This document shows, piece after piece, positions 1 through 64,000 of a stretch of DNA of 64,000 bases. The position numbers and the translations under genes are program-made. Location: positions 12,675,220-12,739,219 of the forward strand of contig CM068839.1 in the NCBI GenBank assembly GCA_028554795.2, written 5' to 3'. The stretch is from Sinohyriopsis cumingii. Lineage: Eukaryota > Mollusca > Bivalvia > Unionida > Unionidae. The notes under the pieces are model-generated. The model worked only from the letters and a program-made list of their open reading frames with translations. It was not told where the DNA came from and did not search any database. Position 1 is the stretch's first letter. Each line of letters starts with the position of its first letter.

Positions 1-2
1 TT

Positions 3-779
3 CCTCATCAAACCAAACGCTTTTTCGATCGAAACAAAGTCGCTTTGGTCCAACTGGCCGATCCCCGCATCGACACTCAAACCAAAAAACAAATCATTTT
101 GAAACCTGGAGGGAGCGGTACTCTAGGAGGGGTCATCATTCGCTCACTCTTAAGATGGGATCCTAATGACTCCAAAGTTATACCCAAGACAAAAGTCCAA
201 AGAAGCCCCAAGAAGAAAAAGAAAAAGACCAGGTCCCCAAGGAGAACTTCTCCAGTGGCAAGACCCTCCTCTGACCAGACACCACCCCGGAAAAAGAAAA
301 GAAGCCCCCAGAAAAAGAAACAGAAAAAAGTCCCCAGAAAAAGAAAAGTCCACAGAAGAAAACTAGTCGCAAGAGAGGCACTTCGGACGCAACCTTACAC
401 TCGCAAACCACGAGCTGCCACAGCGGTGACTGCGTCATCGGCAGCCTCACGTTTATCCACTTCTCCGTTAATGACACCATGAACTGAAGAGTACTTGGAG
501 ACGTTGATTACACCAAGAACTTCTCCGTTGATGACCCCCAAAAGAACTTCCCCAGTGGCAGGACCCTCCAATTTAGTGGCAGTGGCTGCTGCTCACAAAG
601 TACCTTCTCTCAAAATCAAAGTCCAAGAAAGATCGGGCATGTTACAAAGTTTACTGGATTTGTCCAAGCAAGAACTGGCTCGATTTAGTCCGTTGCGTAC
701 CCCTGCACGACGTGTCATGCCTGTCCTCAAACTAATACGACGTAAAGACAGTCAGTGGCGACGCGTTCCAGTATAAAAA
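3..779 (+). pseudogene. Basic virion-core-like region of Polinton A
   Basis: The coding frame is already open at the window edge, so the start is not visible. The region encodes a short conserved stretch with a glycine-rich GGSGTLGG motif followed by a very lysine/arginine-rich part with repeated SP, RTSP and KKK blocks. This composition resembles DNA-condensing core proteins of adenovirus-like elements (proteins VII/V/X) by character only; there is no domain match I can name. It precedes the pX-like gene, as core genes do in related elements. It is a fossil part and its function is inferred. Confidence 0.45.
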
Positions 780-780
780 A
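772..780 (+). promoter_or_regulatory. TATA box before pX-like gene
   Basis: TATAAAAAA lies 63 bp before the ATG at 835. A transcription start about 30 bp downstream would give a short leader. The role is inferred from position. Confidence 0.4.
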
Positions 781-834
781 GGCCTGTGACCATGTCGGGG
801 TATCAGTGTTTTTGGTGCGCCTAAAGACTCAAAG

Positions 835-1221
835 ATGTCACCCTCCAGAAAACCCCAAGGAAAGAAAAGGAAAGGACTGCCTCCTCGTTTAGTCAAACAT
901 GGGGACATGTTATCTGTCCTGTCCAAAGCTTCTCCACCTCTACGAAAAAAACTCATTCAATCGGACTCCAAAGAGATCATCGATACCGTGTGCGAATGTT
1001 GTTTGAACGTCTTGAAAGGCACGATCCCTTTGTCCAAACACCAGAAACAATGCTTAGGCAAACATCGTCACGTTCTTCGCCAAATGGTTCAAAAGAAAAT
1101 TTCCATTCGTCAAAAAAAGAAGATGTTGGTCCAACGTGGAGGCATTTTGCCCCTCTTGTTAGGTCCCATACTGAAAGGAGTCTTGGGAACCATGTTGGGA
1201 GGACTGGTGGGAGCAAGATAA
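835..1221 (+). CDS. Adenovirus pX-like small virion protein
   Basis: The open frame encodes 128 residues. It starts basic (GKKRKG), has a middle part with paired cysteines and histidines (CECC, then H and C about 15-25 residues later), and ends in a hydrophobic glycine/leucine tail beginning QRGGILPLLLGPIL. This layout of basic body, cysteine-rich middle and RGG plus hydrophobic tail recurs in small proteins next to the integrase/capsid block of animal Polintons and resembles adenovirus protein X. It probably binds DNA or membranes in the particle. The ATG at 835 follows a TATA box. Confidence 0.6.
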   Translation: MSPSRKPQGKKRKGLPPRLVKHGDMLSVLSKASPPLRKKLIQSDSKEIIDTVCECCLNVLKGTIPLSKHQKQCLGKHRHVLRQMVQKKISIRQKKKMLVQRGGILPLLLGPILKGVLGTMLGGLVGAR

Positions 1222-1270
1222 AAAGGCCCTCGGAAGTCCCAAGATCTCAGAATCGACCCCTGACAACCCC

Positions 1271-1906
1271 ATGGAAGGACGAAAACTAGCTTTAGTGCCT
1301 TACAAACGATGGATGGAATACCATCGGTGGCAAGAACAACGCACCCCGCATTTACCTCCCAATCCCCATTTGAGCGAGATGTCCCAGTTACAACACGAAT
1401 TGCAGTCCTTGATGGATCGCCAAGATTTGTCCGAAACAGAAAAATCGCAAAAGTACGGTCAACTTTTGCAACGACTGCAACTCTTTCACCAGAAAGCTTT
1501 AGACGAAACAGCTCTACCCACTCTGAAAGATTTTAAGACCTTGATGAAAAGTCCAGCACCATCACCAGTACCAGTACCACCACTACCAGTGACCAAGACA
1601 GAATAAGGAAAAGAAGAAGAAGAAGAAGGGTTTCAAACTCCACCAGAAAAAGTACGCAAGTTAACAACACCACCTACCTCCAGAATTGGATGGATTAAAA
1701 AGATGATGGCCACCCCTTCTTCATCACAAGAGAAAAAGAAAGTGCAGACAGAAGTGAAGACAGAAGTGAAACAAGAACCGATATCCCCCGCTCAGACATC
1801 CTCCTCTTCAACGCCTATTGCCGGTCGCACACGCAAAGCATTGCAATCCAAGAAAGTACCCCAAGAGAAAAAGAGTAGCATCCTCCAAGAGTGGGTGTCT
1901 TATTAA
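1271..1906 (+). pseudogene. Unrecognised Polinton protein region between pX-like gene and integrase
   Basis: The first part (from the ATG at 1,271) is about 110 residues rich in Q, L and R with coiled-coil character (LQHELQSLMDRQ), followed by a proline/valine-rich stretch. The later part is K/E/V-rich with repeated KTEVK and ends before the integrase. Positionally equivalent small genes occur in other Polintons; I know no function. This is a fossil part. Confidence 0.4.
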
Positions 1907-1926
1907 CACACAAACACAAAAAAAAA

Positions 1927-3036
1927 ATGGAAAAAGTCTTAGCCAGCATTTACTACGATCCCTCTCATCCTGCAGGTTACACAGGAGTTCAAAAATTGTA
2001 TCGTGCTGCCAAAACTCGATTGAAAAGTCTCCGTTTACCTCAAGTGCAACGATGGTTACAAGAACAAGCTACCTACACTTTACACAAACCCATTCGACGC
2101 AAGTTTGCCAGAAGTCGCACCCGAGTGGAAGGCATCGATCATCAATGGCAAGCCGATTTAGCCGATGTCTCTCATTTGGCCAGCTACAATCGTGGCTACA
2201 AATATTTGTTTTGTGTCATCGACGTCTTTTCCAAATTTGCCTGGGTCGTGCCCTTGACTTCCAAATCGAGCAGCGAGTTAGTGCGAGCCCTGCAACGGGT
2301 GTTGAAACAAAGCGGTCGTCACCCTCTTCGATGGCAAACGGACAAAGGCACCGAATTTCTGAACCAAGCTTTCCAAAAAGAATTAAAGAAACGTGACATT
2401 CATTTTTTTACCACCGAGAATCCCGAAACCAAAGCCAGCATCGTGGAACGTTTTCAACGCACTTTGAAAGAACGCATGTGGAAATATTTTACGCATCACC
2501 ACACTCTGAAGTACATCGACATCTTACCGCACCTGGTGCAAGCGTACAACCAATCTTACCATCGAAGCATCGGACGTGCCCCGCAAGACGTGACTCCCGA
2601 CAACGAAGTGTTGGTGTTTGAGCGCCTGTTCGGTACGTCCCCGACGAGGGCTGTCCCCAAGAAAAGTGGAGAGTTGGCCGTAGGAGATTGGGTGCGCATT
2701 GGCAAAACCAAACACACTTTCGACAAAGGTTACTTACCTAACTGGACGACCGAATTGTTTCGCGTCACTGGACGAGTGCATGGCCGTCATCCTGCCGTCT
2801 ATAAATTGGAAGACATGAAAGGAGAAGTGCTCAAAGGAACGTTTTATTTGCCCGAGTTACAACGTGTCACCAAAAAAGAAGACGACGTGTACGACATCGA
2901 AAGCATTCTCGAACGCAGAACCCGTAAAGTGGGCAAACGACGTGTCAAAGAAGTCAAAGTACGTTGGAAAGGATATCCACCCAGTTTTGATTCTTGGATC
3001 GACGCTTCGCAAGTTATCGACTATAAAAAGAAGTGA
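1927..3036 (+). CDS. Polinton integrase (RVE family) with C-terminal chromodomain
   Basis: The open frame encodes 369 residues from the ATG at 1,927, placed just before the conserved N-terminal part. An N-terminal helical part contains GYTGVQKLYRAAK. The retroviral-type DDE core follows: first Asp in WQADLADV, second Asp in WQTDKGTEF, and Glu in SIVERFQRTLK. The last 60 residues form a chromodomain (VYDIESILERR, VRWKGYPPSFDSWI). The enzyme would join the element's linear ends to target DNA with a 6-bp stagger, matching the 6-bp duplication seen around Polinton C. The chromodomain is expected to bind modified histone tails and bias target choice. The part looks whole. Confidence 0.9.
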   Translation: MEKVLASIYYDPSHPAGYTGVQKLYRAAKTRLKSLRLPQVQRWLQEQATYTLHKPIRRKFARSRTRVEGIDHQWQADLADVSHLASYNRGYKYLFCVIDVFSKFAWVVPLTSKSSSELVRALQRVLKQSGRHPLRWQTDKGTEFLNQAFQKELKKRDIHFFTTENPETKASIVERFQRTLKERMWKYFTHHHTLKYIDILPHLVQAYNQSYHRSIGRAPQDVTPDNEVLVFERLFGTSPTRAVPKKSGELAVGDWVRIGKTKHTFDKGYLPNWTTELFRVTGRVHGRHPAVYKLEDMKGEVLKGTFYLPELQRVTKKEDDVYDIESILERRTRKVGKRRVKEVKVRWKGYPPSFDSWIDASQVIDYKKK

Positions 3037-3041
3037 CCATC

Positions 3042-3455
3042 ATGCCCTTTCACACAGACGCAGCTACGTCGACCACTCCTCCTTCACCCAGTTCTTCTGT
3101 GCAAGATTTACAAAAACAACCCTTGTGGGTGTGGTGTGGAGAACGTGTGCCTAAAACGCAAATCGTCTTTTTCTGCCAAATCTTCGTGGTGTATTGTGTC
3201 ATCGGGGCAGCCATTGCCAATTTGAGTTTGCAACAAGGAGACAAACAATTGTGGACCATTTTATTGAGCAGTTGCATCGGTTACCTGCTTCCCAATCCCT
3301 CCCTGAAATTCTCCTCGAACGGGAACCACGGGAACCTTGTGTCCAGTGCCAGTGTCAGTCACCACTCCAACCATAACCAGAACCCCATTTTTGGCGGAGA
3401 CACGCCTCTGACGTCCAGTAACCCCTCGGACAGCCACAGAACTCTGGAATTATGA
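3042..3455 (+). CDS. Small Polinton membrane protein
   Basis: The open frame encodes about 137 residues from the ATG at 3,042, six bases after the integrase stop codon. It has a polar S/T/P-rich N-terminus, then WVWCGERVPK and two hydrophobic segments (about residues 40-63 and 70-90, the second ending LLPNPSLK), then a polar S/N/H-rich tail. A two-helix protein with the LLPNP signature at this place is common in animal Polintons. A role in envelope or membrane penetration is a guess. Its end overlaps the next start by four bases. Confidence 0.55.
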   Translation: MPFHTDAATSTTPPSPSSSVQDLQKQPLWVWCGERVPKTQIVFFCQIFVVYCVIGAAIANLSLQQGDKQLWTILLSSCIGYLLPNPSLKFSSNGNHGNLVSSASVSHHSNHNQNPIFGGDTPLTSSNPSDSHRTLEL

Positions 3456-4375
3456 GTCACCAAAACCAATTTTACTTAACCTTACCCAGTGACAGTTCCA
3501 TGGAGGTGTTTCCCCACAACACGTTGTGCTGTTACACGGCCAAATTACCTCAGGCCATCCCCTTAGATCACGAAGCCCATTGGGAAGTGGCTTTAGTGGA
3601 AATCATTCACCCGACCCAAGTCCTCAATGTCCTTCCCAATCAAAATTTTTTTGATGTGGAAGTTCATGACGAGCAAATGCAACAGTGGATGGATAGCAAT
3701 GTCAAATATGACAAGAAAACCCGTACGCAAAAGTACACCACCTATCACTTGTTCATTCCTCCAGGCTATTATTTTAGTGGTCAACATTTGGTCAGCACCA
3801 TAGCCTCCAGGTTTAATGTCGTGTTTCTGAAAGCTTTGGAGCATGTCAACAAAAGTGTCACCATGGAGTACCACAAAGCAGCTCGTCGCTTCTCGATGAA
3901 ATTTGAACGGAGTAAAATCATGTCCATTTTATTTTGTCCTGAATTGTTTGACATGTTGGGCGGAGACATGGACATGAGAATGGCCATGATGAAGAAAAAC
4001 GAATTACCCATCGTTTACGACAACGAGTCTTTTAGCAAGTTATTTCGTACCCCGGTAGAACTGAACCAAGGACTGAATTTGATGTTTGTGTACTCCGATG
4101 TGGTGGAGTACAACGTGGTGGGACACACCTCCGTGCCGTTACTGCGTGTCATTCCTTTCAAAGTGGATTCTGCCACGAACACTGACGAGGAAGGTGGAAA
4201 CACTTACCACGTTCACCGCGAATTTGTCCATCCTCACTATTTGCCTGTCAGTAAGTCGTATTTGGACACGGTCAACATTGCTATAAAAGGAGATCTGGGA
4301 CAAAATATTCCATTCACCAAAGGAAAAGTCACGGTGAAACTCCATTTTCGAAAACGGTTCTCTCAAGATTCGTAA
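3452..4375 (+). CDS. Penton-like minor capsid protein
   Basis: The open frame encodes 307 residues starting MSHQNQFYLTLPS. The opening (FYLTLPSDSSMEVFP, then LPQAIPL and WEVALVEI) is typical of the Polinton minor capsid protein, the single jelly-roll penton equivalent at capsid vertices. It ends in VTVKLHFRKRF, another family trait. It starts inside the end of the membrane protein gene (ATGA overlap), and the pVI-like gene follows after 3 bp, indicating a compact late capsid block. The part looks whole. Confidence 0.75.
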   Translation: MSHQNQFYLTLPSDSSMEVFPHNTLCCYTAKLPQAIPLDHEAHWEVALVEIIHPTQVLNVLPNQNFFDVEVHDEQMQQWMDSNVKYDKKTRTQKYTTYHLFIPPGYYFSGQHLVSTIASRFNVVFLKALEHVNKSVTMEYHKAARRFSMKFERSKIMSILFCPELFDMLGGDMDMRMAMMKKNELPIVYDNESFSKLFRTPVELNQGLNLMFVYSDVVEYNVVGHTSVPLLRVIPFKVDSATNTDEEGGNTYHVHREFVHPHYLPVSKSYLDTVNIAIKGDLGQNIPFTKGKVTVKLHFRKRFSQDS

Positions 4376-4378
4376 GTC

Positions 4379-4799
4379 ATGTATCCAGTGTACCGAGGGG
4401 TTGCTCGACAGCGAGGACACGGTTTAGGAGATATGTTAAAATCGGCCTTTCGTTCGGTGGCCCCGGTGTTGAAACCGATGGTGACAAGCGGATTGCACGC
4501 CTTGAAAGATGCGGCACTGACGCAAGGCAAAGAATTTCTCCAAAATGTCATCATCGACAAACAAAACCCTAAAGAAGCCTTCATGAGGGCAGGCAAAAAT
4601 GTCTTGCTGCAAACGGGCAAAGACATTTTAGGCCGACGAGACACACCTATAAATGCCCTGCACGCTACCGAGTCAGGCATTCAGCAAGGACAAGGCAGAA
4701 AGAGACGACGAAGAAAACACCCTTTCACCAGACTTCAAGCTAGGAAGAACCGTTCGAGACTTAGACGTTTTCGATTATGGAGAAAGAACAAAAATAGTG
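4379..4799 (+). pseudogene. Adenovirus pVI-like capsid accessory region
   Basis: The sequence starts MYPVYRGVARQRGHGLGDML and continues with amphipathic, Ala/Val/Lys-rich helices (SAFRSVAPVLKPM, GKEFLQNVI) and a basic block RKRRRRK. Polintons carry such a protein between penton and major capsid genes. It resembles adenovirus pVI, which cements the capsid and disrupts the endosomal membrane. The open frame runs on past 4,799, where the major capsid region begins in a different frame, so the 3' limit is uncertain. Confidence 0.6.
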
Positions 4800-6109
4800 A
4801 TGCACCGAGAGTCTTGCGCTTGTTCCAAGTCGGAACTGGATCTGTTTGCCATGCCACCTACCATGATGACGATGCAAGAATCCCAGTGGGTGGAATTTCA
4901 CCCCGTCTCCTCTTTGACGGATTCCGCTCCCATCGAGTTTGAAATCAAAGGACAGCCCGAAGATTACATCGATCTGAATAGCAGTTACTTGTACCTGAAA
5001 GTCAAAATTCTAGATAAGACTGGAGGTGCTATAGACGATGAAGCAGTAGCTCCCGTCAACAATTTCATGCATTCCTTGTTCAGTGGAGTGGACTTGTACT
5101 TGAATAACAAACTGGTCAGTAGCAGCATGGATACTTACCCTTATCGTGCCTACCTGGAAAATCTCTTGACGTACGGAATAGATGCCAAGAACACTCATCT
5201 CAATGCCTGTGTGGTATGGGAAGCTGACGAACCTACCAAGTTTGAAATATTGGAAACTGATGAAAAGAAAGACAACAATGATGGATTTGTAGAACGAAGA
5301 AAGAGAATCACGGGAGTCGACACAAGTTTAGAACTGATGGATCGTTTGCATTTGGACATGTGGTTGCAAGAAAAGTATTTGCTGAACGGGGTGGATGTCC
5401 GCCTGAGACTGAATCGTAGCAGTACCGCTTTCCATTTATTGGCTGATAGTGACGGTTACAAAACCAAAATCCAAGAAGCCAGACTCTACGTACGCCGTGT
5501 GGAAGTGTTACCTAAAGTGGGAAACGACATCAGTCAGACGTTGAGCAGAACGACCGCCAAGTATCCCATACGACGCGTGGAAGTGAAAACCTTCACCATT
5601 CCCAAGGGACAGCGATCCATGATCGAAGATCATCTGTTCCAAGGACAGTTACCCAAACGTTTGATCGTTGGTATCGTCGAGAATACAGCCTTCAACGGAG
5701 CTGCCGAAAAAAATCCTTTCTACTTTCAACACTTTGGCGTGTCCAAAATCGAAGTCAGTCGCGATGGCAAAACCTTGTGTACCCGACTTTTGAACCTGAC
5801 TTTACCAAGAAGAATTACTTGAGATCGTACTTGTCCTTGTACGAAGCCACCGGACAGTTAAGAACCAATACCAGTCACGGTATTACGTACGAGGATTATG
5901 CAGGAGGCTACGCTTTGTGGGCTTTTGATTTCACTCCAGACCAAGGCAGCGACGAGGGACATTTCCACCCTATAAAATCCGGCCAGATTCGTGTGGAAAT
6001 TCAGTTTAAAGACCGAGACCCTGATGAAACGGTGAACGTCATCCTGTATGCAGAATTCGATAATACGATAGAAATCAACAGTTTGAGAGAAGTCATCCTA
6101 GATTACTAG
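4800..6109 (+). pseudogene. Polinton major capsid protein (double jelly-roll) region
   Basis: The start is placed at the ATG at 4,800 because the following SCACSKSELDLFAMPPT matches the usual N-terminus of animal Polinton major capsid proteins (SCECVKSELDLF type). It is followed by SAPIEFEIKG, EDYIDL and LFSGVDLYLNNKLV, also family marks, and near the end by YEDYAGGYALWAFDFTPD and VNVILYAEFDNTIEI. This is the hexon-like protein that forms the icosahedral shell. Region length is normal for the family. It is treated as a fossil part. Confidence 0.85.
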
Positions 6110-6114
6110 AAACC

Positions 6115-6501
6115 ATGGAAGACTGTTGTCCCTCTTTACCTAGTGGAGAAACTTTGGACATGAAATGTGAGAAAACTGTGGAAGAAGAAGTGATCATGAT
6201 GAAGTCGAGATGGCCAGAACAAGAAGCCCATTTAGTCTCCTGTTTTGCCAAACACTTGGTCGAAAAAATGACGGAATTGATCAAGAAAAATTGCTATGGA
6301 TGTCAAAACGATCATCCCAGTCAAATTCAACACGATAAATGCCTGATGTTGAGTCAAGAAGAAAAATTGGACGAGTATCTGGACGAAGCTTGGAGTCTCA
6401 TCTCGAACAAAGACGTGTTGCATCACCGGTATAAAGACTTGCGTGAACATTCTTGTCCACCATTAACCACTCAAGAGATCATCGTATCGAAGCTCTCCTG
6501 A
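6115..6501 (+). CDS. Unrecognised small Polinton protein (CYGC motif)
   Basis: The open frame encodes 128 residues, mostly acidic and helical, with a CYGCQNDHPSQIQHDKC block (residues about 60-78) that could bind a metal. Similar CYGC..DHPSQ..H..C proteins sit next to the major capsid gene of other invertebrate Polintons. No function is known to me. It starts six bases after the capsid region. Confidence 0.5.
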   Translation: MEDCCPSLPSGETLDMKCEKTVEEEVIMMKSRWPEQEAHLVSCFAKHLVEKMTELIKKNCYGCQNDHPSQIQHDKCLMLSQEEKLDEYLDEAWSLISNKDVLHHRYKDLREHSCPPLTTQEIIVSKLS

Positions 6502-6621
6502 ATCAGAGTGAGGAAACAGAACGAATAACCGTTTATTCGTCAGACATTTTCAAGCAAAAAGTCAGGATCGAATTGACGACTTATTATTACCTGTGAAGAA
6601 GAAAAAAAGCACACACAAAAC

Positions 6622-7180
6622 ATGGATAAATGGGAACTTTATTACCTTTTGAACCACAGTTCGTATACGTCTTCTTGGAATCCTGTCGTCTGTGCTAAAG
6701 ATGAACTCCCTCATCGCAAACCTAAAGACCATCTAGCTTATGTGATCAACACGGACGACAGTCATCTCCCAGGAACCCACTGGGTAGCCGTTTACTTTCC
6801 TCAAGAAGGATGTGTGGAATATTTCGATTCGTACGGATTGCCTCCTTTGGAAGACGATATCATTGACTTTATGAGAAGAAATGCTCAGACCACCCGATTC
6901 AATAATGTGAAATTACAAGGCACAGATTCCTTGGTGTGTGGACAATATTGCGTGTATTTTCTGCATCATCGCATCCTGGGCTATTCCTTAGAACATTTAG
7001 TGACTCATTGATCCTCGTTCTTCTTCAAGAAATGATGTGAAAGTAGATCGATGGTTCTGTGACCATTATGCTTATCTTTTGTCTCAAGCTAGGAAACGTA
7101 GTGTCCATCAATGGCCTAATGATTTCCAACAGTGGAAATCACAATTTCATTCACAACGTTGTCAGCCCTGTTTAAAGTAG
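6622..7180 (+). pseudogene. Adenain-like cysteine protease (Ulp1/C5 type) region
   Basis: The sequence starts MDKWELYYLLNHS. The catalytic residues are visible: His in GTHWVAVYF, acidic residue in YFDSYG, Gln in LQGTDS and Cys in VCGQYCVYFL. This is the arrangement of the adenovirus maturation protease and its Polinton relatives, which cleave capsid precursors such as pVI and pX. Length is near the family's 200 residues if the region to 7,180 is counted. It is treated as a fossil part. Confidence 0.8.
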
Positions 7181-7291
7181 ATTGTCAATTGAGAAAAAAA
7201 TGTTTGTGATTTGAAAAAAATTGTTTGATGTTATAGTGTTGGATTATTGTTAAAAATGTTAGAGTTGTTGTTTAGTGTTAAGTGATTTTTT

Positions 7292-7297
7292 AATAAA
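7292..7297 (+). terminator. AATAAA poly(A) signal after the capsid/protease block
   Basis: AATAAA lies in AT-rich sequence downstream of the protease region and before the first short-gene cassette. It suggests that the late block ends in an ordinary polyadenylated mRNA, unlike the cassettes that follow. Confidence 0.45.
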
Positions 7298-7424
7298 AAA
7301 TGTTGTGTTTTGAAAAAAATGCCTTTGTCTTTTGTTTAGCTATAAGAATGTTGGATTGATGCTCTTTCATTTCTTACTATCCCTCTCATGACACTCACTG
7401 AACGTTACGACGCGAAAACCGTGT

Positions 7425-7466
7425 GGGGGATGTTTTCCTTCACGTCCGTGCTTTGACTTTAAGAAC
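7425..7466 (+). promoter_or_regulatory. Cassette promoter module 1
   Basis: GGGGGATGTTTTCCTTCACG is followed by a TCCG(C/T)GCTTT(C/G)ACT block and a TATA-like CTTTAAGAAC, about 50 bp before the ATG at 7,518. The same module precedes two further short genes (8,293 and 9,069), which marks it as a shared promoter. Confidence 0.65.
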
Positions 7467-7517
7467 CGGGGTTGTTTCCAGTCTAACCATCCATTGTCGA
7501 CTCATCCTCCTAAGAAG

Positions 7518-7889
7518 ATGTGCTCCAAACTAGCTAAGCTCAACGAAGCCTACGTGAATTTGCATAGGGTCAGACACAGTCTGATACCGAAGCCAGAAGA
7601 AATAGAGAATGTGAGAATGTTAAAAATCACTGAGGACCTGATAGAAGAGCTCTTCAGAGAAGAAATGAACAGGGAAAAAGAAGAATGGACAGAGAAATAC
7701 AGACTTCATAGACAGCAGAAGCAACAGCAACAACAACAACAACAACAACAACAGCAGCAGCAACCTGAACCTGACAGAGGCTTTGTCGATTGTCGTATCG
7801 ACACCAAAGAGTTCTTCTTCTCTTTCCGAAGAAGCAGACCTATCGCCAGAAAGTCTATCCTCAGAGGACATCGCATTCTTAGAAACTAA
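7518..7889 (+). pseudogene. Cassette 1 short protein region (coiled coil, poly-Q)
   Basis: From the ATG at 7,518 the sequence begins MCSKLAKLNEAYVNLHRVRH. An acidic/basic helical stretch (EDLIEELFREEMNREKEEW) and a CAA/CAG run coding poly-glutamine follow. The first about 40 residues resemble in character the N-termini of the next two cassette genes (short leucine-rich helix, then charged helix), so the three look like diverged duplicates. The function is unknown. The region lies between a cassette promoter and a histone-type 3' stem-loop. Confidence 0.45.
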
Positions 7890-7916
7890 AAAGAATGCCA
7901 TAGCAAACAAAAAAAC

Positions 7917-7938
7917 AGCCCTTTTCAGGGCTACCCCA
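7917..7938 (+). terminator. Histone-type 3' stem-loop, copy 1
   Basis: AGCCCT, loop TTTC, AGGGCT, then ACCCCA. The loop and stem lengths equal those of replication-dependent histone mRNAs (GGCTCTTTTCAGAGCC). A purine element GAAAAGAAA starts 14 bases after the stem, where the U7 snRNP binding element lies in histone genes. Confidence 0.7.
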
Positions 7939-8292
7939 ATACTCTAGAAAAGAAATAACCATCAATTTGCCAATGTGTGTAGGTAGAGTAGTGTGAATAT
8001 AAACACTAACTCTTTATTGATAGTGAGAGTGTATGTGTTTGTGTGTTTGTGTTTGTAACAGTTCACGTAAGTTTGTGTGAATAGTAGATTAAAATAATGT
8101 CTTTTTTTGGTGTTTGAGGTGTATATTTGGGGTTAGATTGGATTGCTTTGCGTATGTAAATAGTCTATTGAAGTGATTTATAAAAAATTTTAAAATGGTG
8201 ATGGGTAGCATAAAAAAGTGAGTGAGTGTTTCTTTTAGGTCCGTGCGTTGTTTCTTTGGTCATGATCTAGGTAAGATCAATTTTATGTTTTT

Positions 8293-8332
8293 AGGGGGAT
8301 GTTTTCCATCACGTCCGCGCTTTCACTATAAA
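8293..8332 (+). promoter_or_regulatory. Cassette promoter module 2
   Basis: GGGGGATGTTTTCCATCACG, TCCGCGCTTTCAC and TATAAA (8,327-8,332), 58 bp before the ATG at 8,390. Upstream, 8,238-8,292 is repeated almost exactly at 9,014-9,069, showing that the cassette was duplicated with its promoter. Confidence 0.7.
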
Positions 8333-8389
8333 TTGAAACTCGCTCGGCAGTCTAGCTACCCTTGTTGATTGATCAACACCACCAGAAGA

Positions 8390-8719
8390 ATGAACACCAG
8401 AATTGTGAAACTGTTAGAACTCCAGATGCACCTGGAATATGCCAGGCGCATACTAAATGAACTGGCCGCGGAGGCCATTGTCGAAGAAGCAAGAATGAAA
8501 GAGGAGGAGGAGGAGGAGGAAAGAAGAAAAGAAGAGGAGAGAAGAAACAAAGAAGAGGAGGAGGAAAAGGAGAGAAGAAGAAATTTCAGAATCCCAGAAA
8601 CCGAAAATTGGGATTCTGAAGCCACATATCCTGCCTCTGCACTCCCAAGAAGAAAGGTGAAAGGAGACTGGGGAAGAAGATGCGTGTGTGGCGCCAGGCC
8701 AGGAAGGTGCAACCATTAG
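8390..8719 (+). CDS. Cassette 2 short coiled-coil protein
   Basis: The open frame encodes 109 residues from the ATG at 8,390. A leucine-rich helix (IVKLLELQMHLEYARRIL) is followed by a long E/K/R run, a polar part, and a tail with CVCGARPGRC. The charged run is low complexity, so it predicts helix, not homology. It has the same promoter module and 3' stem-loop as its neighbours. The function is unknown; it could be an early, S-phase-linked accessory gene. Confidence 0.5.
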   Translation: MNTRIVKLLELQMHLEYARRILNELAAEAIVEEARMKEEEEEEERRKEEERRNKEEEEEKERRRNFRIPETENWDSEATYPASALPRRKVKGDWGRRCVCGARPGRCNH

Positions 8720-8755
8720 ATAGGTGCATCTGGAGTTCAAAAAAAAAAAACCAAC

Positions 8756-8776
8756 AGCCCTTTTCAGGGCTACCCA
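8756..8776 (+). terminator. Histone-type 3' stem-loop, copy 2
   Basis: AGCCCT, loop TTTC, AGGGCT, then exact ACCCA, the context in which histone pre-mRNA is cut. GAAAAGAAA starts 13 bases after the stem. It lies 37 bp after the cassette 2 stop codon, a normal histone spacing. Confidence 0.75.
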
Positions 8777-9068
8777 ATACTCTAGAAAAGAAATAACTAT
8801 TAATTTGCCAATGTGTGTAGGTAGAGTAGTGTGAATATAAACACTAACTCGTTTTTTCATTGTGTGAGGGTATGTGTTTGTGTGTTTGTGTTTGTAAGAG
8901 CTCAGGTATGTTTGTGTGAATAGTAGATTATGGGTTTATTTATTGTTTCTTAGCGTATGTGGAGAGTATAGTTTTGGTTTTATTATACGAAATGAGAAAG
9001 TAGGGGATGTTTTCCTTCACGTCCGCGCGTTGTTGGGTCATGATCTAGGTAAGATCAATTTTATGTTT

Positions 9069-9108
9069 TGGGGGATGTTTTCCTTCACGTACGCGCTTTC
9101 ACTATAAG
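9069..9108 (+). promoter_or_regulatory. Cassette promoter module 3
   Basis: GGGGGATGTTTTCCTTCACG, TACGCGCTTTCAC and TATAAG (9,103-9,108), 46 bp before the ATG at 9,149. A second, TATA-less copy of the upper part lies at 9,003-9,030. Confidence 0.7.
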
Positions 9109-9148
9109 AACCCACAGTATTCGTCGTTCAAACCATTCTACAAAGAAG

Positions 9149-9496
9149 ATGGCTTCTAACCAAATTCACAAAATGCAAACATTGCAAGACGTTTTGGACA
9201 ATTTAGGAATGATGGAGCAGATGTTAATAAGACTCGTTCAAGACCACTATTCCTATAGTCCCCATCGTGTAAAGATGGAAATTAATAACTTAAGAAAGGT
9301 AAAGGATATGATAAGTGGTGTCATGAAAGAGATAAAGGAGGAGAAGGAGGATGAAGAGGAAAGGATAAGAATACGCAAATGGAACGAAAAAATTGAAAAA
9401 GAAGAAGAAAATGAGAAGAGGAAGAAAGAAGAGGTGGAAGAGAAGAAGAAAGAAGAGGAAGAGAAAAAAAGAAAGAAAAGAAGAGAAAGAGTGTAG
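9149..9496 (+). CDS. Cassette 3 short coiled-coil protein
   Basis: The open frame encodes 115 residues from the ATG at 9,149 (MASNQIHKMQTLQDVLDNLG). An N-terminal helical part of about 60 residues is followed by a long K/E/R low-complexity run that goes on outside the frame as GAA repeats. The start is chosen because it follows the TATA box by 46 bp. It is paralogous in layout to cassettes 1 and 2. The function is unknown. Confidence 0.5.
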   Translation: MASNQIHKMQTLQDVLDNLGMMEQMLIRLVQDHYSYSPHRVKMEINNLRKVKDMISGVMKEIKEEKEDEEERIRIRKWNEKIEKEEENEKRKKEEVEEKKKEEEEKKRKKRRERV

Positions 9497-9577
9497 GAGA
9501 TAAAATAAGAAGTTGGTGGAGAAAAAGAAGAAATTAGAAGCAGAAGAAGAAGAAGAAGAAGAAGAAGAAAAACCAAA

Positions 9578-9614
9578 GGCCCTTTTCAGGGCCAGCCATA
9601 TTTCTCGAAAAGAG
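9578..9614 (+). terminator. Histone-type 3' stem-loop with downstream element, copy 3
   Basis: CCAAA, then GGCCCT, loop TTTC, AGGGCC and AGCCA; GAAAAGAG starts 13 bases after the stem. It fits the histone consensus including the CAAA 5' flank. GAAAAGAG can pair with the CUCUUU of U7 snRNA. Confidence 0.8.
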
Positions 9615-9659
9615 ATAGCCTTTCAATTGCCTACCCTTTTTTTAAATATTTTTTAAAAA

Positions 9660-9842
9660 AAAAACAAATCCCATGTTCAATTCCCCTTGTCCCTAGACAA
9701 TCCCAAACTCTATGTTAAATTCCCATTGTCCCTAGAGTGGCCCAGCGTTTTTCTCCATGTTAAATTTCCATTGTCCCTAGAGTGGCCCAGGGGTGTTTTA
9801 ATGGTAATTCCCATTGTCCCTAGGGTGGCCCACCTTACTACT
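9660..9842. repeat. Right terminal repeat of Polinton A
   Basis: Blocks of CCATGTTAAATTCCCATTG plus TCCCTAGAGTGGCCCA repeat four times and end GTGGCCCACCTTACTACT. This matches, block by block and in the same orientation, the ends of the other Polintons in the window (15,780-16,119 with 23,311-23,336; 23,100-23,310; 23,400-23,524). It is therefore a true right terminus and not an internal spacer. Confidence 0.7.
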
Positions 9843-9843
9843 A

Positions 9844-12800
9844 TTACACAATTTGATAGACTTTTTCCAAGGGTCGACTGACGATGTGGTGAGTGGGTAA
9901 ACGTACAATCTTGTTCGGCTGGTAGGTGGTCACTTTAAAGTGTTCATCTTCTCTAGACTGCAAAGCTTCTTTCAATACGCCAAAGTTCACCACTCGACTG
10001 GTACGATAATTCAGAGTCAATCCTTTCACTTTACACGTCGTGTGCACTTCTTGTTTGTCCCGGTATTCGTAACCGTAATTTTTAGGACCGCCACTGGCGA
10101 AACTTAGAATCTTGTCGTCGGGGTGCTCGTCTGTCCAGGCTCCTAAAAGGTCTCCTTCGATGTCAGGGTGCTGTTGACTCGGGTGATAGATGTAAATGCA
10201 ACTGTCCGTGTCAAAGTACAGGACACGTTCTTCTAACAGTTCTAAAGCTTCGTACAATTTTAAGCGAGCATGAGCTGTCACGTAATCCGCAATGATGACG
10301 TTTCCAAAGGGGTCGTCTTGTACAAAGTCCAGATCTTCTTCGTAATTCACTAAGATCAAATCCTCGCGAACGACGTCCACGTGTTTCATGAATTTGGTTT
10401 TGTCATGAATCATCTGGAAGTAGCGGGAAGGTTCGGTCAAATATTCCGTCTTGGGAAAACACGGTCGTTGTGCCATTTTACCCCACAAGCAATTTAACAT
10501 CACTTTGGCAAACGATCGCCTGCCTTCGTTTTTCTCGATGTGGTCTAAAGTAATGCCTTCTTCTGCCCAGTATTTCTCTTTGAATGTTTTTTGGTCTTCG
10601 GGAGTGTGACACCAGGAAGGATAGCCACTGGCTTCTTGCTTCAGTTTCAAAAAGGCATCCACGTAGTCTGCGAAAATGCCTTTCTGCGTGGGGTCACCCT
10701 TGTGGTATTGTTGTGTCTTGGAAAAGTGGCAAATTTCGTACACATCTAACAGTTGGTATCCCATGTCCAGAGCTTTGAACAATGCTACGCTGACCCACGT
10801 CCCCGTCAAGGCCCGTTCTTCCTGGGTGTGCTGACAAGGTTGGTCTGGGTTGCACGTTTCGGCACAAGTACGGCACAAAGGAAACATCAGTTTGTCTTGA
10901 CAATGGTGAGGTAACACGGGATGGTACAAGTCCGTGGGAGGCAAAACTTTGCACTTGATCAAGCCTTCGTATTGTCGAATGTTTTTCAGGTCGATGTGTT
11001 CCGTTAACAATTGCGGGTGCCCTACAGGAAATCGGCAATATTTGCACACGTAGCGATACAGAAGTATTTGATTTCTTCTCCTTTCTCTTCGTCGGCTTGG
11101 TACAGCAAACAGGTGGCATTGGTCCTTCCTCCGTACACACTATCCCTCGGGTTCAGGGGGTCCATGAACTGGTAACTTTCCACGAGGCGTTTAAACTCGG
11201 GATCGGTTTTCAAACGGTGATCGTACTCGTGTTCCCACATTTCCACCACTTGGTATCCTTCTTGTTCTAACTTTAGGCGTCGCTGACAAGTGTCCTGGTA
11301 CAAGTCTTCCATGGTTCGTTGTAAAAACTGATTTTTAGTGCCGCGGTCAGGGTAGCAGACGGGGCATCCGTGGAATAAGCAACCGTTAAACTCGTACACG
11401 ATCTTGGGGTTTTCTAAGTCCCAGCCATCGACCAAATGCGTTCCAATGGTCTTTTCGCCCCCTCCGTTGCGGGCATGCTGAATCCATTTGTCTTCCTTGT
11501 CGAACAAGTAACCTAACCAGCGTAGGGCTTTGACCGAGTATTGACGTTTGACATAGTTGGTCGTTTGAGGACTGATGACAGCCACGGTGTTTTCAGGCAT
11601 GAATCGTTGCCTGTACACTAAGGAACACGCTTTGGCAATGGTGCAAGCTTCTTTCAAAGGATCGACCCCTCCATGTTCCATGAACAGTTCTCGAAATTTT
11701 CCACAGGAACTCCGTAAAATGTCCACGTCGGAGCGACAATACTTTAGCATTTCTTCCTGAAAGTCAAAAGGGTCTGAGGCGTGAGCCTGGTACCAAGCGT
11801 AGAAAGCGTCTCGTTGTTCGGTACGCATGTTGTCGGGGTCGTAATAGTGAGCCTCAGGCAAATGGGGTAGAATGGCGTGTTGATTGGCTTCCGTATTGAA
11901 AAAGTGTGGAAAGTACCCTTTAGCCATTTCTGTCATTCCAAACGTTTTAGGCATTCGACTCAAAGGCATGGTCAAATAGCTCATCGAATCTTTAAACTGT
12001 ACTTGTCCCACTTGCATGAAAATGATTTTGGCTCCGTTCAAAGTCACTTTAGGACGTTCGGTGCCATGTTCCATATAGTATCTCAACAGAAACTGTCCAT
12101 CGTATCCGGAGAAATTGTGAGCCATCACTGTGGCCTGGCGATGATAATCTTCGTAACGTTCAATGTTCTCTTGGCTCCACGTCTTGTCGATGGGGTCTAA
12201 GACCCATTGTGCGAAATCGGCTAGCGTGTTCGGCCCTCGAAAGATTTTTTCACGCCCTCCAGGAATCTTGCTGCAGTGAGGGCAATGACTGAAAATAGGT
12301 TCTTGAATGCACTTCTCGCACGCTCGATGAGCCACGCAGAAATTAGGGATGTGAATGCCGGTCTCTTGCATGCATTCGAAATCGAAAAAGATGAAATTGC
12401 CTTTTTTCTTGTGTCCATCCTCTTTCTCTGGTTGGGATTGGTATTTTTGCACGTAGCATTGGTGTTCCAAGTCCACGATGTGGTGACAAATGTGACATTT
12501 TTTCTTTCTTGAACATACGTGTGCCTTGGCATTATTGGTACGTATGCCTTGGCCACACGTAGGGCACAATCTCAGCAGTTGACAAGCAAATTTCTGCTGT
12601 GAACCTTGCGTCTTCAAATGTTGTTGGTAACAGGCAGGGCTGACAAACGTGCGCAGACAAGCAGAACAATGCACTGGTTCTTGTCCTTCGTTCAGACAGG
12701 GTGGAGAGGCCAAACATCCTGAGCATTTCGATCCACAATGCTTGTGTTGCTCTCGATTGTTATAACCATAGTCACATTTCTCACAATAGTATCTGTATCC

Positions 12801-13004
12801 CAGGAATCCACTGATACTGGTAATGGTATCAAAATGGTCATCGTGATGATAGAGGTGAATGTATTTTCCATCTTTAAAGTCTTGGCCTCGAAACAACAGA
12901 GGCCCGCGTACTTCTTGAGGGTACACTTTCAAGGTGTAGCGTGGAGCTAGGATATCTTGCAATTTTTGCATTTCAGGAATGCCACAGGGTTTTTCTTTGG
13001 GCAA
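9844..13004 (-). pseudogene. Protein-primed DNA polymerase B (Polinton pPolB) region
   Basis: From the N-terminal side the region shows several CxxC/H zinc-binding pairs, then the 3'-5' exonuclease motifs (Exo I FFDFEC, Exo II HNFSGYDGQF, Exo III YCRSDVD). Next comes the inserted endonuclease-like domain typical of Polinton polymerases (YEFNGCLFHGCPVC and VVEMWEHEYD). The palm follows, with motif B-like KVMLNCLWGKM and motif C YFDTDSC. It would copy the linear element from a protein primer. The last residues seen are EKVYQIV; relatives continue with a short YDKR...PFGY-type tail, but here the gene stops one base from the terminus of Polinton A. This is a fossil part. Confidence 0.9.
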
Positions 13005-13013
13005 GTCGGCTTG

Positions 13014-13799
13014 TTACAACAGGAGTTCTGCTTCTTTTCGTTGTTTGGCTCGGTCTGATTTTCGAATGTTCTCCCAGGCTCTTTTCCATTCTGTCGTGTC
13101 GTTTTTGTCGACATAGGTTCGTCCCACCACAATGGCACGGGCTAAACACATCAGGTCCTGAGGGTTGTTAATTCGGACGAGGCTCTTTTTGGTGGTGCGA
13201 AGGTCGTTCACCAATAAGACCTTTTTGCGGCCAGTCCCTTGAGGAGGAGAGACGTGGGTCATGTCCAGTGTGGCTTTTCCATCGGTGATGTCAAACTGGT
13301 CATTGGATTGTTGCACGTTTTGAATCTTGTCCATGACTTTGGAAGCGGTCAATTCTGCAGGGCTGCTAAACTCGATCCAAACAGGGGATTTCAAACCGTC
13401 GTGTTGTATGGAAAGTCTCAAGCGATCGTCTTCTTTGGGTTGACATTGTCGCTTGAGTGTGGCAAGCAAAGAATCCCACATGTCGGTGATGAACCCTTCT
13501 GCTTTCTCTAACGGTACTTCGGACTTGAAATCTTTAAACTTCACCGTGTATTTGTAAGGCGTGGTTCTAAATTTTCTAGAGGGACGCTTTTCCGTCTCTC
13601 GAATGTCATAGTACTTTTCAGGGTTGACTAAGGGCGGTGAACTTTGTTTAGAGGGTTCGGATTCTGGTTCACTCATGTCCTCTTCAAAATCACTGGCATG
13701 AATATGTGCTAAGACTTCAGCCCTGGTACGAGGCGATAGATCACGTTTCTGCCTCTTACTTTCTTCTTCTTTCTTCTTGAATGAATTGGATCGTTTCAT
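13014..13799 (-). CDS. Unrecognised gene upstream of pPolB
   Basis: The open frame encodes 261 residues. It has a basic N-terminus with a likely nuclear signal (KKKEEESKRQKR), an acidic patch (DFEEDMSEPESEPS), then a folded part with FRTTPYKYTVKFKDF, SPVWIEFSSPAELTASKVMDKIQ and a C-terminal basic helix. It ends ten bases before the polymerase ATG on the same strand, so the two may share a transcript. A protein of this type precedes many Polinton polymerases. It could be a terminal (priming) protein or replication partner, but that is inference from position only. The start follows the divergent promoter at about 13,800-13,930. Confidence 0.6.
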   Translation of the reverse strand: MKRSNSFKKKEEESKRQKRDLSPRTRAEVLAHIHASDFEEDMSEPESEPSKQSSPPLVNPEKYYDIRETEKRPSRKFRTTPYKYTVKFKDFKSEVPLEKAEGFITDMWDSLLATLKRQCQPKEDDRLRLSIQHDGLKSPVWIEFSSPAELTASKVMDKIQNVQQSNDQFDITDGKATLDMTHVSPPQGTGRKKVLLVNDLRTTKKSLVRINNPQDLMCLARAIVVGRTYVDKNDTTEWKRAWENIRKSDRAKQRKEAELLL

Positions 13800-13870
13800 C
13801 TTGATAGCAACACGTCAAATGACTAAAGTTTAAACACCATGGACTAATTATAGTCATGGCAGACCAGTGT

Positions 13871-13879
13871 ATATAAAAG
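13871..13879 (+). promoter_or_regulatory. TATA box of zinc-knuckle gene
   Basis: TATATAAAAG lies about 60 bp before the ATG at 13,933. The interval between 13,799 and 13,933 separates this gene from the divergent gene on the minus strand, so it probably serves both. Confidence 0.6.
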
Positions 13880-13932
13880 GGTGTGTGTCTTGTCCTTTCA
13901 CTATTCATTTCAGTCTCAAACCGCGCACAACG

Positions 13933-14370
13933 ATGGAAGAGTCTACACAAATCAAACGTTTCATCAGAGCTTTGCGAGGGGTCATTAGAAAATTCTCTTC
14001 AGACCAGCCAACAGACTACTCTCCTTCCTTGCGAGATAAAAGTCAAGATACTTGCTATATCTGTCAGAAGAAAGGGCATTGGTCTTCAGAGTGTCCAGAC
14101 CGTCAAAAAAGAAAAAAAGGGGTTAGAAAAGACAAAAGTCAAGATACCTGTTATCATTGTCAAGAAAAAGGACATTGATCTCTAGATTGCCCAAAAGAGA
14201 AACAAGAGGAGTCAGAAGAAAAGAGGGATTCTTCAGAGGAAGAAGAGGAGGAAGAAAGCAGACAGGTGAAGAAAAAGAAACAGGAGAAGAAAAGAAGAAG
14301 GGAAGAAAGTGAGGAGGAAGAGGAGGAAAAGACTGTAACGGTGAAGAAATTCAAAAAACAGAGAGACTAA
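13933..14370 (+). pseudogene. CCHC zinc-knuckle protein region
   Basis: The sequence starts MEESTQIKRFIRALRGVIRK. The first zinc knuckle is CYICQKKGHWSSEC (CX2CX4HX4C), and a second starts CYHCQEKGH about 30 residues later; a long E/K/R-rich run follows. Zinc knuckles bind single-stranded nucleic acid, so a role in replication or packaging is possible. A decayed copy of the same promoter and gene lies in Polinton C at 20,190-20,750. This is a fossil part. Confidence 0.6.
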
Positions 14371-14445
14371 ACAATGAGACAGAAGTCTATGAACTTTTTA
14401 AACTGCTCTGTTGTGAATTATGAATTGGATTAATATTTATAAAAG

Positions 14446-14451
14446 AATAAA
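14446..14451 (+). terminator. AATAAA after zinc-knuckle gene
   Basis: AATAAA lies 76 bp after the zinc-knuckle region. No stem-loop of the histone type is present here, so this gene appears to use ordinary polyadenylation. Confidence 0.45.
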
Positions 14452-14582
14452 TTAGGCATAAAAAGGTAAGTATCTTAGGGTTTTGATTTTAAAATAAGAA
14501 CGTACACTCACACATTCATACACACGTACTATAGGGGTAAAATGGGGTTTCTTTTGAGTTATTGGCAATTGAAAGTCGATCA

Positions 14583-14617
14583 CTTTTCGAGAGACGTGGG
14601 TGGCCCTGGAAAGGGCC
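14583..14617 (-). terminator. Histone-type 3' stem-loop on minus strand, copy 4
   Basis: Read on the minus strand: AAA, GGCCCT, loop TTCC, AGGGCC, then exact ACCCA, and GAAAAG starting 13 bases after the stem, followed by CTTTCAATTGCC as at 9,620 and 15,730. It lies downstream of the minus-strand short gene at 14,885-15,212. Confidence 0.8.
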
Positions 14618-14884
14618 TTTATTGGTGTAGGGGTGAGTTTAAGCAATCAACTTTAACTGTCTTAAGCCTTTGCCACGGCCAAGGCCTACTTCTGGACTGC
14701 GTACTGTTGATGATGATGATGATTTGGTTGAAATCACTAAGGGTGGCACGGTAGGCTTAGTCACAGGGTTGGAGTGTTTAGCTGGGGAAGGTCGTATTCT
14801 CTTCGGTCGTAATAAAGAAGTCTGATACATTTGTTTCAGACTTCTTAACTCCGCTAAAATGTCTAACAGTACCGTGACCGTTTG

Positions 14885-15212
14885 ATTTTCACATCCTTGT
14901 TTCTTTGCTGCTGCTTCTTCTTCTTTTTGTTTCTTTTCTTACCTCTTCTTCTTGCTGTTGTTGCTGTAGAAGAAAAGCTTGTTCCGCTTCCTTTTGCTGT
15001 TGTATAAATTTCTCCAATTCTTCTTTCTGTCTCTGTCTAAAATTCTCCACGTGCGGTAAAGAAGAAGGTGACGAAGGTTCCGGAACAAATTCTTGCGAGG
15101 TAAGAAAATCCACAAAATCCCAATTCACCTCTTCTGAAAGTAAGTCCGGGTTCCCTTGGGTGGTCTCCACTGCTGGGGCACCCTAATGTATCGTTTTCTG
15201 AGTTTCCGTCAT
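14885..15212 (-). pseudogene. Minus-strand short Q/E-rich protein region
   Basis: The reading frame encodes an acidic part (NPDLLSEEVNWDFVDFL) followed by a coiled-coil with RQRQKEELEKFIQQQKEAEQ and a glutamine run, ending KETKRRRSS. It has its own TATA box (TATATAGA, 15,261-15,268) and ends in a histone-type stem-loop about 270 bp downstream. The function is unknown. It is divergently paired with the gene at 15,432. This is a fossil part. Confidence 0.5.
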
Positions 15213-15224
15213 GTTGAAAAACTG

Positions 15225-15425
15225 TCACATTGATTGACTGCACACAGGCGCTAGCGAATCTATATAGACCACGTGACGTCACAGACTGCTCTCTTCCGAT
15301 TGGACGTGAGCTGACTGAATTTTGTAACGCGTGTTTGGATTGGTCATTGAACTCAATCCGTTTCAATCCTTCCTCTACCTATAAATAAGCGCAGTTCACT
15401 GCATTGAGTCACCTGTTCTCGGCGC
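15225..15425. promoter_or_regulatory. Divergent promoter with TATA, CCAAT and CRE motifs
   Basis: On the minus side a TATATAGA box lies at 15,261-15,268; on the plus side TATAAATA lies at 15,380-15,387. Between them are an E-box CACGTG (15,270-15,275) overlapping a CRE TGACGTCA (15,274-15,281), and inverted CCAAT boxes (GATTGG at 15,298-15,303 and 15,338-15,343). TGAGTCA (AP-1-like) lies at 15,404-15,410. Divergent TATA plus CCAAT plus CRE is the build of animal histone gene-pair promoters. Confidence 0.65.
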
Positions 15426-15431
15426 CTCAAC

Positions 15432-15662
15432 ATGTGGACGGACGTTCAATCTTCTACGCTTGTGTCTTCGATGATGTTCAGGACGGACATACCGATGTAT
15501 GTCCGATCCAAGTGGACTGTTGTCCATAGGACCGACACCAACCTGTGGATACGTAGGATTTACGTGGAGAGGCAAGGATGCCTCAAAAGAGTTTTAGTCT
15601 ATGGACCTACCATTAGACGAAGCCTAAGACGAAGAAGATGTTGCAGATGCCCTTTATGTTAA
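15432..15662 (+). CDS. Short arginine/cysteine-rich protein of Polinton B
   Basis: The open frame encodes 76 residues from the ATG at 15,432, 45 bp after the TATA box. The body is V/R/Y-rich and the C-terminus is RRSLRRRRCCRCPLC, which suggests nucleic acid binding or a metal-binding tail. It is not a histone by sequence. A histone-type stem-loop follows 24 bp after the stop codon. The function is unknown. Confidence 0.55.
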   Translation: MWTDVQSSTLVSSMMFRTDIPMYVRSKWTVVHRTDTNLWIRRIYVERQGCLKRVLVYGPTIRRSLRRRRCCRCPLC

Positions 15663-15685
15663 GGGCATATTAACACAAACCCAAA

Positions 15686-15722
15686 GGCCCTTTTCAGGGC
15701 CACTCCAATCTCTCGAAAAGAG
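15686..15722 (+). terminator. Histone-type 3' stem-loop with downstream element, copy 5
   Basis: CCAAA, GGCCCT, loop TTTC, AGGGCC, ACTCCA, with GAAAAGAG starting 13 bases after the stem. The whole block from here to 15,745 is nearly identical to 9,578-9,640 at the end of Polinton A. Confidence 0.8.
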
Positions 15723-15779
15723 ATAGACTTTCAATTGCCTACCCCATTTTTTTATTTTTTTATTTTTTAAAAAAAACAA

Positions 15780-16119
15780 AAAAATAGAGACCTATCAGGT
15801 CGGGACCATGTTAAAATAGGGTCCCGACCCTGTCCCATTTCCCCTAGTCCCTAGACAGACCCAAACTCTATTCCCATGTTAAATTTCCCTTGTACCTAGA
15901 ATTGCTATTTTTTTTTCTCCCATGTTCAATTCCCCTTGTCCCTAAAGTAGTTTTTTTTCTCCCATGTTAAATTCCCCTTGTCCCTAGACAAGCCCAAAAT
16001 ATATTCCCATGTTAAATTCCATTGTCCCTATAGTGGTATGACAATATTGCCCATGTTAAATTTACATAGTCCCTATAGTGGCCCACGGGTCTTTTTAATG
16101 GTAAGTCCCATTGTCCCTA
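15780..16119. repeat. Right terminal repeat of Polinton B, first part
   Basis: Repeated blocks of CCATGTTAAATTCCCCTTG plus TCCCTAGA with T-rich spacers. The repeat is cut at 16,119 by Polinton C and resumes at 23,311. A small hairpin, GGTCGGGACC and GGGTCCCGACC, lies at 15,799-15,830. Confidence 0.65.
16114..16119. repeat. Target-site duplication of Polinton C, left copy
   Basis: TCCCTA directly before the left terminus AGTAGTTAAGTGGG. The same six bases follow the right terminus at 23,311-23,316. Six bases is the Polinton target-duplication length. Confidence 0.85.
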
Positions 16120-17125
16120 AGTAGTTAAGTGGGCCACTTTACCGTCAATGGGAATTAGCATTACAAGACCCCTTGGGCAACTCTAGCGTCAAGGGAAATT
16201 TAACATGGAGAAAAATCGTGGGCAACTCTAGGGACAATGGGAATTTAACATAGAGTTTGGGTCTGTCTAGCGACAAGGGGAAATTAACATGGGAATAGAG
16301 TTTGGGTCTGTCTAGGGACAAGGGGAATTGAACATATGGAAATTGAACATGGTGGGTCTGTATAGCGTCAAGGGGAATTGAACATGGTGGGATTGTCTAG
16401 GGACAATGATGGTAGAGGGTCAAACACAACAGAGACAGAAACATACATACACTAGTACAAGCGTGAGATTTATATATAAAGCATTACCAAGACCTGAAAT
16501 CTTGCTGGGGTGTTCAAAAATTTGCATAATTGTAATGATGCTATAAATAGCTATAATCAAGGAAATGCTCAACGACAAAATGGATGTGACTAAAAGTAAC
16601 GTTAAAATGACGAAATTGTCCCAGAATTTAAAGGAAAATAAACATATCCCCGAAAATTAAGTTACAATGGTTTAGACTAAAATGGATAAAATTAGTAACT
16701 ACTTACAATATCAACTTCTGTGACGATCGTGAATAAATACCTATGTATCTATAATCAGCTGAAATTCCTATGAAATCCCACTATCTATTTATAGCTCCAA
16801 CTTGTGGGTTTTTCCTTTGGAAAATCCCACTATCTTTTTATAGCCTCAGCTTGAGTGACGTTCCTGTTTATGAATTCTAGTATATATGTATAGCTACAAA
16901 ATGTGGAAATGCCCAAGTCGATATTTATAGTCTCAAAATTTCCAGCGTCAGTGACGTCACTGTACTGAACACTAGGGGATAAATGTCAACAGTGTTGCAA
17001 GTGGCTGACCTGAATACACGCTACTGCAGGTAGATAGGTAGAGTGTATCTGATAGGGATAAAGTGAGTTTTTATAGGGACAAACAGAGACCAATACACAC
17101 ACACACAACGTACGCGCGCAGACAT

Positions 17126-17162
<37 letters not shown>

Positions 17163-17430
17163 GAAGAGGAAAAAACAAACCCCAAATATACTATCAATAC
17201 AGAAGGGAGATAACACAAACCCCAAATAAACTATCAACACAAACGTACGCGAACGCATACAAACCCCAAATATACTATTCACACAACGTCGCTAACGCAT
17301 ACAAACCCCAAATATGCTATCCACACTCGGGAGGAAGAAGAAAAAACAACCAAATATACGATCTACACAACGTACGCGAACACACACACACACTCACACA
17401 CAGAGGGAAGAGGAAAAAAAAGCGATTGCC
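16120..17430. repeat. Left terminal inverted repeat of Polinton C
   Basis: Starts with the TCCCTAG/CCATGTTAAATT block repeats in reverse orientation (to 16,420). A unique part follows with several short repeats (CCCACTATCTTTTTATAG type, 16,760-16,860). The end is an (AC)n-rich subterminal array with CAAACCCCAAATATACTATC units. It mirrors 21,960-23,310. Confidence 0.85.
17095..17430. repeat. Subterminal (AC)n and CCAAATATACTATC array, left
   Basis: Contains (AC)n tracts, the ACGTACGCGC/ACGTACGCGAAC element and repeated CAAACCCCAAATA. Long open frames here only reflect the simple repeat. Confidence 0.7.
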
Positions 17431-17439
17431 ATAGCTTCA

Positions 17440-17905
17440 AGTTCCCCAAAAGAATTTCAGGGCTACCCCATACTCTCGAAAAGAAATAACATTCCATTGC
17501 CTATGATATGTTAGTCAGTTAGAAGAAAAAATACAGAAGTGAGTCTATCAGCACATGATTTCTTTATCTTGGTTAGAAAGTGTGACTCTAAGTTGTTCGT
17601 TTCCGTCGCTTATCAAAATTTTAAAAATAGTAATGTTCTGTAAAAAGTGAGTGAGTGTTTCTTTTAGGTCTGTGCGTTTTTTGTTTTTTTTTTTGTTTTT
17701 TTTTGTTGGTGATAATATGGATAATGTAAGTTCGGGTACAACGAAATTTAAAGAATTAGGCCCAGAACTCGGTGTGGAGGGAAGAAATATACGCAACAGC
17801 AGCGGGAGTAAGAAATGCAGACCTAGCCAGTTAGCACTGAGGCATTCTGCGTTTGACAATGCCTTTGATGTCGTACACGTCGTCTTTTTTGGTGACACGA
17901 CTTGA
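17440..17905. pseudogene. Relics in Polinton C: stem-loop half and integrase fragment
   Basis: 17,458-17,500 keeps the right half of a histone-type 3' end (TTTCAGGGCTACCCCA, then TCTCGAAAAGAAA). 17,840-17,905 on the minus strand matches the integrase linker before the chromodomain (compare 2,860-2,925). Both are fossils of the parent Polinton. Confidence 0.6.
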
Positions 17906-20140
17906 TTTGAAATAAGTACGGGCTAGCGTTTTGGTGAGTACTTAACATCCATGGCTGTCTTGCTGAGCACCTTTTTCCTCCTTTACCACGCTCGGACAGA
18001 AAAATGAGTGTGTGGTGAGACAATTCCCACTCATGTTTAAAGCCTTTCAGCCAGGTTGTTAAGGACTAGTTAGTCCTACACCTGATTGGCTAAATTTAAA
18101 AGTAGTCTGTGAGTACATAAAAACCTGGGGGATGAGGCTCTCTTTCCTTCCCCAGGAGTAATTAAAAATCACGCGGTGCGTTATTAAACCAGTGATACAT
18201 GCTCCATTAGAGCGAAAATCACTTTAATTCAAGTAAGCAAGCAAGCAAGTTCGGGTACCGTCTCTAGCACTCTTGATGACACCAACTGTCTGGGTTATTT
18301 TCTTTCTTGCAAGCCCCTATGTTCCACTTCTGTTTGTGATAATAACTTGTGATACTTCACATTTTCTAAAGTGGAAATCTTTACAAGCCGTACAAAATAC
18401 AAAACTTATATGACTTTGGCTTTTGACACTTGCACAGACTCTTCACTTTATAAGTGTCACGAGAAAATTGTATATCCCATTTTTACCATTTTCAAAAACA
18501 CGCACACACTTGCAGCTTGACCAGAAATATGTACATCTTGTTTTGTGGATAAGTCACAGACAAGTCCAAGCATATATAGGTGGTTATGAACGTTAGGAAT
18601 ATCCCCTCATTTTTTCAGAAATATCAAAGCTTGTATGTACATTTTCCCTTTTCCACTTTATATTAGTGCTTAGATTTGTTCCAAAAAAAAAAAGAAAAAA
18701 GAAACGAAACAATTTTGAAGAAAAAGAAACAACTGAATTTTGAATTCAGGTTTCTCTCTGTTTATAATTTTTTTCAAGTTGATGGTGCATGACAGAGTAC
18801 ATTCGCCTACCTTTCCAAAGTGAGAGGCATTTCTTCACATGTCATTGCCTTTGTTAAATTCGGTTTCATTGGTTAGTTATCGTTAATCTTTAATTTTTTT
18901 CATGCATTTCTTTTTGATAGAAGATTTAAGGCTTTCTATTGTTGTAACGGTATTTATGTTGTTTAGTCTGTTGATGAAATTATCTATAGCAAAGTGCTTA
19001 AGATTTTTCAGTTTCTTTTATTATTTCAAGCCCTACAAAAGGAGACCAAGTTTGTCTTCAAAGACGATTGAAACTCTAAATTACACGGGCGTGAAGGAAA
19101 ACATCGTTGTGTTTGATCTAATCATGCTTGCCGTATCTCTTTGTGTTTTAGAGGTCATATTTCTTCTTAAGTAAATACACGCATCAGTAGACAGACAGAT
19201 TGGGTCATCATCCTTGAGTTTCACTGTACTTTCGGTTCTTTACTTCATACAAGCCCCAAATTTATTAGTTTGAAAACGAAAAGATAACATGCCCCTCAGT
19301 ACTGTAACACGTCTGTTCTGACTCTACCGATGTGAGTGTGAGTGTTTATGTCGAATGTTTAAGTGAGATATAAAAAAATGGTCAGTTTGAAAACGCGAAC
19401 CAATACTGTGACGCTCAGTATTTTGATGTGGTAAGAGGAAATGGTACAACACACACAAAGAGGGCTTGTAAGTTCACATTTCAGTCTGTCTGCACTGTAA
19501 TGGTAACAACGCAAGAACATAGGGATTATTATGTCACATAGTCCTAGAACAAAACAATGCATCACCCGTTGTAAGCCATTTCATTGGCTATACTTATTTT
19601 CTTACCGCGTTCGCTTCGAATTGACTTGAGTAGCTATTCAGACAGTGACGAGAATGGCCATGCTTTACTGGGTCTATCCTATAGGCGATTTATATAAAAA
19701 AAATATTTTTAAAAATTAAACTAATGCACGAACATTCGTACCATGGGCGATCCCATGGAAATTGTGTCCGTCTTATTGCAAAATACATCAACATTTAATT
19801 TAACCGTGCAGATCGCTAGAACAAACCTCTGATAATATACATTTTGAAAAGTGTTGTGTGACACGGATCGCCATTATCGCTTGGTGTCTGCTTTCTTGTT
19901 CGAAAAGAGATCGTTTCGTCTTGACTATAAAAATTTAATTTGACTAAGTTTTACGCACTACTTGAACTCATACATTTACGTTGTAGGTGTAAGCCGTCTT
20001 TCTCAGTTTTCTGGAAGTTCCTTTTTGCGTTTCTCAGATATGATACTATTTTTTATGGACCGAACGAAATTTCTTTTGGCGTGAATCAGGACTCGTGGTT
20101 TTGTGGCATGATTGGAGAGCATTGATTAAAGCCCAGTTAT
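17906..20140. other. Interior of Polinton C without recognisable genes
   Basis: AT-rich. Around 18,105-18,215 there is a promoter/poly(A)-like stretch (ACATAAAAACCTGGGGGATG, AATTAAAAATC) ending in GCAAGCAAGCAAG at 18,237-18,250, which might be part of a solo LTR; no matching second copy is present. A 91-residue hydrophobic open frame at 18,902-19,174 has no supporting signal. I see nothing else. Confidence 0.4.
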
Positions 20141-20189
20141 GTCGTCTTCGAAATCGCTGACACGGATTTGAACTAACACTTCAGGTTTT

Positions 20190-20750
20190 GTGTGAGGCGA
20201 TACGGTACATCATTGCTTTTTACTTCCTCAATGAAATCGTTTCATCTTATTGCAAAATTACATTTGACTAGGTTTCATACGCAGCAGGTCCCTGTATATA
20301 AGGAGAGTATCTTAGCGTCAGAGTATTCATTCCGCTCTCAAACGATCAAGAAGATGGAAGAGTCAGCACAGATCGACCTGCTGGTCAAATATTTGCTAAA
20401 AGTCATACGAAAGCATAATTCACATGCGAAAGTGGCAACAAAACTTACTCTTTTGATCGTTGATTTGATGAGAGTCATACGAAAGTGTGTAAGTGCTAAT
20501 GAAGTTTGCTATATCTGCAAAGGTAAATGGGTATTTGTCTCCAGAATACCTGCTTCGTCTAAGAAAGAGAAACAAAAGTCAAGATACCTAATATCGTTGT
20601 CAGGAGAAAGGACACTGGAATTCAGAGTGCCCTACGAGAAAAGAGAAGAAACAAAAAACAAGACGAAACAGAGAAGAGGGATTCAGAAGAAGAAGAAATT
20701 GAAGATGATGAAGAACTTGTACCAGTAAAGACATGGAAATGGAAAAATTG
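20190..20750 (+). pseudogene. Decayed copy of the zinc-knuckle gene and promoter
   Basis: Matches 13,700-14,370 of Polinton B. It keeps TGTATATAAGGAGAG (TATA), an ATGGAAGAGTC start context at 20,354 and the E/K-rich tail, and upstream the end of the divergent partner gene. This is a fossil in Polinton C. Confidence 0.6.
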
Positions 20751-20956
20751 ACAATGTGAGCCGATGCGTTGGCCCTGATGTGAAATTTCATACTACCTTC
20801 TAAAAGAGAATAGACCAGAAAGAAAACGTAAGTGTCTCTTGGTCTTGACATTGTATAATAAGGATGGCGTGTTTTGTTTTTACTCACACTTTATGAAATT
20901 GTGCTCTTTCACCTCTCTCTATCCCTCTGGATCATGTTTTAGTTAGAATTGAAATG

Positions 20957-20985
20957 GAAGGATGTTTTCCTTCACGCACGCTCTT
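20957..20985 (+). promoter_or_regulatory. Remnant of cassette promoter module
   Basis: GGATGTTTTCCTTCACGCAC resembles the module before cassettes 1-3 of Polinton A. No gene follows. It shows that C descends from the same Polinton group. Confidence 0.45.
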
Positions 20986-21184
20986 TAGGCATGCAAGTCG
21001 GTAAACAATAGTCAGTCTATTCATCCATCATTTTGTGTCTTGATGTTTCCTAAATCACACACTGATGCCATAAAATAACGGGTTAAATGGGTTTTGTAGT
21101 GTTGGGAGTGGGGGTGGGTAGGGGTGTAGGTGTTTGGCAGAGTTGGTCATTGCAGGTGAGGGCTTAGGTGCTTTCAAAAAACTT

Positions 21185-21960
21185 TTTCTTCTTCACTCTG
21201 TGTTGATAGTATATTTGGGGTTTGTATGCGTTCGCGTACGTTTGTGTGGATAGTTTATTTGGGGTTTGTATTATCTCCCTTCTGTGTTGATAGTATATTT
21301 GGGGTTTGTTTTTGCCTCTTCCCTCTGTGTCTGTGTATGTGTGTGTGTGTGTGTGTGTGTTTGTTCGCGTACGTTGTGTAGATCGTATATTTGGTTGTTT
21401 TTTTTTTCTTCTTCCTCCCGAGTGTGGATAGCATATTTGGGGTTTGTATGCGTTAGCGACATTGTGTGAATAGTATATTTGGGGTTTGTATGCGTTCGCG
21501 TACGTTTGTGTGGATAGTTTTTTTGGGGTTTGTATTATCTCCCTTCTGTGTTGATAGTATATTTGGGGTTTGTTTTTGACTCTTCCCTGTGTGTGTGTGT
21601 GTATGTGTGTGTGTGTGTGTTTGTTCGCGTACGTTGTGTAGATCGTATATTTGGTTGTTTTTTTCTTATTCCTCCCGAGTGTGGATAGCATATTTGGGGT
21701 TTGTATGCGTTCGCGTACGTTTGTGTGGATAGTTTATTTGGGGTTTGTATTATCTCCCTTCTGTGTTGATAGTATATTTGGGGTTTGTATGCGTTCGCGT
21801 ACGTTTGTGTGGATAGTTTATTTGGGGTTTGTATTATCTCCCTTCTGTGTTGATAGTATATTTGTGGTTTGTATGCGTTCGCGTACGTTTGTGTGGATAG
21901 TTTATTTGGGGTTTGTATTATCTCCCTTCTGTGTTGATAGTATATTTGGGGTTTGTTTTT
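21185..21960. repeat. Expanded subterminal array of Polinton C, right side
   Basis: Units of 85 bp (TGTATGCGTTCGCGTACGTT, then GTGTGGATAGTTTATTTGGGG, then TTATCTCCCTTCTGTGTTG) repeat at 21,487, 21,703, 21,788 and 21,872, mixed with (GT)n tracts. The left side has fewer units, so the array grew on this side only. Confidence 0.7.
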
Positions 21961-22233
21961 TCCTCTTCCCTCTGTGTGTGAGTGTGTGTGTGTGTATGTG
22001 TGTGTGTGTGTGTATGTTCGCGTACGTTGTGTAGATCGTATATTTGGTTGTTTTTTCTTCTTCCTCCCGAGTGTGGATAGCATATTTGGGGTTTGTATGC
22101 GTTAGCGACGTTGTGTGAATAGTATATTTGGGGTTTGTATGCGTTCGCGTACGTTTGTGTTGATAGTTTATTTGGGGTTTGTGTTATCTTCTTCTGTATT
22201 GATAGTATATTTGGGGTTTGTTTTTTCCTCTTC

Positions 22234-22272
<39 letters not shown>

Positions 22273-22289
22273 ATGTCTGCGCGCGTACG

Positions 22290-22337
<48 letters not shown>

Positions 22338-23310
22338 TGGTCTCTGTTTGTCCCTATAAAAACTCACTTTATCCCTATCAGATACACTCTACCTATCTAC
22401 CTGCAGTAGCGTGTATTCAGGTCAGCCACTTGCAACACTGTTGACATTTATCCCCTAGTGTTCAGTACAGTGACGTCACTGACGCTGGAAATTTTGAGAC
22501 TATAAATATCGACTTGGGCATTTCCACATTTTGTAGCTATACATATATACTAGAATTCATAAACAGGAACGTCACTCAAGCTGAGGCTATAAAAAGATAG
22601 TGGGATTTTCCAAAGGAAAAACCCACAAGTTGGAGCTATAAATAGATAGTGGGATTTCATAGGAATTTCAGCTGATTATAGATACATAGGTATTTATTCA
22701 CGATCGTCACAGAAGTTGATATTGTAAGTAGTTACTAATTTTATCCATTTTAGTCTAAACCATTGTAACTTAATTTTCGGGGATATGTTTATTTTCCTTT
22801 AAATTCTGGGACAATTTCGTCATTTTAGCGTTACTTTTAGTCACATCCATTTTGTCGTTGAGCATTTCCTTGATTATAGCTATTTATAGCATCATTACAA
22901 TTATGCAAATTTTTGAACACCCCAGCAAGATTTCAGGTCTTGGTAATGCTTTATATATAAATCTCACGCTTGTACTAGTGTATGTATGTTTCTGTCTCTG
23001 TTGTGTTTGACCCTCTACCATCATTGTCCCTAGACAATCCCACCATGTTCAATTCCCCTGGACGCTATACAGACCCACCATGTTCAATTTCCATATGTTC
23101 AATTCCCCTTGTCCCTAGACAGACCCAAACTCTATTCCCATGTTAATTTCCCCTTGTCGCTAGACAGACCCAAACTCTATGTTAAATTCCCATTGTCCCT
23201 AGAGTTGCCCACGATTTTTCTCCATGTTAAATTTCCCTTGACGCTAGAGTTGCCCAAGGGGTCTTGTAATGCTAATTCCCATTGACGGTAAAGTGGCCCA
23301 CTTAACTACT
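21960..23310. repeat. Right terminal inverted repeat of Polinton C
   Basis: Reverse complement of 16,120-17,430, including (GT)n tracts at 22,235-22,335 and the block repeats from 23,000. It ends GTGGCCCACTTAACTACT. Confidence 0.85.
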
Positions 23311-23336
23311 TCCCTATAGTGGCACACTTCACTACT
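23311..23336. repeat. Target duplication of C (right copy) and last bases of Polinton B
   Basis: TCCCTA (23,311-23,316) followed by TAGTGGCACACTTCACTACT, which completes B's interrupted terminal block. The next six bases, CCCGTA, are the putative right target duplication of B. Confidence 0.65.
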
Positions 23337-23524
23337 CCCGTACCGTGACGTCACCTACCCTGTTCCATTCCTATTGTCCTTTATACAACAACAATCCCAC
23401 TATCCTTTGACGATATACAGGCCCAATATTCCCCGTGTTCAATTTCCCTTGAGGCTAGAGTGTCGGGGGGGGGGGGGCTGTAATGTATTTTCCCATTGAG
23501 GCTAGAGTATCCCACTTCACTACT
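23337..23524. mobile_element. Right terminus of a fourth Polinton (D)
   Basis: Contains the same block pattern (CCGTGTTCAATTTCCCTTG, AGGCTAGAG, then CCCATTGAGGCTAGAG) and ends CCCACTTCACTACT, like A, B and C. A run of 13 G lies at 23,465-23,477. It could instead be an extra repeat of B's own end. Any other D sequence lies left of the window. Confidence 0.5.
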
Positions 23525-25325
23525 CTTGGTGTTATAAGTTATGTAATTCAGTCAGTGCCATTATGGAAAAGCAGATATTATTTTTACTAGACAGTTTGTC
23601 TCATAAACTTTTAGTAATGTTCTTTCCCATGACCCGATAGAGAGAAAGAACAGAAGAAGAAGTTCGTGCTCTCTTGAAAGATGTATCACATGACGGTGTA
23701 GATATGGCTACATCTGGGGAATTTGACAAGCGAAGGTACGGGATTCTGTAATGATACAATCCTCTTTGAGATTATGACGAACGGTCTGATTTTATTGAAA
23801 TACTCAACATATAAAATTACATTCCAATATCAATCTAAATAAACTTAAATTATGGATATAAGATATACATATAAAACTACGATATTCCTTCACTTACCAA
23901 CATCATGCATCTGTATAATTTCTGCCTTTTAGAATCTATACAGATAATTAAATGTCGAACAAATTCACAATAGCTAAAGAATCTAAAATTCAGTATTTCA
24001 GACTAATGCCGGAATCATTTAGTAGAAATATATTTTACTGAATTCAGTCTAAAATGTCAACATATTAAACTCTATTATTTAAAGAGTATTTTATTTCTAA
24101 ATTAACTATTACTGAGTATGAAGTTGGTAGCGAACGTCGTTTTTTTTTAAAACTATAATCAATAATATAATTACACGTGAATATACGTATAACAATTCAA
24201 CTTTCCAATACAATATATTAAAAAATAGTAAAGAAATGTTAAAATTATCCAATGTTGCTACGTACCGATTTTAGATTAACATCTTAACACTAAAAATCCC
24301 TATACTATATTTTTTACAAAAAAAAGCTGTACATAAACGGTATCTTATCTGTAACGATACAATCCCTTTTGAGATTCCGACGAGCGAATTCGTCAACAAA
24401 TCTCCTCGCCTTTTATACAGATATGGTCATATATCTGGTTCTTGAGTTACGCCAAAATCTCAAAGTGAGGCTTCATCGTCTCTTACAGACTATCGTCTGG
24501 GTCTATGTATGTCATTAGACAGACAATGTATGCCTCATCAGAGCGCGGAGCTTATAGCTTAGTCAGTCAGAAAATTTTAGGAATCCGCTAACTCAGCAAC
24601 TTATACAACTTACCAAGTGTAGTTTATTGCTGACTTACGATACATGGGAAATGTATAGTGCAAGAGAGTTTTGCCTTTTTGCTCATAAGTGCGCAATCTT
24701 TATTAAGTAGTATATAATTGTAATACCGAAATTAATAAACTTAATCTCAATATATTTTAATAGAAAATTACTTTCAATATAATTTAATGAAAAATTACTT
24801 TTAATGCAATTGAGAGAAAATTTCAGTCTTATTACTTTTACTTAAAAAAATTCTGTCCTAATATTATCATTTGCCTACAAGATGTACAGATTATTTTGTG
24901 ATAGTTATAAAAGCAGACTGGAAAGGTTCAACTGAGGAAAATTGCACACATTTCTTTCCTGGATAAGTTTTGTTGCCAATCTGGAATGTTTTCAAAATAG
25001 GCGAAGAGCTTTCAAGAATAACAAGAGATAGAACCATGTTTGTGATGATGTCAATATGAAAAATTTACTTTCGAATGCTAAAGTAATTAGCTATATTTTT
25101 ATTAAAAATTGACGCTTGCCAATTCTATTCAATTAAACTAATTATTCATTAGAAATTTGTATGGGAAATAAACATAAACGAATGAAAAGCCGAACACGTA
25201 CTTTACAAAAGATACAATCCTTTCTACAATTTACATCACACACATAGCACTTTTTCTTCGTCCATGATTACCGTGAACAAGTGGGATGGCTACTGAGTCG
25301 TATATTTATATTGCCTGATGCAATT

Positions 25326-25375
<50 letters not shown>

Positions 25376-26444
25376 AATGAATGAGCAAGTTCATAATAGA
25401 TTAAAGCCGCAAAGCCGATGCGTGCAGAAACTTGTAATTGAAATTTAATAAAATGTACTAGATATATTGGAAATAATAAAATAGTGCAACATAATTCCTT
25501 GGCTAATCATCATCAACAACAACCAATAAAAATTTTTAAAAATCTTGTTAAATTTCAACTGAATGTTGAAAGCAGCATTTTATTTAGTTATGAAAATTAT
25601 AAACTTTCACTCAAGATTATGTTCTATATTACGCACAACGCTGATAATATCATTAACTATCCTTATTTAAAAAATCACCTCAAATCAAAATAAATCATTT
25701 CCATTTTTTTTTCCACTTCTGTAAAGTGTTTATACTATACAAAAGTTCGGTAATGACTATTATTTCATTGCTTATCATTTTCATTTGCATAATTTTATCC
25801 ACAAGAAACCTCAAAATAAATATATTCAGACTATAATTCATAACTTAAAAAGGTATTTCTTAATATATACTTCGGAGCGGGACCATCAGATAGTTCAATG
25901 TATTGGCCTATTTCCACTGCGTATATATATCATTCGAAACACATTTTCAATTAAGTATTTAATATAAAAATTACAAATTAAATAATTCTCCTTAGTTCGA
26001 AATAAAGACCATTAAATAAAATTTACTAACTTCTGAAATCTCCATTGCGTAGAATGATTTTCATTGCGTTGCAGGTCGGTCACATTTAAGTACAAAAAAT
26101 TGAGTTAATTTGCACTATATTTTAAAAAAAGTATTGATTTTTATGTTTGAATGTTAGTTTATCACCACAAATCATATTTAGTTAAAATAATAACAAAACA
26201 GTGTTAATCTACAATTTTGTAATTTTCGTTGCGTTCCATTTAAAACAAAATTTGTATTGCGTATTCTACCGGCAGAAAACGCCACTTGTTAGCTAGCTTG
26301 TTGAATTGATTTTTATTAATATGCCTTTAAATTTGTTGAATAATATTGTGATGTTTTGTTTGTTTTTACATTTCCACTACTTTGTTATTTTTTAATATGT
26401 AATGACATTATTCACATTTTCAATGATATGCTTGACCATGGTCA
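23525..26444. other. Gene-free AT-rich stretch between Polintons and VAC14
   Basis: A 45-bp direct repeat (TCTGTAATGATACAATCC type) lies at 23,738-23,785 and 24,346-24,390. An imperfect palindrome around 24,480-24,545 has AGACGATAGTCT-like halves. A (CT)n microsatellite is at 25,327-25,372. No exon-like frame or RNA gene is seen. Confidence 0.5.
25327..25372. repeat. (CT)n microsatellite
   Basis: Pure CT dinucleotide run of about 23 units. Confidence 0.95.
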
Positions 26445-26594
26445 ATAAGTCACGTGAGACTTAAAATGGCGGCTTTCACGTGAATGCAGTCGGCATTTCT
26501 TTAAAGATATATTTTCATTTTAACGTGACTATTACATGAGTACCCTTCTGTTTAAACAGTACAACATACCATTAGTATAAAAAATTCGCCCATC
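26445..26594 (+). promoter_or_regulatory. VAC14 promoter / 5' leader region
   Basis: Two TCACGTGA boxes lie at 26,450-26,457 and 26,476-26,483. The first reads GTCACGTGAG, one base from the CLEAR element GTCACGTGAC bound by TFEB-type factors at lysosomal genes. Between them AAAATGGCGGC (26,463-26,473) fits the YY1/initiator motif common at housekeeping promoters. If transcription starts upstream of that site, short upstream frames begin at 26,466 (five codons) and 26,484 (six codons) before the main ATG. No TATA box at a fitting distance is evident. Confidence 0.5.
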
Positions 26595-26695
26595 ATGACG
26601 GATAAAGACTATGCTCCGCTAACGACTGCATGTGTTCGATCATTGAATGATAAATTGTACGAGAAAAGAAAAGTCGCGGCTCTCGATATTGAAAG
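26595..26695 (+). CDS. VAC14: VAC14 exon 1
   Basis: Encodes residues 1-33 plus two bases of Arg34. The ATG is in context CATCATGA and gives the family N-terminus (human [27 protein letters not shown]). Donor GAAAG|GTAGT. Phase 2. Confidence 0.95.
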
Positions 26696-27918
26696 GTAGT
26701 ATAATATGAACTGCCTGATACAATTTAAAAATGACATCCATGTTTGCACCACGTGAACTTGATTCTAATGTCTTTGTTTGTATGATTATTTTGTATTAGT
26801 TTATATTAAAATAAAAATCACTGGGGATGACTTTTCGCAGGGTGGGTGGGTTGTTTTTCAAAATCAAGGGACATAACTCTGCATCTGTATTCTCTTACCG
26901 CTTAACAGCAGTGTCCTGCTTTTATGGTATATATTCAGATAAATTTCAAGATATTGGAATCCAAAGAACCTAATAGAAGAAAAGATGGAGACACTTTTTC
27001 TATAAGCAGCACATGATTCTTCTGAATTAAATTTTGTGTATATTAACATTATGAACATAGTAAGCCATGATCTGTCAACCAGGTCCAAGTTATCTAAATA
27101 TATTCTGTAATTTCAAAGAACCCTCAGGGTGCGTACAAAGCCTCAGCTTTTTAGTTTCACTTGGTCATTTTAGACATTGAAATTACCAGTGAGTTTTGCC
27201 TCAAATGTGTTGCATATTTTAAGTTATTGGTGTTATTGTGTGAAACTAGAGAAACAGTATAGTTGAATAGTGCCAGTTCTTCAGGGTTTCTTATATGATT
27301 TTAAAACTTGCAGTTCTGGATTACTTCTGTTCAAAAGTTGCAGCTCCAGCCCTAAAAATATGAGTTCTGCAGTAACTCATAACATTTATACAGGTATTAA
27401 AAGTCAACAGATTGTTAATGTTCATTTGTTGTGAAATATTTAGTATTATAATAAAAGAATGAAAATTTAGAGCAGTGTTAAATGTGATTAATTGTGATCT
27501 TGTGACTACAACTATTCTCAGTGCCATTCTTTATGTGCAGATAGAATGAATCAATGAAAATATATATTTCTATTCAATATTATTTTATCTGATAGCTTAA
27601 TTCCATTTTCAGTATATAAAAAATTGCCATTACTCTGGAAGAAGGAAGAAAGGAACATATTCCATTCACTCTTTTTCTTTCATCTTTAAGCAACAGCATA
27701 TTAGATTCATGTTTTCTTAAAGAAGTTTTACCAAACTTCTCCACAGCAGATAAACCATGGCTGATAATATAGAAAGGGGATCATTGTAGGGGAAAATGAG
27801 GGGCATAACGGGGATGCATTACATCCAGAAATTGGTGTGACCTCTGAGACCCGATCACCCTCTTAAATTTTGTGACATATTGCAGATTTAATTATCCATG
27901 GCCCTTTGTTTTGATATA

Positions 27919-29146
27919 CAGTAGTCCCCATCTTGAACGGCCCCCTGACCAGCAGCCACCTGCTTCTTACCTCCAGAATCCCTTGGCACTGATGAGTTTG
28001 TATTCAAAAGTACCCCTCTAGAATGGCCACTCCTCTAACATGACCAGCGGCCAGCATATTAGCACAAAAGTGTAAATGTTCCCCTCACAAGTGGCCACTT
28101 TTTATTTCAAATGTGTCCAGAACCAATAATTAAAACTCATTTTGTGACGTAAGGTAAGTAATCAGATTATCTCTGCCGTTAATACATGTCTCCCAATGTC
28201 TGGATTCCATTACTGAAAAAAGTGTTGACTAAAGTACATGTAAGATTAATATTATGTATTAAAAGCCAACATTTACAGGAAATGGGCTCAACAATGTTAT
28301 GACAGAGTTTTGGGCTTCACACATCTGTTGATTTCTCTTTCATGATTACAACCGGATGTAATTGTCAAGATCATTTCATGGTCAGCTTAGGCTAAAAATA
28401 GATTTTGTGCATTAACACACACAGAGAAATTAACCTTGAACAAAATAGGGTACCAGACAAAGACCGAAAAATCATATGACAATACATTTATTGCTTCCTT
28501 TATGAAGAAGGCATGTCGTCCCTCTACAGAAGTTTCATCTGCATTATTAAATGACATGCAGTTAACAACATACGAATATATCATTACCAAACATTAACAT
28601 GTCATCATGTAAACAGAGACGTATTATTTTAGAAGAAAGTCAGTTATTCTACTCGACGACATTGAGTGGGGTGGGGAGGTGGACTTGCTGAACAATTTTA
28701 TGTAGAACAGACTTGAATAAAACAATTTTATGTTAAAAAGTCTTGAATAAACAACATTGTAACCAATAAAGAGATTATTCAGCAGCAGTGGGAAAATGGA
28801 GTAAATGGAAAGAGAATTATGTATGTACTAAGATTTAAATGTTTTTGAATGGTTTTGCAATGTGCATGACAACAGTACCCGCTCGCATATCATGCTTACG
28901 TCAAGAATAAGAACTATTAATGTATATTCATTTGGAATAAGTCTATTATTATGACAAGAAGAACTTTTTAATAATTAATGTTACTTTTAAATGAAGATAT
29001 TAAATGCTTTGAAGTATGTAGCTTTCTTACTACGTACATTATATTTACTTCTCACAAAACTTTAACCCCCATCTGAAAAGGCCACCCATCTTGTAAGGCC
29101 ACTTTCCCGGTGCAGAAGGGGTGGTGGTATAAGAGGGGAACCAGTG
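27919..29146. mobile_element. pogo/Tigger-like DNA transposon, non-coding copy
   Basis: Left end TA|CAGTAGTCCCCATCTT and right end GAGGGGAACCAGTG|TA form short imperfect inverted repeats flanked by TA, as in pogo/Tigger elements of the Tc1/mariner group. The inside has GGCCACT...GGCCAGC stretches near both ends and no transposase frame. Length 1.2 kb, well decayed. Confidence 0.6.
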
Positions 29147-30530
29147 TAATTATGTAATAAGAAATCTTGTTCATAAGCCTTCGGCATTATTGGTTTAAAA
29201 AATGCAGCAGCATATCTACCGCCTTGCACTTGGCACCAAAGAATTTAATTCAGAGTTGCGTTAAAAAAGTACTGTGATAATCACATAAGAAACAAAAGTA
29301 CATGACATCACAATCAGCTTTTTGATCTTGTGCATTGGACCTTGTATTCCAGTAACAAAGAAGTAAGTCCCAAAATCTTGACACTATTTTTCGAAATACT
29401 TGATATGATCAAATGTATGTGTTCCAGTCACTGAATAAGGACTTTAAATTATGATGAATTAAAAGTGGGTCATAACACACTTGTAATTAGTCCTAATCAA
29501 TCACACACCAACAGTAAATGAATTGGTGCCATAATATCCTTGTCTGCCAAGATATGACCTGTGCCGCTTTACCAAATCAATTGACAATCACATGAACTCT
29601 GTTTGATACATTACATGATTGGTACTTTGTGCAAATGGAACAGACGAAAGAGAAGTTCCCCTACAAAATCTTGCATCATGAAGACTCTCAACAATTGGAA
29701 TTTTCATGCATCCAAAACTAGAATTGCACCTATTTGAACATGTTTTTGGTACAGTTACATCTCTATAATATTAAATAGCAGCTTTATTCCATTGTATAGA
29801 TGATAAAACTGATGCAAGACATGATTTTTTTTTCAGTTCTACTTCTGGTTACAATTGAGCTGAATTTTATTTGGCTTACATAAATCTTCCAGTGCCAGCC
29901 TGAACCCAAATTAAAATATTGTGTCCATTTTAAAACATCAACATTTATTCACTGAGAGATTGGTATATATTTGTCTTTTGTAGAAAATGTCAGAACATTC
30001 TGTTTTTTATTTTGACCAAAGAAACCTTTTGAGAACATATTCATCCCAGTTGTGACATGAAAATGAAGTGAAATGATCATGTCTTGCATGGAGTCACATA
30101 TTTCAGTCATTTTTCACTTTTACGAGTGGAACTGTACAAAGACGCTATTGGATGAAGTACATCTACAAGATGCACCATAAAACATTTATTCTATAAATAG
30201 ATATCCCAATTTTAGATCCATCTATGCATCTACCTGGCAAATAGTGTTTAACCTTGTGATTGTTTTGTTTAATAATCGAACAAACAATGGTATTAAGTTC
30301 AAGTCTCCATTGGTTGCAGTAGCTCAGTCCATTTTACAAGATTCAGCCAGACGTTACAAATTTGCCTTCCTTTGACCGCCACCATACATTGGTTTGAATT
30401 TGTAATTTATATGTCAGGTGCAAATGCAAACAACTTAGACCCTGGTCTGCCAGATCATAAATGTAATGGCAGATCTGGGTGATTGCAGTTAGGCTTGACT
30501 TATAAGTGACCATATACAGTACCTTTTACA

Positions 30531-30549
30531 TCTCTCTCTCTCTCTCTTC

Positions 30550-30631
<82 letters not shown>
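30531..30631. repeat. (TC)n-(TA)n microsatellite
   Basis: About 39 bp of CT-rich repeats followed by 62 bp of alternating TA. Confidence 0.95.
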
Positions 30632-30636
<5 letters not shown>

Positions 30637-31018
30637 GTCTTGCTAGGATTTTAAAACTAGGAGTCCAGGACTCTATTTTGGTAAAAATATTAGTCACACC
30701 AGCACAAGTTGCAGTCCCCATATGCATATCGGGCATACCTGAAGTGCCTAATGTCCAGATGAGAAGAACAAATGTATGTCTTTGAGCTTAATTTTCCAAA
30801 TTCTTTGTACCACTGACATGTAGGTCTTGTTTAGAATGAGACTGAAGTTTGTTAATTCAAGGAAAGGTCTTATTCCAAACACTAAGCCTGGCATCACACA
30901 CTTTCTTACACTTGGCTACTGTTCTATCAGTTCTAGCAACTTCAGCACTTTTCTTAATCTCATTACAATCTTTAACCCTAAAATACTTATCCAAATTTTG
31001 CAAAGCTAAATTTGTTCA

Positions 31019-31340
31019 TTTGATGTACTCTAATGACGACTTGTACAATACTGGGTCATTCTGCCTCTGAATTCAGTCATTATAAATATCCATATCAGCA
31101 CGTTTTCACACCACTCAGTGTCAGATAATAGTCAGAGTCTTTGAACTTGTCGCTCAGCTATTGCATCATGTTCTTTTGATGTACTCTTATAATGACAACA
31201 TGTACATCTAGGGGCCTTTCAGACTCTGAATTATGTCATAAATATCAGTACAGCTAAAATGATTACTTGATCAACACATTTTCCCACTCAGCAGGTGGTT
31301 GAAGTGGGACTGGCAAGCCTTTGAATTTGCCACCCAGCTA
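31019..31340. repeat. Tandem duplication, about 160-bp unit
   Basis: TTGATGTACTCTAATGACGA...CAGCTATTGCATCATG recurs from 31,178 as TTGATGTACTCTTATAATGA...CAGCTATTGCATGTG, with divergence. Confidence 0.65.
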
Positions 31341-31856
31341 TTGCATGTGTACAGAGGACTCCTGTGTAAGTGATTTTTGTGTCCCTGGTAAAAAAAAAAA
31401 TGCATCCTAACACGCGTAATTAAGCGTTTCCAAGACCTCTGTGTATTCCTTTTTTTAACAAGTCAGTAGCTATTACACAGTATGTTTCTGTCTAAGTTAC
31501 AGACATAATGTGACAACTTCACTCTTGACTTTAATATCTTTTCATTATTTTTTTTAATGTTTTGTATCAATATTGACATTCAGACAAAAAAGTCATCATA
31601 CTTTTGCAAAATTTTGAATGATACCAGTCTATAATTTGCTATGTCATCACTGGCATTCAGATAATTAAAACCTGCAATCATTTAATAATTTAACTGGAAG
31701 CAAAAATGATTGCATTAGTAGAAAACTTGGCAGTTTACACAATTGTCCTTGTTTGTCACTTTGTGTGGTCATAGAACCATAGGTCAGACTGTTAAATCTA
31801 CCAGTATTTTTCATCATTGGTTATTACTGCTGATTAAATGTTACTTTTGATTTCAG

Positions 31857-32007
31857 AATGGTAAAAGAGTTTGTTCTTAGCAACCAGACAGCTCAGATTA
31901 AGAGGATTATGAAGGTTCTTGGTGATGACTTTGCCCTCTCTCAGAATCCAAACACACGAAAGGGGGGATTAATTGGACTAGCAGCAACAGCCATTGCTCT
32001 TGGAAAG
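31857..32007 (+). CDS. VAC14: VAC14 exon 2
   Basis: Encodes the end of Arg34 and 50 residues, [13 protein letters not shown] to [13 protein letters not shown]. Human has [17 protein letters not shown] at this place. Acceptor TTTCAG, donor AAAG|GTATC. Phase 0 at the end. Confidence 0.95.
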
Positions 32008-32148
32008 GTATCAACAGTGTAACATAAATTATTTTATACCTGTATTAGTTACATTTGTGATTTTTATTTATGTTTTAGTTATATTCTATGATTTGTTTCA
32101 GTTGAACTATGACTTCCGAATGTAATAAGTGTGAATTCTTCGAGGTGA

Positions 32149-32246
32149 CTGATGACTTACAGGAAATGTGACTGATGACTTACAGGAAATGTGACTGATG
32201 ACTTACAGGAAATGTGACTGATGACTGACAGGAAATGTGACTGTAA
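32149..32246. repeat. 23-bp tandem repeat, about 4 copies
   Basis: Unit ACTGATGACTTACAGGAAAT plus GTG, nearly exact; the last copy has GACTGACAGG. Confidence 0.9.
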
Positions 32247-33714
32247 TGTACCAAGTGCATTTCTTTAAAGTCTTGCAGTGTCCATTCTCTGTGCTCAGAA
32301 GAGACATGGTACAGCATTCTTTAGTTGAAGATCAAGGGGAAAAAAGAGGCCTAACTCATGGTAGATGACATTTGTTTGGATCCAGACTAAGAGCCCATGG
32401 CAAGCATCAGGGGTATACAGTTTAACCATTGTGTTAATACATTCAGATCCTTTTTGAATGACTACAACAGTGTTTTGCCACTTAACTGTTTTTTGGGGAG
32501 TATGTTTATAAATGCTATGCAACTGTATATACTCACCAGCTTGAGAGTTACCACACCACTCATTGGAGGATACAGGAACTTTCCAGTATTTTTTGTCCAT
32601 GGTGGATATCCTGATTGACCCAAGGTATGAAGACATTTTACAGCATGAGTTTAAGCTACTTCACTCTAAGCAGCGAAGATGATTTTGAAAGCTGAACTTT
32701 CACTGCATTTACTCCAGGCTCTTCTTGGTTCCAAAGGCCAGTGGGAAAGACAGACTGAGCTGACTCAACCAGATCATTGCCCCAAGGGCCAAGACAGAAG
32801 AGGCATGATCAAGATAGACAATGTTGAAGGACCTCTTCTCAGTTGCCATTTAAGGTGCATGGACGCATCCCTGTTGCTCCTCCTGCCAGACAAGGTGGGA
32901 AAGCAAGATGTAACCTCTCAAACATCATATAGATCATTTGGTTGGCATATATTATTCAGTATAATTTGTTAAGTATTAAAGTATCTGTAATTGATGCTTT
33001 ATTCTTTTATGGTTTATCTGTACTAATAGGACACCAATTTGTTCATAATCTAAACTTCTTGGTCATGAATGTTAGAAAAATAATCATTCACTTTGCATCA
33101 TTGTTGGATTGGAAAAATTCATTTTGCATTAGTCTTGATAAGGCTGCATATTTCTGATGCTGGTTGGAATTTTATCTTCACATTAGATAATGCAACACAA
33201 GTATGAAAATTCAAAAAATATTTTTATGGAAAAGTATGCAATATGTAACTACATTCAGACCTGTCCTAATGGTCACCTTTACTCAGCATTAACTTATTCA
33301 CAACAGCTATTCTAATTGCCCCTTTGGTCTGTAAAATTTCTTGTAAAATGTCCTATACGTACTGATCACCTACCTTCTGCGGTCATTGACCAGATGTTTT
33401 CTAACCAAACAGTGTTATCTACTTGCCTTAAGTGAGGAAGGCATTGTGTACCTAATGGAATATCATGTGAATCAATTTGCATACATTTCTTATTGTCTTG
33501 TACTTATAACTCCAGTCACAGTGTCAATGTAAATGTGTGTCATTATATCAAATTCAAAAGTGAGGCAGTTTTCATCGTTAAGGTAGAACGTCAAAGCAGT
33601 TTGTTCGCTTAATAGTGGGGAAAAGAAGTTGTGTTATCTCAGCAGAAATAGAAGCCACATCTTGTGCTTGTGTGACAGGTATTAAAGTTATCTTTATCTA
33701 TTTGCCTATGATTC

Positions 33715-34535
33715 ACACAATCAGTACGAAACCTAGGTGTTACTCTGGACAGTACTCTCACATTGCACCAACATGTCATGAACATATGCAAGGCTGCATA
33801 TCTAGAGCTGAGACGCATCAGCTCAATTCGCAAATATCTTTCAGTTGATGCCACTAAAACACTTGTGTGTTCATTAGTACTTTCAAGACTGGACTATTGT
33901 AACTCAATTCTGTCTGGTTCATCTCAATATCTACTCCAGAAACTTCAAAAAGTTCAAAACTCAGCTGCTCGGATCAAACTTAGAGTAAAATGATCAGAGC
34001 ACACCTCCCCGCTGCTCTGTACCCTACACTGGCTATCCATTCGATCCATAATCAAACACAAAATTTGTTCTCTGTGCTACGTTTCATTGACGGACTCTAG
34101 TCCAACATACCTATCCAACCTCACACGTGTACACACCAGCAATATACTTACGCTCCTCTTATGACAATCGTATACTCATTATTCCCCTTATGAAAACAAA
34201 GTCATATGAACAGCGTTCTTTTGGATACCAGGGCCCAGCAATGTGGAATGAATTGCCCACTGAACTTAGACACAAAGACACAGTGATCACATTCAAGAGT
34301 GCTCTCAAAACTCACTTATTTCGACTGCAAGAACAAACTTAAAGCCCTAATAATGTTTCCTACATTAAATATTCTCAGCATGTTTTTTATGTTTTCTAAT
34401 TCCATGGTGTTTGTTTTTGTAATCATATCATTATATACGTTTTTTATGTTTTAGGTGTTGTCTAATGTTGCACTTAGAGCTTCTAAAGATTAGGTGCTAT
34501 AGAAAGTCCTCATTATTATTATTATTATTATTAAT
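33715..34535 (+). mobile_element. L2/CR1-like LINE, 5'-truncated 3' end
   Basis: The translated sequence keeps the C-terminal reverse transcriptase region: LGVTLDSTLTLHQHV, ISSIRKYLSVDATKTLV, LSRLDYCNSIL and QKVQNSAARI, then, after interrupting stops, QRSFGYQGPAMWNELPTELR and FKSALKTHLFRL. These are hallmarks of CR1/L2-clade LINEs. The 3' end GGTGCTATAGAAAGTCC with an (ATT)n tail is also typical. The frame is interrupted between about 33,993 and 34,127, and the 5' two-thirds are missing, so it is dead. Confidence 0.8.
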
Positions 34536-35308
34536 TGTTAAATATTTAATATTTTCATTTTAAAATCAATGGAATGTTATGAAATTGACATGATAAAACT
34601 TATATCAGTGTTATTTAAAATAATTATGAATAATCATCAGTCATTTTGCACAAGTACCTTGTCAATAACAGATGTCTGACTGTAACTGTAACTGTCCATT
34701 TGTTCCATTTTTCTACATAGAGAATGTATATATTATGTTGATAAGAACCTATCATATTCTTCTGTAGTGATCAGAGGAATTTTTCTTAATACACAAAATG
34801 CTTAGAGTTTACAAAAGAAGTAAGCTTGTCGCGTAATCAATTGGTTTGAGTCTGTTACCCTTTCCAGTATATGTTGTAATCTGTGAGAGAGAAATCAGTA
34901 TTGTTATATATAGCAGTAATGATAATTGGATCACTTACCTCTTTGTATGGATTAAAGTTACTTATCAGCATGTTGGAATAAATGTCAGTGTGCTGAGTTT
35001 AGAAACTAACAAATATTTGTGATATTTTTGTGTATAAACTCCATTATGTGGACACTAGCTAGATATTGACACTATTATGCCAGCCACAATCTGTTAGAGA
35101 GGTGACATAAATAGAGGGCTAGTTATGAATATAAAACATGTGGCTGCTGGTTGAGGGAGATGGCATTCAAGACAGTGCTGCTGTAACTAGACAAGTGATT
35201 GATACAGACTCTAAACTGAATTAACCAGGTGCTAAATTCAGGTAAGAGAAGCAGAATTATCAGAATCAGTACAGAATTTTAACATACCTTGGTTTATTTC
35301 TTACTCAG

Positions 35309-35476
35309 GACTCCAGTATATATGTCAGTGAGCTAGTAAAGCCAGTTCTTGCCTGTTTCCATGACCAGGACAGTCGTGTGCGATATTATGCGTGTGAGGC
35401 CCTGTACAACATTGTCAAAGTGACTCGTGGCTCAGTTCTTCCCTTCTTCAATGAGATTTTTGATGGACTCAGTAAG
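35309..35476 (+). CDS. VAC14: VAC14 exon 3, followed by a GC donor
   Basis: Encodes 56 residues from [19 protein letters not shown] to [11 protein letters not shown] (human DSGLYLKELIEPVLTCFND...LFDGLSK), with the core [15 protein letters not shown]. The donor is AAG|GCAAGT, a GC site otherwise perfectly matching the consensus. The alternative GT sites at 35,472 and 35,480 would shift the frame into exon 4. Phase 0. Confidence 0.95.
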
Positions 35477-36147
35477 GCAAGTATTGGAATTACATAATAT
35501 ACTATGACTATATTCCAATACAAAACATTGGAGTTTGCAGCAGTCATTTTCAGTTCAATCCCCACTTCTAATTCAGTACTGTGCACACTTTCTTGAGTTC
35601 TCCTTTAGTATCAAAGCTTCATTTGTGCACAGCTCATCAAATTTAGTAATCTAGGACTACATGTTGTATTAAAATTCAGGTCAGATAGTGATGTTCTTTG
35701 CATTACTGCAATAATGTACTGCATGGGAATTATTAATAATAATTTATTAACAATAATTTCTAAAAATATTTATAATTTAAAACTTTTTTTAATACAGATT
35801 TTTGTGTTAAGTACCATTAGTTCAGTTACTCATCCAGACATGATACATGATTCATTGTCATACATTTTTATTACCCATGTGACCGAAAAATCTAGCTGTT
35901 TTGATAACCTTACTTTTCTTATCTCAGTCTAGTCATCTCAGTTAAGGTGTCCATGCGCTCAGAACTACTTGCTAATAAAAAAACCTTGTTGTCTTCTGCA
36001 GTGCCTGATGTAGTTGTTCTAAAATCAGACAACAACAACAAATATAGTAACTTAAGGCCAAATATCTTTGAGAACACACCATACAATAACATTTCGAGAG
36101 AGACAAAGACACACACACATACCATGTAGAGCTTTTTGGTATTATGA

Positions 36148-36378
36148 TAGTTCGTTCCACACAACATGGTCAGTTTTATCCTATGTGCATGCATAGCTCA
36201 GTACATTTTCAGGTCAGTTTCATTAAATGTACCTAAAGCTAACTAACTAGTTTTAAATACTTTGTGTGAAGCAAATTATATTGTTAGTTACATTTAATGA
36301 CGCTGACCTGAAAATTGACTCTGCTACAGATAGGATAAAATTCTCAATGCTGTGTGAAATGAACTTTGACAGAAAACA
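36148..36378. mobile_element. Foldback / MITE-like inverted repeat
   Basis: Two arms of about 95-100 bp (36,148-36,245 and 36,280-36,378) are reverse complements with moderate divergence: ATTTTCAGGTCAG...CATTAAATGTA on one side and TACATTTAATG...CTGACCTGAAAAT on the other. It has no coding capacity. Confidence 0.65.
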
Positions 36379-37749
36379 CTGATCCATGCACATAGACTAT
36401 AGACCTATACACTAAATAGCCTCCCAACTCTCTTAACAACTACGGAAAACTTTGTAATTTTGTTAATCGTATCCATTGTGCCTCAGTTGAATCAAAAGTA
36501 TACCTACAATATTTAGTAACATATAATGCACTTACCAGCCAGAAGGAATCATTTATCCATCAACACATTAATCCATAAGCAAATGTCAGTGTAGCACATG
36601 CCATATTTCCAAGACAGAAAAATACATTTTCAAAGAATCTGTGAACGTGAAGGTTTCGCACATGGTTAACCACTAGGGTCTGTATTTAAAGGGTCTTTTA
36701 TACACGTGAGTAATTTTATAATCAGTATTAAGGACAACACACCTATGTCACAAACAGTTTCACATCCTTCAGAGAAAAAGAGAGTTATATACAATAGTGA
36801 CATATATATACACAATAGTGACACAGATCACTAATTACCCTTGAATATATACGATACTGACACAGATCACTAATTACCCTTGAATAACCCAAGCATGGAC
36901 ACTCATGCTACATGTAACTTTTCGTTATAATAATAGCCTATGCAGTACAACAGAGGTGGGAGCCCAGTTTCGTTCCTTTATTTACAATATTATTTTCTAA
37001 ATTGGAACTGATGAAAATTAAACATTTTCTTATAATAAATATTAGCTATTTATTGTTAATTTCATATAACATACATACATTAAATGTGATAATACCTCAA
37101 TATTATGCAACGTTTTATGTTGTTATTTTTTGAGCTCACGCATAACAATGGTATACTTCAGATGACATGGTCACGCCACAGTCCTCATTAACATATTTGT
37201 ATTAATGCACTGCATGTAAACATTTGCATGTGAAATATATTGCTCAAGTGTGAAGTTATTTTTTAATTTAAAGGAAATTATTGGGTGAGAAAAAGAATCT
37301 ACGTTGGGTTTTGGATGGAGACAAGGAAATACCAGAAGTGGGGTTACATTATATGTCTCCCCCTTCAGCAAGCCTCTTGGGGACACAAATAATGTAACCC
37401 ATTGACTGGGATTTCCTTGTCTCAGTCCAAAAACCCAACATAGATTCTACATTTCTGACCCCTGTTTTACAAAAAGACACAAGTTTACATTGGGAGTGGG
37501 TGTGGCATGATGAGTATAAATTTTATCTACTACGCAGCAAGTATAATGCTGGTTTAAAGAATGATCTAAAAATTCAACTTTTCAATTCTGGTTTTTTTTT
37601 TTCAAAGTTGGGTAAATTGCCACACTGCAGACATTTAGCAATATGGCTAAAAAAATTTAAAGCTATGTTAAAATACAAAAACAGTACACACCACACAAAA
37701 ATTGGGCTTAGTAACTTACCTGTAGATGAAATTTTACTTGCCTAATAAT

Positions 37750-37975
37750 AAATTTTAGTCTCTTGAGACAGCTGGGCCCTGGAATTGTCTTCCCCTGTCT
37801 GTGTGGGTTCAAGTCTTGGATTTGGCCAATGTGGGTATGCGAGAAATTTTGCCAGTACCTTCTCATAGGTCGATGGTTCTTTCCAGGGTTTTCCCAGATT
37901 CTTCCTCCACCATGTATACTGGCCGCCATGTATAGCCTATCTTGTGCTGAAAAATGTTGTTAAACCCTACAACAA
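37750..37975 (+). mobile_element. tRNA-derived SINE, diverged copy
   Basis: Same family as 40,722-41,131. It keeps the B-box remnant GGGTTCAAGTCTTGG, the GGGTTTTCCCAGATTCTTCC body, the ACTGGCCGCCATGTATA 3' domain and an ACAACAACAAC tail. The A-box part is degraded. Confidence 0.75.
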
Positions 37976-38092
37976 CAACTATTCCCCTTGTGACAAAAAG
38001 AATTTTTTAGCATCTGAAATGGACTTTAAATTGTTGTTCTTACACTGTCTTAAAGCAGTTTGTTTTTTTTATATCCAAATTTTTTTTTGTAG

Positions 38093-38155
38093 TTGGCTGC
38101 AGATCCTGATCAAAATGTGAAAAACGGGACAGAACTTCTTGATAGACTTATAAAG
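38093..38155 (+). CDS. VAC14: VAC14 exon 4
   Basis: Encodes 21 residues, LAADPDQNVKNGTELLDRLIK (human [21 protein letters not shown]). Acceptor TTTTTGTAG, donor AAAG|GTAAA. Phase 0 on both sides. Confidence 0.95.
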
Positions 38156-38219
38156 GTAAATGAAGGACTTGAACATTTCTTGAACTCTCTCCTTGCTCTT
38201 AAATACTACTCAAAATGCA

Positions 38220-38830
38220 CGGAAAGGAGCCATGGGTCATGACATTTTTTCCTTCCAGTTAAGGAGGGAAAATTTGATATAACTACTCAAGTTTTGGCAT
38301 CCTGGCTGAAGTGGGTAATACACTTTTAATATTCAAAACTGGATCAGATACGCTTTATGATAATTTCTGCTGAAAAGATTAGAGTGAGTTGTGCATTCGA
38401 AGATACCATTTCAATCCAAGATATATTAAAACAGTTGGCTGTAATGCGCAGTCAACCTTCTCCAGTTTCTGTCACTGAGATCTAGCATTGCAGAGACAAG
38501 AGTTGAATCTGGTGAGCCCAATGGCTGCAGCCCAGATGACCACCATTTGAAGCTGGCACAATCTCATAGCAGATGTGGGTTTAGTCCTTTTACTGGATTT
38601 GTCATGGTTTTCTTTCCTTCAGTAGGGAAAGGTCACACTTTTCTCCATCTCTGAGTATGGGCTTAATGCTTTTGCTGGATTCATGAAGGTTTTCTTTCTT
38701 TATGGAAAAGTTGCTCTTGTTGCCATCTCTGATTTACTGTTGTCATGTGATATAAGACCAACATTTTAGGAGAACAATTTATCATTCTTATATTGGAATG
38801 AGAGAAGAGAGAAAATCCAACCCACATAAC
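38220..38830 (+). mobile_element. DIRS-like remnant (recombinase end and 3' part)
   Basis: Aligns with 47,520-48,000 of the DIRS element in intron 5: GGCTGAAGTGGGTAATACAC, CAACCTTCTCCAGTTTCTGT, TTGAATCTGGTGAGC and GCAGCCCAGATGACCACCA are shared. It is strongly diverged, so it is much older than the intron 5 copy. Confidence 0.75.
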
Positions 38831-39504
38831 TGCACTCAGTGACCCTCAAGTACATCACTATGCTTATTTGCAATATTTCTGAGAATTTTAATATTATAAA
38901 AGAAAGTTTTATTGACTCTATCAGCAGCAAAATTTAGCTTACAATAAATTATTTTTTGTAAACTAAAGTTTTTTGCCCATTCTGAGTAAGTAAAAATATG
39001 GGTAGTGTATCCATGACTCCCAATTTTATTATGAGATCCATTATGTGCATTGGTGTATGATAGGGAAATTCTACCCCTGTAGTCAGAATATGCAGGGAGG
39101 AATTAGGCAGAGAGCTTTATTTTAGCCTACAAAATTTGCGGGTAGGAACTAGACAGAGCTTTATTCCAGCTTGTGAATTCTTGTACTGTGTGTGAAATTA
39201 CCAGACCAGGTCATATGATTGCTTCTATTAATCTATGATGCCTGTTTTACTGGCTTCCTGTGTGTGGTGAGATGGTGCAATATGCAATACTTGACTTTTA
39301 GTTCTCAGTTGAAAAATTCTTTAGACAAACTGAATAAAGAGCAACCATTTAAAAAAAATTTGTATTAACAAAAATGTGTGTTTGAGAGAGAGAGAGAGAA
39401 TCCAGTGTTATAATTGTTAATTCTCATTTTATAGGGAATTTAAAGTCCTGAAAATTAAGATCAATTCTACACATATTTTAGAGGTGACAGTAGAAAATTC
39501 TTTA

Positions 39505-40230
39505 AGCATTGGCAAATCTCTATACCAATTAAGCATTGGCAAGTCTGTATACCAACTAAGTATTGGGAAGTCTCTTTACCAATTAAGCGCTGACATGTCT
39601 GTATACCAATTAAGCATTGGCATGTCTGTATACCAGTTAAGCATTGGCAAGTATGTATACCAATTAAGCATTGGCAAGTATGTATACCAATTAAGTATTA
39701 GCCAGTCTATATACCAATTAAGCATTGGCATGTCTGTATACCATTTAAGCATTGGCAAGTATGTATACCAATTAAGTATTAGCCAGTCTGTATACCAACA
39801 AAGTATTGGCAAGTCTATATACCAGTTAAACACTGGCAAGTCTGTATACCAATTAAGCATTAACAAGTCTGTATACCAATTAAGCATTGGCAAGTCTGTA
39901 TACCAATTAAGCATTGGCAAGTCTGTATACCAATTAAGCATTAACAAGTCTTTATACCAATTAAGCATTGGCAAGTCTTTATACCAATTAAGCATTAGCA
40001 AGTCTTCAATTAAGCATTGGCAAGTCTGTATACCAATTAAGCATTAAAAAGTCTGTATACCAATTAAGCATTAACAAGTCTTTATACCAATTAAGCATTG
40101 GCAAGTCTTTATACCAATTAAGCATTAGCAAGTCTTTATACCAATTAAGCATTGGCAAGTCTTTATACCAATTAAGCATTAGCAAGTCTTTATACCAGTT
40201 AAGCATTGGCAAGTCTGTATACCAATATGA
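39505..40230. repeat. 27-bp minisatellite, about 27 copies
   Basis: Unit AGCATTGGCAAGTCTGTATA plus CCAATTA. Because 27 is divisible by three, long frames are open on both strands (9-residue periods SIGKSVYQL and MLNWYTDLP). It has no start context or splice signals, so it is not read as a gene. Confidence 0.95.
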
Positions 40231-40721
40231 AAAGTTATATAGTTAACCTTTCTTATGAGATCACACCTTTGCCAACATGAGATAGTTTCTTGCTTGAGTC
40301 ATAGTATCACATGCTGATACTTTTATAAAAAAAGTGGTCTATATGACAGGTGGTCTTTCAAAATAGCATCCTGCCGAGTCAAGTTTTTCTGTATTTACTT
40401 CACCAGCATTTTAAGTCCATCCATTCCAGTTTTAATTTTAATTCATGCATCTTCATATTTACAGAAGGAAAGATGTACTAAATTTGTTTCTTAATATGCA
40501 ACATATTTTTTACAAAAATCTGCAGCCATTTTGTAAAGGGTTCTCACATTAGTCAGCTTTCATTTTGGAAGTAATACTTACTCATGGTCAAGTATGTGTA
40601 GGTGTGATGACGAGTATTGGCGTGACCTAATACCAGGCATTGTAGGTGTGAGGATAGGTTTCTTTGCATGACCTACCACCAGGTACTGTGTGAAGATAGG
40701 AGTATTGGCATTACCTACTAG

Positions 40722-41131
40722 GGGGCCCCGAGTGGCCAAGTGGTCTAAAGCGCTCTCCGTTACGGATCACTGCCATCTCACCTCTATCTGCGCTGGTTCG
40801 AGTCTCGGATTCAGCCAGTGTGGGTATGTGAGAAAGCTTGCCAGTAGCTTCTCGTGGGTCGGTGGTTCTTCCCGGGGTTTTCCCGGGTTCTTCCTCCACC
40901 ATTAATACTGGCCGTTACGGATCACTGCCATCTCACTTCTATCTGCGCCGGTTCGAGTCTCGGATTCAGCCAATGTGGGTATGTGAGAAAGCTTGCCAGT
41001 AGCTTCTCGTGGGTCAGTGGTTCTTCCCGGGGTTTTCCCCAGGTTCTTCCTCCACCATTAATACTGGCCGCCATGTATAACCTATCGTATGCTGAAAAAT
41101 GCGTTAAACCCCACAACAACAACAACATTAC
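40722..41131 (+). mobile_element. tRNA-derived SINE with internal 155-bp tandem duplication
   Basis: The head CCGAGTGGCCAAGTGGTCTA contains a pol III A box (TGGCCAAGTGG) and GGTTCGAGTCTC is the B box, resembling a Ser/Leu-type tRNA. The body GGTTTTCCCGGGTTCTTCC and 3' part CTGGCCGCCATGTATAACC recall the Meta-type domain of mollusc SINEs. The tail is ACAACAACAAC. The B-box-to-body segment 40,758-40,912 is repeated at 40,913-41,067 almost identically. It is well preserved. Confidence 0.85.
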
Positions 41132-41374
41132 CTACTAGATGTAGAATTAAATCTCATTAAACCAAAATTTGTTCCCAAGTGTCAATTTTACAAAAAATTG
41201 AACCCATAAGACCAAAACTCAATCTAAGCGGGTGGCCAGCCAATGGTCTTTAAAATGCTTTAAGCAGATTTAAATCAAATCAGATTTAGAAATTTGAATG
41301 TAAAAATTACCATTCAGAACTCTTTTAATAGTGTGTTCTTTGCTATTCTAACTTGAGGAGAGATATTAAAACAA

Positions 41375-42215
41375 TGAGTATATAGCTGGTGATTTATTTA
41401 CCACAATGAGTGTATAACAACAGATTTAATTACTACAATGAGAGTATAGCAAGGGATCTAATTATGGCATTAAGTGTATAGCAAGGCATCTAATTACTAC
41501 AATGAGTATAGCAAGGAATGTAACTAATATAATGAGTATAGCAAGGGATCTAATTACTACAATAAGTGTTTAGCAAGGGATAAAATTACTACAATAAGTG
41601 TATAGCAAGGGACCTAACCACTATAATGAGTATAGCAAGGGATCAAATTACTACAATAAGTGTATAGCAAGGGATCAAATTACTACAATAAGTGTATAGC
41701 AAGGGATCAAATTACTACAATAAGTGTATAGCAAGGGATCAAATTACTACAATAAGTGTATAGCAAGGGATCAAATTATTACAATAAGTGTATAGCAAGG
41801 GATCAAATTACTACCATAAGTGTATAGCAAGGGACCTAACCACTATAATGAGTATAGCAAGGGAGCTCTAGTGAGTATAGCATGGGATCTAATTACTACA
41901 ATAAGTGTATAGCAAGGGATCAGATTACTACAATAAGTGTATAGCAAGGGATCAAATTACTACCATAAGTGTATAGCAAGGGACCTAACCACTATAATGA
42001 GTATAGCAAGGGAGCTCTAGTGATAATAGCATGGGATCTAATTACTACAATAAGTGTATAGCAAGGGATCAGATTACTACAATAAGTGTATAGCAAGGGA
42101 CCTAACTACTACAATGAGTATAGCAAGGAATCTAATAACCACACTGAGTATAGCAAGGGGTCTAGTTACTACAGTAGATGTATAGCAAAGGATCTAATTA
42201 CCACAATGAGTATAA
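41375..42215. repeat. 32-bp minisatellite, about 26 copies
   Basis: Unit TACAATAAGTGTATAGCAAG plus GGATCAAATTAC, irregular at the edges and most uniform at 41,635-41,820. A longer repeat including GGGAGCTCTAGTGA occurs twice (41,865 and 42,010), showing a later segmental copy. Confidence 0.95.
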
Positions 42216-42300
42216 TGGTTGTTTTTATGGACTTTAATTAAACTTACCATTTTCTTACTACAAAAAAGGTCCTGTTCTTTGTATTTTATTCTACTTCCAG

Positions 42301-42408
42301 GACATTGTTACTGAGAGCTCCTGCTTTGATCTGGTGGCATTTATTCCACTGCTGCGAGAGAGAATATACACCAAAAATCCATTTGCCAGACAGTTTGTGG
42401 TGTCATGG
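42301..42408 (+). CDS. VAC14: VAC14 exon 5
   Basis: Encodes 36 residues, [20 protein letters not shown] to [11 protein letters not shown] (human [36 protein letters not shown]). Acceptor ACTTCCAG, donor TGG|GTATGT. Phase 0. Confidence 0.95.
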
Positions 42409-42629
42409 GTATGTTAACTTAAGTACAGCGCTATACCAGAAATAAAGCTCATAAAATGAATAGTGATATACATGTAATCAACTAACGAGAGATCAGAGGA
42501 AAGCGACAAAGTTTTAAGACATATCCTTTATTAATTTTTTAAATTATTCTGTATTATGTTGTTAACTTGAAAAGCTGGACAAAGAGACCTTTGGAATATT
42601 GAGTGCTGATTTTGTAATATTGTAACATT

Positions 42630-42811
42630 TCTCCTTCAAATACGTTCCCCAATCACATTAACGTTAGGGATATAAGCCTGCTACCTCTCGAATCCAGCCC
42701 TACTTAAAAGACGAAAATTCGTCTTTTCGGTCTATCTCATATAGACCAAAGAACAATAACTCTTGCCCCTTACCTCCCCTTGCCACCGCCAGGTGTCACT
42801 AGTTTTTAAGC
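42630..42811 (+). repeat. DIRS left inverted terminal repeat
   Basis: Pairs with 48,209-48,392. The outer ~30 bases differ partly between the two ends; the inner part (GGGATATAAGCCTGCTACC, TCGAATCCAGCCCTACTT) is nearly identical. Contains two short palindromes, AAGACGAAAATTCGTCTT and GGTCTATCTCATATAGACC. Confidence 0.9.
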
Positions 42812-43164
42812 TTCGCTTGTACGGATAACACGTACATTATACCTCCAAACAATCCAAGCCATCTTAGCGTTAAATTGGACCATCCGAAGTTAAATTTGGA
42901 TTTATTGCGTCGGATAATCATTCTTCTACAGGTTGTATGCATTATTTTAACAATTTTGAGTGACTTTGTCACCCTTACGGATTTCATCTACTGAAGACCA
43001 TGTTACACACGCTATTGCTGAGCTCGTGTTGTCAATTAAGAGTTAACGCGACACTGACTAATTTCGCTTACTCCATTAGTAATGGTTGCGGTAATAGCGA
43101 ATTAATAACATGCTGAATTGCTAATTTGTGCTTTGTTTTCTTTTCTTGTGTCGTTTCAGTAGAA

Positions 43165-45045
43165 ATGTCAACCAAATGCATGAAATGCAAAAAGTTCAAA
43201 GCAAAAGAAGACAACCATGACTCTTGTATTGTATGTACCAAGTGTACATCATCTATACCATGCAGTGTGTGTAATACTTGGACAGAGCAAACGTGGGCTG
43301 ATGTAGTCCAGAAGGCAGCAAAAGGGAGGGATAGATGGAATAAGTCGAAGAAAGATACCATTGATGTCCTCAGTATACATCCAAAGACAGCCTCCATTGC
43401 GAGCCTTATGGGGGATGTTGGGGTTCCCCCTCCACCTAAAGTTCGTCGTTTGCAACCGTCAGCCACAGTAACATCAGCGGCGATGGAGGAAAATAATGTT
43501 GACAGGGTACAACAGTCCACCTTGGAACAGATGTGTCGTTTGGTCCAGGAAACGACGACGCAGCTATTGACATCAGGCCAGATATTACCCTTATTTCTCT
43601 TGCTCGCTTCCACAGCTTTTTCTGACTCTTTGGGGGAATGTTCCCCCAATTTTAGGCTGCCCAGTGGGCATAAGTCCCCCCGCATGTCCGAGCATGGCCT
43701 TTGGGCCTGTAAGTCAGGACGCATGGGGTTTTTACCGGATCCATCGGATCCATTTCATTATACAACCTCTACGTCACCGGCCATCCAGCTGTCCCAGCAT
43801 GGGGACCCTATTGCTAAAACGGTCTGACCAAATATGACTTACGGGGATTTTAGTGATAAATCCGTCCGTCAAACTGTACTGCTGGCAACATACCAATACT
43901 ATGGCGGAGATTTTAGTGAGAAATCTGTCCGTCCAGCCAGGCCATTGGAGCAGCCGGTACCAGTGATAGCAGGACCGTCGCCAACATTCAGGCCGACCAC
44001 AAGCCAGACAAACCAGCCAGCAGGGCCGTCCGTCCATATGTTCATGGCTTATCCACAAGGGTGAGTTAGTGACAGTGTTAAGGATGACGGAATCGCGTCA
44101 TCTATGCCACCTGGTATGCTCTATTCAGAAATGCAAGCTATTCCAGAACACAACTCGGCACACAGTGAGGGTGACGAAACTCCTGCAAATCAGCCGTACA
44201 CAGATCCAACCATGGAACGGACTGAGTTTGGTTTCAAGGCGGCAGTGGAAGAAATTTATAGGGCGTTGGCAACTTCAGAATGCCCTCCACCTCCTACTGC
44301 CACTCAAGACTACAAAGTTAAGGCGTCTGTAGATCTTGACGGGGAGGAAGAGACGCCGTCCTTCCGGCTCCTTCCCCAGTTGGAAAAAATTAAGGAGATC
44401 AATGATCGTCTGTCAGGACGAATAGGTGATCCGGGGAATGCTAAGGCATTCTTTTCAGAAAGCCAAGTACCAGCGACGTTCTCGGGTTGCTGGTACAAAA
44501 CTCATTCAGAAGCCTTCAGTACGGATCTTCTGGCCTTGGACAAAAATATGGCAGCAGTTCACATGTCTGCTCCACTGTTTTACAAAGTGGACAAAAATGT
44601 GTTCCATGCCACGTCAAAGCTAGTCCGGAACGTAGTCGCTATGTCTTCAATGTTAGGCTTGGCTTCATTAGCCATTTTCCGACTCGCAGAAAAATCCAAC
44701 AATAACCACGCTTGGGAAGTGACGGCCCGGAACGCTATAGTTATTAACAGGGCAGCTCATCATTCCATGGCTAATGTGTTGACTGCTTCTGCCAACTTAG
44801 ACCTGATACGACGTGACGCATGTCTGCAGTCCACGTTGCTCAAGCCCCATCATACTCTGGCTTTACGGATGACTCCGTTTGGGTCGCCTTTACTCTTTGG
44901 AGGAAAAATTGAAGAAGTTCGGAAGCAGGCAGCTCAGGAACTGCCCCTCCAACTCACCGCCCAACCCTCGCAGGCGTTTAGAAAAAATCAGCCCCGGCAA
45001 CAGTGGAGGGATGATTGGCGGACCAGGGACAAGGGATCCTTATAA
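43165..45045 (+). mobile_element. DIRS Gag-like region
   Basis: Starts MSTKCMKCKKFKAKEDNHDS with a Cys/His cluster (CMKC, H, CIVC, CTSSIPCSVC) typical of the N-terminus of DIRS ORF1 proteins. The later part has a helical capsid-like region (NVVAMSSMLGLASLAIFRLA, WEVTARNAIVINRAAH). This is a fossil part. Confidence 0.7.
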
Positions 45046-45299
45046 TCAAATGTGCAGTATAGATCCCAACCCAATGCCAGGAGACAACAGTCTAATCAAG
45101 CTAAGAGGCAACCATACAGAGGCGGTAAGAAACAAAGTTTCTCTGTCTTCAAGCCTCCTAACTCTAAAAATTGACCTTTCCTCTCCACCACCTGCGGACA
45201 GCTTACCTGTGGGCGGCTGCCTCCTGCAATTTCAGGACCACTGGACCACCTTTTCCTCAGAATGATTGGGTGTTCCAGGTCATTTCAGAGGGACTTCGG

Positions 45300-46010
45300 A
45301 TTTCATTTATCCAACCCCCTCCCCTGTCCTCCTCTCCCCTCTTCGCGGACGTACCGTCTGATCGGGAGAAGGATACCTTTTTACAACAGGAGATACGGTC
45401 GCTCATAGAAAAACAGGTGGTGGAGATTGTGAAAAAAAAGAAAACCGCAATCACCGGAGTTTTATTCCAGGCTGTTTCTTATCCAGAAGGCAAAAGGCAA
45501 GTTGAGGCCGATCATCGACCTGAGTCGCCTCAACCAATACATTTTACCACCGAAATTCAAGATGGAAATGGCGAGATCAATCTGTCTTTCCATCCGGCGG
45601 GACGAGTATGCCATCAGTCTAGATATGACTGACGCATATTTTCACGTCCCTATCCACCCCGCGTCACAGAAAATTCTCCGATTCGCCTACCGCGACGCGG
45701 TTTATCAGTTCCAGGTCCTACCCTTTGGCCTCAACATCAGCCCTTGGGCTTTTACCAAGGTTATGGATTGCGTCGTCACCCTGTTCCGCTCGACTTCATC
45801 TACAGGGATGGCAGTGTACTTGGACGACATCCTCCAGAAACATATGGTAAGTTCTATTCTGCTTAAAGGCAGAAACGATCTTTTGGCACTTTTAGATCAT
45901 CTAGGCTTTCTCGTGAACTGGAAAAAGTCCAATCTCCATCCATCCCAGCGTTTTGTCCATCTGGGTATGGAGTTTCTCACAGGACGTGGATTTCAGCGAG
46001 AGAATTCTTG
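45300..46010 (+). mobile_element. DIRS reverse transcriptase region
   Basis: Conserved blocks are visible: LRPIIDLSRLNQYI, ISLDMTDAYFHVPIHP, YQFQVLPFGLNISPWAFTKV and the catalytic VYLDDI. This is the DIRS/gypsy-type polymerase core. Confidence 0.9.
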
Positions 46011-46089
46011 CAACTCCTTGGATTATTCAATGCGGCGGTGGACTTGATCCCGCTTGGCTGTCTTTTTATGTGTCCCTTACAAATGATGT

Positions 46090-46790
46090 TACTGGCACAA
46101 TGGCGCCCCTTTTCAAGTCCCCTCAATCAAACAATAATGATCACGCCCGAGATACGATCATTCCTGCATCAGTGGCACAACCCCGGTTGGCTGTCCATGG
46201 GGATTCCTCTGGAGATGCCCCAAGCGGAGATAACGGTAGGTACCGACACCAGTACCTACGGTTGGGGTGCCCACATGTTGCCGGACTTCGCTACAATCAG
46301 TGGCATGTGGGAGCCAGGGGAGAGGCTGTCATCAATGCTCTTCATTTCAGGAAGGATCAGCTCTCAGGAAAAACTGTCCTCATTATGTCAGACAACTCTG
46401 TGGTGGTGACTTACCTCCTCAAACAAGTGGGCACCAAATCACCAGACCTGTGCATTCTGATCTGGCAGTTTCTACGTTGGTGCGACAACCTCCACATCAA
46501 CGTACAAATCAGACACATTCCCGGCAGACTCAGTGTCTTGGCTGACACTCTATCCAGGAAAGGTCAAGTCATTCACACTGAATGGTCACTCCATCAGTCA
46601 GTCTTTCTTCGGATTTGCACACTTTGGGGGCGTCCGATGATCGATCTGTTTGCGACAAGGTGGAATCGCAAGTTGCCCACCTTCGTCTCTCCAGTTCCAG
46701 ACCCAGAGGCTTGGGCCGTGGACACTCTGTCAATCAGTTGGGAGGGGTTGTGGCATTCGCCTACGCTTCCATGGTTTTGGTACCGAAAAT
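46090..46790 (+). mobile_element. DIRS RNase H region and linker
   Basis: VGTDTSTYGWGAHM, LSGKTVLIMSDNSVVVTYL and IRHIPGRLSVLADTLSR are RNase H motifs of DIRS elements. GRPMIDLFATRWNRKLPTFV after them is a further DIRS signature. Confidence 0.85.
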
Positions 46791-46794
46791 AATC

Positions 46795-47830
46795 CAGAGG
46801 TTAAGGGGTCAGAACTGTCGGATGATTCTGATTGCCCCTCTCAGATGGAACAAGTCCTGGGTCACCGATCTACTCGATCTAGCGATAGATCTACCCAGGA
46901 AGATTCCAACCAGCCCAAATCTTCTCAAACAACCGCGGTCACAGGTGTTCCACCCCTGCCCGGACCGTCTCCTTCTTCACGCTTGGCTCTTGTCCGGGCA
47001 GTCTTGCGAGACAAACAATTTAAACCTTCGATTGTGGAGAGAATCTCAAGAGCAAGAAGGCCCTCCACTCTGAATTTTGATTTCAATCGACCAAAATCCC
47101 TCACCCTGTTTCCAAAATGGAATCTGTCCTGGGTTTTAACATGGCTCAATTCAGACAAATTTGAACCTTTAGCCCACACTTCGTTAAAGCTACTATCATA
47201 CAGAACTGTTTCTTGATAGCCTTAGCTTCATCATGCAGGGTGAATGAATTACGTGCCCTTTCCAGTGACCCGAACTTTCTTCAGTTCAGATCAGATGGTT
47301 CGGTGGTCCTCCTGATGCAACCAGGCTTTGTAGCCAAAAATAGGTTACCATCCATTGGCAATCAAAGAATCGTCATTCGCTCATTCTCTTCCATAGATAA
47401 GTCAAGAGCAGCAGCCATGCAAGATCCTGTTCGTGCACTCAGGCACTATTTAAAATGCACAGAAGCGTGTCGGGACACACGTAAGCGCCTCTTTCTTCAG
47501 TCAAAGCTGGTAAACGGGATATCACCCCTCAAGCCCTTGCTTCATGGCTGAAGTGGGTTATACGCTTAGCGTACTCTGAGGTCTCACAAGATCAGAGTCG
47601 CCTCATGAAGATTACGGCTCATGAGATTAGAGCAATCTCAGCAAGCCTGGCATTCGAACGCAATGTTTCAATCTGAGATATAATAGAAACTGTTGGCTGG
47701 CAGGCAGAGTCAACCTTCTCCAGTTTTTATCTCAGAGATTTGGCTTTGCAGAGGCAAACCTTGAATCTGGTAGGTCCGGTGTTGGCAGCCCAGATGACCA
47801 CCAGACCCATTTAAAACAATCAGCACAGCC
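46795..47830 (+). mobile_element. DIRS tyrosine recombinase region
   Basis: Starts near WSRLLIAP-like IAPLRWNKSWV and runs through SLTLFPKWNLSWVLTWL, the LASSCRVNELRALS block with the first catalytic Arg, and the final part around QSTFSSFYLRDLAL-type sequence at about 47,700-47,760. It integrates the circular intermediate without a staggered cut. Confidence 0.8.
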
Positions 47831-48057
47831 CATCAGCTTCGCTGGATTCGCCAGTGAAATTTCGTAAGTAAGATGATTTCAGTGACTATCTTCTTAACCG
47901 TATATAGGGGTCACATATCACGGGACCCTAGGCTGTGTTGCTGATGAAATTAGGAGAACGGGTTATCGTTCAAATGGGGAATCCAGCCATCATTCCCAAG
48001 AAGGTACCCGGGGTGGAGGTAGGATGCTCAGCATTCCCTCCTCCTGTTACTTATTCT

Positions 48058-48148
48058 CCTAACATTAATGTGATTGGGGAATGTATTTGAAGGAGAAAGC
48101 AAATTTTTAGTAAATTGTTTCTTCGAAAATACTTACCCGATCAGATTA
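48058..48148 (+). repeat. DIRS internal complementary region
   Basis: 48,058-48,096 is the reverse complement of the left outer end (42,630-42,668; two differences in 39 by eye). 48,117-48,148 is the reverse complement of the right outer end (48,361-48,392; about four differences). This is the template for completing the ends during circle formation. Confidence 0.9.
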
Positions 48149-48208
48149 CTTAAAAACCCTCCCAACCACCCCGCTATGCGAGCATCCTCATATAATATAT
48201 ATCGCTCA

Positions 48209-48392
48209 GCTTAAAAAACTTGTGACACCTGGCGGTGGCAAGGGGAGGTAAAGGGCAAGAGTTATTGCCCTTTGGTCTATATGAGATAGACCGAAAAGAC
48301 GAATTTTCGTCTTTTAAGTAGGGCTGGATTCGAGAGGTAGCAGGCTTATATCCCTAATGTTAATGTGATCGGGTAAGTATTCTCGGAGAAAC
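48209..48392 (+). repeat. DIRS right inverted terminal repeat
   Basis: Reverse complement of 42,630-42,811, ending GGGTAAGTATTCTCGGAGAA plus AC. The end motif recurs at 57,704 in an older copy. Confidence 0.9.
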
Positions 48393-48624
48393 ACAAAAAT
48401 TACAAAAAATTTGCTTTCCACTGTTGTTTTACAGTTTGGCCTGCAAAGCATATGCATAAATAACTAAAATCATTATTTCACATTGCCAGTTGTTTAAGCA
48501 TTCAGGAAATTTTAGCAATGTTGAGGCCTCTGAATGAGATTATTAAATTAATTTTATTCAAAATATGTCATCTGCTGAAATAAATATGGCTAAGACTGTT
48601 GTAATTTCATGAAACTTTGAAAAA

Positions 48625-48790
48625 GATGATACAAAAAGACATATGATACAAAATCATGGTATGATACAAAAGACATATGATACAAAATCATGGTATGATA
48701 CAAAAAGACATATGATACAAAATCATGGTATGATACAAAAAGACATATGATAACAAAATCATGGTATGATACAAAAATATATGATACCAA
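48625..48790. repeat. 35-bp tandem repeat, 4-5 copies
   Basis: Unit ATGATACAAAAAGACATATG plus ATACAAAATCATGGT. Confidence 0.9.
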
Positions 48791-49204
48791 AAGTGTTTAA
48801 CTTGTTCAGTGAGAATGCTTCAGTAGTCTTTGGCCTCAGCATCCATGGTAAAAATTACTTGGAATGACTTTTGACTGCACCTGAATGATCTAGTATTCTT
48901 AATAAATTTTGTTTGGTTCTTATGAATTTGTACCAGTAATTTAATGTTTTTACTTTTATTTCCTGATTTTCACCTTTGCAGTCAAAGATGTAACCAGAGT
49001 GCAAGAGCTGCTTCCCTTCAGTTTCATAAGCAGTAAATACAGCATGTGGAAGACAAGTTTTCATCCATTCTGGCTAAACAGACAATATTTGCTAGAAAGT
49101 AACACTGGTTGTTATTGCCAAAATAAAAATCTTATATATGAAATCTCTATTATATGACTTGCTAACATTTAAAACCACTCTTATTGGTCACAGAATTTCA
49201 CGGC

Positions 49205-49532
49205 TGTAAAAGAGGCATATGGTATATAACTTTTTGGGACAACAAAAAATGCATATGGTTTATAACTTTTTGGGACAACAAAAAAATGCTTATGGTATAT
49301 AACTTTTTGGGACAGCAGATAAAGCATATGGTATATAACTTTTTGGGACAAAAAATGCATATGGTTTATAGCCTTTTGGGACAACAACAAAAATGCTTAT
49401 GGTATATAACTTTTTGGGACAACAGAAAAAGGATATGGTATATAACTTTTTGGGACAACAAAAAAAGCATATGGTTTGTAACTTTTTGGGACAACAAAAA
49501 AAGCATATGGTATATAACTTTTTGGGACAACT
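49205..49532. repeat. About 36-bp tandem repeat, 9 copies
   Basis: Unit CATATGGTATATAACTTTTT plus GGGACAACAAAAAA, length varying with the A-run. Confidence 0.9.
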
Positions 49533-49682
49533 AGTGATCAGCAATACAAAAACTAGAATGAGGTCAATGGCACAGCATTGCTCAGTCCCATGTTTCCAAG
49601 CTATCTATGTCACTAGGGGCATGCCTTAACCCAGAGATCCCAGTTGAAAGAGTACAAATGTGTGTTTATTTCTCGATGTCCA

Positions 49683-49691
49683 ATATATATA

Positions 49692-49779
<88 letters not shown>
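49683..49779. repeat. (TG)n-(TA)n microsatellite
   Basis: About 19 bp of TG and 70 bp of AT dinucleotides. Long open frames on both strands are artefacts of the repeat. Confidence 0.95.
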
Positions 49780-49781
<2 letters not shown>

Positions 49782-49784
49782 ATG

Positions 49785-50225
49785 GATGATCTTGATTGTT
49801 TCCAAGTTAAGGACAAAGAGCACGTCCCCTACCCCAGGGACATGATTCAGGTTCTGTGTTGGATGAATAAGTGCATTTATCACCTTATGCCCATTAAATC
49901 TATACCTTGTTATAGACTGCTGATCTTAACAGTTTCCAAGTTATGACCCAGGGCAAGTCTCCTACCCCCAAGAGGCTTTACCTAGAATCTGTACTGGATA
50001 CATATCTGATTTTGTTTCTGCATGCCCTTCAAATTAATATATGGTTATAGGATATAGATCTCAACAATTTCAAAGCTATGACCCAGGGCCAAGCTCCCTA
50101 CCCCAGGGGCTTGACTCATGGTCTCTATTTGGTACATGCCTTTGTTTTTTCTCATCTCCTTGTGTTGTCAAGCATATATGGTTTAAGGGTGGGGATATCA
50201 ATAGTTTGCAAGTTAAGACTCATGG
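49785..50225. repeat. Diverged tandem repeat, about 127-bp unit, 3.5 copies
   Basis: GATCTTGATTGTTTCCAAGTTAAGGAC...CTACCCCAGG recurs at about 49,920, 50,065 and 50,190 with substitutions. Confidence 0.75.
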
Positions 50226-50875
50226 AGAAACATTCCTCTCTGCTTGGTCAAAATCTGAGTGTGTTATTCAGAAATCGGTTACATATGTTATAGCCCTGAC
50301 CATGATGGTGATAATGCAAACTTTCAGATCTACGTGTACAATATTTAAGAAATTGATTGTGATTTGTAAAGCCCCATCCCACAGAGTGCTAGCCCCACCA
50401 CCAGGGTTCATATAAAATGTTAAAACCATTGTGCTCCAGTAATGACCACCGCCAAATATAACCCCAAGTTTTAAGTCTGTATATTTATCACTGTAGGAGA
50501 AGATACATTAAATCACTCACAGGTGGATGTACAAACAGACAGACGTACATACAGATCAGTGGGATGACATAATCCCCACCTATTTCCAAAAAGCACAGCA
50601 ATAATTACATTTCTGCTTGTACATATAGCTTTGTTGTTTAGACACTTTTGCATTGGCAGCAGTAAAATTTCAGGAAGAGCTTCACGATTACATTCCCTAT
50701 GCAGGGTGCCAAAAGTAAGTCACAGTGATAGACTTTGCATGCTTCAGTTAAATTCTCAGCTCATGGAACATATGCTTGGTAAGGATATGAGACTTTCCCA
50801 CATTGTACAGAATTCATATTAGCTTACAATTTGTAGAACATGGAATTATATTCTATTTCAATATATATTTTACAG

Positions 50876-50985
50876 ATAGGAGTGTTGGACGCAGTACCTG
50901 ATATTAACATGCTGGTCCTTCTGCCAGAAATTCTAGATGGATTATTCCAAATTCTTGGGGATTCAAGTCAAGAGATTAGAAAGAT
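50876..50985 (+). CDS. VAC14: VAC14 exon 6
   Basis: Encodes 36 residues plus two bases, [20 protein letters not shown] to GDSSQEIRK (human [36 protein letters not shown]). Acceptor TTTTACAG, donor AAGAT|GTAAT. Phase 2. Confidence 0.95.
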
Positions 50986-52283
50986 GTAATTTTTTTATTG
51001 TTGTTTCATGCTGCTGAAAAAATGATAGAGTTCATTCCCTTAGGTGATGGTCATTAAAGCACTGTGAATTTGCTTTTTTTTAGTAGTAGTTTTCATGGTT
51101 TTGCAAAAAATGACATGTTCACTGGATTTGGGAAGGTGTAGCTTCTTGTTTGGATAGACACATTGTTCTTTTGGGCTTCAAATTTATGGCTTGTAGCAAT
51201 CATGAAATTAAAAAAAGAAGTAAGTTAAAATGAAAAGAAATTTATTCACAGCATCTCAAACCAAAAAATGACAGCAGACTTGGAAATCATAAAACCAACA
51301 AGCTTGAATTTGAGCATGAGGTTGTGTGTCCACAGCTAAAATCCCTTACTTTTGAAAAAGTTTATTTTTATTGGCTTATAGTTTTTGCATTGATGGCTAT
51401 AAAAAATACTAGCATACATAGCTGGACTATAGTCTATATAGCTATTAATGGCTAAGCAAATATTACCATACTTATTCTGCCTTTGATCTATTCAGCCATT
51501 GATGGTTTTACAAATACAAGCATACTTAGCCTGCGTATAGTCTATGTAGACACTGATGGTTTTACAAATACTAGCATACTTGGCCTGCGAATGGTCAATG
51601 TAGCCACTGATAGTTTTAATGGAGGATTTCTTACTATTTCATATTATCAAGTATCTAATTAACAATGTACAGTTTAATTAACTTTATTCAACCTATGTTT
51701 TACCAATCATTTTTGTAAAAAGAAATTTATGAGGTTTTATTTTCTTGGAACTGTGTTTAACCAACAGTTTTTAGTGTCTACTGTGATATCTTCATTTGTA
51801 TACAAAATGCTTTAAATATATTTGCTTTGATGCCAGATGGTAAGAATAATGAATGCCTGATACATGTTCCCAATTAATCAAGGAGTGTTATGATTACCTC
51901 TCACATAATTAAGCCCAATTAGCAATAGATATACTAAACAGAGGTGTCAAACAATGAACTTTGTATTTAGGTAAAAATATTTTTTCATCTGACAGTCATG
52001 TTTATCCAGCAATTTTTAGTACAACTGACTTTGCTGGATGAACAGGAGTACATTGTAATATAAGTAAGGACCTGTTAATTACAGGTAATCATAATACAGT
52101 AGGTAATTCTCTACAGTTTTAATTCATGTGTTTGCTTGAAATAAAAGACTTTAACGGGCTTGCCTAATGTAAAACCACTCACTAATGTATTGAATGTGGG
52201 CTGTACGCTGTACAGTAATTAGCTTTGCCTGATTGCATGAGTCAGTATCTATGGCATCTTGATAATTAGCTCTTTCATTTCAG
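50986..52283 (+). other. VAC14 intron 6 (1.3 kb)
   Basis: Contains four diverged copies of a roughly 62-bp unit (ATGGTTTTACAAATACTAGC with CATACTTGGCCTGCGTATAG) at 51,385-51,620. Otherwise plain AT-rich sequence. Confidence 0.7.
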
Positions 52284-52390
52284 GTGTCAGGGAGTATTGG
52301 CAGAGTTTCTGACTGGAATACAGAAATCAAAATCTGGAGTGAACTATGCTGGCATGGCTAACATCTTGATTATACATAGTCAGAATCCAG
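52284..52390 (+). CDS. VAC14: VAC14 exon 7
   Basis: Encodes the end of Met and 35 residues, CQGVLAEFLTGIQKSKSGVN to MANILIIHSQNP, plus one base (human [33 protein letters not shown]). Acceptor CATTTCAG, donor CCAG|GTGAG. Phase 1. Confidence 0.95.
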
Positions 52391-53557
52391 GTGAGGATGA
52401 AGTGAGATCAGATTTCCACACAGAGGTCTGTGGGGTGGGGGAATAGGGAGGGGTAGATGACAATTGAGCTTGTTTCCCATTTCATTAAATCCAATTCCAG
52501 GGCCATAACAAGATGGCAACTACAGATTGGCTACTTATCAGTTGTTGAATCATTCAAATTTAGAGTGTGGAATATTGATTAACTAGATTTAATCAAGTTC
52601 TAAACATTCTGAAACACATAGATTGTATTGATAGTTATCCAGTTACTGTGAATTCAGTATTTTTCATGGGTACCAGGTTTCCAGTATTAATTGGTGACCA
52701 TGAATTTAAAGATTAATGAGCAATGATCCTTCTGTGGAAACATTGGGATTGCTTTCTTAATCCATGAACAATGATCCTTCTGTGGAAACATTGGATTGCT
52801 TTCTTAATCCATGAACAATGATCCTTCTGTGTAAACAATCCTCCATCCATAAACAATGACCCATCCATGGAAGCATTATAATTCCTTCCTCCATCTATGA
52901 AATGAAGTATTGATAATATGTCCTATTTCCCAAAACCTCAAATATTGATCCATTACATGCATATCAGGCTGTTGATGCAATATACCAGCTAACGACATCA
53001 ACATCTATCACGATTCTGATCCTCCATTAATCTGTCGAATTTAGAATAGTTTCAAAATATATAGAAGTAGCAGAAAATGAATGTAAAAATAATAACTCCA
53101 AGATTATTTATATGTTTACATATTGTAATCAAGAGAAAATTCAAACTTGATATGTAACAATCTATATGCTTCAGACAGCATAATGATTGACACATGCAAA
53201 TAAATACCTTCATAGTAAGCCTAAAAGCTGTAGAATTTGGAGGTGGGGTGGTATTAGAAATGGGGCCTTTGCCCAGATTTGTGGGGAAATTATTTCTGGG
53301 GAATAATTGCTCAAATTGGGAGTCCTATGTGATATTAGACATGGGTCCATGATCAGTCCTGAGAATCCCCTCTAATGTACCCCTAGTTACCCCCAGTTTA
53401 GTCATGCTAGGAAAGTAGCATACTAGACTGTGATGTATAATATTCCATGATACAAGATGAGCTGCAGTCTGCTGTTAATCATGAAGAGAAGAGGTGGCTA
53501 CATGGAATAGCATAGGCTGACTTTTTTGTACCCCATGGTATTACATGTAATTGAGTA

Positions 53558-54633
53558 TATGCTGTCACATAGTGTGATACAATTTTTGTCAGAATAACAC
53601 TGCATTATGTCACTGAATAACATTGACATAGCTCATATGCTGTCATCTGGAGTGTTACAGCTACTATCAGAATAACACTGCATTATGTCAATGAACAACA
53701 TTGACATAGCTTATATGCTGTCATCTAGAGTGTTACAGCTACTGTCAGAATAACACTGCATTATGTCACTGAACAACATTGACATAGCTCATATGCTGTC
53801 ATCTAGTGTGTTACAGCTACTGTCAGAATAACACTGGCATATGTCACTGAATAACACTGACATAATTCATGCCATTACCTAGTGTGATAGAGCTAATTTC
53901 AGAATAACACTGGCCTATGTCACTGGACAACATTGACATAGCTCATGCCATTACCTAGTGTGATAGAGTTACTATCAGAATAACAGTGGCTTATGATACT
54001 GAACAACACAGACATAAATCATGCCATTACCTAGTGTGATAGAGCTACTTTCTGAATAACACTGTCCTGTGTCACTGAACAACACTGACATAGATCATAT
54101 GCTGTCATCTAGTGTGTTACAACTACTTTCAGAATAACACTGCAGTATGTCACTGAACAACATCGACATAGCTCATATGCTGTTACCTAGAGTGTTACAA
54201 CTATTGTCAGAATAACTTTGGCCTATGACACTGAACAACACTGACATAAATCATGCCATTACCTAGTGTGATAGAGGTACTCTCAGAATAACACTGTCCT
54301 ATGACACTGAACAACACTGACATAAGTCGTGCCATTACCTAGTGTGATAGAGCTACTATCAGAATAACACTGGTCTATGTCACTGAACAACACTGACATA
54401 AATCATATGCTGTCATCTAGTGTATTACAACTACTTTCAGAATAACACTGCACTATGTCACTGAACAACATTGATATAGTTCATATGCTGTTACCTAGTG
54501 TATTACAACTACTGTCAGAATAACAGTGGCCTATGATACTGAACAACACTGACATAAATCATGCCATTACCTAGTGTGATAGATCTACTATCAGATTAAC
54601 ACTGGCCTATGTCACTGAACAACACTGACATTG
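53558..54633. repeat. About 77-bp satellite-like array, 14 copies
   Basis: Unit begins GAACAACATTGACATAGCTC and contains GTGTTACAGCTACTGTCAGA. Two subtypes alternate: one with CATATGCTGTCATCTAG and one with CATGCCATTACCTAG. Their alternation suggests amplification of higher-order dimers. Confidence 0.9.
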
Positions 54634-56159
54634 ATTACATGGGGTGCACTTCATTCATGCATAGGGCAAAGAACTAGATCAGTGCACTGTTATAATCTGA
54701 GTCAATCAAGTGTAAGTTCTAAAATTGAGAGAAGATGGCATCCTTCATATGGGAGCTTATTATTTCTCTCATTTTAATGGAGGATAATCATGCAATAAAA
54801 TGGAATGGAATACGAGTTTCTGTCGTTATCACAATCCCAGCTCTTTCTCAGTGACTTTACGTTTTCAAATAATATTTAGTGACAAGCTTCTCACTTAGTT
54901 TTTAGATAGGCTATGATAACAGCCATTGATTATTCTGCTGCATTTTGTTTTTTGGCAGTCTGATTATGAAGATAACAGCCACCATCCGATAAATCACCTG
55001 AAAAAACAAAAACATAATAAACAAAATAAAAAGTTTTACTGGGCAACACATCTTCCAAAGCTTTAAATTCTGTGAGCATGCAATAGTTTAAATCAGCATC
55101 ATTTGATTAAGATTCCAGTGTGTCCGTACGATAATACAAGTTATGCAGATAATGTGAGCATTTAGTTCCAACTAATTCAGTGATGGGTACCATATTTTAG
55201 AATTTGATTACACATACTTTTAAATGGTGATAATTCACCCTACTTAGATCATCATAATTCCATATAAGATTATTATTTACACACCCCAAAAAATACATAC
55301 AGCAAAAATCAATGTGAAAATGTGTGATAGCGTGCAAATTAGATTGAATGTCGTGCTTTGTTATGTCACATGGAAGTCCTCACATGTTGATCAAAACATT
55401 TTACTACCCTGTAATTTATTATGATAGACCAGCTGTGATAGACTTTACATCGTCTTTTCTTGGCCAAGTTTAGTACCTGGACACCATTGTAAAACACCAT
55501 AATGATCAGTAAGTTTCAGTTTTTTTATGAAGTTTTAGGTGCAGAGCATGTAACAATCAGGATTTTATAGATTTTAGTTAAAATATATTAGTAAAAATTT
55601 GTAACACAGCAATATTTCATTTAATTTTAGTAAATGCACTTACATAACTACTTGGTTTTTAAAAGTGGGAGGGGTTTGCAGTTTTATCAAAGAAGCATCA
55701 TTTTACGACTGGAAAAAAAGAAAGAAAAATGTGTATATTTGTTAAGAATGTCTGATTTTGAAGCAAATTGTTATGTTATTGTTTATATTTAATAGAATAG
55801 CTTAAACAAAGTAATGTTTTGTAATAAAAATATAACTCTAAACATTTGGCTACTACTGTCTACCATTGTCATGTTCACATATACTTTAATCTAGAGCACT
55901 GACCATATGGTATTTAAATTTTTAAGATAATAGGTCTGTATTTGCACAGTTATGAAGATGTAGCCTAACATGATCCATGGAGGAAAGAAAACTTTTGCAT
56001 TCTTAACATTTGTAAAAAAAACTGACACCAATATGCTCACTTCATTACACCCCATGTATCTATTGCTGAGAGTGCAGAAAGTCCTTATCGTGACCAATGT
56101 TATGTGGCACTTGATTTGATGGAATACTGGAAGATGTACATCGAATGCTAAATCAAGTA

Positions 56160-56335
56160 CATCCATACTCATCTTTGAAGGTCTTTGAGAGTTTGGGAAA
56201 AATGAGGTAGTATTTTCAAGGACTTGAAAGTTTGGAAAAATCGGGCAGATTACCCAGAGGTCTTTAAAAGTCTTTGAAATTTGAAATAAACCAAAAATTT
56301 AATTTCTTTCCATGATCACAAATAAAATTGCCCAA
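56160..56335. repeat. Dispersed repeat, copy 1
   Basis: AGTTTGGGAAAAATGAG, GGCAGATTACCCAGAGGTCT and AATTTAATTTCTTTCCAT match 61,930-62,045. The family is unknown. Confidence 0.7.
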
Positions 56336-56644
56336 GGTTGTTAGATTTGGATATATAGTCTGACTATACCAACCCGTTCGTTTGTACATATAAAAAAACA
56401 CTGATTTCAATAATGGAAACCTTTAATGTGATAAAAAGTGCAAGGAACTTAGTCAATTCATTCATTGATTTATAAATTCTAACCTGACTGTGAGTAGAGT
56501 GGCCTTAACACCGTCATAATCTCTGCGCGTTTCATGCTTAACTGAAGTTTTCATTATAATAGACGGACATGCTCGAGATACATTTTCAGTTCCTGGACAA
56601 GTCCATTATCAACAAAGGGGTGTGTGCATGACTACAGATGTACA

Positions 56645-56862
56645 TACATAAAGACACAAGGGAGCAGTCATTTTAGTTAGCAGTGTGCTTAAATCATGTA
56701 AAATTTCCAAAAGTACAATAGCCAAAGAAATATCATCCACATTACATTAATGTAGCATAGAGGTATGCCAAACATTCTCTCCATTGTGCATATTTTAAAT
56801 GCAAACTACTTCACCTTACATACGTCACTCTCTCAAAAGTACATATTAACTGGTGAGTGCCC
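56645..56862. repeat. 215-bp duplicated segment, copy 1
   Basis: GGAGCAGTCATTTTAGTTAG through CTCAAAAGTACATATTAACT is repeated with about 95% identity by eye at 57,408-57,622. Confidence 0.85.
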
Positions 56863-57407
56863 CAATATGGATGGGAGGCAGTGCCAATCCCAGTATTCCA
56901 GGGAAGATCACTCTTGTCTGACTCCCAAGTAGGTGAGCAGATGACTCCTAGCACTTTTGTTACTACAGTGGCGCTCTACAGTTTCACATTTTGCATAGGG
57001 TTGGAATTTTAAAGAAAAAGAATTTCCCCTGCTTTCCTCACTGGTTGTACTGGCTTTTTAAAAAAGACCTTGTATATCTTAGGTATAATTCAAAGAACCT
57101 TACATTCCCTTTAGTTTGGTGTATGATTGATGGGTGTACTTTGGGTTATAGAGTATACAGCTTGGCCTTACTTCAGATGTGCACCTTTCAAAAAAGTGCT
57201 AGCTCTACTTGGTCATTTTCACTTCCTGAACTTAAGAGGTAAATTGTATAAAAATGAGCCGATAACTTTTTTTTACATTTTATATATTTGGTAATTCATT
57301 CATTGCACTTTCAGAAGCTGGTATTGTCTAGTCTGGCAAAATTCATTTTCCTTATTTTAATAGCTGCTATGGATAGTGTACTTTAGACTAATTCAGGCTG
57401 ATTTTTT

Positions 57408-57622
57408 AGCACAAGGAAGCAGTCATTTTAGTTAGCAGTGTGCTTAGATCATGTAAAATTTCCAAAAGCACAATATCCAAAGGAATACCATCCACATTAC
57501 ATTAATGTAGCATAGAGGTATGCCAACATTCTCTCCATTGTGCATGTTTTAAATGCAAACAACTTCACCTTACATACGTCACTCTCTCAAAAGTACATAA
57601 TAACTGGTGAGTGCCGCCTAAA
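57408..57622. repeat. 215-bp duplicated segment, copy 2
   Basis: Second copy of 56,645-56,862, same orientation, directly followed by a DIRS right end (57,625-57,704). Confidence 0.85.
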
Positions 57623-57624
57623 TA

Positions 57625-57704
57625 CAAGTTTGGGAGGACTGGATATGTATGGATGTGGTTTTAATCCTAATGTATTATGATTGGGTAAGTATTTGTGAAG
57701 AAAC
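57625..57704 (+). mobile_element. DIRS right-end remnant
   Basis: ATCCTAATGTATTATGATTG plus GGTAAGTATTTGTGAAGAAAC matches the right end of the intron 5 DIRS element. It is a solitary fossil end. Confidence 0.65.
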
Positions 57705-58139
57705 ATTTTACTACAGAACTGATATTTCAAAGATACTCTTTTATTCTCAGTGGAGGTGTTGATAAAAAAGTGTTACAAATGTTGTGGCTTTTTAATTTTT
57801 AAATAAACATTTTTGTTTCTGTGTATATAATACCACTTTTTCCTATGGTTTGTGTCATTTTTTAAAATTAAACTTATTTATTTGATGTCAGTAGTACAAG
57901 AAATTTGCATGACTTTATGTCAAAATTTTCTTTTATCGACTGGTTACAACGTCAGTTGCCTCATCGGGTGGAGAAAATAGTGATCCAGTGGGAAACCACC
58001 AATCTTTGATGGGCAGCAACTATCCCCCATATGCAAAGGTTCCAACTTCAATCCCTTGACTGCAGAGTTAATGTGTTGTCACTAGGTTACGTGATTCTAG
58101 GCTGTGGTGATAATCATAAAGAATTTCATTTCTTTTCAG

Positions 58140-58287
58140 ATGATCTGATCAGCTACACTGCAATCACATGGCTAAATGAGTTTGTTCTGCGAGCTAACAG
58201 GGCCATGTTACCATTTGTATCTGGAGTTCTTAATGCCATCCTGCCCAATCTCACTACAAATGACATAGAAACAAAGACAAAAAGGAG
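58140..58287 (+). CDS. VAC14: VAC14 exon 8
   Basis: Encodes the end of Asp and 48 residues, DLISYTAITWLNEFVLRANR to NDIETKTKR, plus two bases (human [38 protein letters not shown]). Acceptor TTTTCAG, donor GGAG|GTACA. It is flanked by old DIRS ends on both sides. Phase 2. Confidence 0.95.
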
Positions 58288-58405
58288 GTACAGTGGATAG
58301 CCTCCATCCATAGTTTAGTCTTACTGATGCTTGGACCTTTTAAATGAATGCAATTTATATTGAGATATTGATTCTGTATTGTAGATTTTTAGAAATTTTA
58401 CCCAT

Positions 58406-58600
58406 TCTACTTCAAATACGCCACCCAATCATAATACATAAAGTTAAGGAGTGCATCCACTATCCTGCAAATCCAGTCCTCGTGAACTAAAAAGATGTTA
58501 TAACTCTCTTCTGATAAAAGTTCATCTGCTTACTTAACTAGAAAGTCAGATGAGTAGTCTCCTCTGGGATATAGGTCTTGTTGCTAAAAACCACATAGTC
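58406..58600 (+). mobile_element. DIRS left-end remnant
   Basis: CTACTTCAAATACGCCACCC, AATCCAGTCCTCGTG and TAAAAAGATG match the first 180 bp of the intron 5 DIRS element. It is an old fossil. Confidence 0.6.
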
Positions 58601-58916
58601 ATCAGTTACTGCTTGCTTGTGCCAGTGTGCATGCTTTTTATGAAAGACTACAAAGTTTGCTTCTTGAGCCTTTCCATTGTTGGAGCCAATTCTTCAGGGA
58701 AGTATACTCCATCTATTTTCTGCCTTTCTCATTCTCTACTTCCAGTCACATCAACCTCATTTGTATACTTCATGGTGCAATTATTCCCTTACAAACTAAT
58801 TCCATTATTGTCCAGTTTTCCTTGCTTATCTGGTCAGTAATTAGTCCTTTATTCATATTTTGGTACCTATACATTCCAGGAGATTTCATTAATTGTCCTG
58901 AATGATTACATTGGTA

Positions 58917-60611
58917 CAGTGTGACTCCACTACAGCACTCTCCATTACAACATGAATTGGGATATATGATTGTGGCATGGCTCCCAAAATTTTGCTTTCA
59001 TGTATTTTTGTTGTACATGATAAAATATTTTTTCTGCTTTAAAAGTACAAAATATAATGATTAAAAAGTTTAGAATTATTTTGGGGAAGAGATCGTGTAT
59101 GAATTCCAATATAAGATAATCATGTTACGACTTCTGAAATTTTGTATACATGTATTTTTCTTGTACAAGAAAAAATGTTTTTTTATGTTTAAAAGTATGA
59201 AAACTATCGTGTATCAAATTTATTCAGGGATTGTGCTGGGTTTCACCAATTTTGCAAATTGCAATTTTTTTCCATATTGGCGATAAAATATACCATCTAG
59301 CAACTTTTTTGTGACAACATTATTGGCTGATTAAACTTGTATATACAGTCTTTGGTTTGGAGTGGAGAAATTCAAATGCACCATGAAAGGAAGCAAAAAA
59401 CCTGGATATAAAATGCACTGTAATCTATCTATTGTTACCTGAAATAAACCCTTTGTTCATATTGACAAACCATCTTAGCAGTGCATTGTTATATCATAAT
59501 CCGCCTATGCTGGCATCTGGCCTGAGTACTGTATGTTGTCACTCAAATAGTCAAGCTAGCAGACCAGCTACAATCGACCAACCTTTGAAGTCAAGAACAG
59601 AAACCAATACAATCAACCAATTGGTAGCTAATGTTTTTAAAAATATACCTAGAAAAAGTTGTTTTGCTGAAACTTCAAAGAAAACTGATTATCTTTGAAG
59701 TAGCGATCATTCTGTATAAATTCTAAGAAAATGAGGGGAAAAACCAGTCTCAATTAATGTTCTGCAATTATTTGATGTTTGGCATTTGTTTGGTCCTCCA
59801 AATGCACCCTTCGACAAAGAATACCAACTACAATCTTCATTCAAAATAAAGCACCTTTCATCAGAGGAAGTCAGCACCAAACTTAAATTAAATGCAATTC
59901 ATTCTGATGGATTACTGCATTTTCCAAGGTGACTGGAAGATGTCTATTTTGTCCAGAAAATTTCCTTTTTGCAGGAAAAATGTTTATGCCTACAATTGCC
60001 ATCAGTGGCAGCATAAAACACAAATTAAATTTCCTATCTTTTGAAACTCTATATATCTGGCCATCAAGTTACTTTTTAATTTGTTCACATGTTTTAATTT
60101 CCCTATGAATAGCCTCATCACCTGGGTACCTCAACAAGATGACCAATTTAAGTACATGTAGGATGTAAACATCTATAGCCACTTGCTACAGGTGACAATG
60201 TGGTAGTGAATTGTTTAGTGACACATGTTTGTTTACAATGGGATATAGATCAAATGAGGACTGTCATTTTATATATATGTTATTTGCATTTTCTAACAAT
60301 ACATGAATTTTATAGCATGTGATCTGAACTTGAATTCATGGAATTTTTTATATACATGTGCAGTACTTAACGCATTATGGACTGTACTACACAAATGTAA
60401 GTTGTCAATATATAAGTGTATTTCTGACTAGTTTTGACTTATTATCATGAATGTTTGCACCCACTTTTATTATCCCCACCCAGGCCATCTTTTTTTAGAT
60501 ACATATATCATTTTCTTCAGCTAACTGATTTTGTTGATTATAACATGATTCAGTCTCTAACATGATCAGTTATATGGACCCAAACCACCATGTTATAGTG
60601 GGGTCACACTG
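58917..60611. mobile_element. pogo/Tigger-like DNA transposon, non-coding copy 2
   Basis: TA|CAGTGTGACTCCACTACAGC at the left and GTTATAGTGGGGTCACACTG|TA at the right are imperfect inverted repeats with TA flanks. An internal repeat of about 175 bp (CATGTATTTTTGTTGTACA at 58,999 and CATGTATTTTTCTTGTACA at 59,149) is present. No transposase frame remains. Confidence 0.65.
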
Positions 60612-61254
60612 TATTATCATGCCCTTGCACAGATACTTTACAAGACTGATTTTCACCTGTGAACGCCTTTACTTTGCTCTAATTACAGTGCCAGGTAATG
60701 TGGGCAGAGTTGAATGCAGGGATAGCATGTGGTTCAAACTTGCAGACAATATTCAGCCCTGTTGCAATTTGGAACATAAAATCAACATTTGTCCTGAATG
60801 GATAGAAGATATCATTTCCACCAAGCAAATTTTTTGGGCCAGTGAGAGAGTAGAGAAAAGATGGTTAGAAATTCAGATACCATTAGTGTCTCCACTGATG
60901 CTGCCTCTATAAACAACTTTCTCTTGGCTGTGACTGAAGGCAGGAAATTTACCAGTGAAGAAGAAAACTTCTATATCTGGCACTCTCATCACAGGCATCT
61001 CACACAATCCCAGTCCCTCTTTCACCTGTAGCCAGACCTTAAAGCTCTATGGAACCGGTACCTGTATGGTACAGAAGCCTAACTGGACCACATGTGAGTC
61101 TTCCTGGCAGCTGTTATGGTGATCTTTCATGGGATAGCCAGTATCTGACTTCATCCCCCTAACACACATGGCACCATATGGCTTATACTGCTTTGGATAA
61201 GTTTGGTATCCACAAATTGCAGTACTATTTTAAAGCATCTTGCCAGAGATAGCC

Positions 61255-61805
61255 AGTAACAGCCTGGAACAGCTAAAGACTCTAACCAGCCCTGGAACAG
61301 CTAAAGATTCTAACCAGCCCTGGAACAGCTAAAGACTCTAACCAGCCCTGGAACAGCTAAAGACTCAAACCAGCCCTGGAACAGCTAAAGTCTCTAACCA
61401 GCCCTGGAACAGCAAAAGACTCTAAACAGCCCTGGAACAGCTAAAGACTCTAAACAGCCCTGGAACGGCAAAAGACTCAAACCAGCCCTGGAACAGCTAA
61501 AGGCTCAAACCAGCCCTGGAACAGCTAAAGACTCTGACCAGCTCTGGAACAGCTAAAGACTCTAACCAGCCCTGGAACAGCTAAAGACTCAAACCAGCCT
61601 CGGAACAGCTATTAAAAGACTATAACCAGCCCTGGAACAGCTAAAGACTGACCAGCCCCTGGAACAGCTATTGACTCTAACCAGCCCTGGAACAGCTAAA
61701 TACTCTAACCAGCCCTGGAACAGCTAAAGACTCAAATCTGCCCTGGAACAGCTAACGACTCAAACCAGCCCTGGAACAGCTATCTAACCAGCCTTGGAAC
61801 AGCTC
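61255..61805. repeat. 28-bp minisatellite, about 19 copies
   Basis: Unit CCCTGGAACAGCTAAAGACT plus CTAACCAG, with small variants. Confidence 0.95.
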
Positions 61806-61914
61806 AACTTCAGTAACATTGCAGCTTTTCCAGAAGACTTATATTTCATGATCCAGGTACACTGATCATAGTTCCAAGTATATTGAGTCATGATTTCTAT
61901 TAATAGATTATGCC

Positions 61915-62305
61915 CAAAACCCAGGATTCTTATGGTCTTTAAATGTCTTTTACAGTTTGGGAAAAATGAGCAGATTACCCTGAGGTTTGTAAAAGTCTTT
62001 GAAAAATGAAATATACCCAATCATTTTAATTTCTTTCCATAGTCAGAAGAAAAAAAATCCAACGTTGTTTGATTTAGATGTTGTCAAGTTTTCCTGGTTT
62101 CTTTCTTTTGATTAATTACAGTTTGAATTTCATCATTAAACAGTATTGTAGTATTTTGCATTCATTGTTTTCTCATATAACATAACTTGTATACAAAATG
62201 TTAGTGAAAATAGGTCTTGGAAATTTATGCTTGTGGTCCTTGAAAGTTTGGGAAAAGTCTTTGAATTTATCATTCAGAATTCTGTATGCACCCTGAAACC
62301 TGAAA
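61915..62305. repeat. Dispersed repeat, copy 2
   Basis: Contains GTTTGGGAAAAATGAGCAG, ATTACCCTGAGGT and AATTTCTTTCCATAGTC as at 56,160-56,335, and extends further with CCTTGAAAGTTTGGGAAAAG at 62,238-62,257. Confidence 0.65.
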
Positions 62306-62469
62306 TACCTGTAATAGCTTCAGCTCTGCCCTGGAGACATAGCCTGCCTGTCAGTATACTCTATACTGGCCAAGAATGATGGAGGATGCTCTGACCAAAC
62401 TCCAGGAAATAACCATATTCGAATAAGGAAAGTCTTACATTCTCCTACACAGCTCCACTCAAAATACCT

Positions 62470-63735
62470 CTTTAGCACCCTCATTGCAACCATCACAGGA
62501 GGAATCCATATATCCCCATTCATCCAACAACATCAGAGTCATCGTTCATTGACCCAGGATGGCAAGAGAAGACTCGGCTCTCCATGTATCAATTGAGGAA
62601 GTGTTCCCACTTCTCCAGCTGGAATTCTGCCCAACACTCCCACATCCCAGAGTCCTGCGATTTGTCCTGATTGCTCCCCTAAACTGGGAGAAATCATGAC
62701 TTTCTGAATCTAGTAGCAGAGATTCCCAGGAGAATTTTGCTCTCTCACCTGCTTAAACAACCGGGAATGCAGGTGCATGCATGCTTCACATCAAGCAAGC
62801 CCTTAGAAAGAAACTCTTTTCAATATAATAGGTTGACAGGATCACTCAGGCTGGAAGTCCATTAACTTGGAAAGTGTAGAGCTTTTTCAGTGGTTCTAGC
62901 AAAACCACTTCAGTCCATTAAAAGCCATCGTACCACATATAGCTACTTTCCAAGACAATGTACAAAATCAAGGACCTCTTTGTGCTTTTGGTCAACTTCA
63001 TTTTCTCCAGACATAAAGCTCTGACCCATTGTTTGAAATGTTGGCTTCAATGAATTCTAATGTGGCTAAACAAGAAACAGTTTGAGCCTCTGTCCAGCAG
63101 CTCATTGACTTGCTTCTCATAGATGGCCAGCTTTCTAGTTGATCTGGCTACATCATGCAGAATAATCAAGCTCCATGCCATATCAGTTGACCTTAATTCT
63201 GTCACGATGGTTTGGTTTCACTCATGATTGCCAAAGCTTTCAGTGACATGAACATGCTATACTGCATCTTAAAACCACTTTCAAACTTTTGGACCCTTCA
63301 TCCCAAGAGTGTCTACAGGATTCTGTCAGGGCTCTGAAGTGGTACGCCAGGTACTTTGAGAAAATTCAGTGGAGGAAGATCACTTGCATGTTTTGGCACA
63401 CTATATCAGAGTGAATTCCTTGAGTTTTGTGTTTGCATAAAATGTGACCCACATTTATATATGCCAAGGCCCAACTTTAGTCAATATTATTTTCATAATG
63501 AAGCCACTTCATATACTTTAAGAGACTAAAGTCTGGGCAGACAACAGGGTAAGGGGATGTAACTGTCATGCTCTTTCCTATCCTTCTGACATATTCTGAT
63601 CAGATAGCATATTTGATGAAGAACCAATTTTTCAAATGCAGGTTATTTTTTGTGTGATAATATTTACCCAGTCAGTATGTTAGCAAACCTTCCCAAGCCC
63701 TCCACGCAGTTATGTCCCTGTATAATTTTATTCAG
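62470..63735 (+). mobile_element. DIRS-like remnant (recombinase to internal complementary region)
   Basis: TGATTGCTCCCCTAAACTGG with AGATTCCCAGGAGAATT matches 46,830-46,905 of the intact copy; 63,020-63,200 matches its recombinase; 63,585-63,735 (TTTACCCAGTCAG, AACCTTCCCAAGCCCTCCAC) matches its internal complementary region. It is strongly diverged and therefore old. Confidence 0.75.
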
Positions 63736-64000
63736 ACCAAAACATTTGAATATTTATCTTTATTATCATTTACTTATGAAGAGGGGTTAAACTAATTCAG
63801 TTTTTATCGAGTAGAGTGTTTCTTTTGATATTAAAATAAATAAAGGATATTTTCTTTTCCTATGTAAATAAGATAAATTTCATTGTGTGGTACTAAAAAA
63901 AACCATGATATTTAATGAGTGATGTGGCCATGAGTTAAAATTAAGGGTCCAACAATATGCCCCACACTGTATTGTCACATACCAAACCCATATTGCAATA

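Follow-up and report, generated by a model that had tools for sequence, protein, structure and literature searches.

The window, by which we mean the whole 64-kb stretch of DNA analysed, carries sequence of the Polintons A, B and C together with a series of short genes, each followed by a hairpin (Table 1). Polintons A and B each have one end inside the window; the terminus of A at 9842 is where the protein-primed DNA polymerase B gene (pPolB) of B stops, and the terminus of B picks up again at 23317-23336, beyond C. Terminal inverted repeats with AG..CT ends and a 6-bp target duplication were found for C, with TCCCTA on both sides. In Pfam, the integrase of A matched rve (53.8 bits) and Chromo (32 bits), two pieces of the pPolB of B matched DNA_pol_B_2 (57.5 and 28.1 bits), and the protease candidate of A matched Peptidase_C5 with 16.2 bits, under the cut-off of 21.3. 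The MCP of A was assigned to the double-jelly-roll type and has 1664 related proteins. Its predicted structure (mean pLDDT 66.7) matches the capsid proteins of Sputnik (E 4.1e-7) and mavirus (E 2.5e-6) with TM values of 0.26-0.40; compared by sequence with the PDB, it had no match at E below 0.06. An rve-chromo integrase, pPolB, a double-jelly-roll MCP, AG..CT ends and a 6-bp target duplication are shared with the Polintons/Mavericks of bivalves, in which the MCP is annotated as F54H12.2-like.

Table 1. Elements, genes, promoter-like regions and probable 3'-end signals in the window.
Feature	Position	Strand	Element	Description
Polinton A, right part	1..9842	+	A	Right terminus 9842; left end beyond window
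Integrase	1927-3036		A	
MCP	4653-5822		A	
Protease candidate	6622-7011		A	
Polinton B	9843..16119	-	B	pPolB breaking off at 9844; CCHC gene 13933-14370; terminal genes
Polinton C	16120..23310	.	C	Nested, non-autonomous; AG..CT ends, inverted repeats of ~1.2 kb, target duplication TCCCTA
Promoter-like block	7428..7470	+	A	Starts GGATGTTTTCC
Gene before stem-loop 1	7518..7889	+	A	123 aa, glutamine run; Pfam and PHROGs matches weak only
Stem-loop 1	7917..7932	+	A	AGCCCT-TTTC-AGGGCT; RF00032 29.3 bits at 7912-7956, E 2.7e-4
Downstream element 1	7947..7954	+	A	U7-type, GAAAAGAA
Gene before stem-loop 2	8390..8719	+	A	109 aa, highly charged; Pfam matches weak only, PHROGs none
Stem-loop 2	8756..8771	+	A	AGCCCT-TTTC-AGGGCT; RF00032 31.7 bits at 8751, E 3.3e-5
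Downstream element 2	8785..8792	+	A	GAAAAGAA
Gene before stem-loop 3	9149..9496	+	A	115 aa; matches a Sinanodonta woodiana protein (84% identity, 81 residues)
Stem-loop 3	9578..9593	+	A	GGCCCT-TTTC-AGGGCC; RF00032 35.6 bits at 9573, above gathering
Downstream element 3	9607..9614	+	A	GAAAAGAG
Downstream element 5	14581..14588	-	B	GAAAAGTG
Stem-loop 5	14602..14617	-	B	GGCCCT-TTCC-AGGGCC; RF00032 26.7 bits at 14622-14577(-), E 0.0025
Gene before stem-loop 5	14639..15212	-	B	Broken by stop codon and frameshift; divergent from the 15432 gene
Divergent promoter region of two B genes	15213..15431	.	B	219 bases; TATA-like boxes in both directions, TGACGTCA, CACGTG, two CCAAT boxes
Gene before stem-loop 4	15432..15662	+	B	76 aa, net charge +12, Arg/Cys-rich tail; no match in Pfam or PHROGs
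Stem-loop 4	15686..15701	+	B	GGCCCT-TTTC-AGGGCC; RF00032 35.9 bits at 15681, above gathering
Downstream element 4	15715..15722	+	B	GAAAAGAG
Sixth copy, decayed	17441..17509	+	C	5' arm broken; 3' arm, spacer and downstream element retained

Short genes and their hairpins

The predicted protein encoded ahead of stem-loop 3 has a conserved counterpart in a unionid. Pfam matched no histone family to four of the gene products or to two pieces taken from the fifth. Blocks like the one at 7428 are also present at 8297 and 9073, and the three lie 90, 93 and 76 bases ahead of the respective start codons; further promoter-like blocks were seen at 9005 and, in element C, at 20960. The gene before stem-loop 2 contains a 20-base inverted repeat.

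The preliminary description had placed five histone-type 3' ends in this DNA, and all five are found where it put them, each with a perfect stem of six Watson-Crick pairs and four bases in the loop (TTTC in four, TTCC in one). GAAAAG starts 14, 13, 13, 13 and 13 bases past the stem at sites 7917, 8756, 9578, 15686 and 14617(-), respectively. All of them lie in sense orientation behind a short gene, on both strands of the Polinton DNA, with 27, 36, 81, 23 and 21 bases between stop codon and stem at sites 1 to 5. The flanks are looser than had been claimed: CAAA precedes the stem exactly at two of the five sites (AAAC, CAAC and TAAA at the others), and of the A(C)CCA-like 3' flanks two are exactly ACCCA, the rest being ACCCC, AGCCA and ACTCC. 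AATAAA and ATTAAA are absent from the interval between stop codon and stem at four of the five sites; AATAAA is present in the 5' flank of site 5 and ATTAAA 199 bases past the stop codon of gene 1, so that poly(A) may also have been used.

The sites had been ascribed to a single Polinton and are in fact spread over two, A and B. A decayed sixth copy lies in C, where model R1 gave 38.9 bits (E 1e-6; 39.1 bits with filters off) and which blastn aligned at 84-87% with sites 1, 2 and 4; the same model also matched the phage contig L008 falsely, at 27.6 bits (E 0.0006) and 25.0 bits (E 0.003). RF00032 gave no match to the sixth copy, in which the stem is lost. Since the sites occur in at least two Polintons and a decayed copy in a further one, the signal is a property of a group of elements.

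Covariance model, chance and conservation

The histone 3' stem-loop model RF00032 did not reject the five sites, although only two of them scored above its gathering score of 34 bits and three fell below it. Stems of 6 bp with any 4-base loop number 137 per strand in the 64-kb window, and GAAAAG follows such a stem at a distance of 9-18 bases four times on the plus and once on the minus strand, at exactly the five named sites. In simulations of the first 16 kb the strict pattern gave 1 match among 400 first-order sequences and none among 400 third-order ones, compared with 5 observed, and a looser pattern gave 13 and 17 in 400, again with 5 observed. Pairing with the U7 of Drosophila, a foreign U7 and not that of the host, stood out at 9578 and 15686 (equalled by 8 and 6 of 500 shuffles), while the other three sites were equalled by 224, 203 and 60 of 500 shuffles; with the likewise foreign mouse U7 none of the five stood out (64 to 344 of 500). 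The outer stem pair is G-C in three sites and A-U in two, a degree of covariation reached by 57 of 500 shuffles; this single change may be compensatory, though it does no better than shuffling and possibly reflects one event. A second hairpin spanning the downstream element, sought by eye, matched no sites other than 3 and 4 and was discarded.

Older pairs of sites have high identity from +1 to +57, counted from the start of the stem, and are close to random outside it. For the pair 15686/14617(-), both in B, identity is 0.94 in the stem-loop, 0.79 in the spacer, 0.86 in the downstream element and 0.86 in the next block, as against 0.43-0.47 in the upstream flanks and 0.26 just downstream, where random medians are 0.36-0.48; the pair 9578 (A)/14617(-) (B) has a similar profile. 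The sites had been selected by stem and GAAAAG, and the spacer and next block played no part in choosing them. Conservation of the 5' flank is not clear, with identities of 0.40-1.00 over the ten pairs and a random 95% value of 0.60. Conservation extends as far as TTGCC, ~57 bases from the stem start.

Several features are common to these sites and the 3' ends of metazoan replication-dependent histone genes: a 6-bp stem, a TTTC loop, an A-rich 5' flank, an A(C)CCA-like 3' flank and a purine element with AAAGA(G/A) ~15 bases past the stem, together with a short 3' UTR, short genes and, in B, a divergent gene pair. The differences are that the genes here are non-histone and lie inside virus-like elements, that conservation reaches TTGCC, and that the outer pair is A-U in two sites. 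From the variants printed in PMC7026596, mouse H2a substrates can be deduced to have AAAGAG 16 bases past the stem, and in so far as those variants tell, they are alike with our sites in the TTTC loop and, for four of the sites, in AAAGA(G/A) 15-16 bases past the stem.

Function and competing readings

The covariance model, the geometry and the chance control support the reading of the sites as histone-type 3' ends, and the spacer and downstream block are retained relative to the flanks; what had to be given up was the assumption of a single element. We consider it likely, judging from sequence, that a Polinton lineage of a bivalve-like host, probably a unionid mussel, fitted small genes with genuine 3' processing signals of the SLBP/U7 type. 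What the window contains are copies with broken genes, and the claim therefore applies to active ancestors, in which the signals would have worked. RNA polymerase II would transcribe the small gene in the host nucleus and SLBP would attach to the stem-loop; the U7 snRNP would pair with the GAAAAG(A/T)(G/A) element, perhaps also with the CAATTGCC-like block further on, and CPSF73 would cleave between stem-loop and downstream element. The product would be a short poly(A)-less mRNA, stable and well translated while SLBP is abundant, i.e., during DNA replication. From the sequence features we infer that SLBP or U7 would bind, that the mRNAs of these genes would lack poly(A) and that their expression would be timed to S phase, or else to histone-rich germ or embryonic cells. 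The elements appear to borrow host machinery that couples expression to DNA copying.

A host histone 3' end could instead have been acquired once by recombination, spread by duplications of Polinton ends and never used as such, which we regard as improbable. It would account for sites 1 and 2, which are one recent duplication (identity 0.80-0.93 beyond the signal), for the alignment of sites 3 and 4, which continues to the element tips, and for the broken genes and decayed signal in the window. Older pairs, however, keep the spacer and the next block (+17 to +57) while their distant flanks are nearly random, and all five sites still stand in sense, directly behind short ORFs.

Polintons and virophages are related, and the hairpins might be a private signal that directs polyadenylation or termination, of the kind found in mimivirus and the virophage Sputnik, histone-like in looks only. 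We give this little credence: the match is specific to the histone stem, loop and flanks (RF00032), the spaced purine element would be superfluous for a hairpin signal, and Pfam, run on ORFs and pieces of elements that lie partly outside the window, revealed neither an RNA polymerase nor a poly(A) polymerase. Marginally less credible still is a palindrome near the tips that acts at the DNA level, in replication or packaging or as an integrase site. Sites 3 and 4 do lie ~265 and ~455 bases from a terminus, where a shared terminal region has its inner edge, but sites 1, 2 and 5 are internal, orientation tracks the gene in all five, and the downstream element is one-sided. Chance hairpins scarcely merit consideration, being refuted, as far as the controls reach, by the strict simulations and by two RF00032 scores above gathering, even though scans of viral contigs matched the stem pattern once, in the phage-like L008, where the other strand reads as a terminator-like hairpin behind a neighbouring gene, and a second pattern at four loci that have no stem, in contigs with phage-like ORFs.

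Other Polintons and implications

An MCP search of genome contigs recovered three animal Polinton contigs within bacterial MAGs, L005 (Bathymodiolus symbiont), L006 (Escarpia endosymbiont) and L007 (Breoghania). The signal, for which a survey of other mollusc Polintons had been proposed, was absent from all three, which are distant and incomplete: RF00032 gave no match at E up to 1, and model R1 gave weak matches in L005 only (E 2.8 and 3). By eye, L005 (21,002 of 31,929 bases examined) and L007 carry capsid-module genes and pPolB was not seen, while the sequence of L006 ends just past the protease; because the contigs are partial, these negatives weigh little. Searches of viral contigs with the MCP, as single sequence and as alignment, returned no relative, nor did an alignment search with pPolB. 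Among the matches listed in a literature search of titles and abstracts, with subscription journals mostly outside its reach, none dealt with Polintons, viruses or transposons that have histone-type 3' ends, and none combined Polinton with histone stem-loop.

To our knowledge, histone-type 3' ends are considered almost exclusive to replication-dependent histone genes. If Polintons indeed carry SLBP/U7-type signals, a mobile DNA virus lineage would be able to enter the S-phase RNA pathway of animals, and the sites would provide a natural test of which signals are enough for that pathway. Here, as in mimivirus and Sputnik, a virus-like parasite would take its 3'-end signal from the system by which it is transcribed, in their case the poly(A) hairpin of a giant virus and in the present one the histone signal of an animal host.

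We see roughly even chances for a further step, a programme of two gene classes in the Polintons of freshwater mussels. Capsid, integrase and polymerase genes would have ordinary 3' ends, and the small genes, some of them nearest the tips, would be expressed via SLBP and U7 as poly(A)-less mRNA only during DNA copying or in histone-rich germ or embryonic cells, when the element can replicate and transpose. Such a programme would imply a host U7 snRNA with a long 5' end able to pair with GAAAAGAG and the CAATTGCC block. The conserved block likewise predicts the 5' end of bivalve U7 snRNA, which should be complementary to GAAAAGAG and ideally to CTTTCAATTGCC as well.

Organization of the Polinton DNA

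The DNA around the five stem-loop sites is Polinton. It encodes an integrase with rve and chromo domains, a minus-strand DNA polymerase B and a capsid protein with 1664 relatives. Of the best 120 of these, most that carry a name are F54H12.2-like bivalve proteins; a sea cucumber and a bacterial MAG contribute hypothetical proteins. The predicted capsid fold (mean pLDDT 66.7) matches the capsid proteins of Sputnik and mavirus (TM 0.26–0.40). Several genes of the window's elements are broken: the polymerase is split over ORFs in different frames, and in-frame stops are present in the CCHC gene and in the minus-strand gene, the latter ending at site 5 and disrupted by one stop codon and one frameshift.

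Rather than to one Polinton, as the preliminary description had it, the sites belong to two, A and B. Element C, a non-autonomous Polinton nested in the terminus of B, starts with AGTAGTTAAG, finishes with CTTAACTACT, and has inverted repeats of about 1.2 kb and a target duplication, TCCCTA, at either side. The terminus of B continues behind C, as 15676–16119 plus 23317–23336 aligns to A 9568–9842 from stem-loop to tip, apart from additional sequence in B. With the query cut at the ends of C, its last 175 bases matched 9669–9842 at 86%, and C and A diverge directly past a common ACTACT; on this basis 9842 was set as A's right terminus. The polymerase frame of B breaks off at this terminus (9842–9843). 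Nineteen of the 40 listed polymerase relatives align to the last residue of the frame, and all 19 extend 17–48 residues further (17–21 residues in 15), each extension beginning with Y or F, one residue, and KR. The simplest reading of these sequences is that A lies within the protein-primed DNA polymerase B of B, at a breakpoint that may be off by a few bases because the stop codon of B falls immediately to the B side of the junction. ATTACA is a possible target duplication of A, the left end of which lies outside the window. Behind B, an additional terminus-like sequence ending in CACTTCACTACT is perhaps the remains of another Polinton, and the flanking host DNA contains long ORFs that appear retroelement-like by eye.

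Coordinates of elements, stem-loop sites and additional features, with bit scores and match positions of the Rfam histone 3' stem-loop model (RF00032; gathering score 34)
Feature	Position	Strand	RF00032	Remarks
Element A	1–9842			sites 1–3
Element B	9843–16119	−		sites 4 and 5
Element C	16120–23310			nested
Site 1	7917	+	29.3 at 7912
Site 2	8756	+	31.7 at 8751
Site 3	9578	+	35.6 at 9573
Site 4	15686	+	35.9 at 15681
Site 5	14617	−	26.7 at 14622–14577
Sixth copy	17441–17509		no match	in C
Inverted repeat	8414–8433, 8722–8741			20 bases (95%); start of the site 2 gene and its 3' UTR
Basic product	15432–15662			76 aa, net charge +12, RRSLRRRRCCRCPLC tail
CCHC-like ORF	20231–20728			in C; related to gene at 13933–14370
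Terminus-like sequence	23493–23524			behind B
Long ORFs	43068–47551			flanking host DNA

Stem-loop sites and the genes they end

A re-scan of the sequence recovered all five sites at the positions first described. Stems of six Watson–Crick pairs with a 4-base loop number 137 per strand in the window; those followed by GAAAAG 9–18 bases past the stem are, window-wide, four on the plus and one on the minus strand, exactly these five sites. The strict pattern of stem, TT(T/C)C loop and GAAAAG 9–18 bases on was observed five times; of simulations of the first 16 kb, 400 of first order produced it once and 400 of third order not at all. For a looser pattern, also observed five times, the two sets gave 13 and 17 hits. 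RF00032, the model named as a check in the preliminary description, matched all five sites, two of them above the gathering score. The flanking motifs held in part, with an exact CAAA before the stem in two of five sites and an exact ACCCA after it in two of five, the remaining sites deviating. By model and geometry, and with these shortfalls, the sequences fit the histone 3'-end RNA family.

As had been claimed, each site follows a short gene in sense orientation, 21 to 81 bases past its stop codon (5/5). By family search the products of these genes are not histones. For the gene at 9149 the sole similar protein found, with 68 of 81 residues identical, comes from the unionid mussel Sinanodonta woodiana, which makes a freshwater mussel the likely host. 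AATAAA or ATTAAA is absent between stop codon and stem at four of the five sites; AATAAA is present in the flank of site 5. Four of 12 other ORFs checked have such a signal less than 300 bases after the stop (polymerase piece, 42 bases; CCHC gene, 77; ORF 1271, 88; protease candidate, 281), and for the other eight, mostly tightly packed, the nearest lies 473 to 4256 bases off. In element A, a block starting GGATGTTTTCC is located 90, 93 and 76 bases upstream of the three start codons. The two genes of element B point away from each other across 219 bases that contain TATA-like boxes, TGACGTCA, CACGTG and a pair of CCAAT boxes, an arrangement like that of divergent histone gene pairs. The basic 76-aa product is, as an impression only, reminiscent of small DNA-condensing proteins.

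Conservation of the signal and a decayed sixth copy

Pairwise identities by segment (ten pairs) showed that the signal is conserved and its surroundings are not, except in the recent duplicate 7917/8756. Identities for 15686 and 14617 (−) in B are 0.43 and 0.47 upstream, 0.94 in the stem-loop, 0.79 in the spacer, 0.86 in the downstream element, 0.86 in the next block, and 0.26 and 0.49 beyond; for 9578 in A and 14617 (−) in B they are, in the same order, 0.40, 0.43, 0.94, 0.69, 0.79, 0.86, 0.38 and 0.52 (random median 0.36–0.48 for segments >5 bases). The pair 9578/15686 keeps some likeness to +100 (0.66) because both sites run into an element tip. Likeness of stem and GAAAAG is partly built in, as both served as criteria for finding the sites; the spacer and the next block did not, and in the nine older pairs their identities are 0.57–0.79 (random 95%, 0.57) and 0.64–1.00 (random 95%, 0.56), respectively, with TTGCC at the end of the block in all five sites. 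No clear conservation is seen in the five bases ahead of the stem (0.40–1.00; random 95%, 0.60). All five stems pair and vary in the outer pair only (G–C in three, A–U in two), a covariation no higher than under shuffling (57 of 500 as high) that may be one event.

R1, a model derived from the five sites, matched a sixth copy in C (38.9 bits, E 1e-6), which is 84–87% like sites 1, 2 and 4 over 50–53 columns and has a decayed 5' arm, with 3' arm, spacer and downstream element kept. R1 E-values are generous, since the same search also hit a phage-like contig falsely, at 27.6 and 25.0 bits.

Probable histone-type processing and its parallels

According to the portions consulted of PMC1924863 and PMC7026596, the animal stem-loop is bound by SLBP, the downstream element is paired by the U7 snRNP, and the RNA is cut in between, most likely by CPSF73. 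In mouse H2a substrates, which have a UUUC loop, AAAGAG begins 16 bases past the stem, as deduced from variants printed in PMC7026596; compared with this, AAAGA(G/A) begins 15–16 bases past the stem at four sites, and site 5 has AAAGTG. Histone genes of the bivalve Lucina pectinata have such stem-loops, with purine-rich elements at only some, in the part of PMC6210712 consulted. True histone-type 3' processing of the small genes in active ancestors is therefore the most likely reading. The signal would then work in the manner of histone 3' ends, the difference being that the genes are not histones; coupling of the small genes to S phase or to germ or embryonic cells would follow from the pathway. 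Pairing energy with Drosophila U7 (as given in PMC7026596) is unusual only at 9578 and 15686, where 8 and 6 of 500 shuffles did equally well, and pairing with mouse U7 at no site, foreign U7 RNAs being a poor test.

The viral contig collection yielded neither a relative nor a stem-loop with downstream element. Three animal Polinton contigs with 43–46% capsid identity were found inside bacterial MAGs (Bathymodiolus symbiont, Escarpia endosymbiont and Breoghania), apparently as contamination; none of the three, which are incomplete in the relevant parts, has a signal match. As far as seen, the histone-type signal is not shared by Polintons at large; to date it is restricted to the window's elements. 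Among the papers listed in literature searches, none described histone-type ends for a Polinton or any other DNA virus. The nearest functional parallel, from the part of PMC6723459 consulted, is the Sputnik virophage, in which the mimivirus hairpin poly(A) signal ends 16 genes: a parasite copying the 3' signal of its expression system, as would be the case here. In the Bathymodiolus-associated Polinton contig, a stretch adjoining the capsid gene (11734–11798) weakly matches the type-P1 twister ribozyme (28.9 bits, gathering score 67.2, E 0.028).
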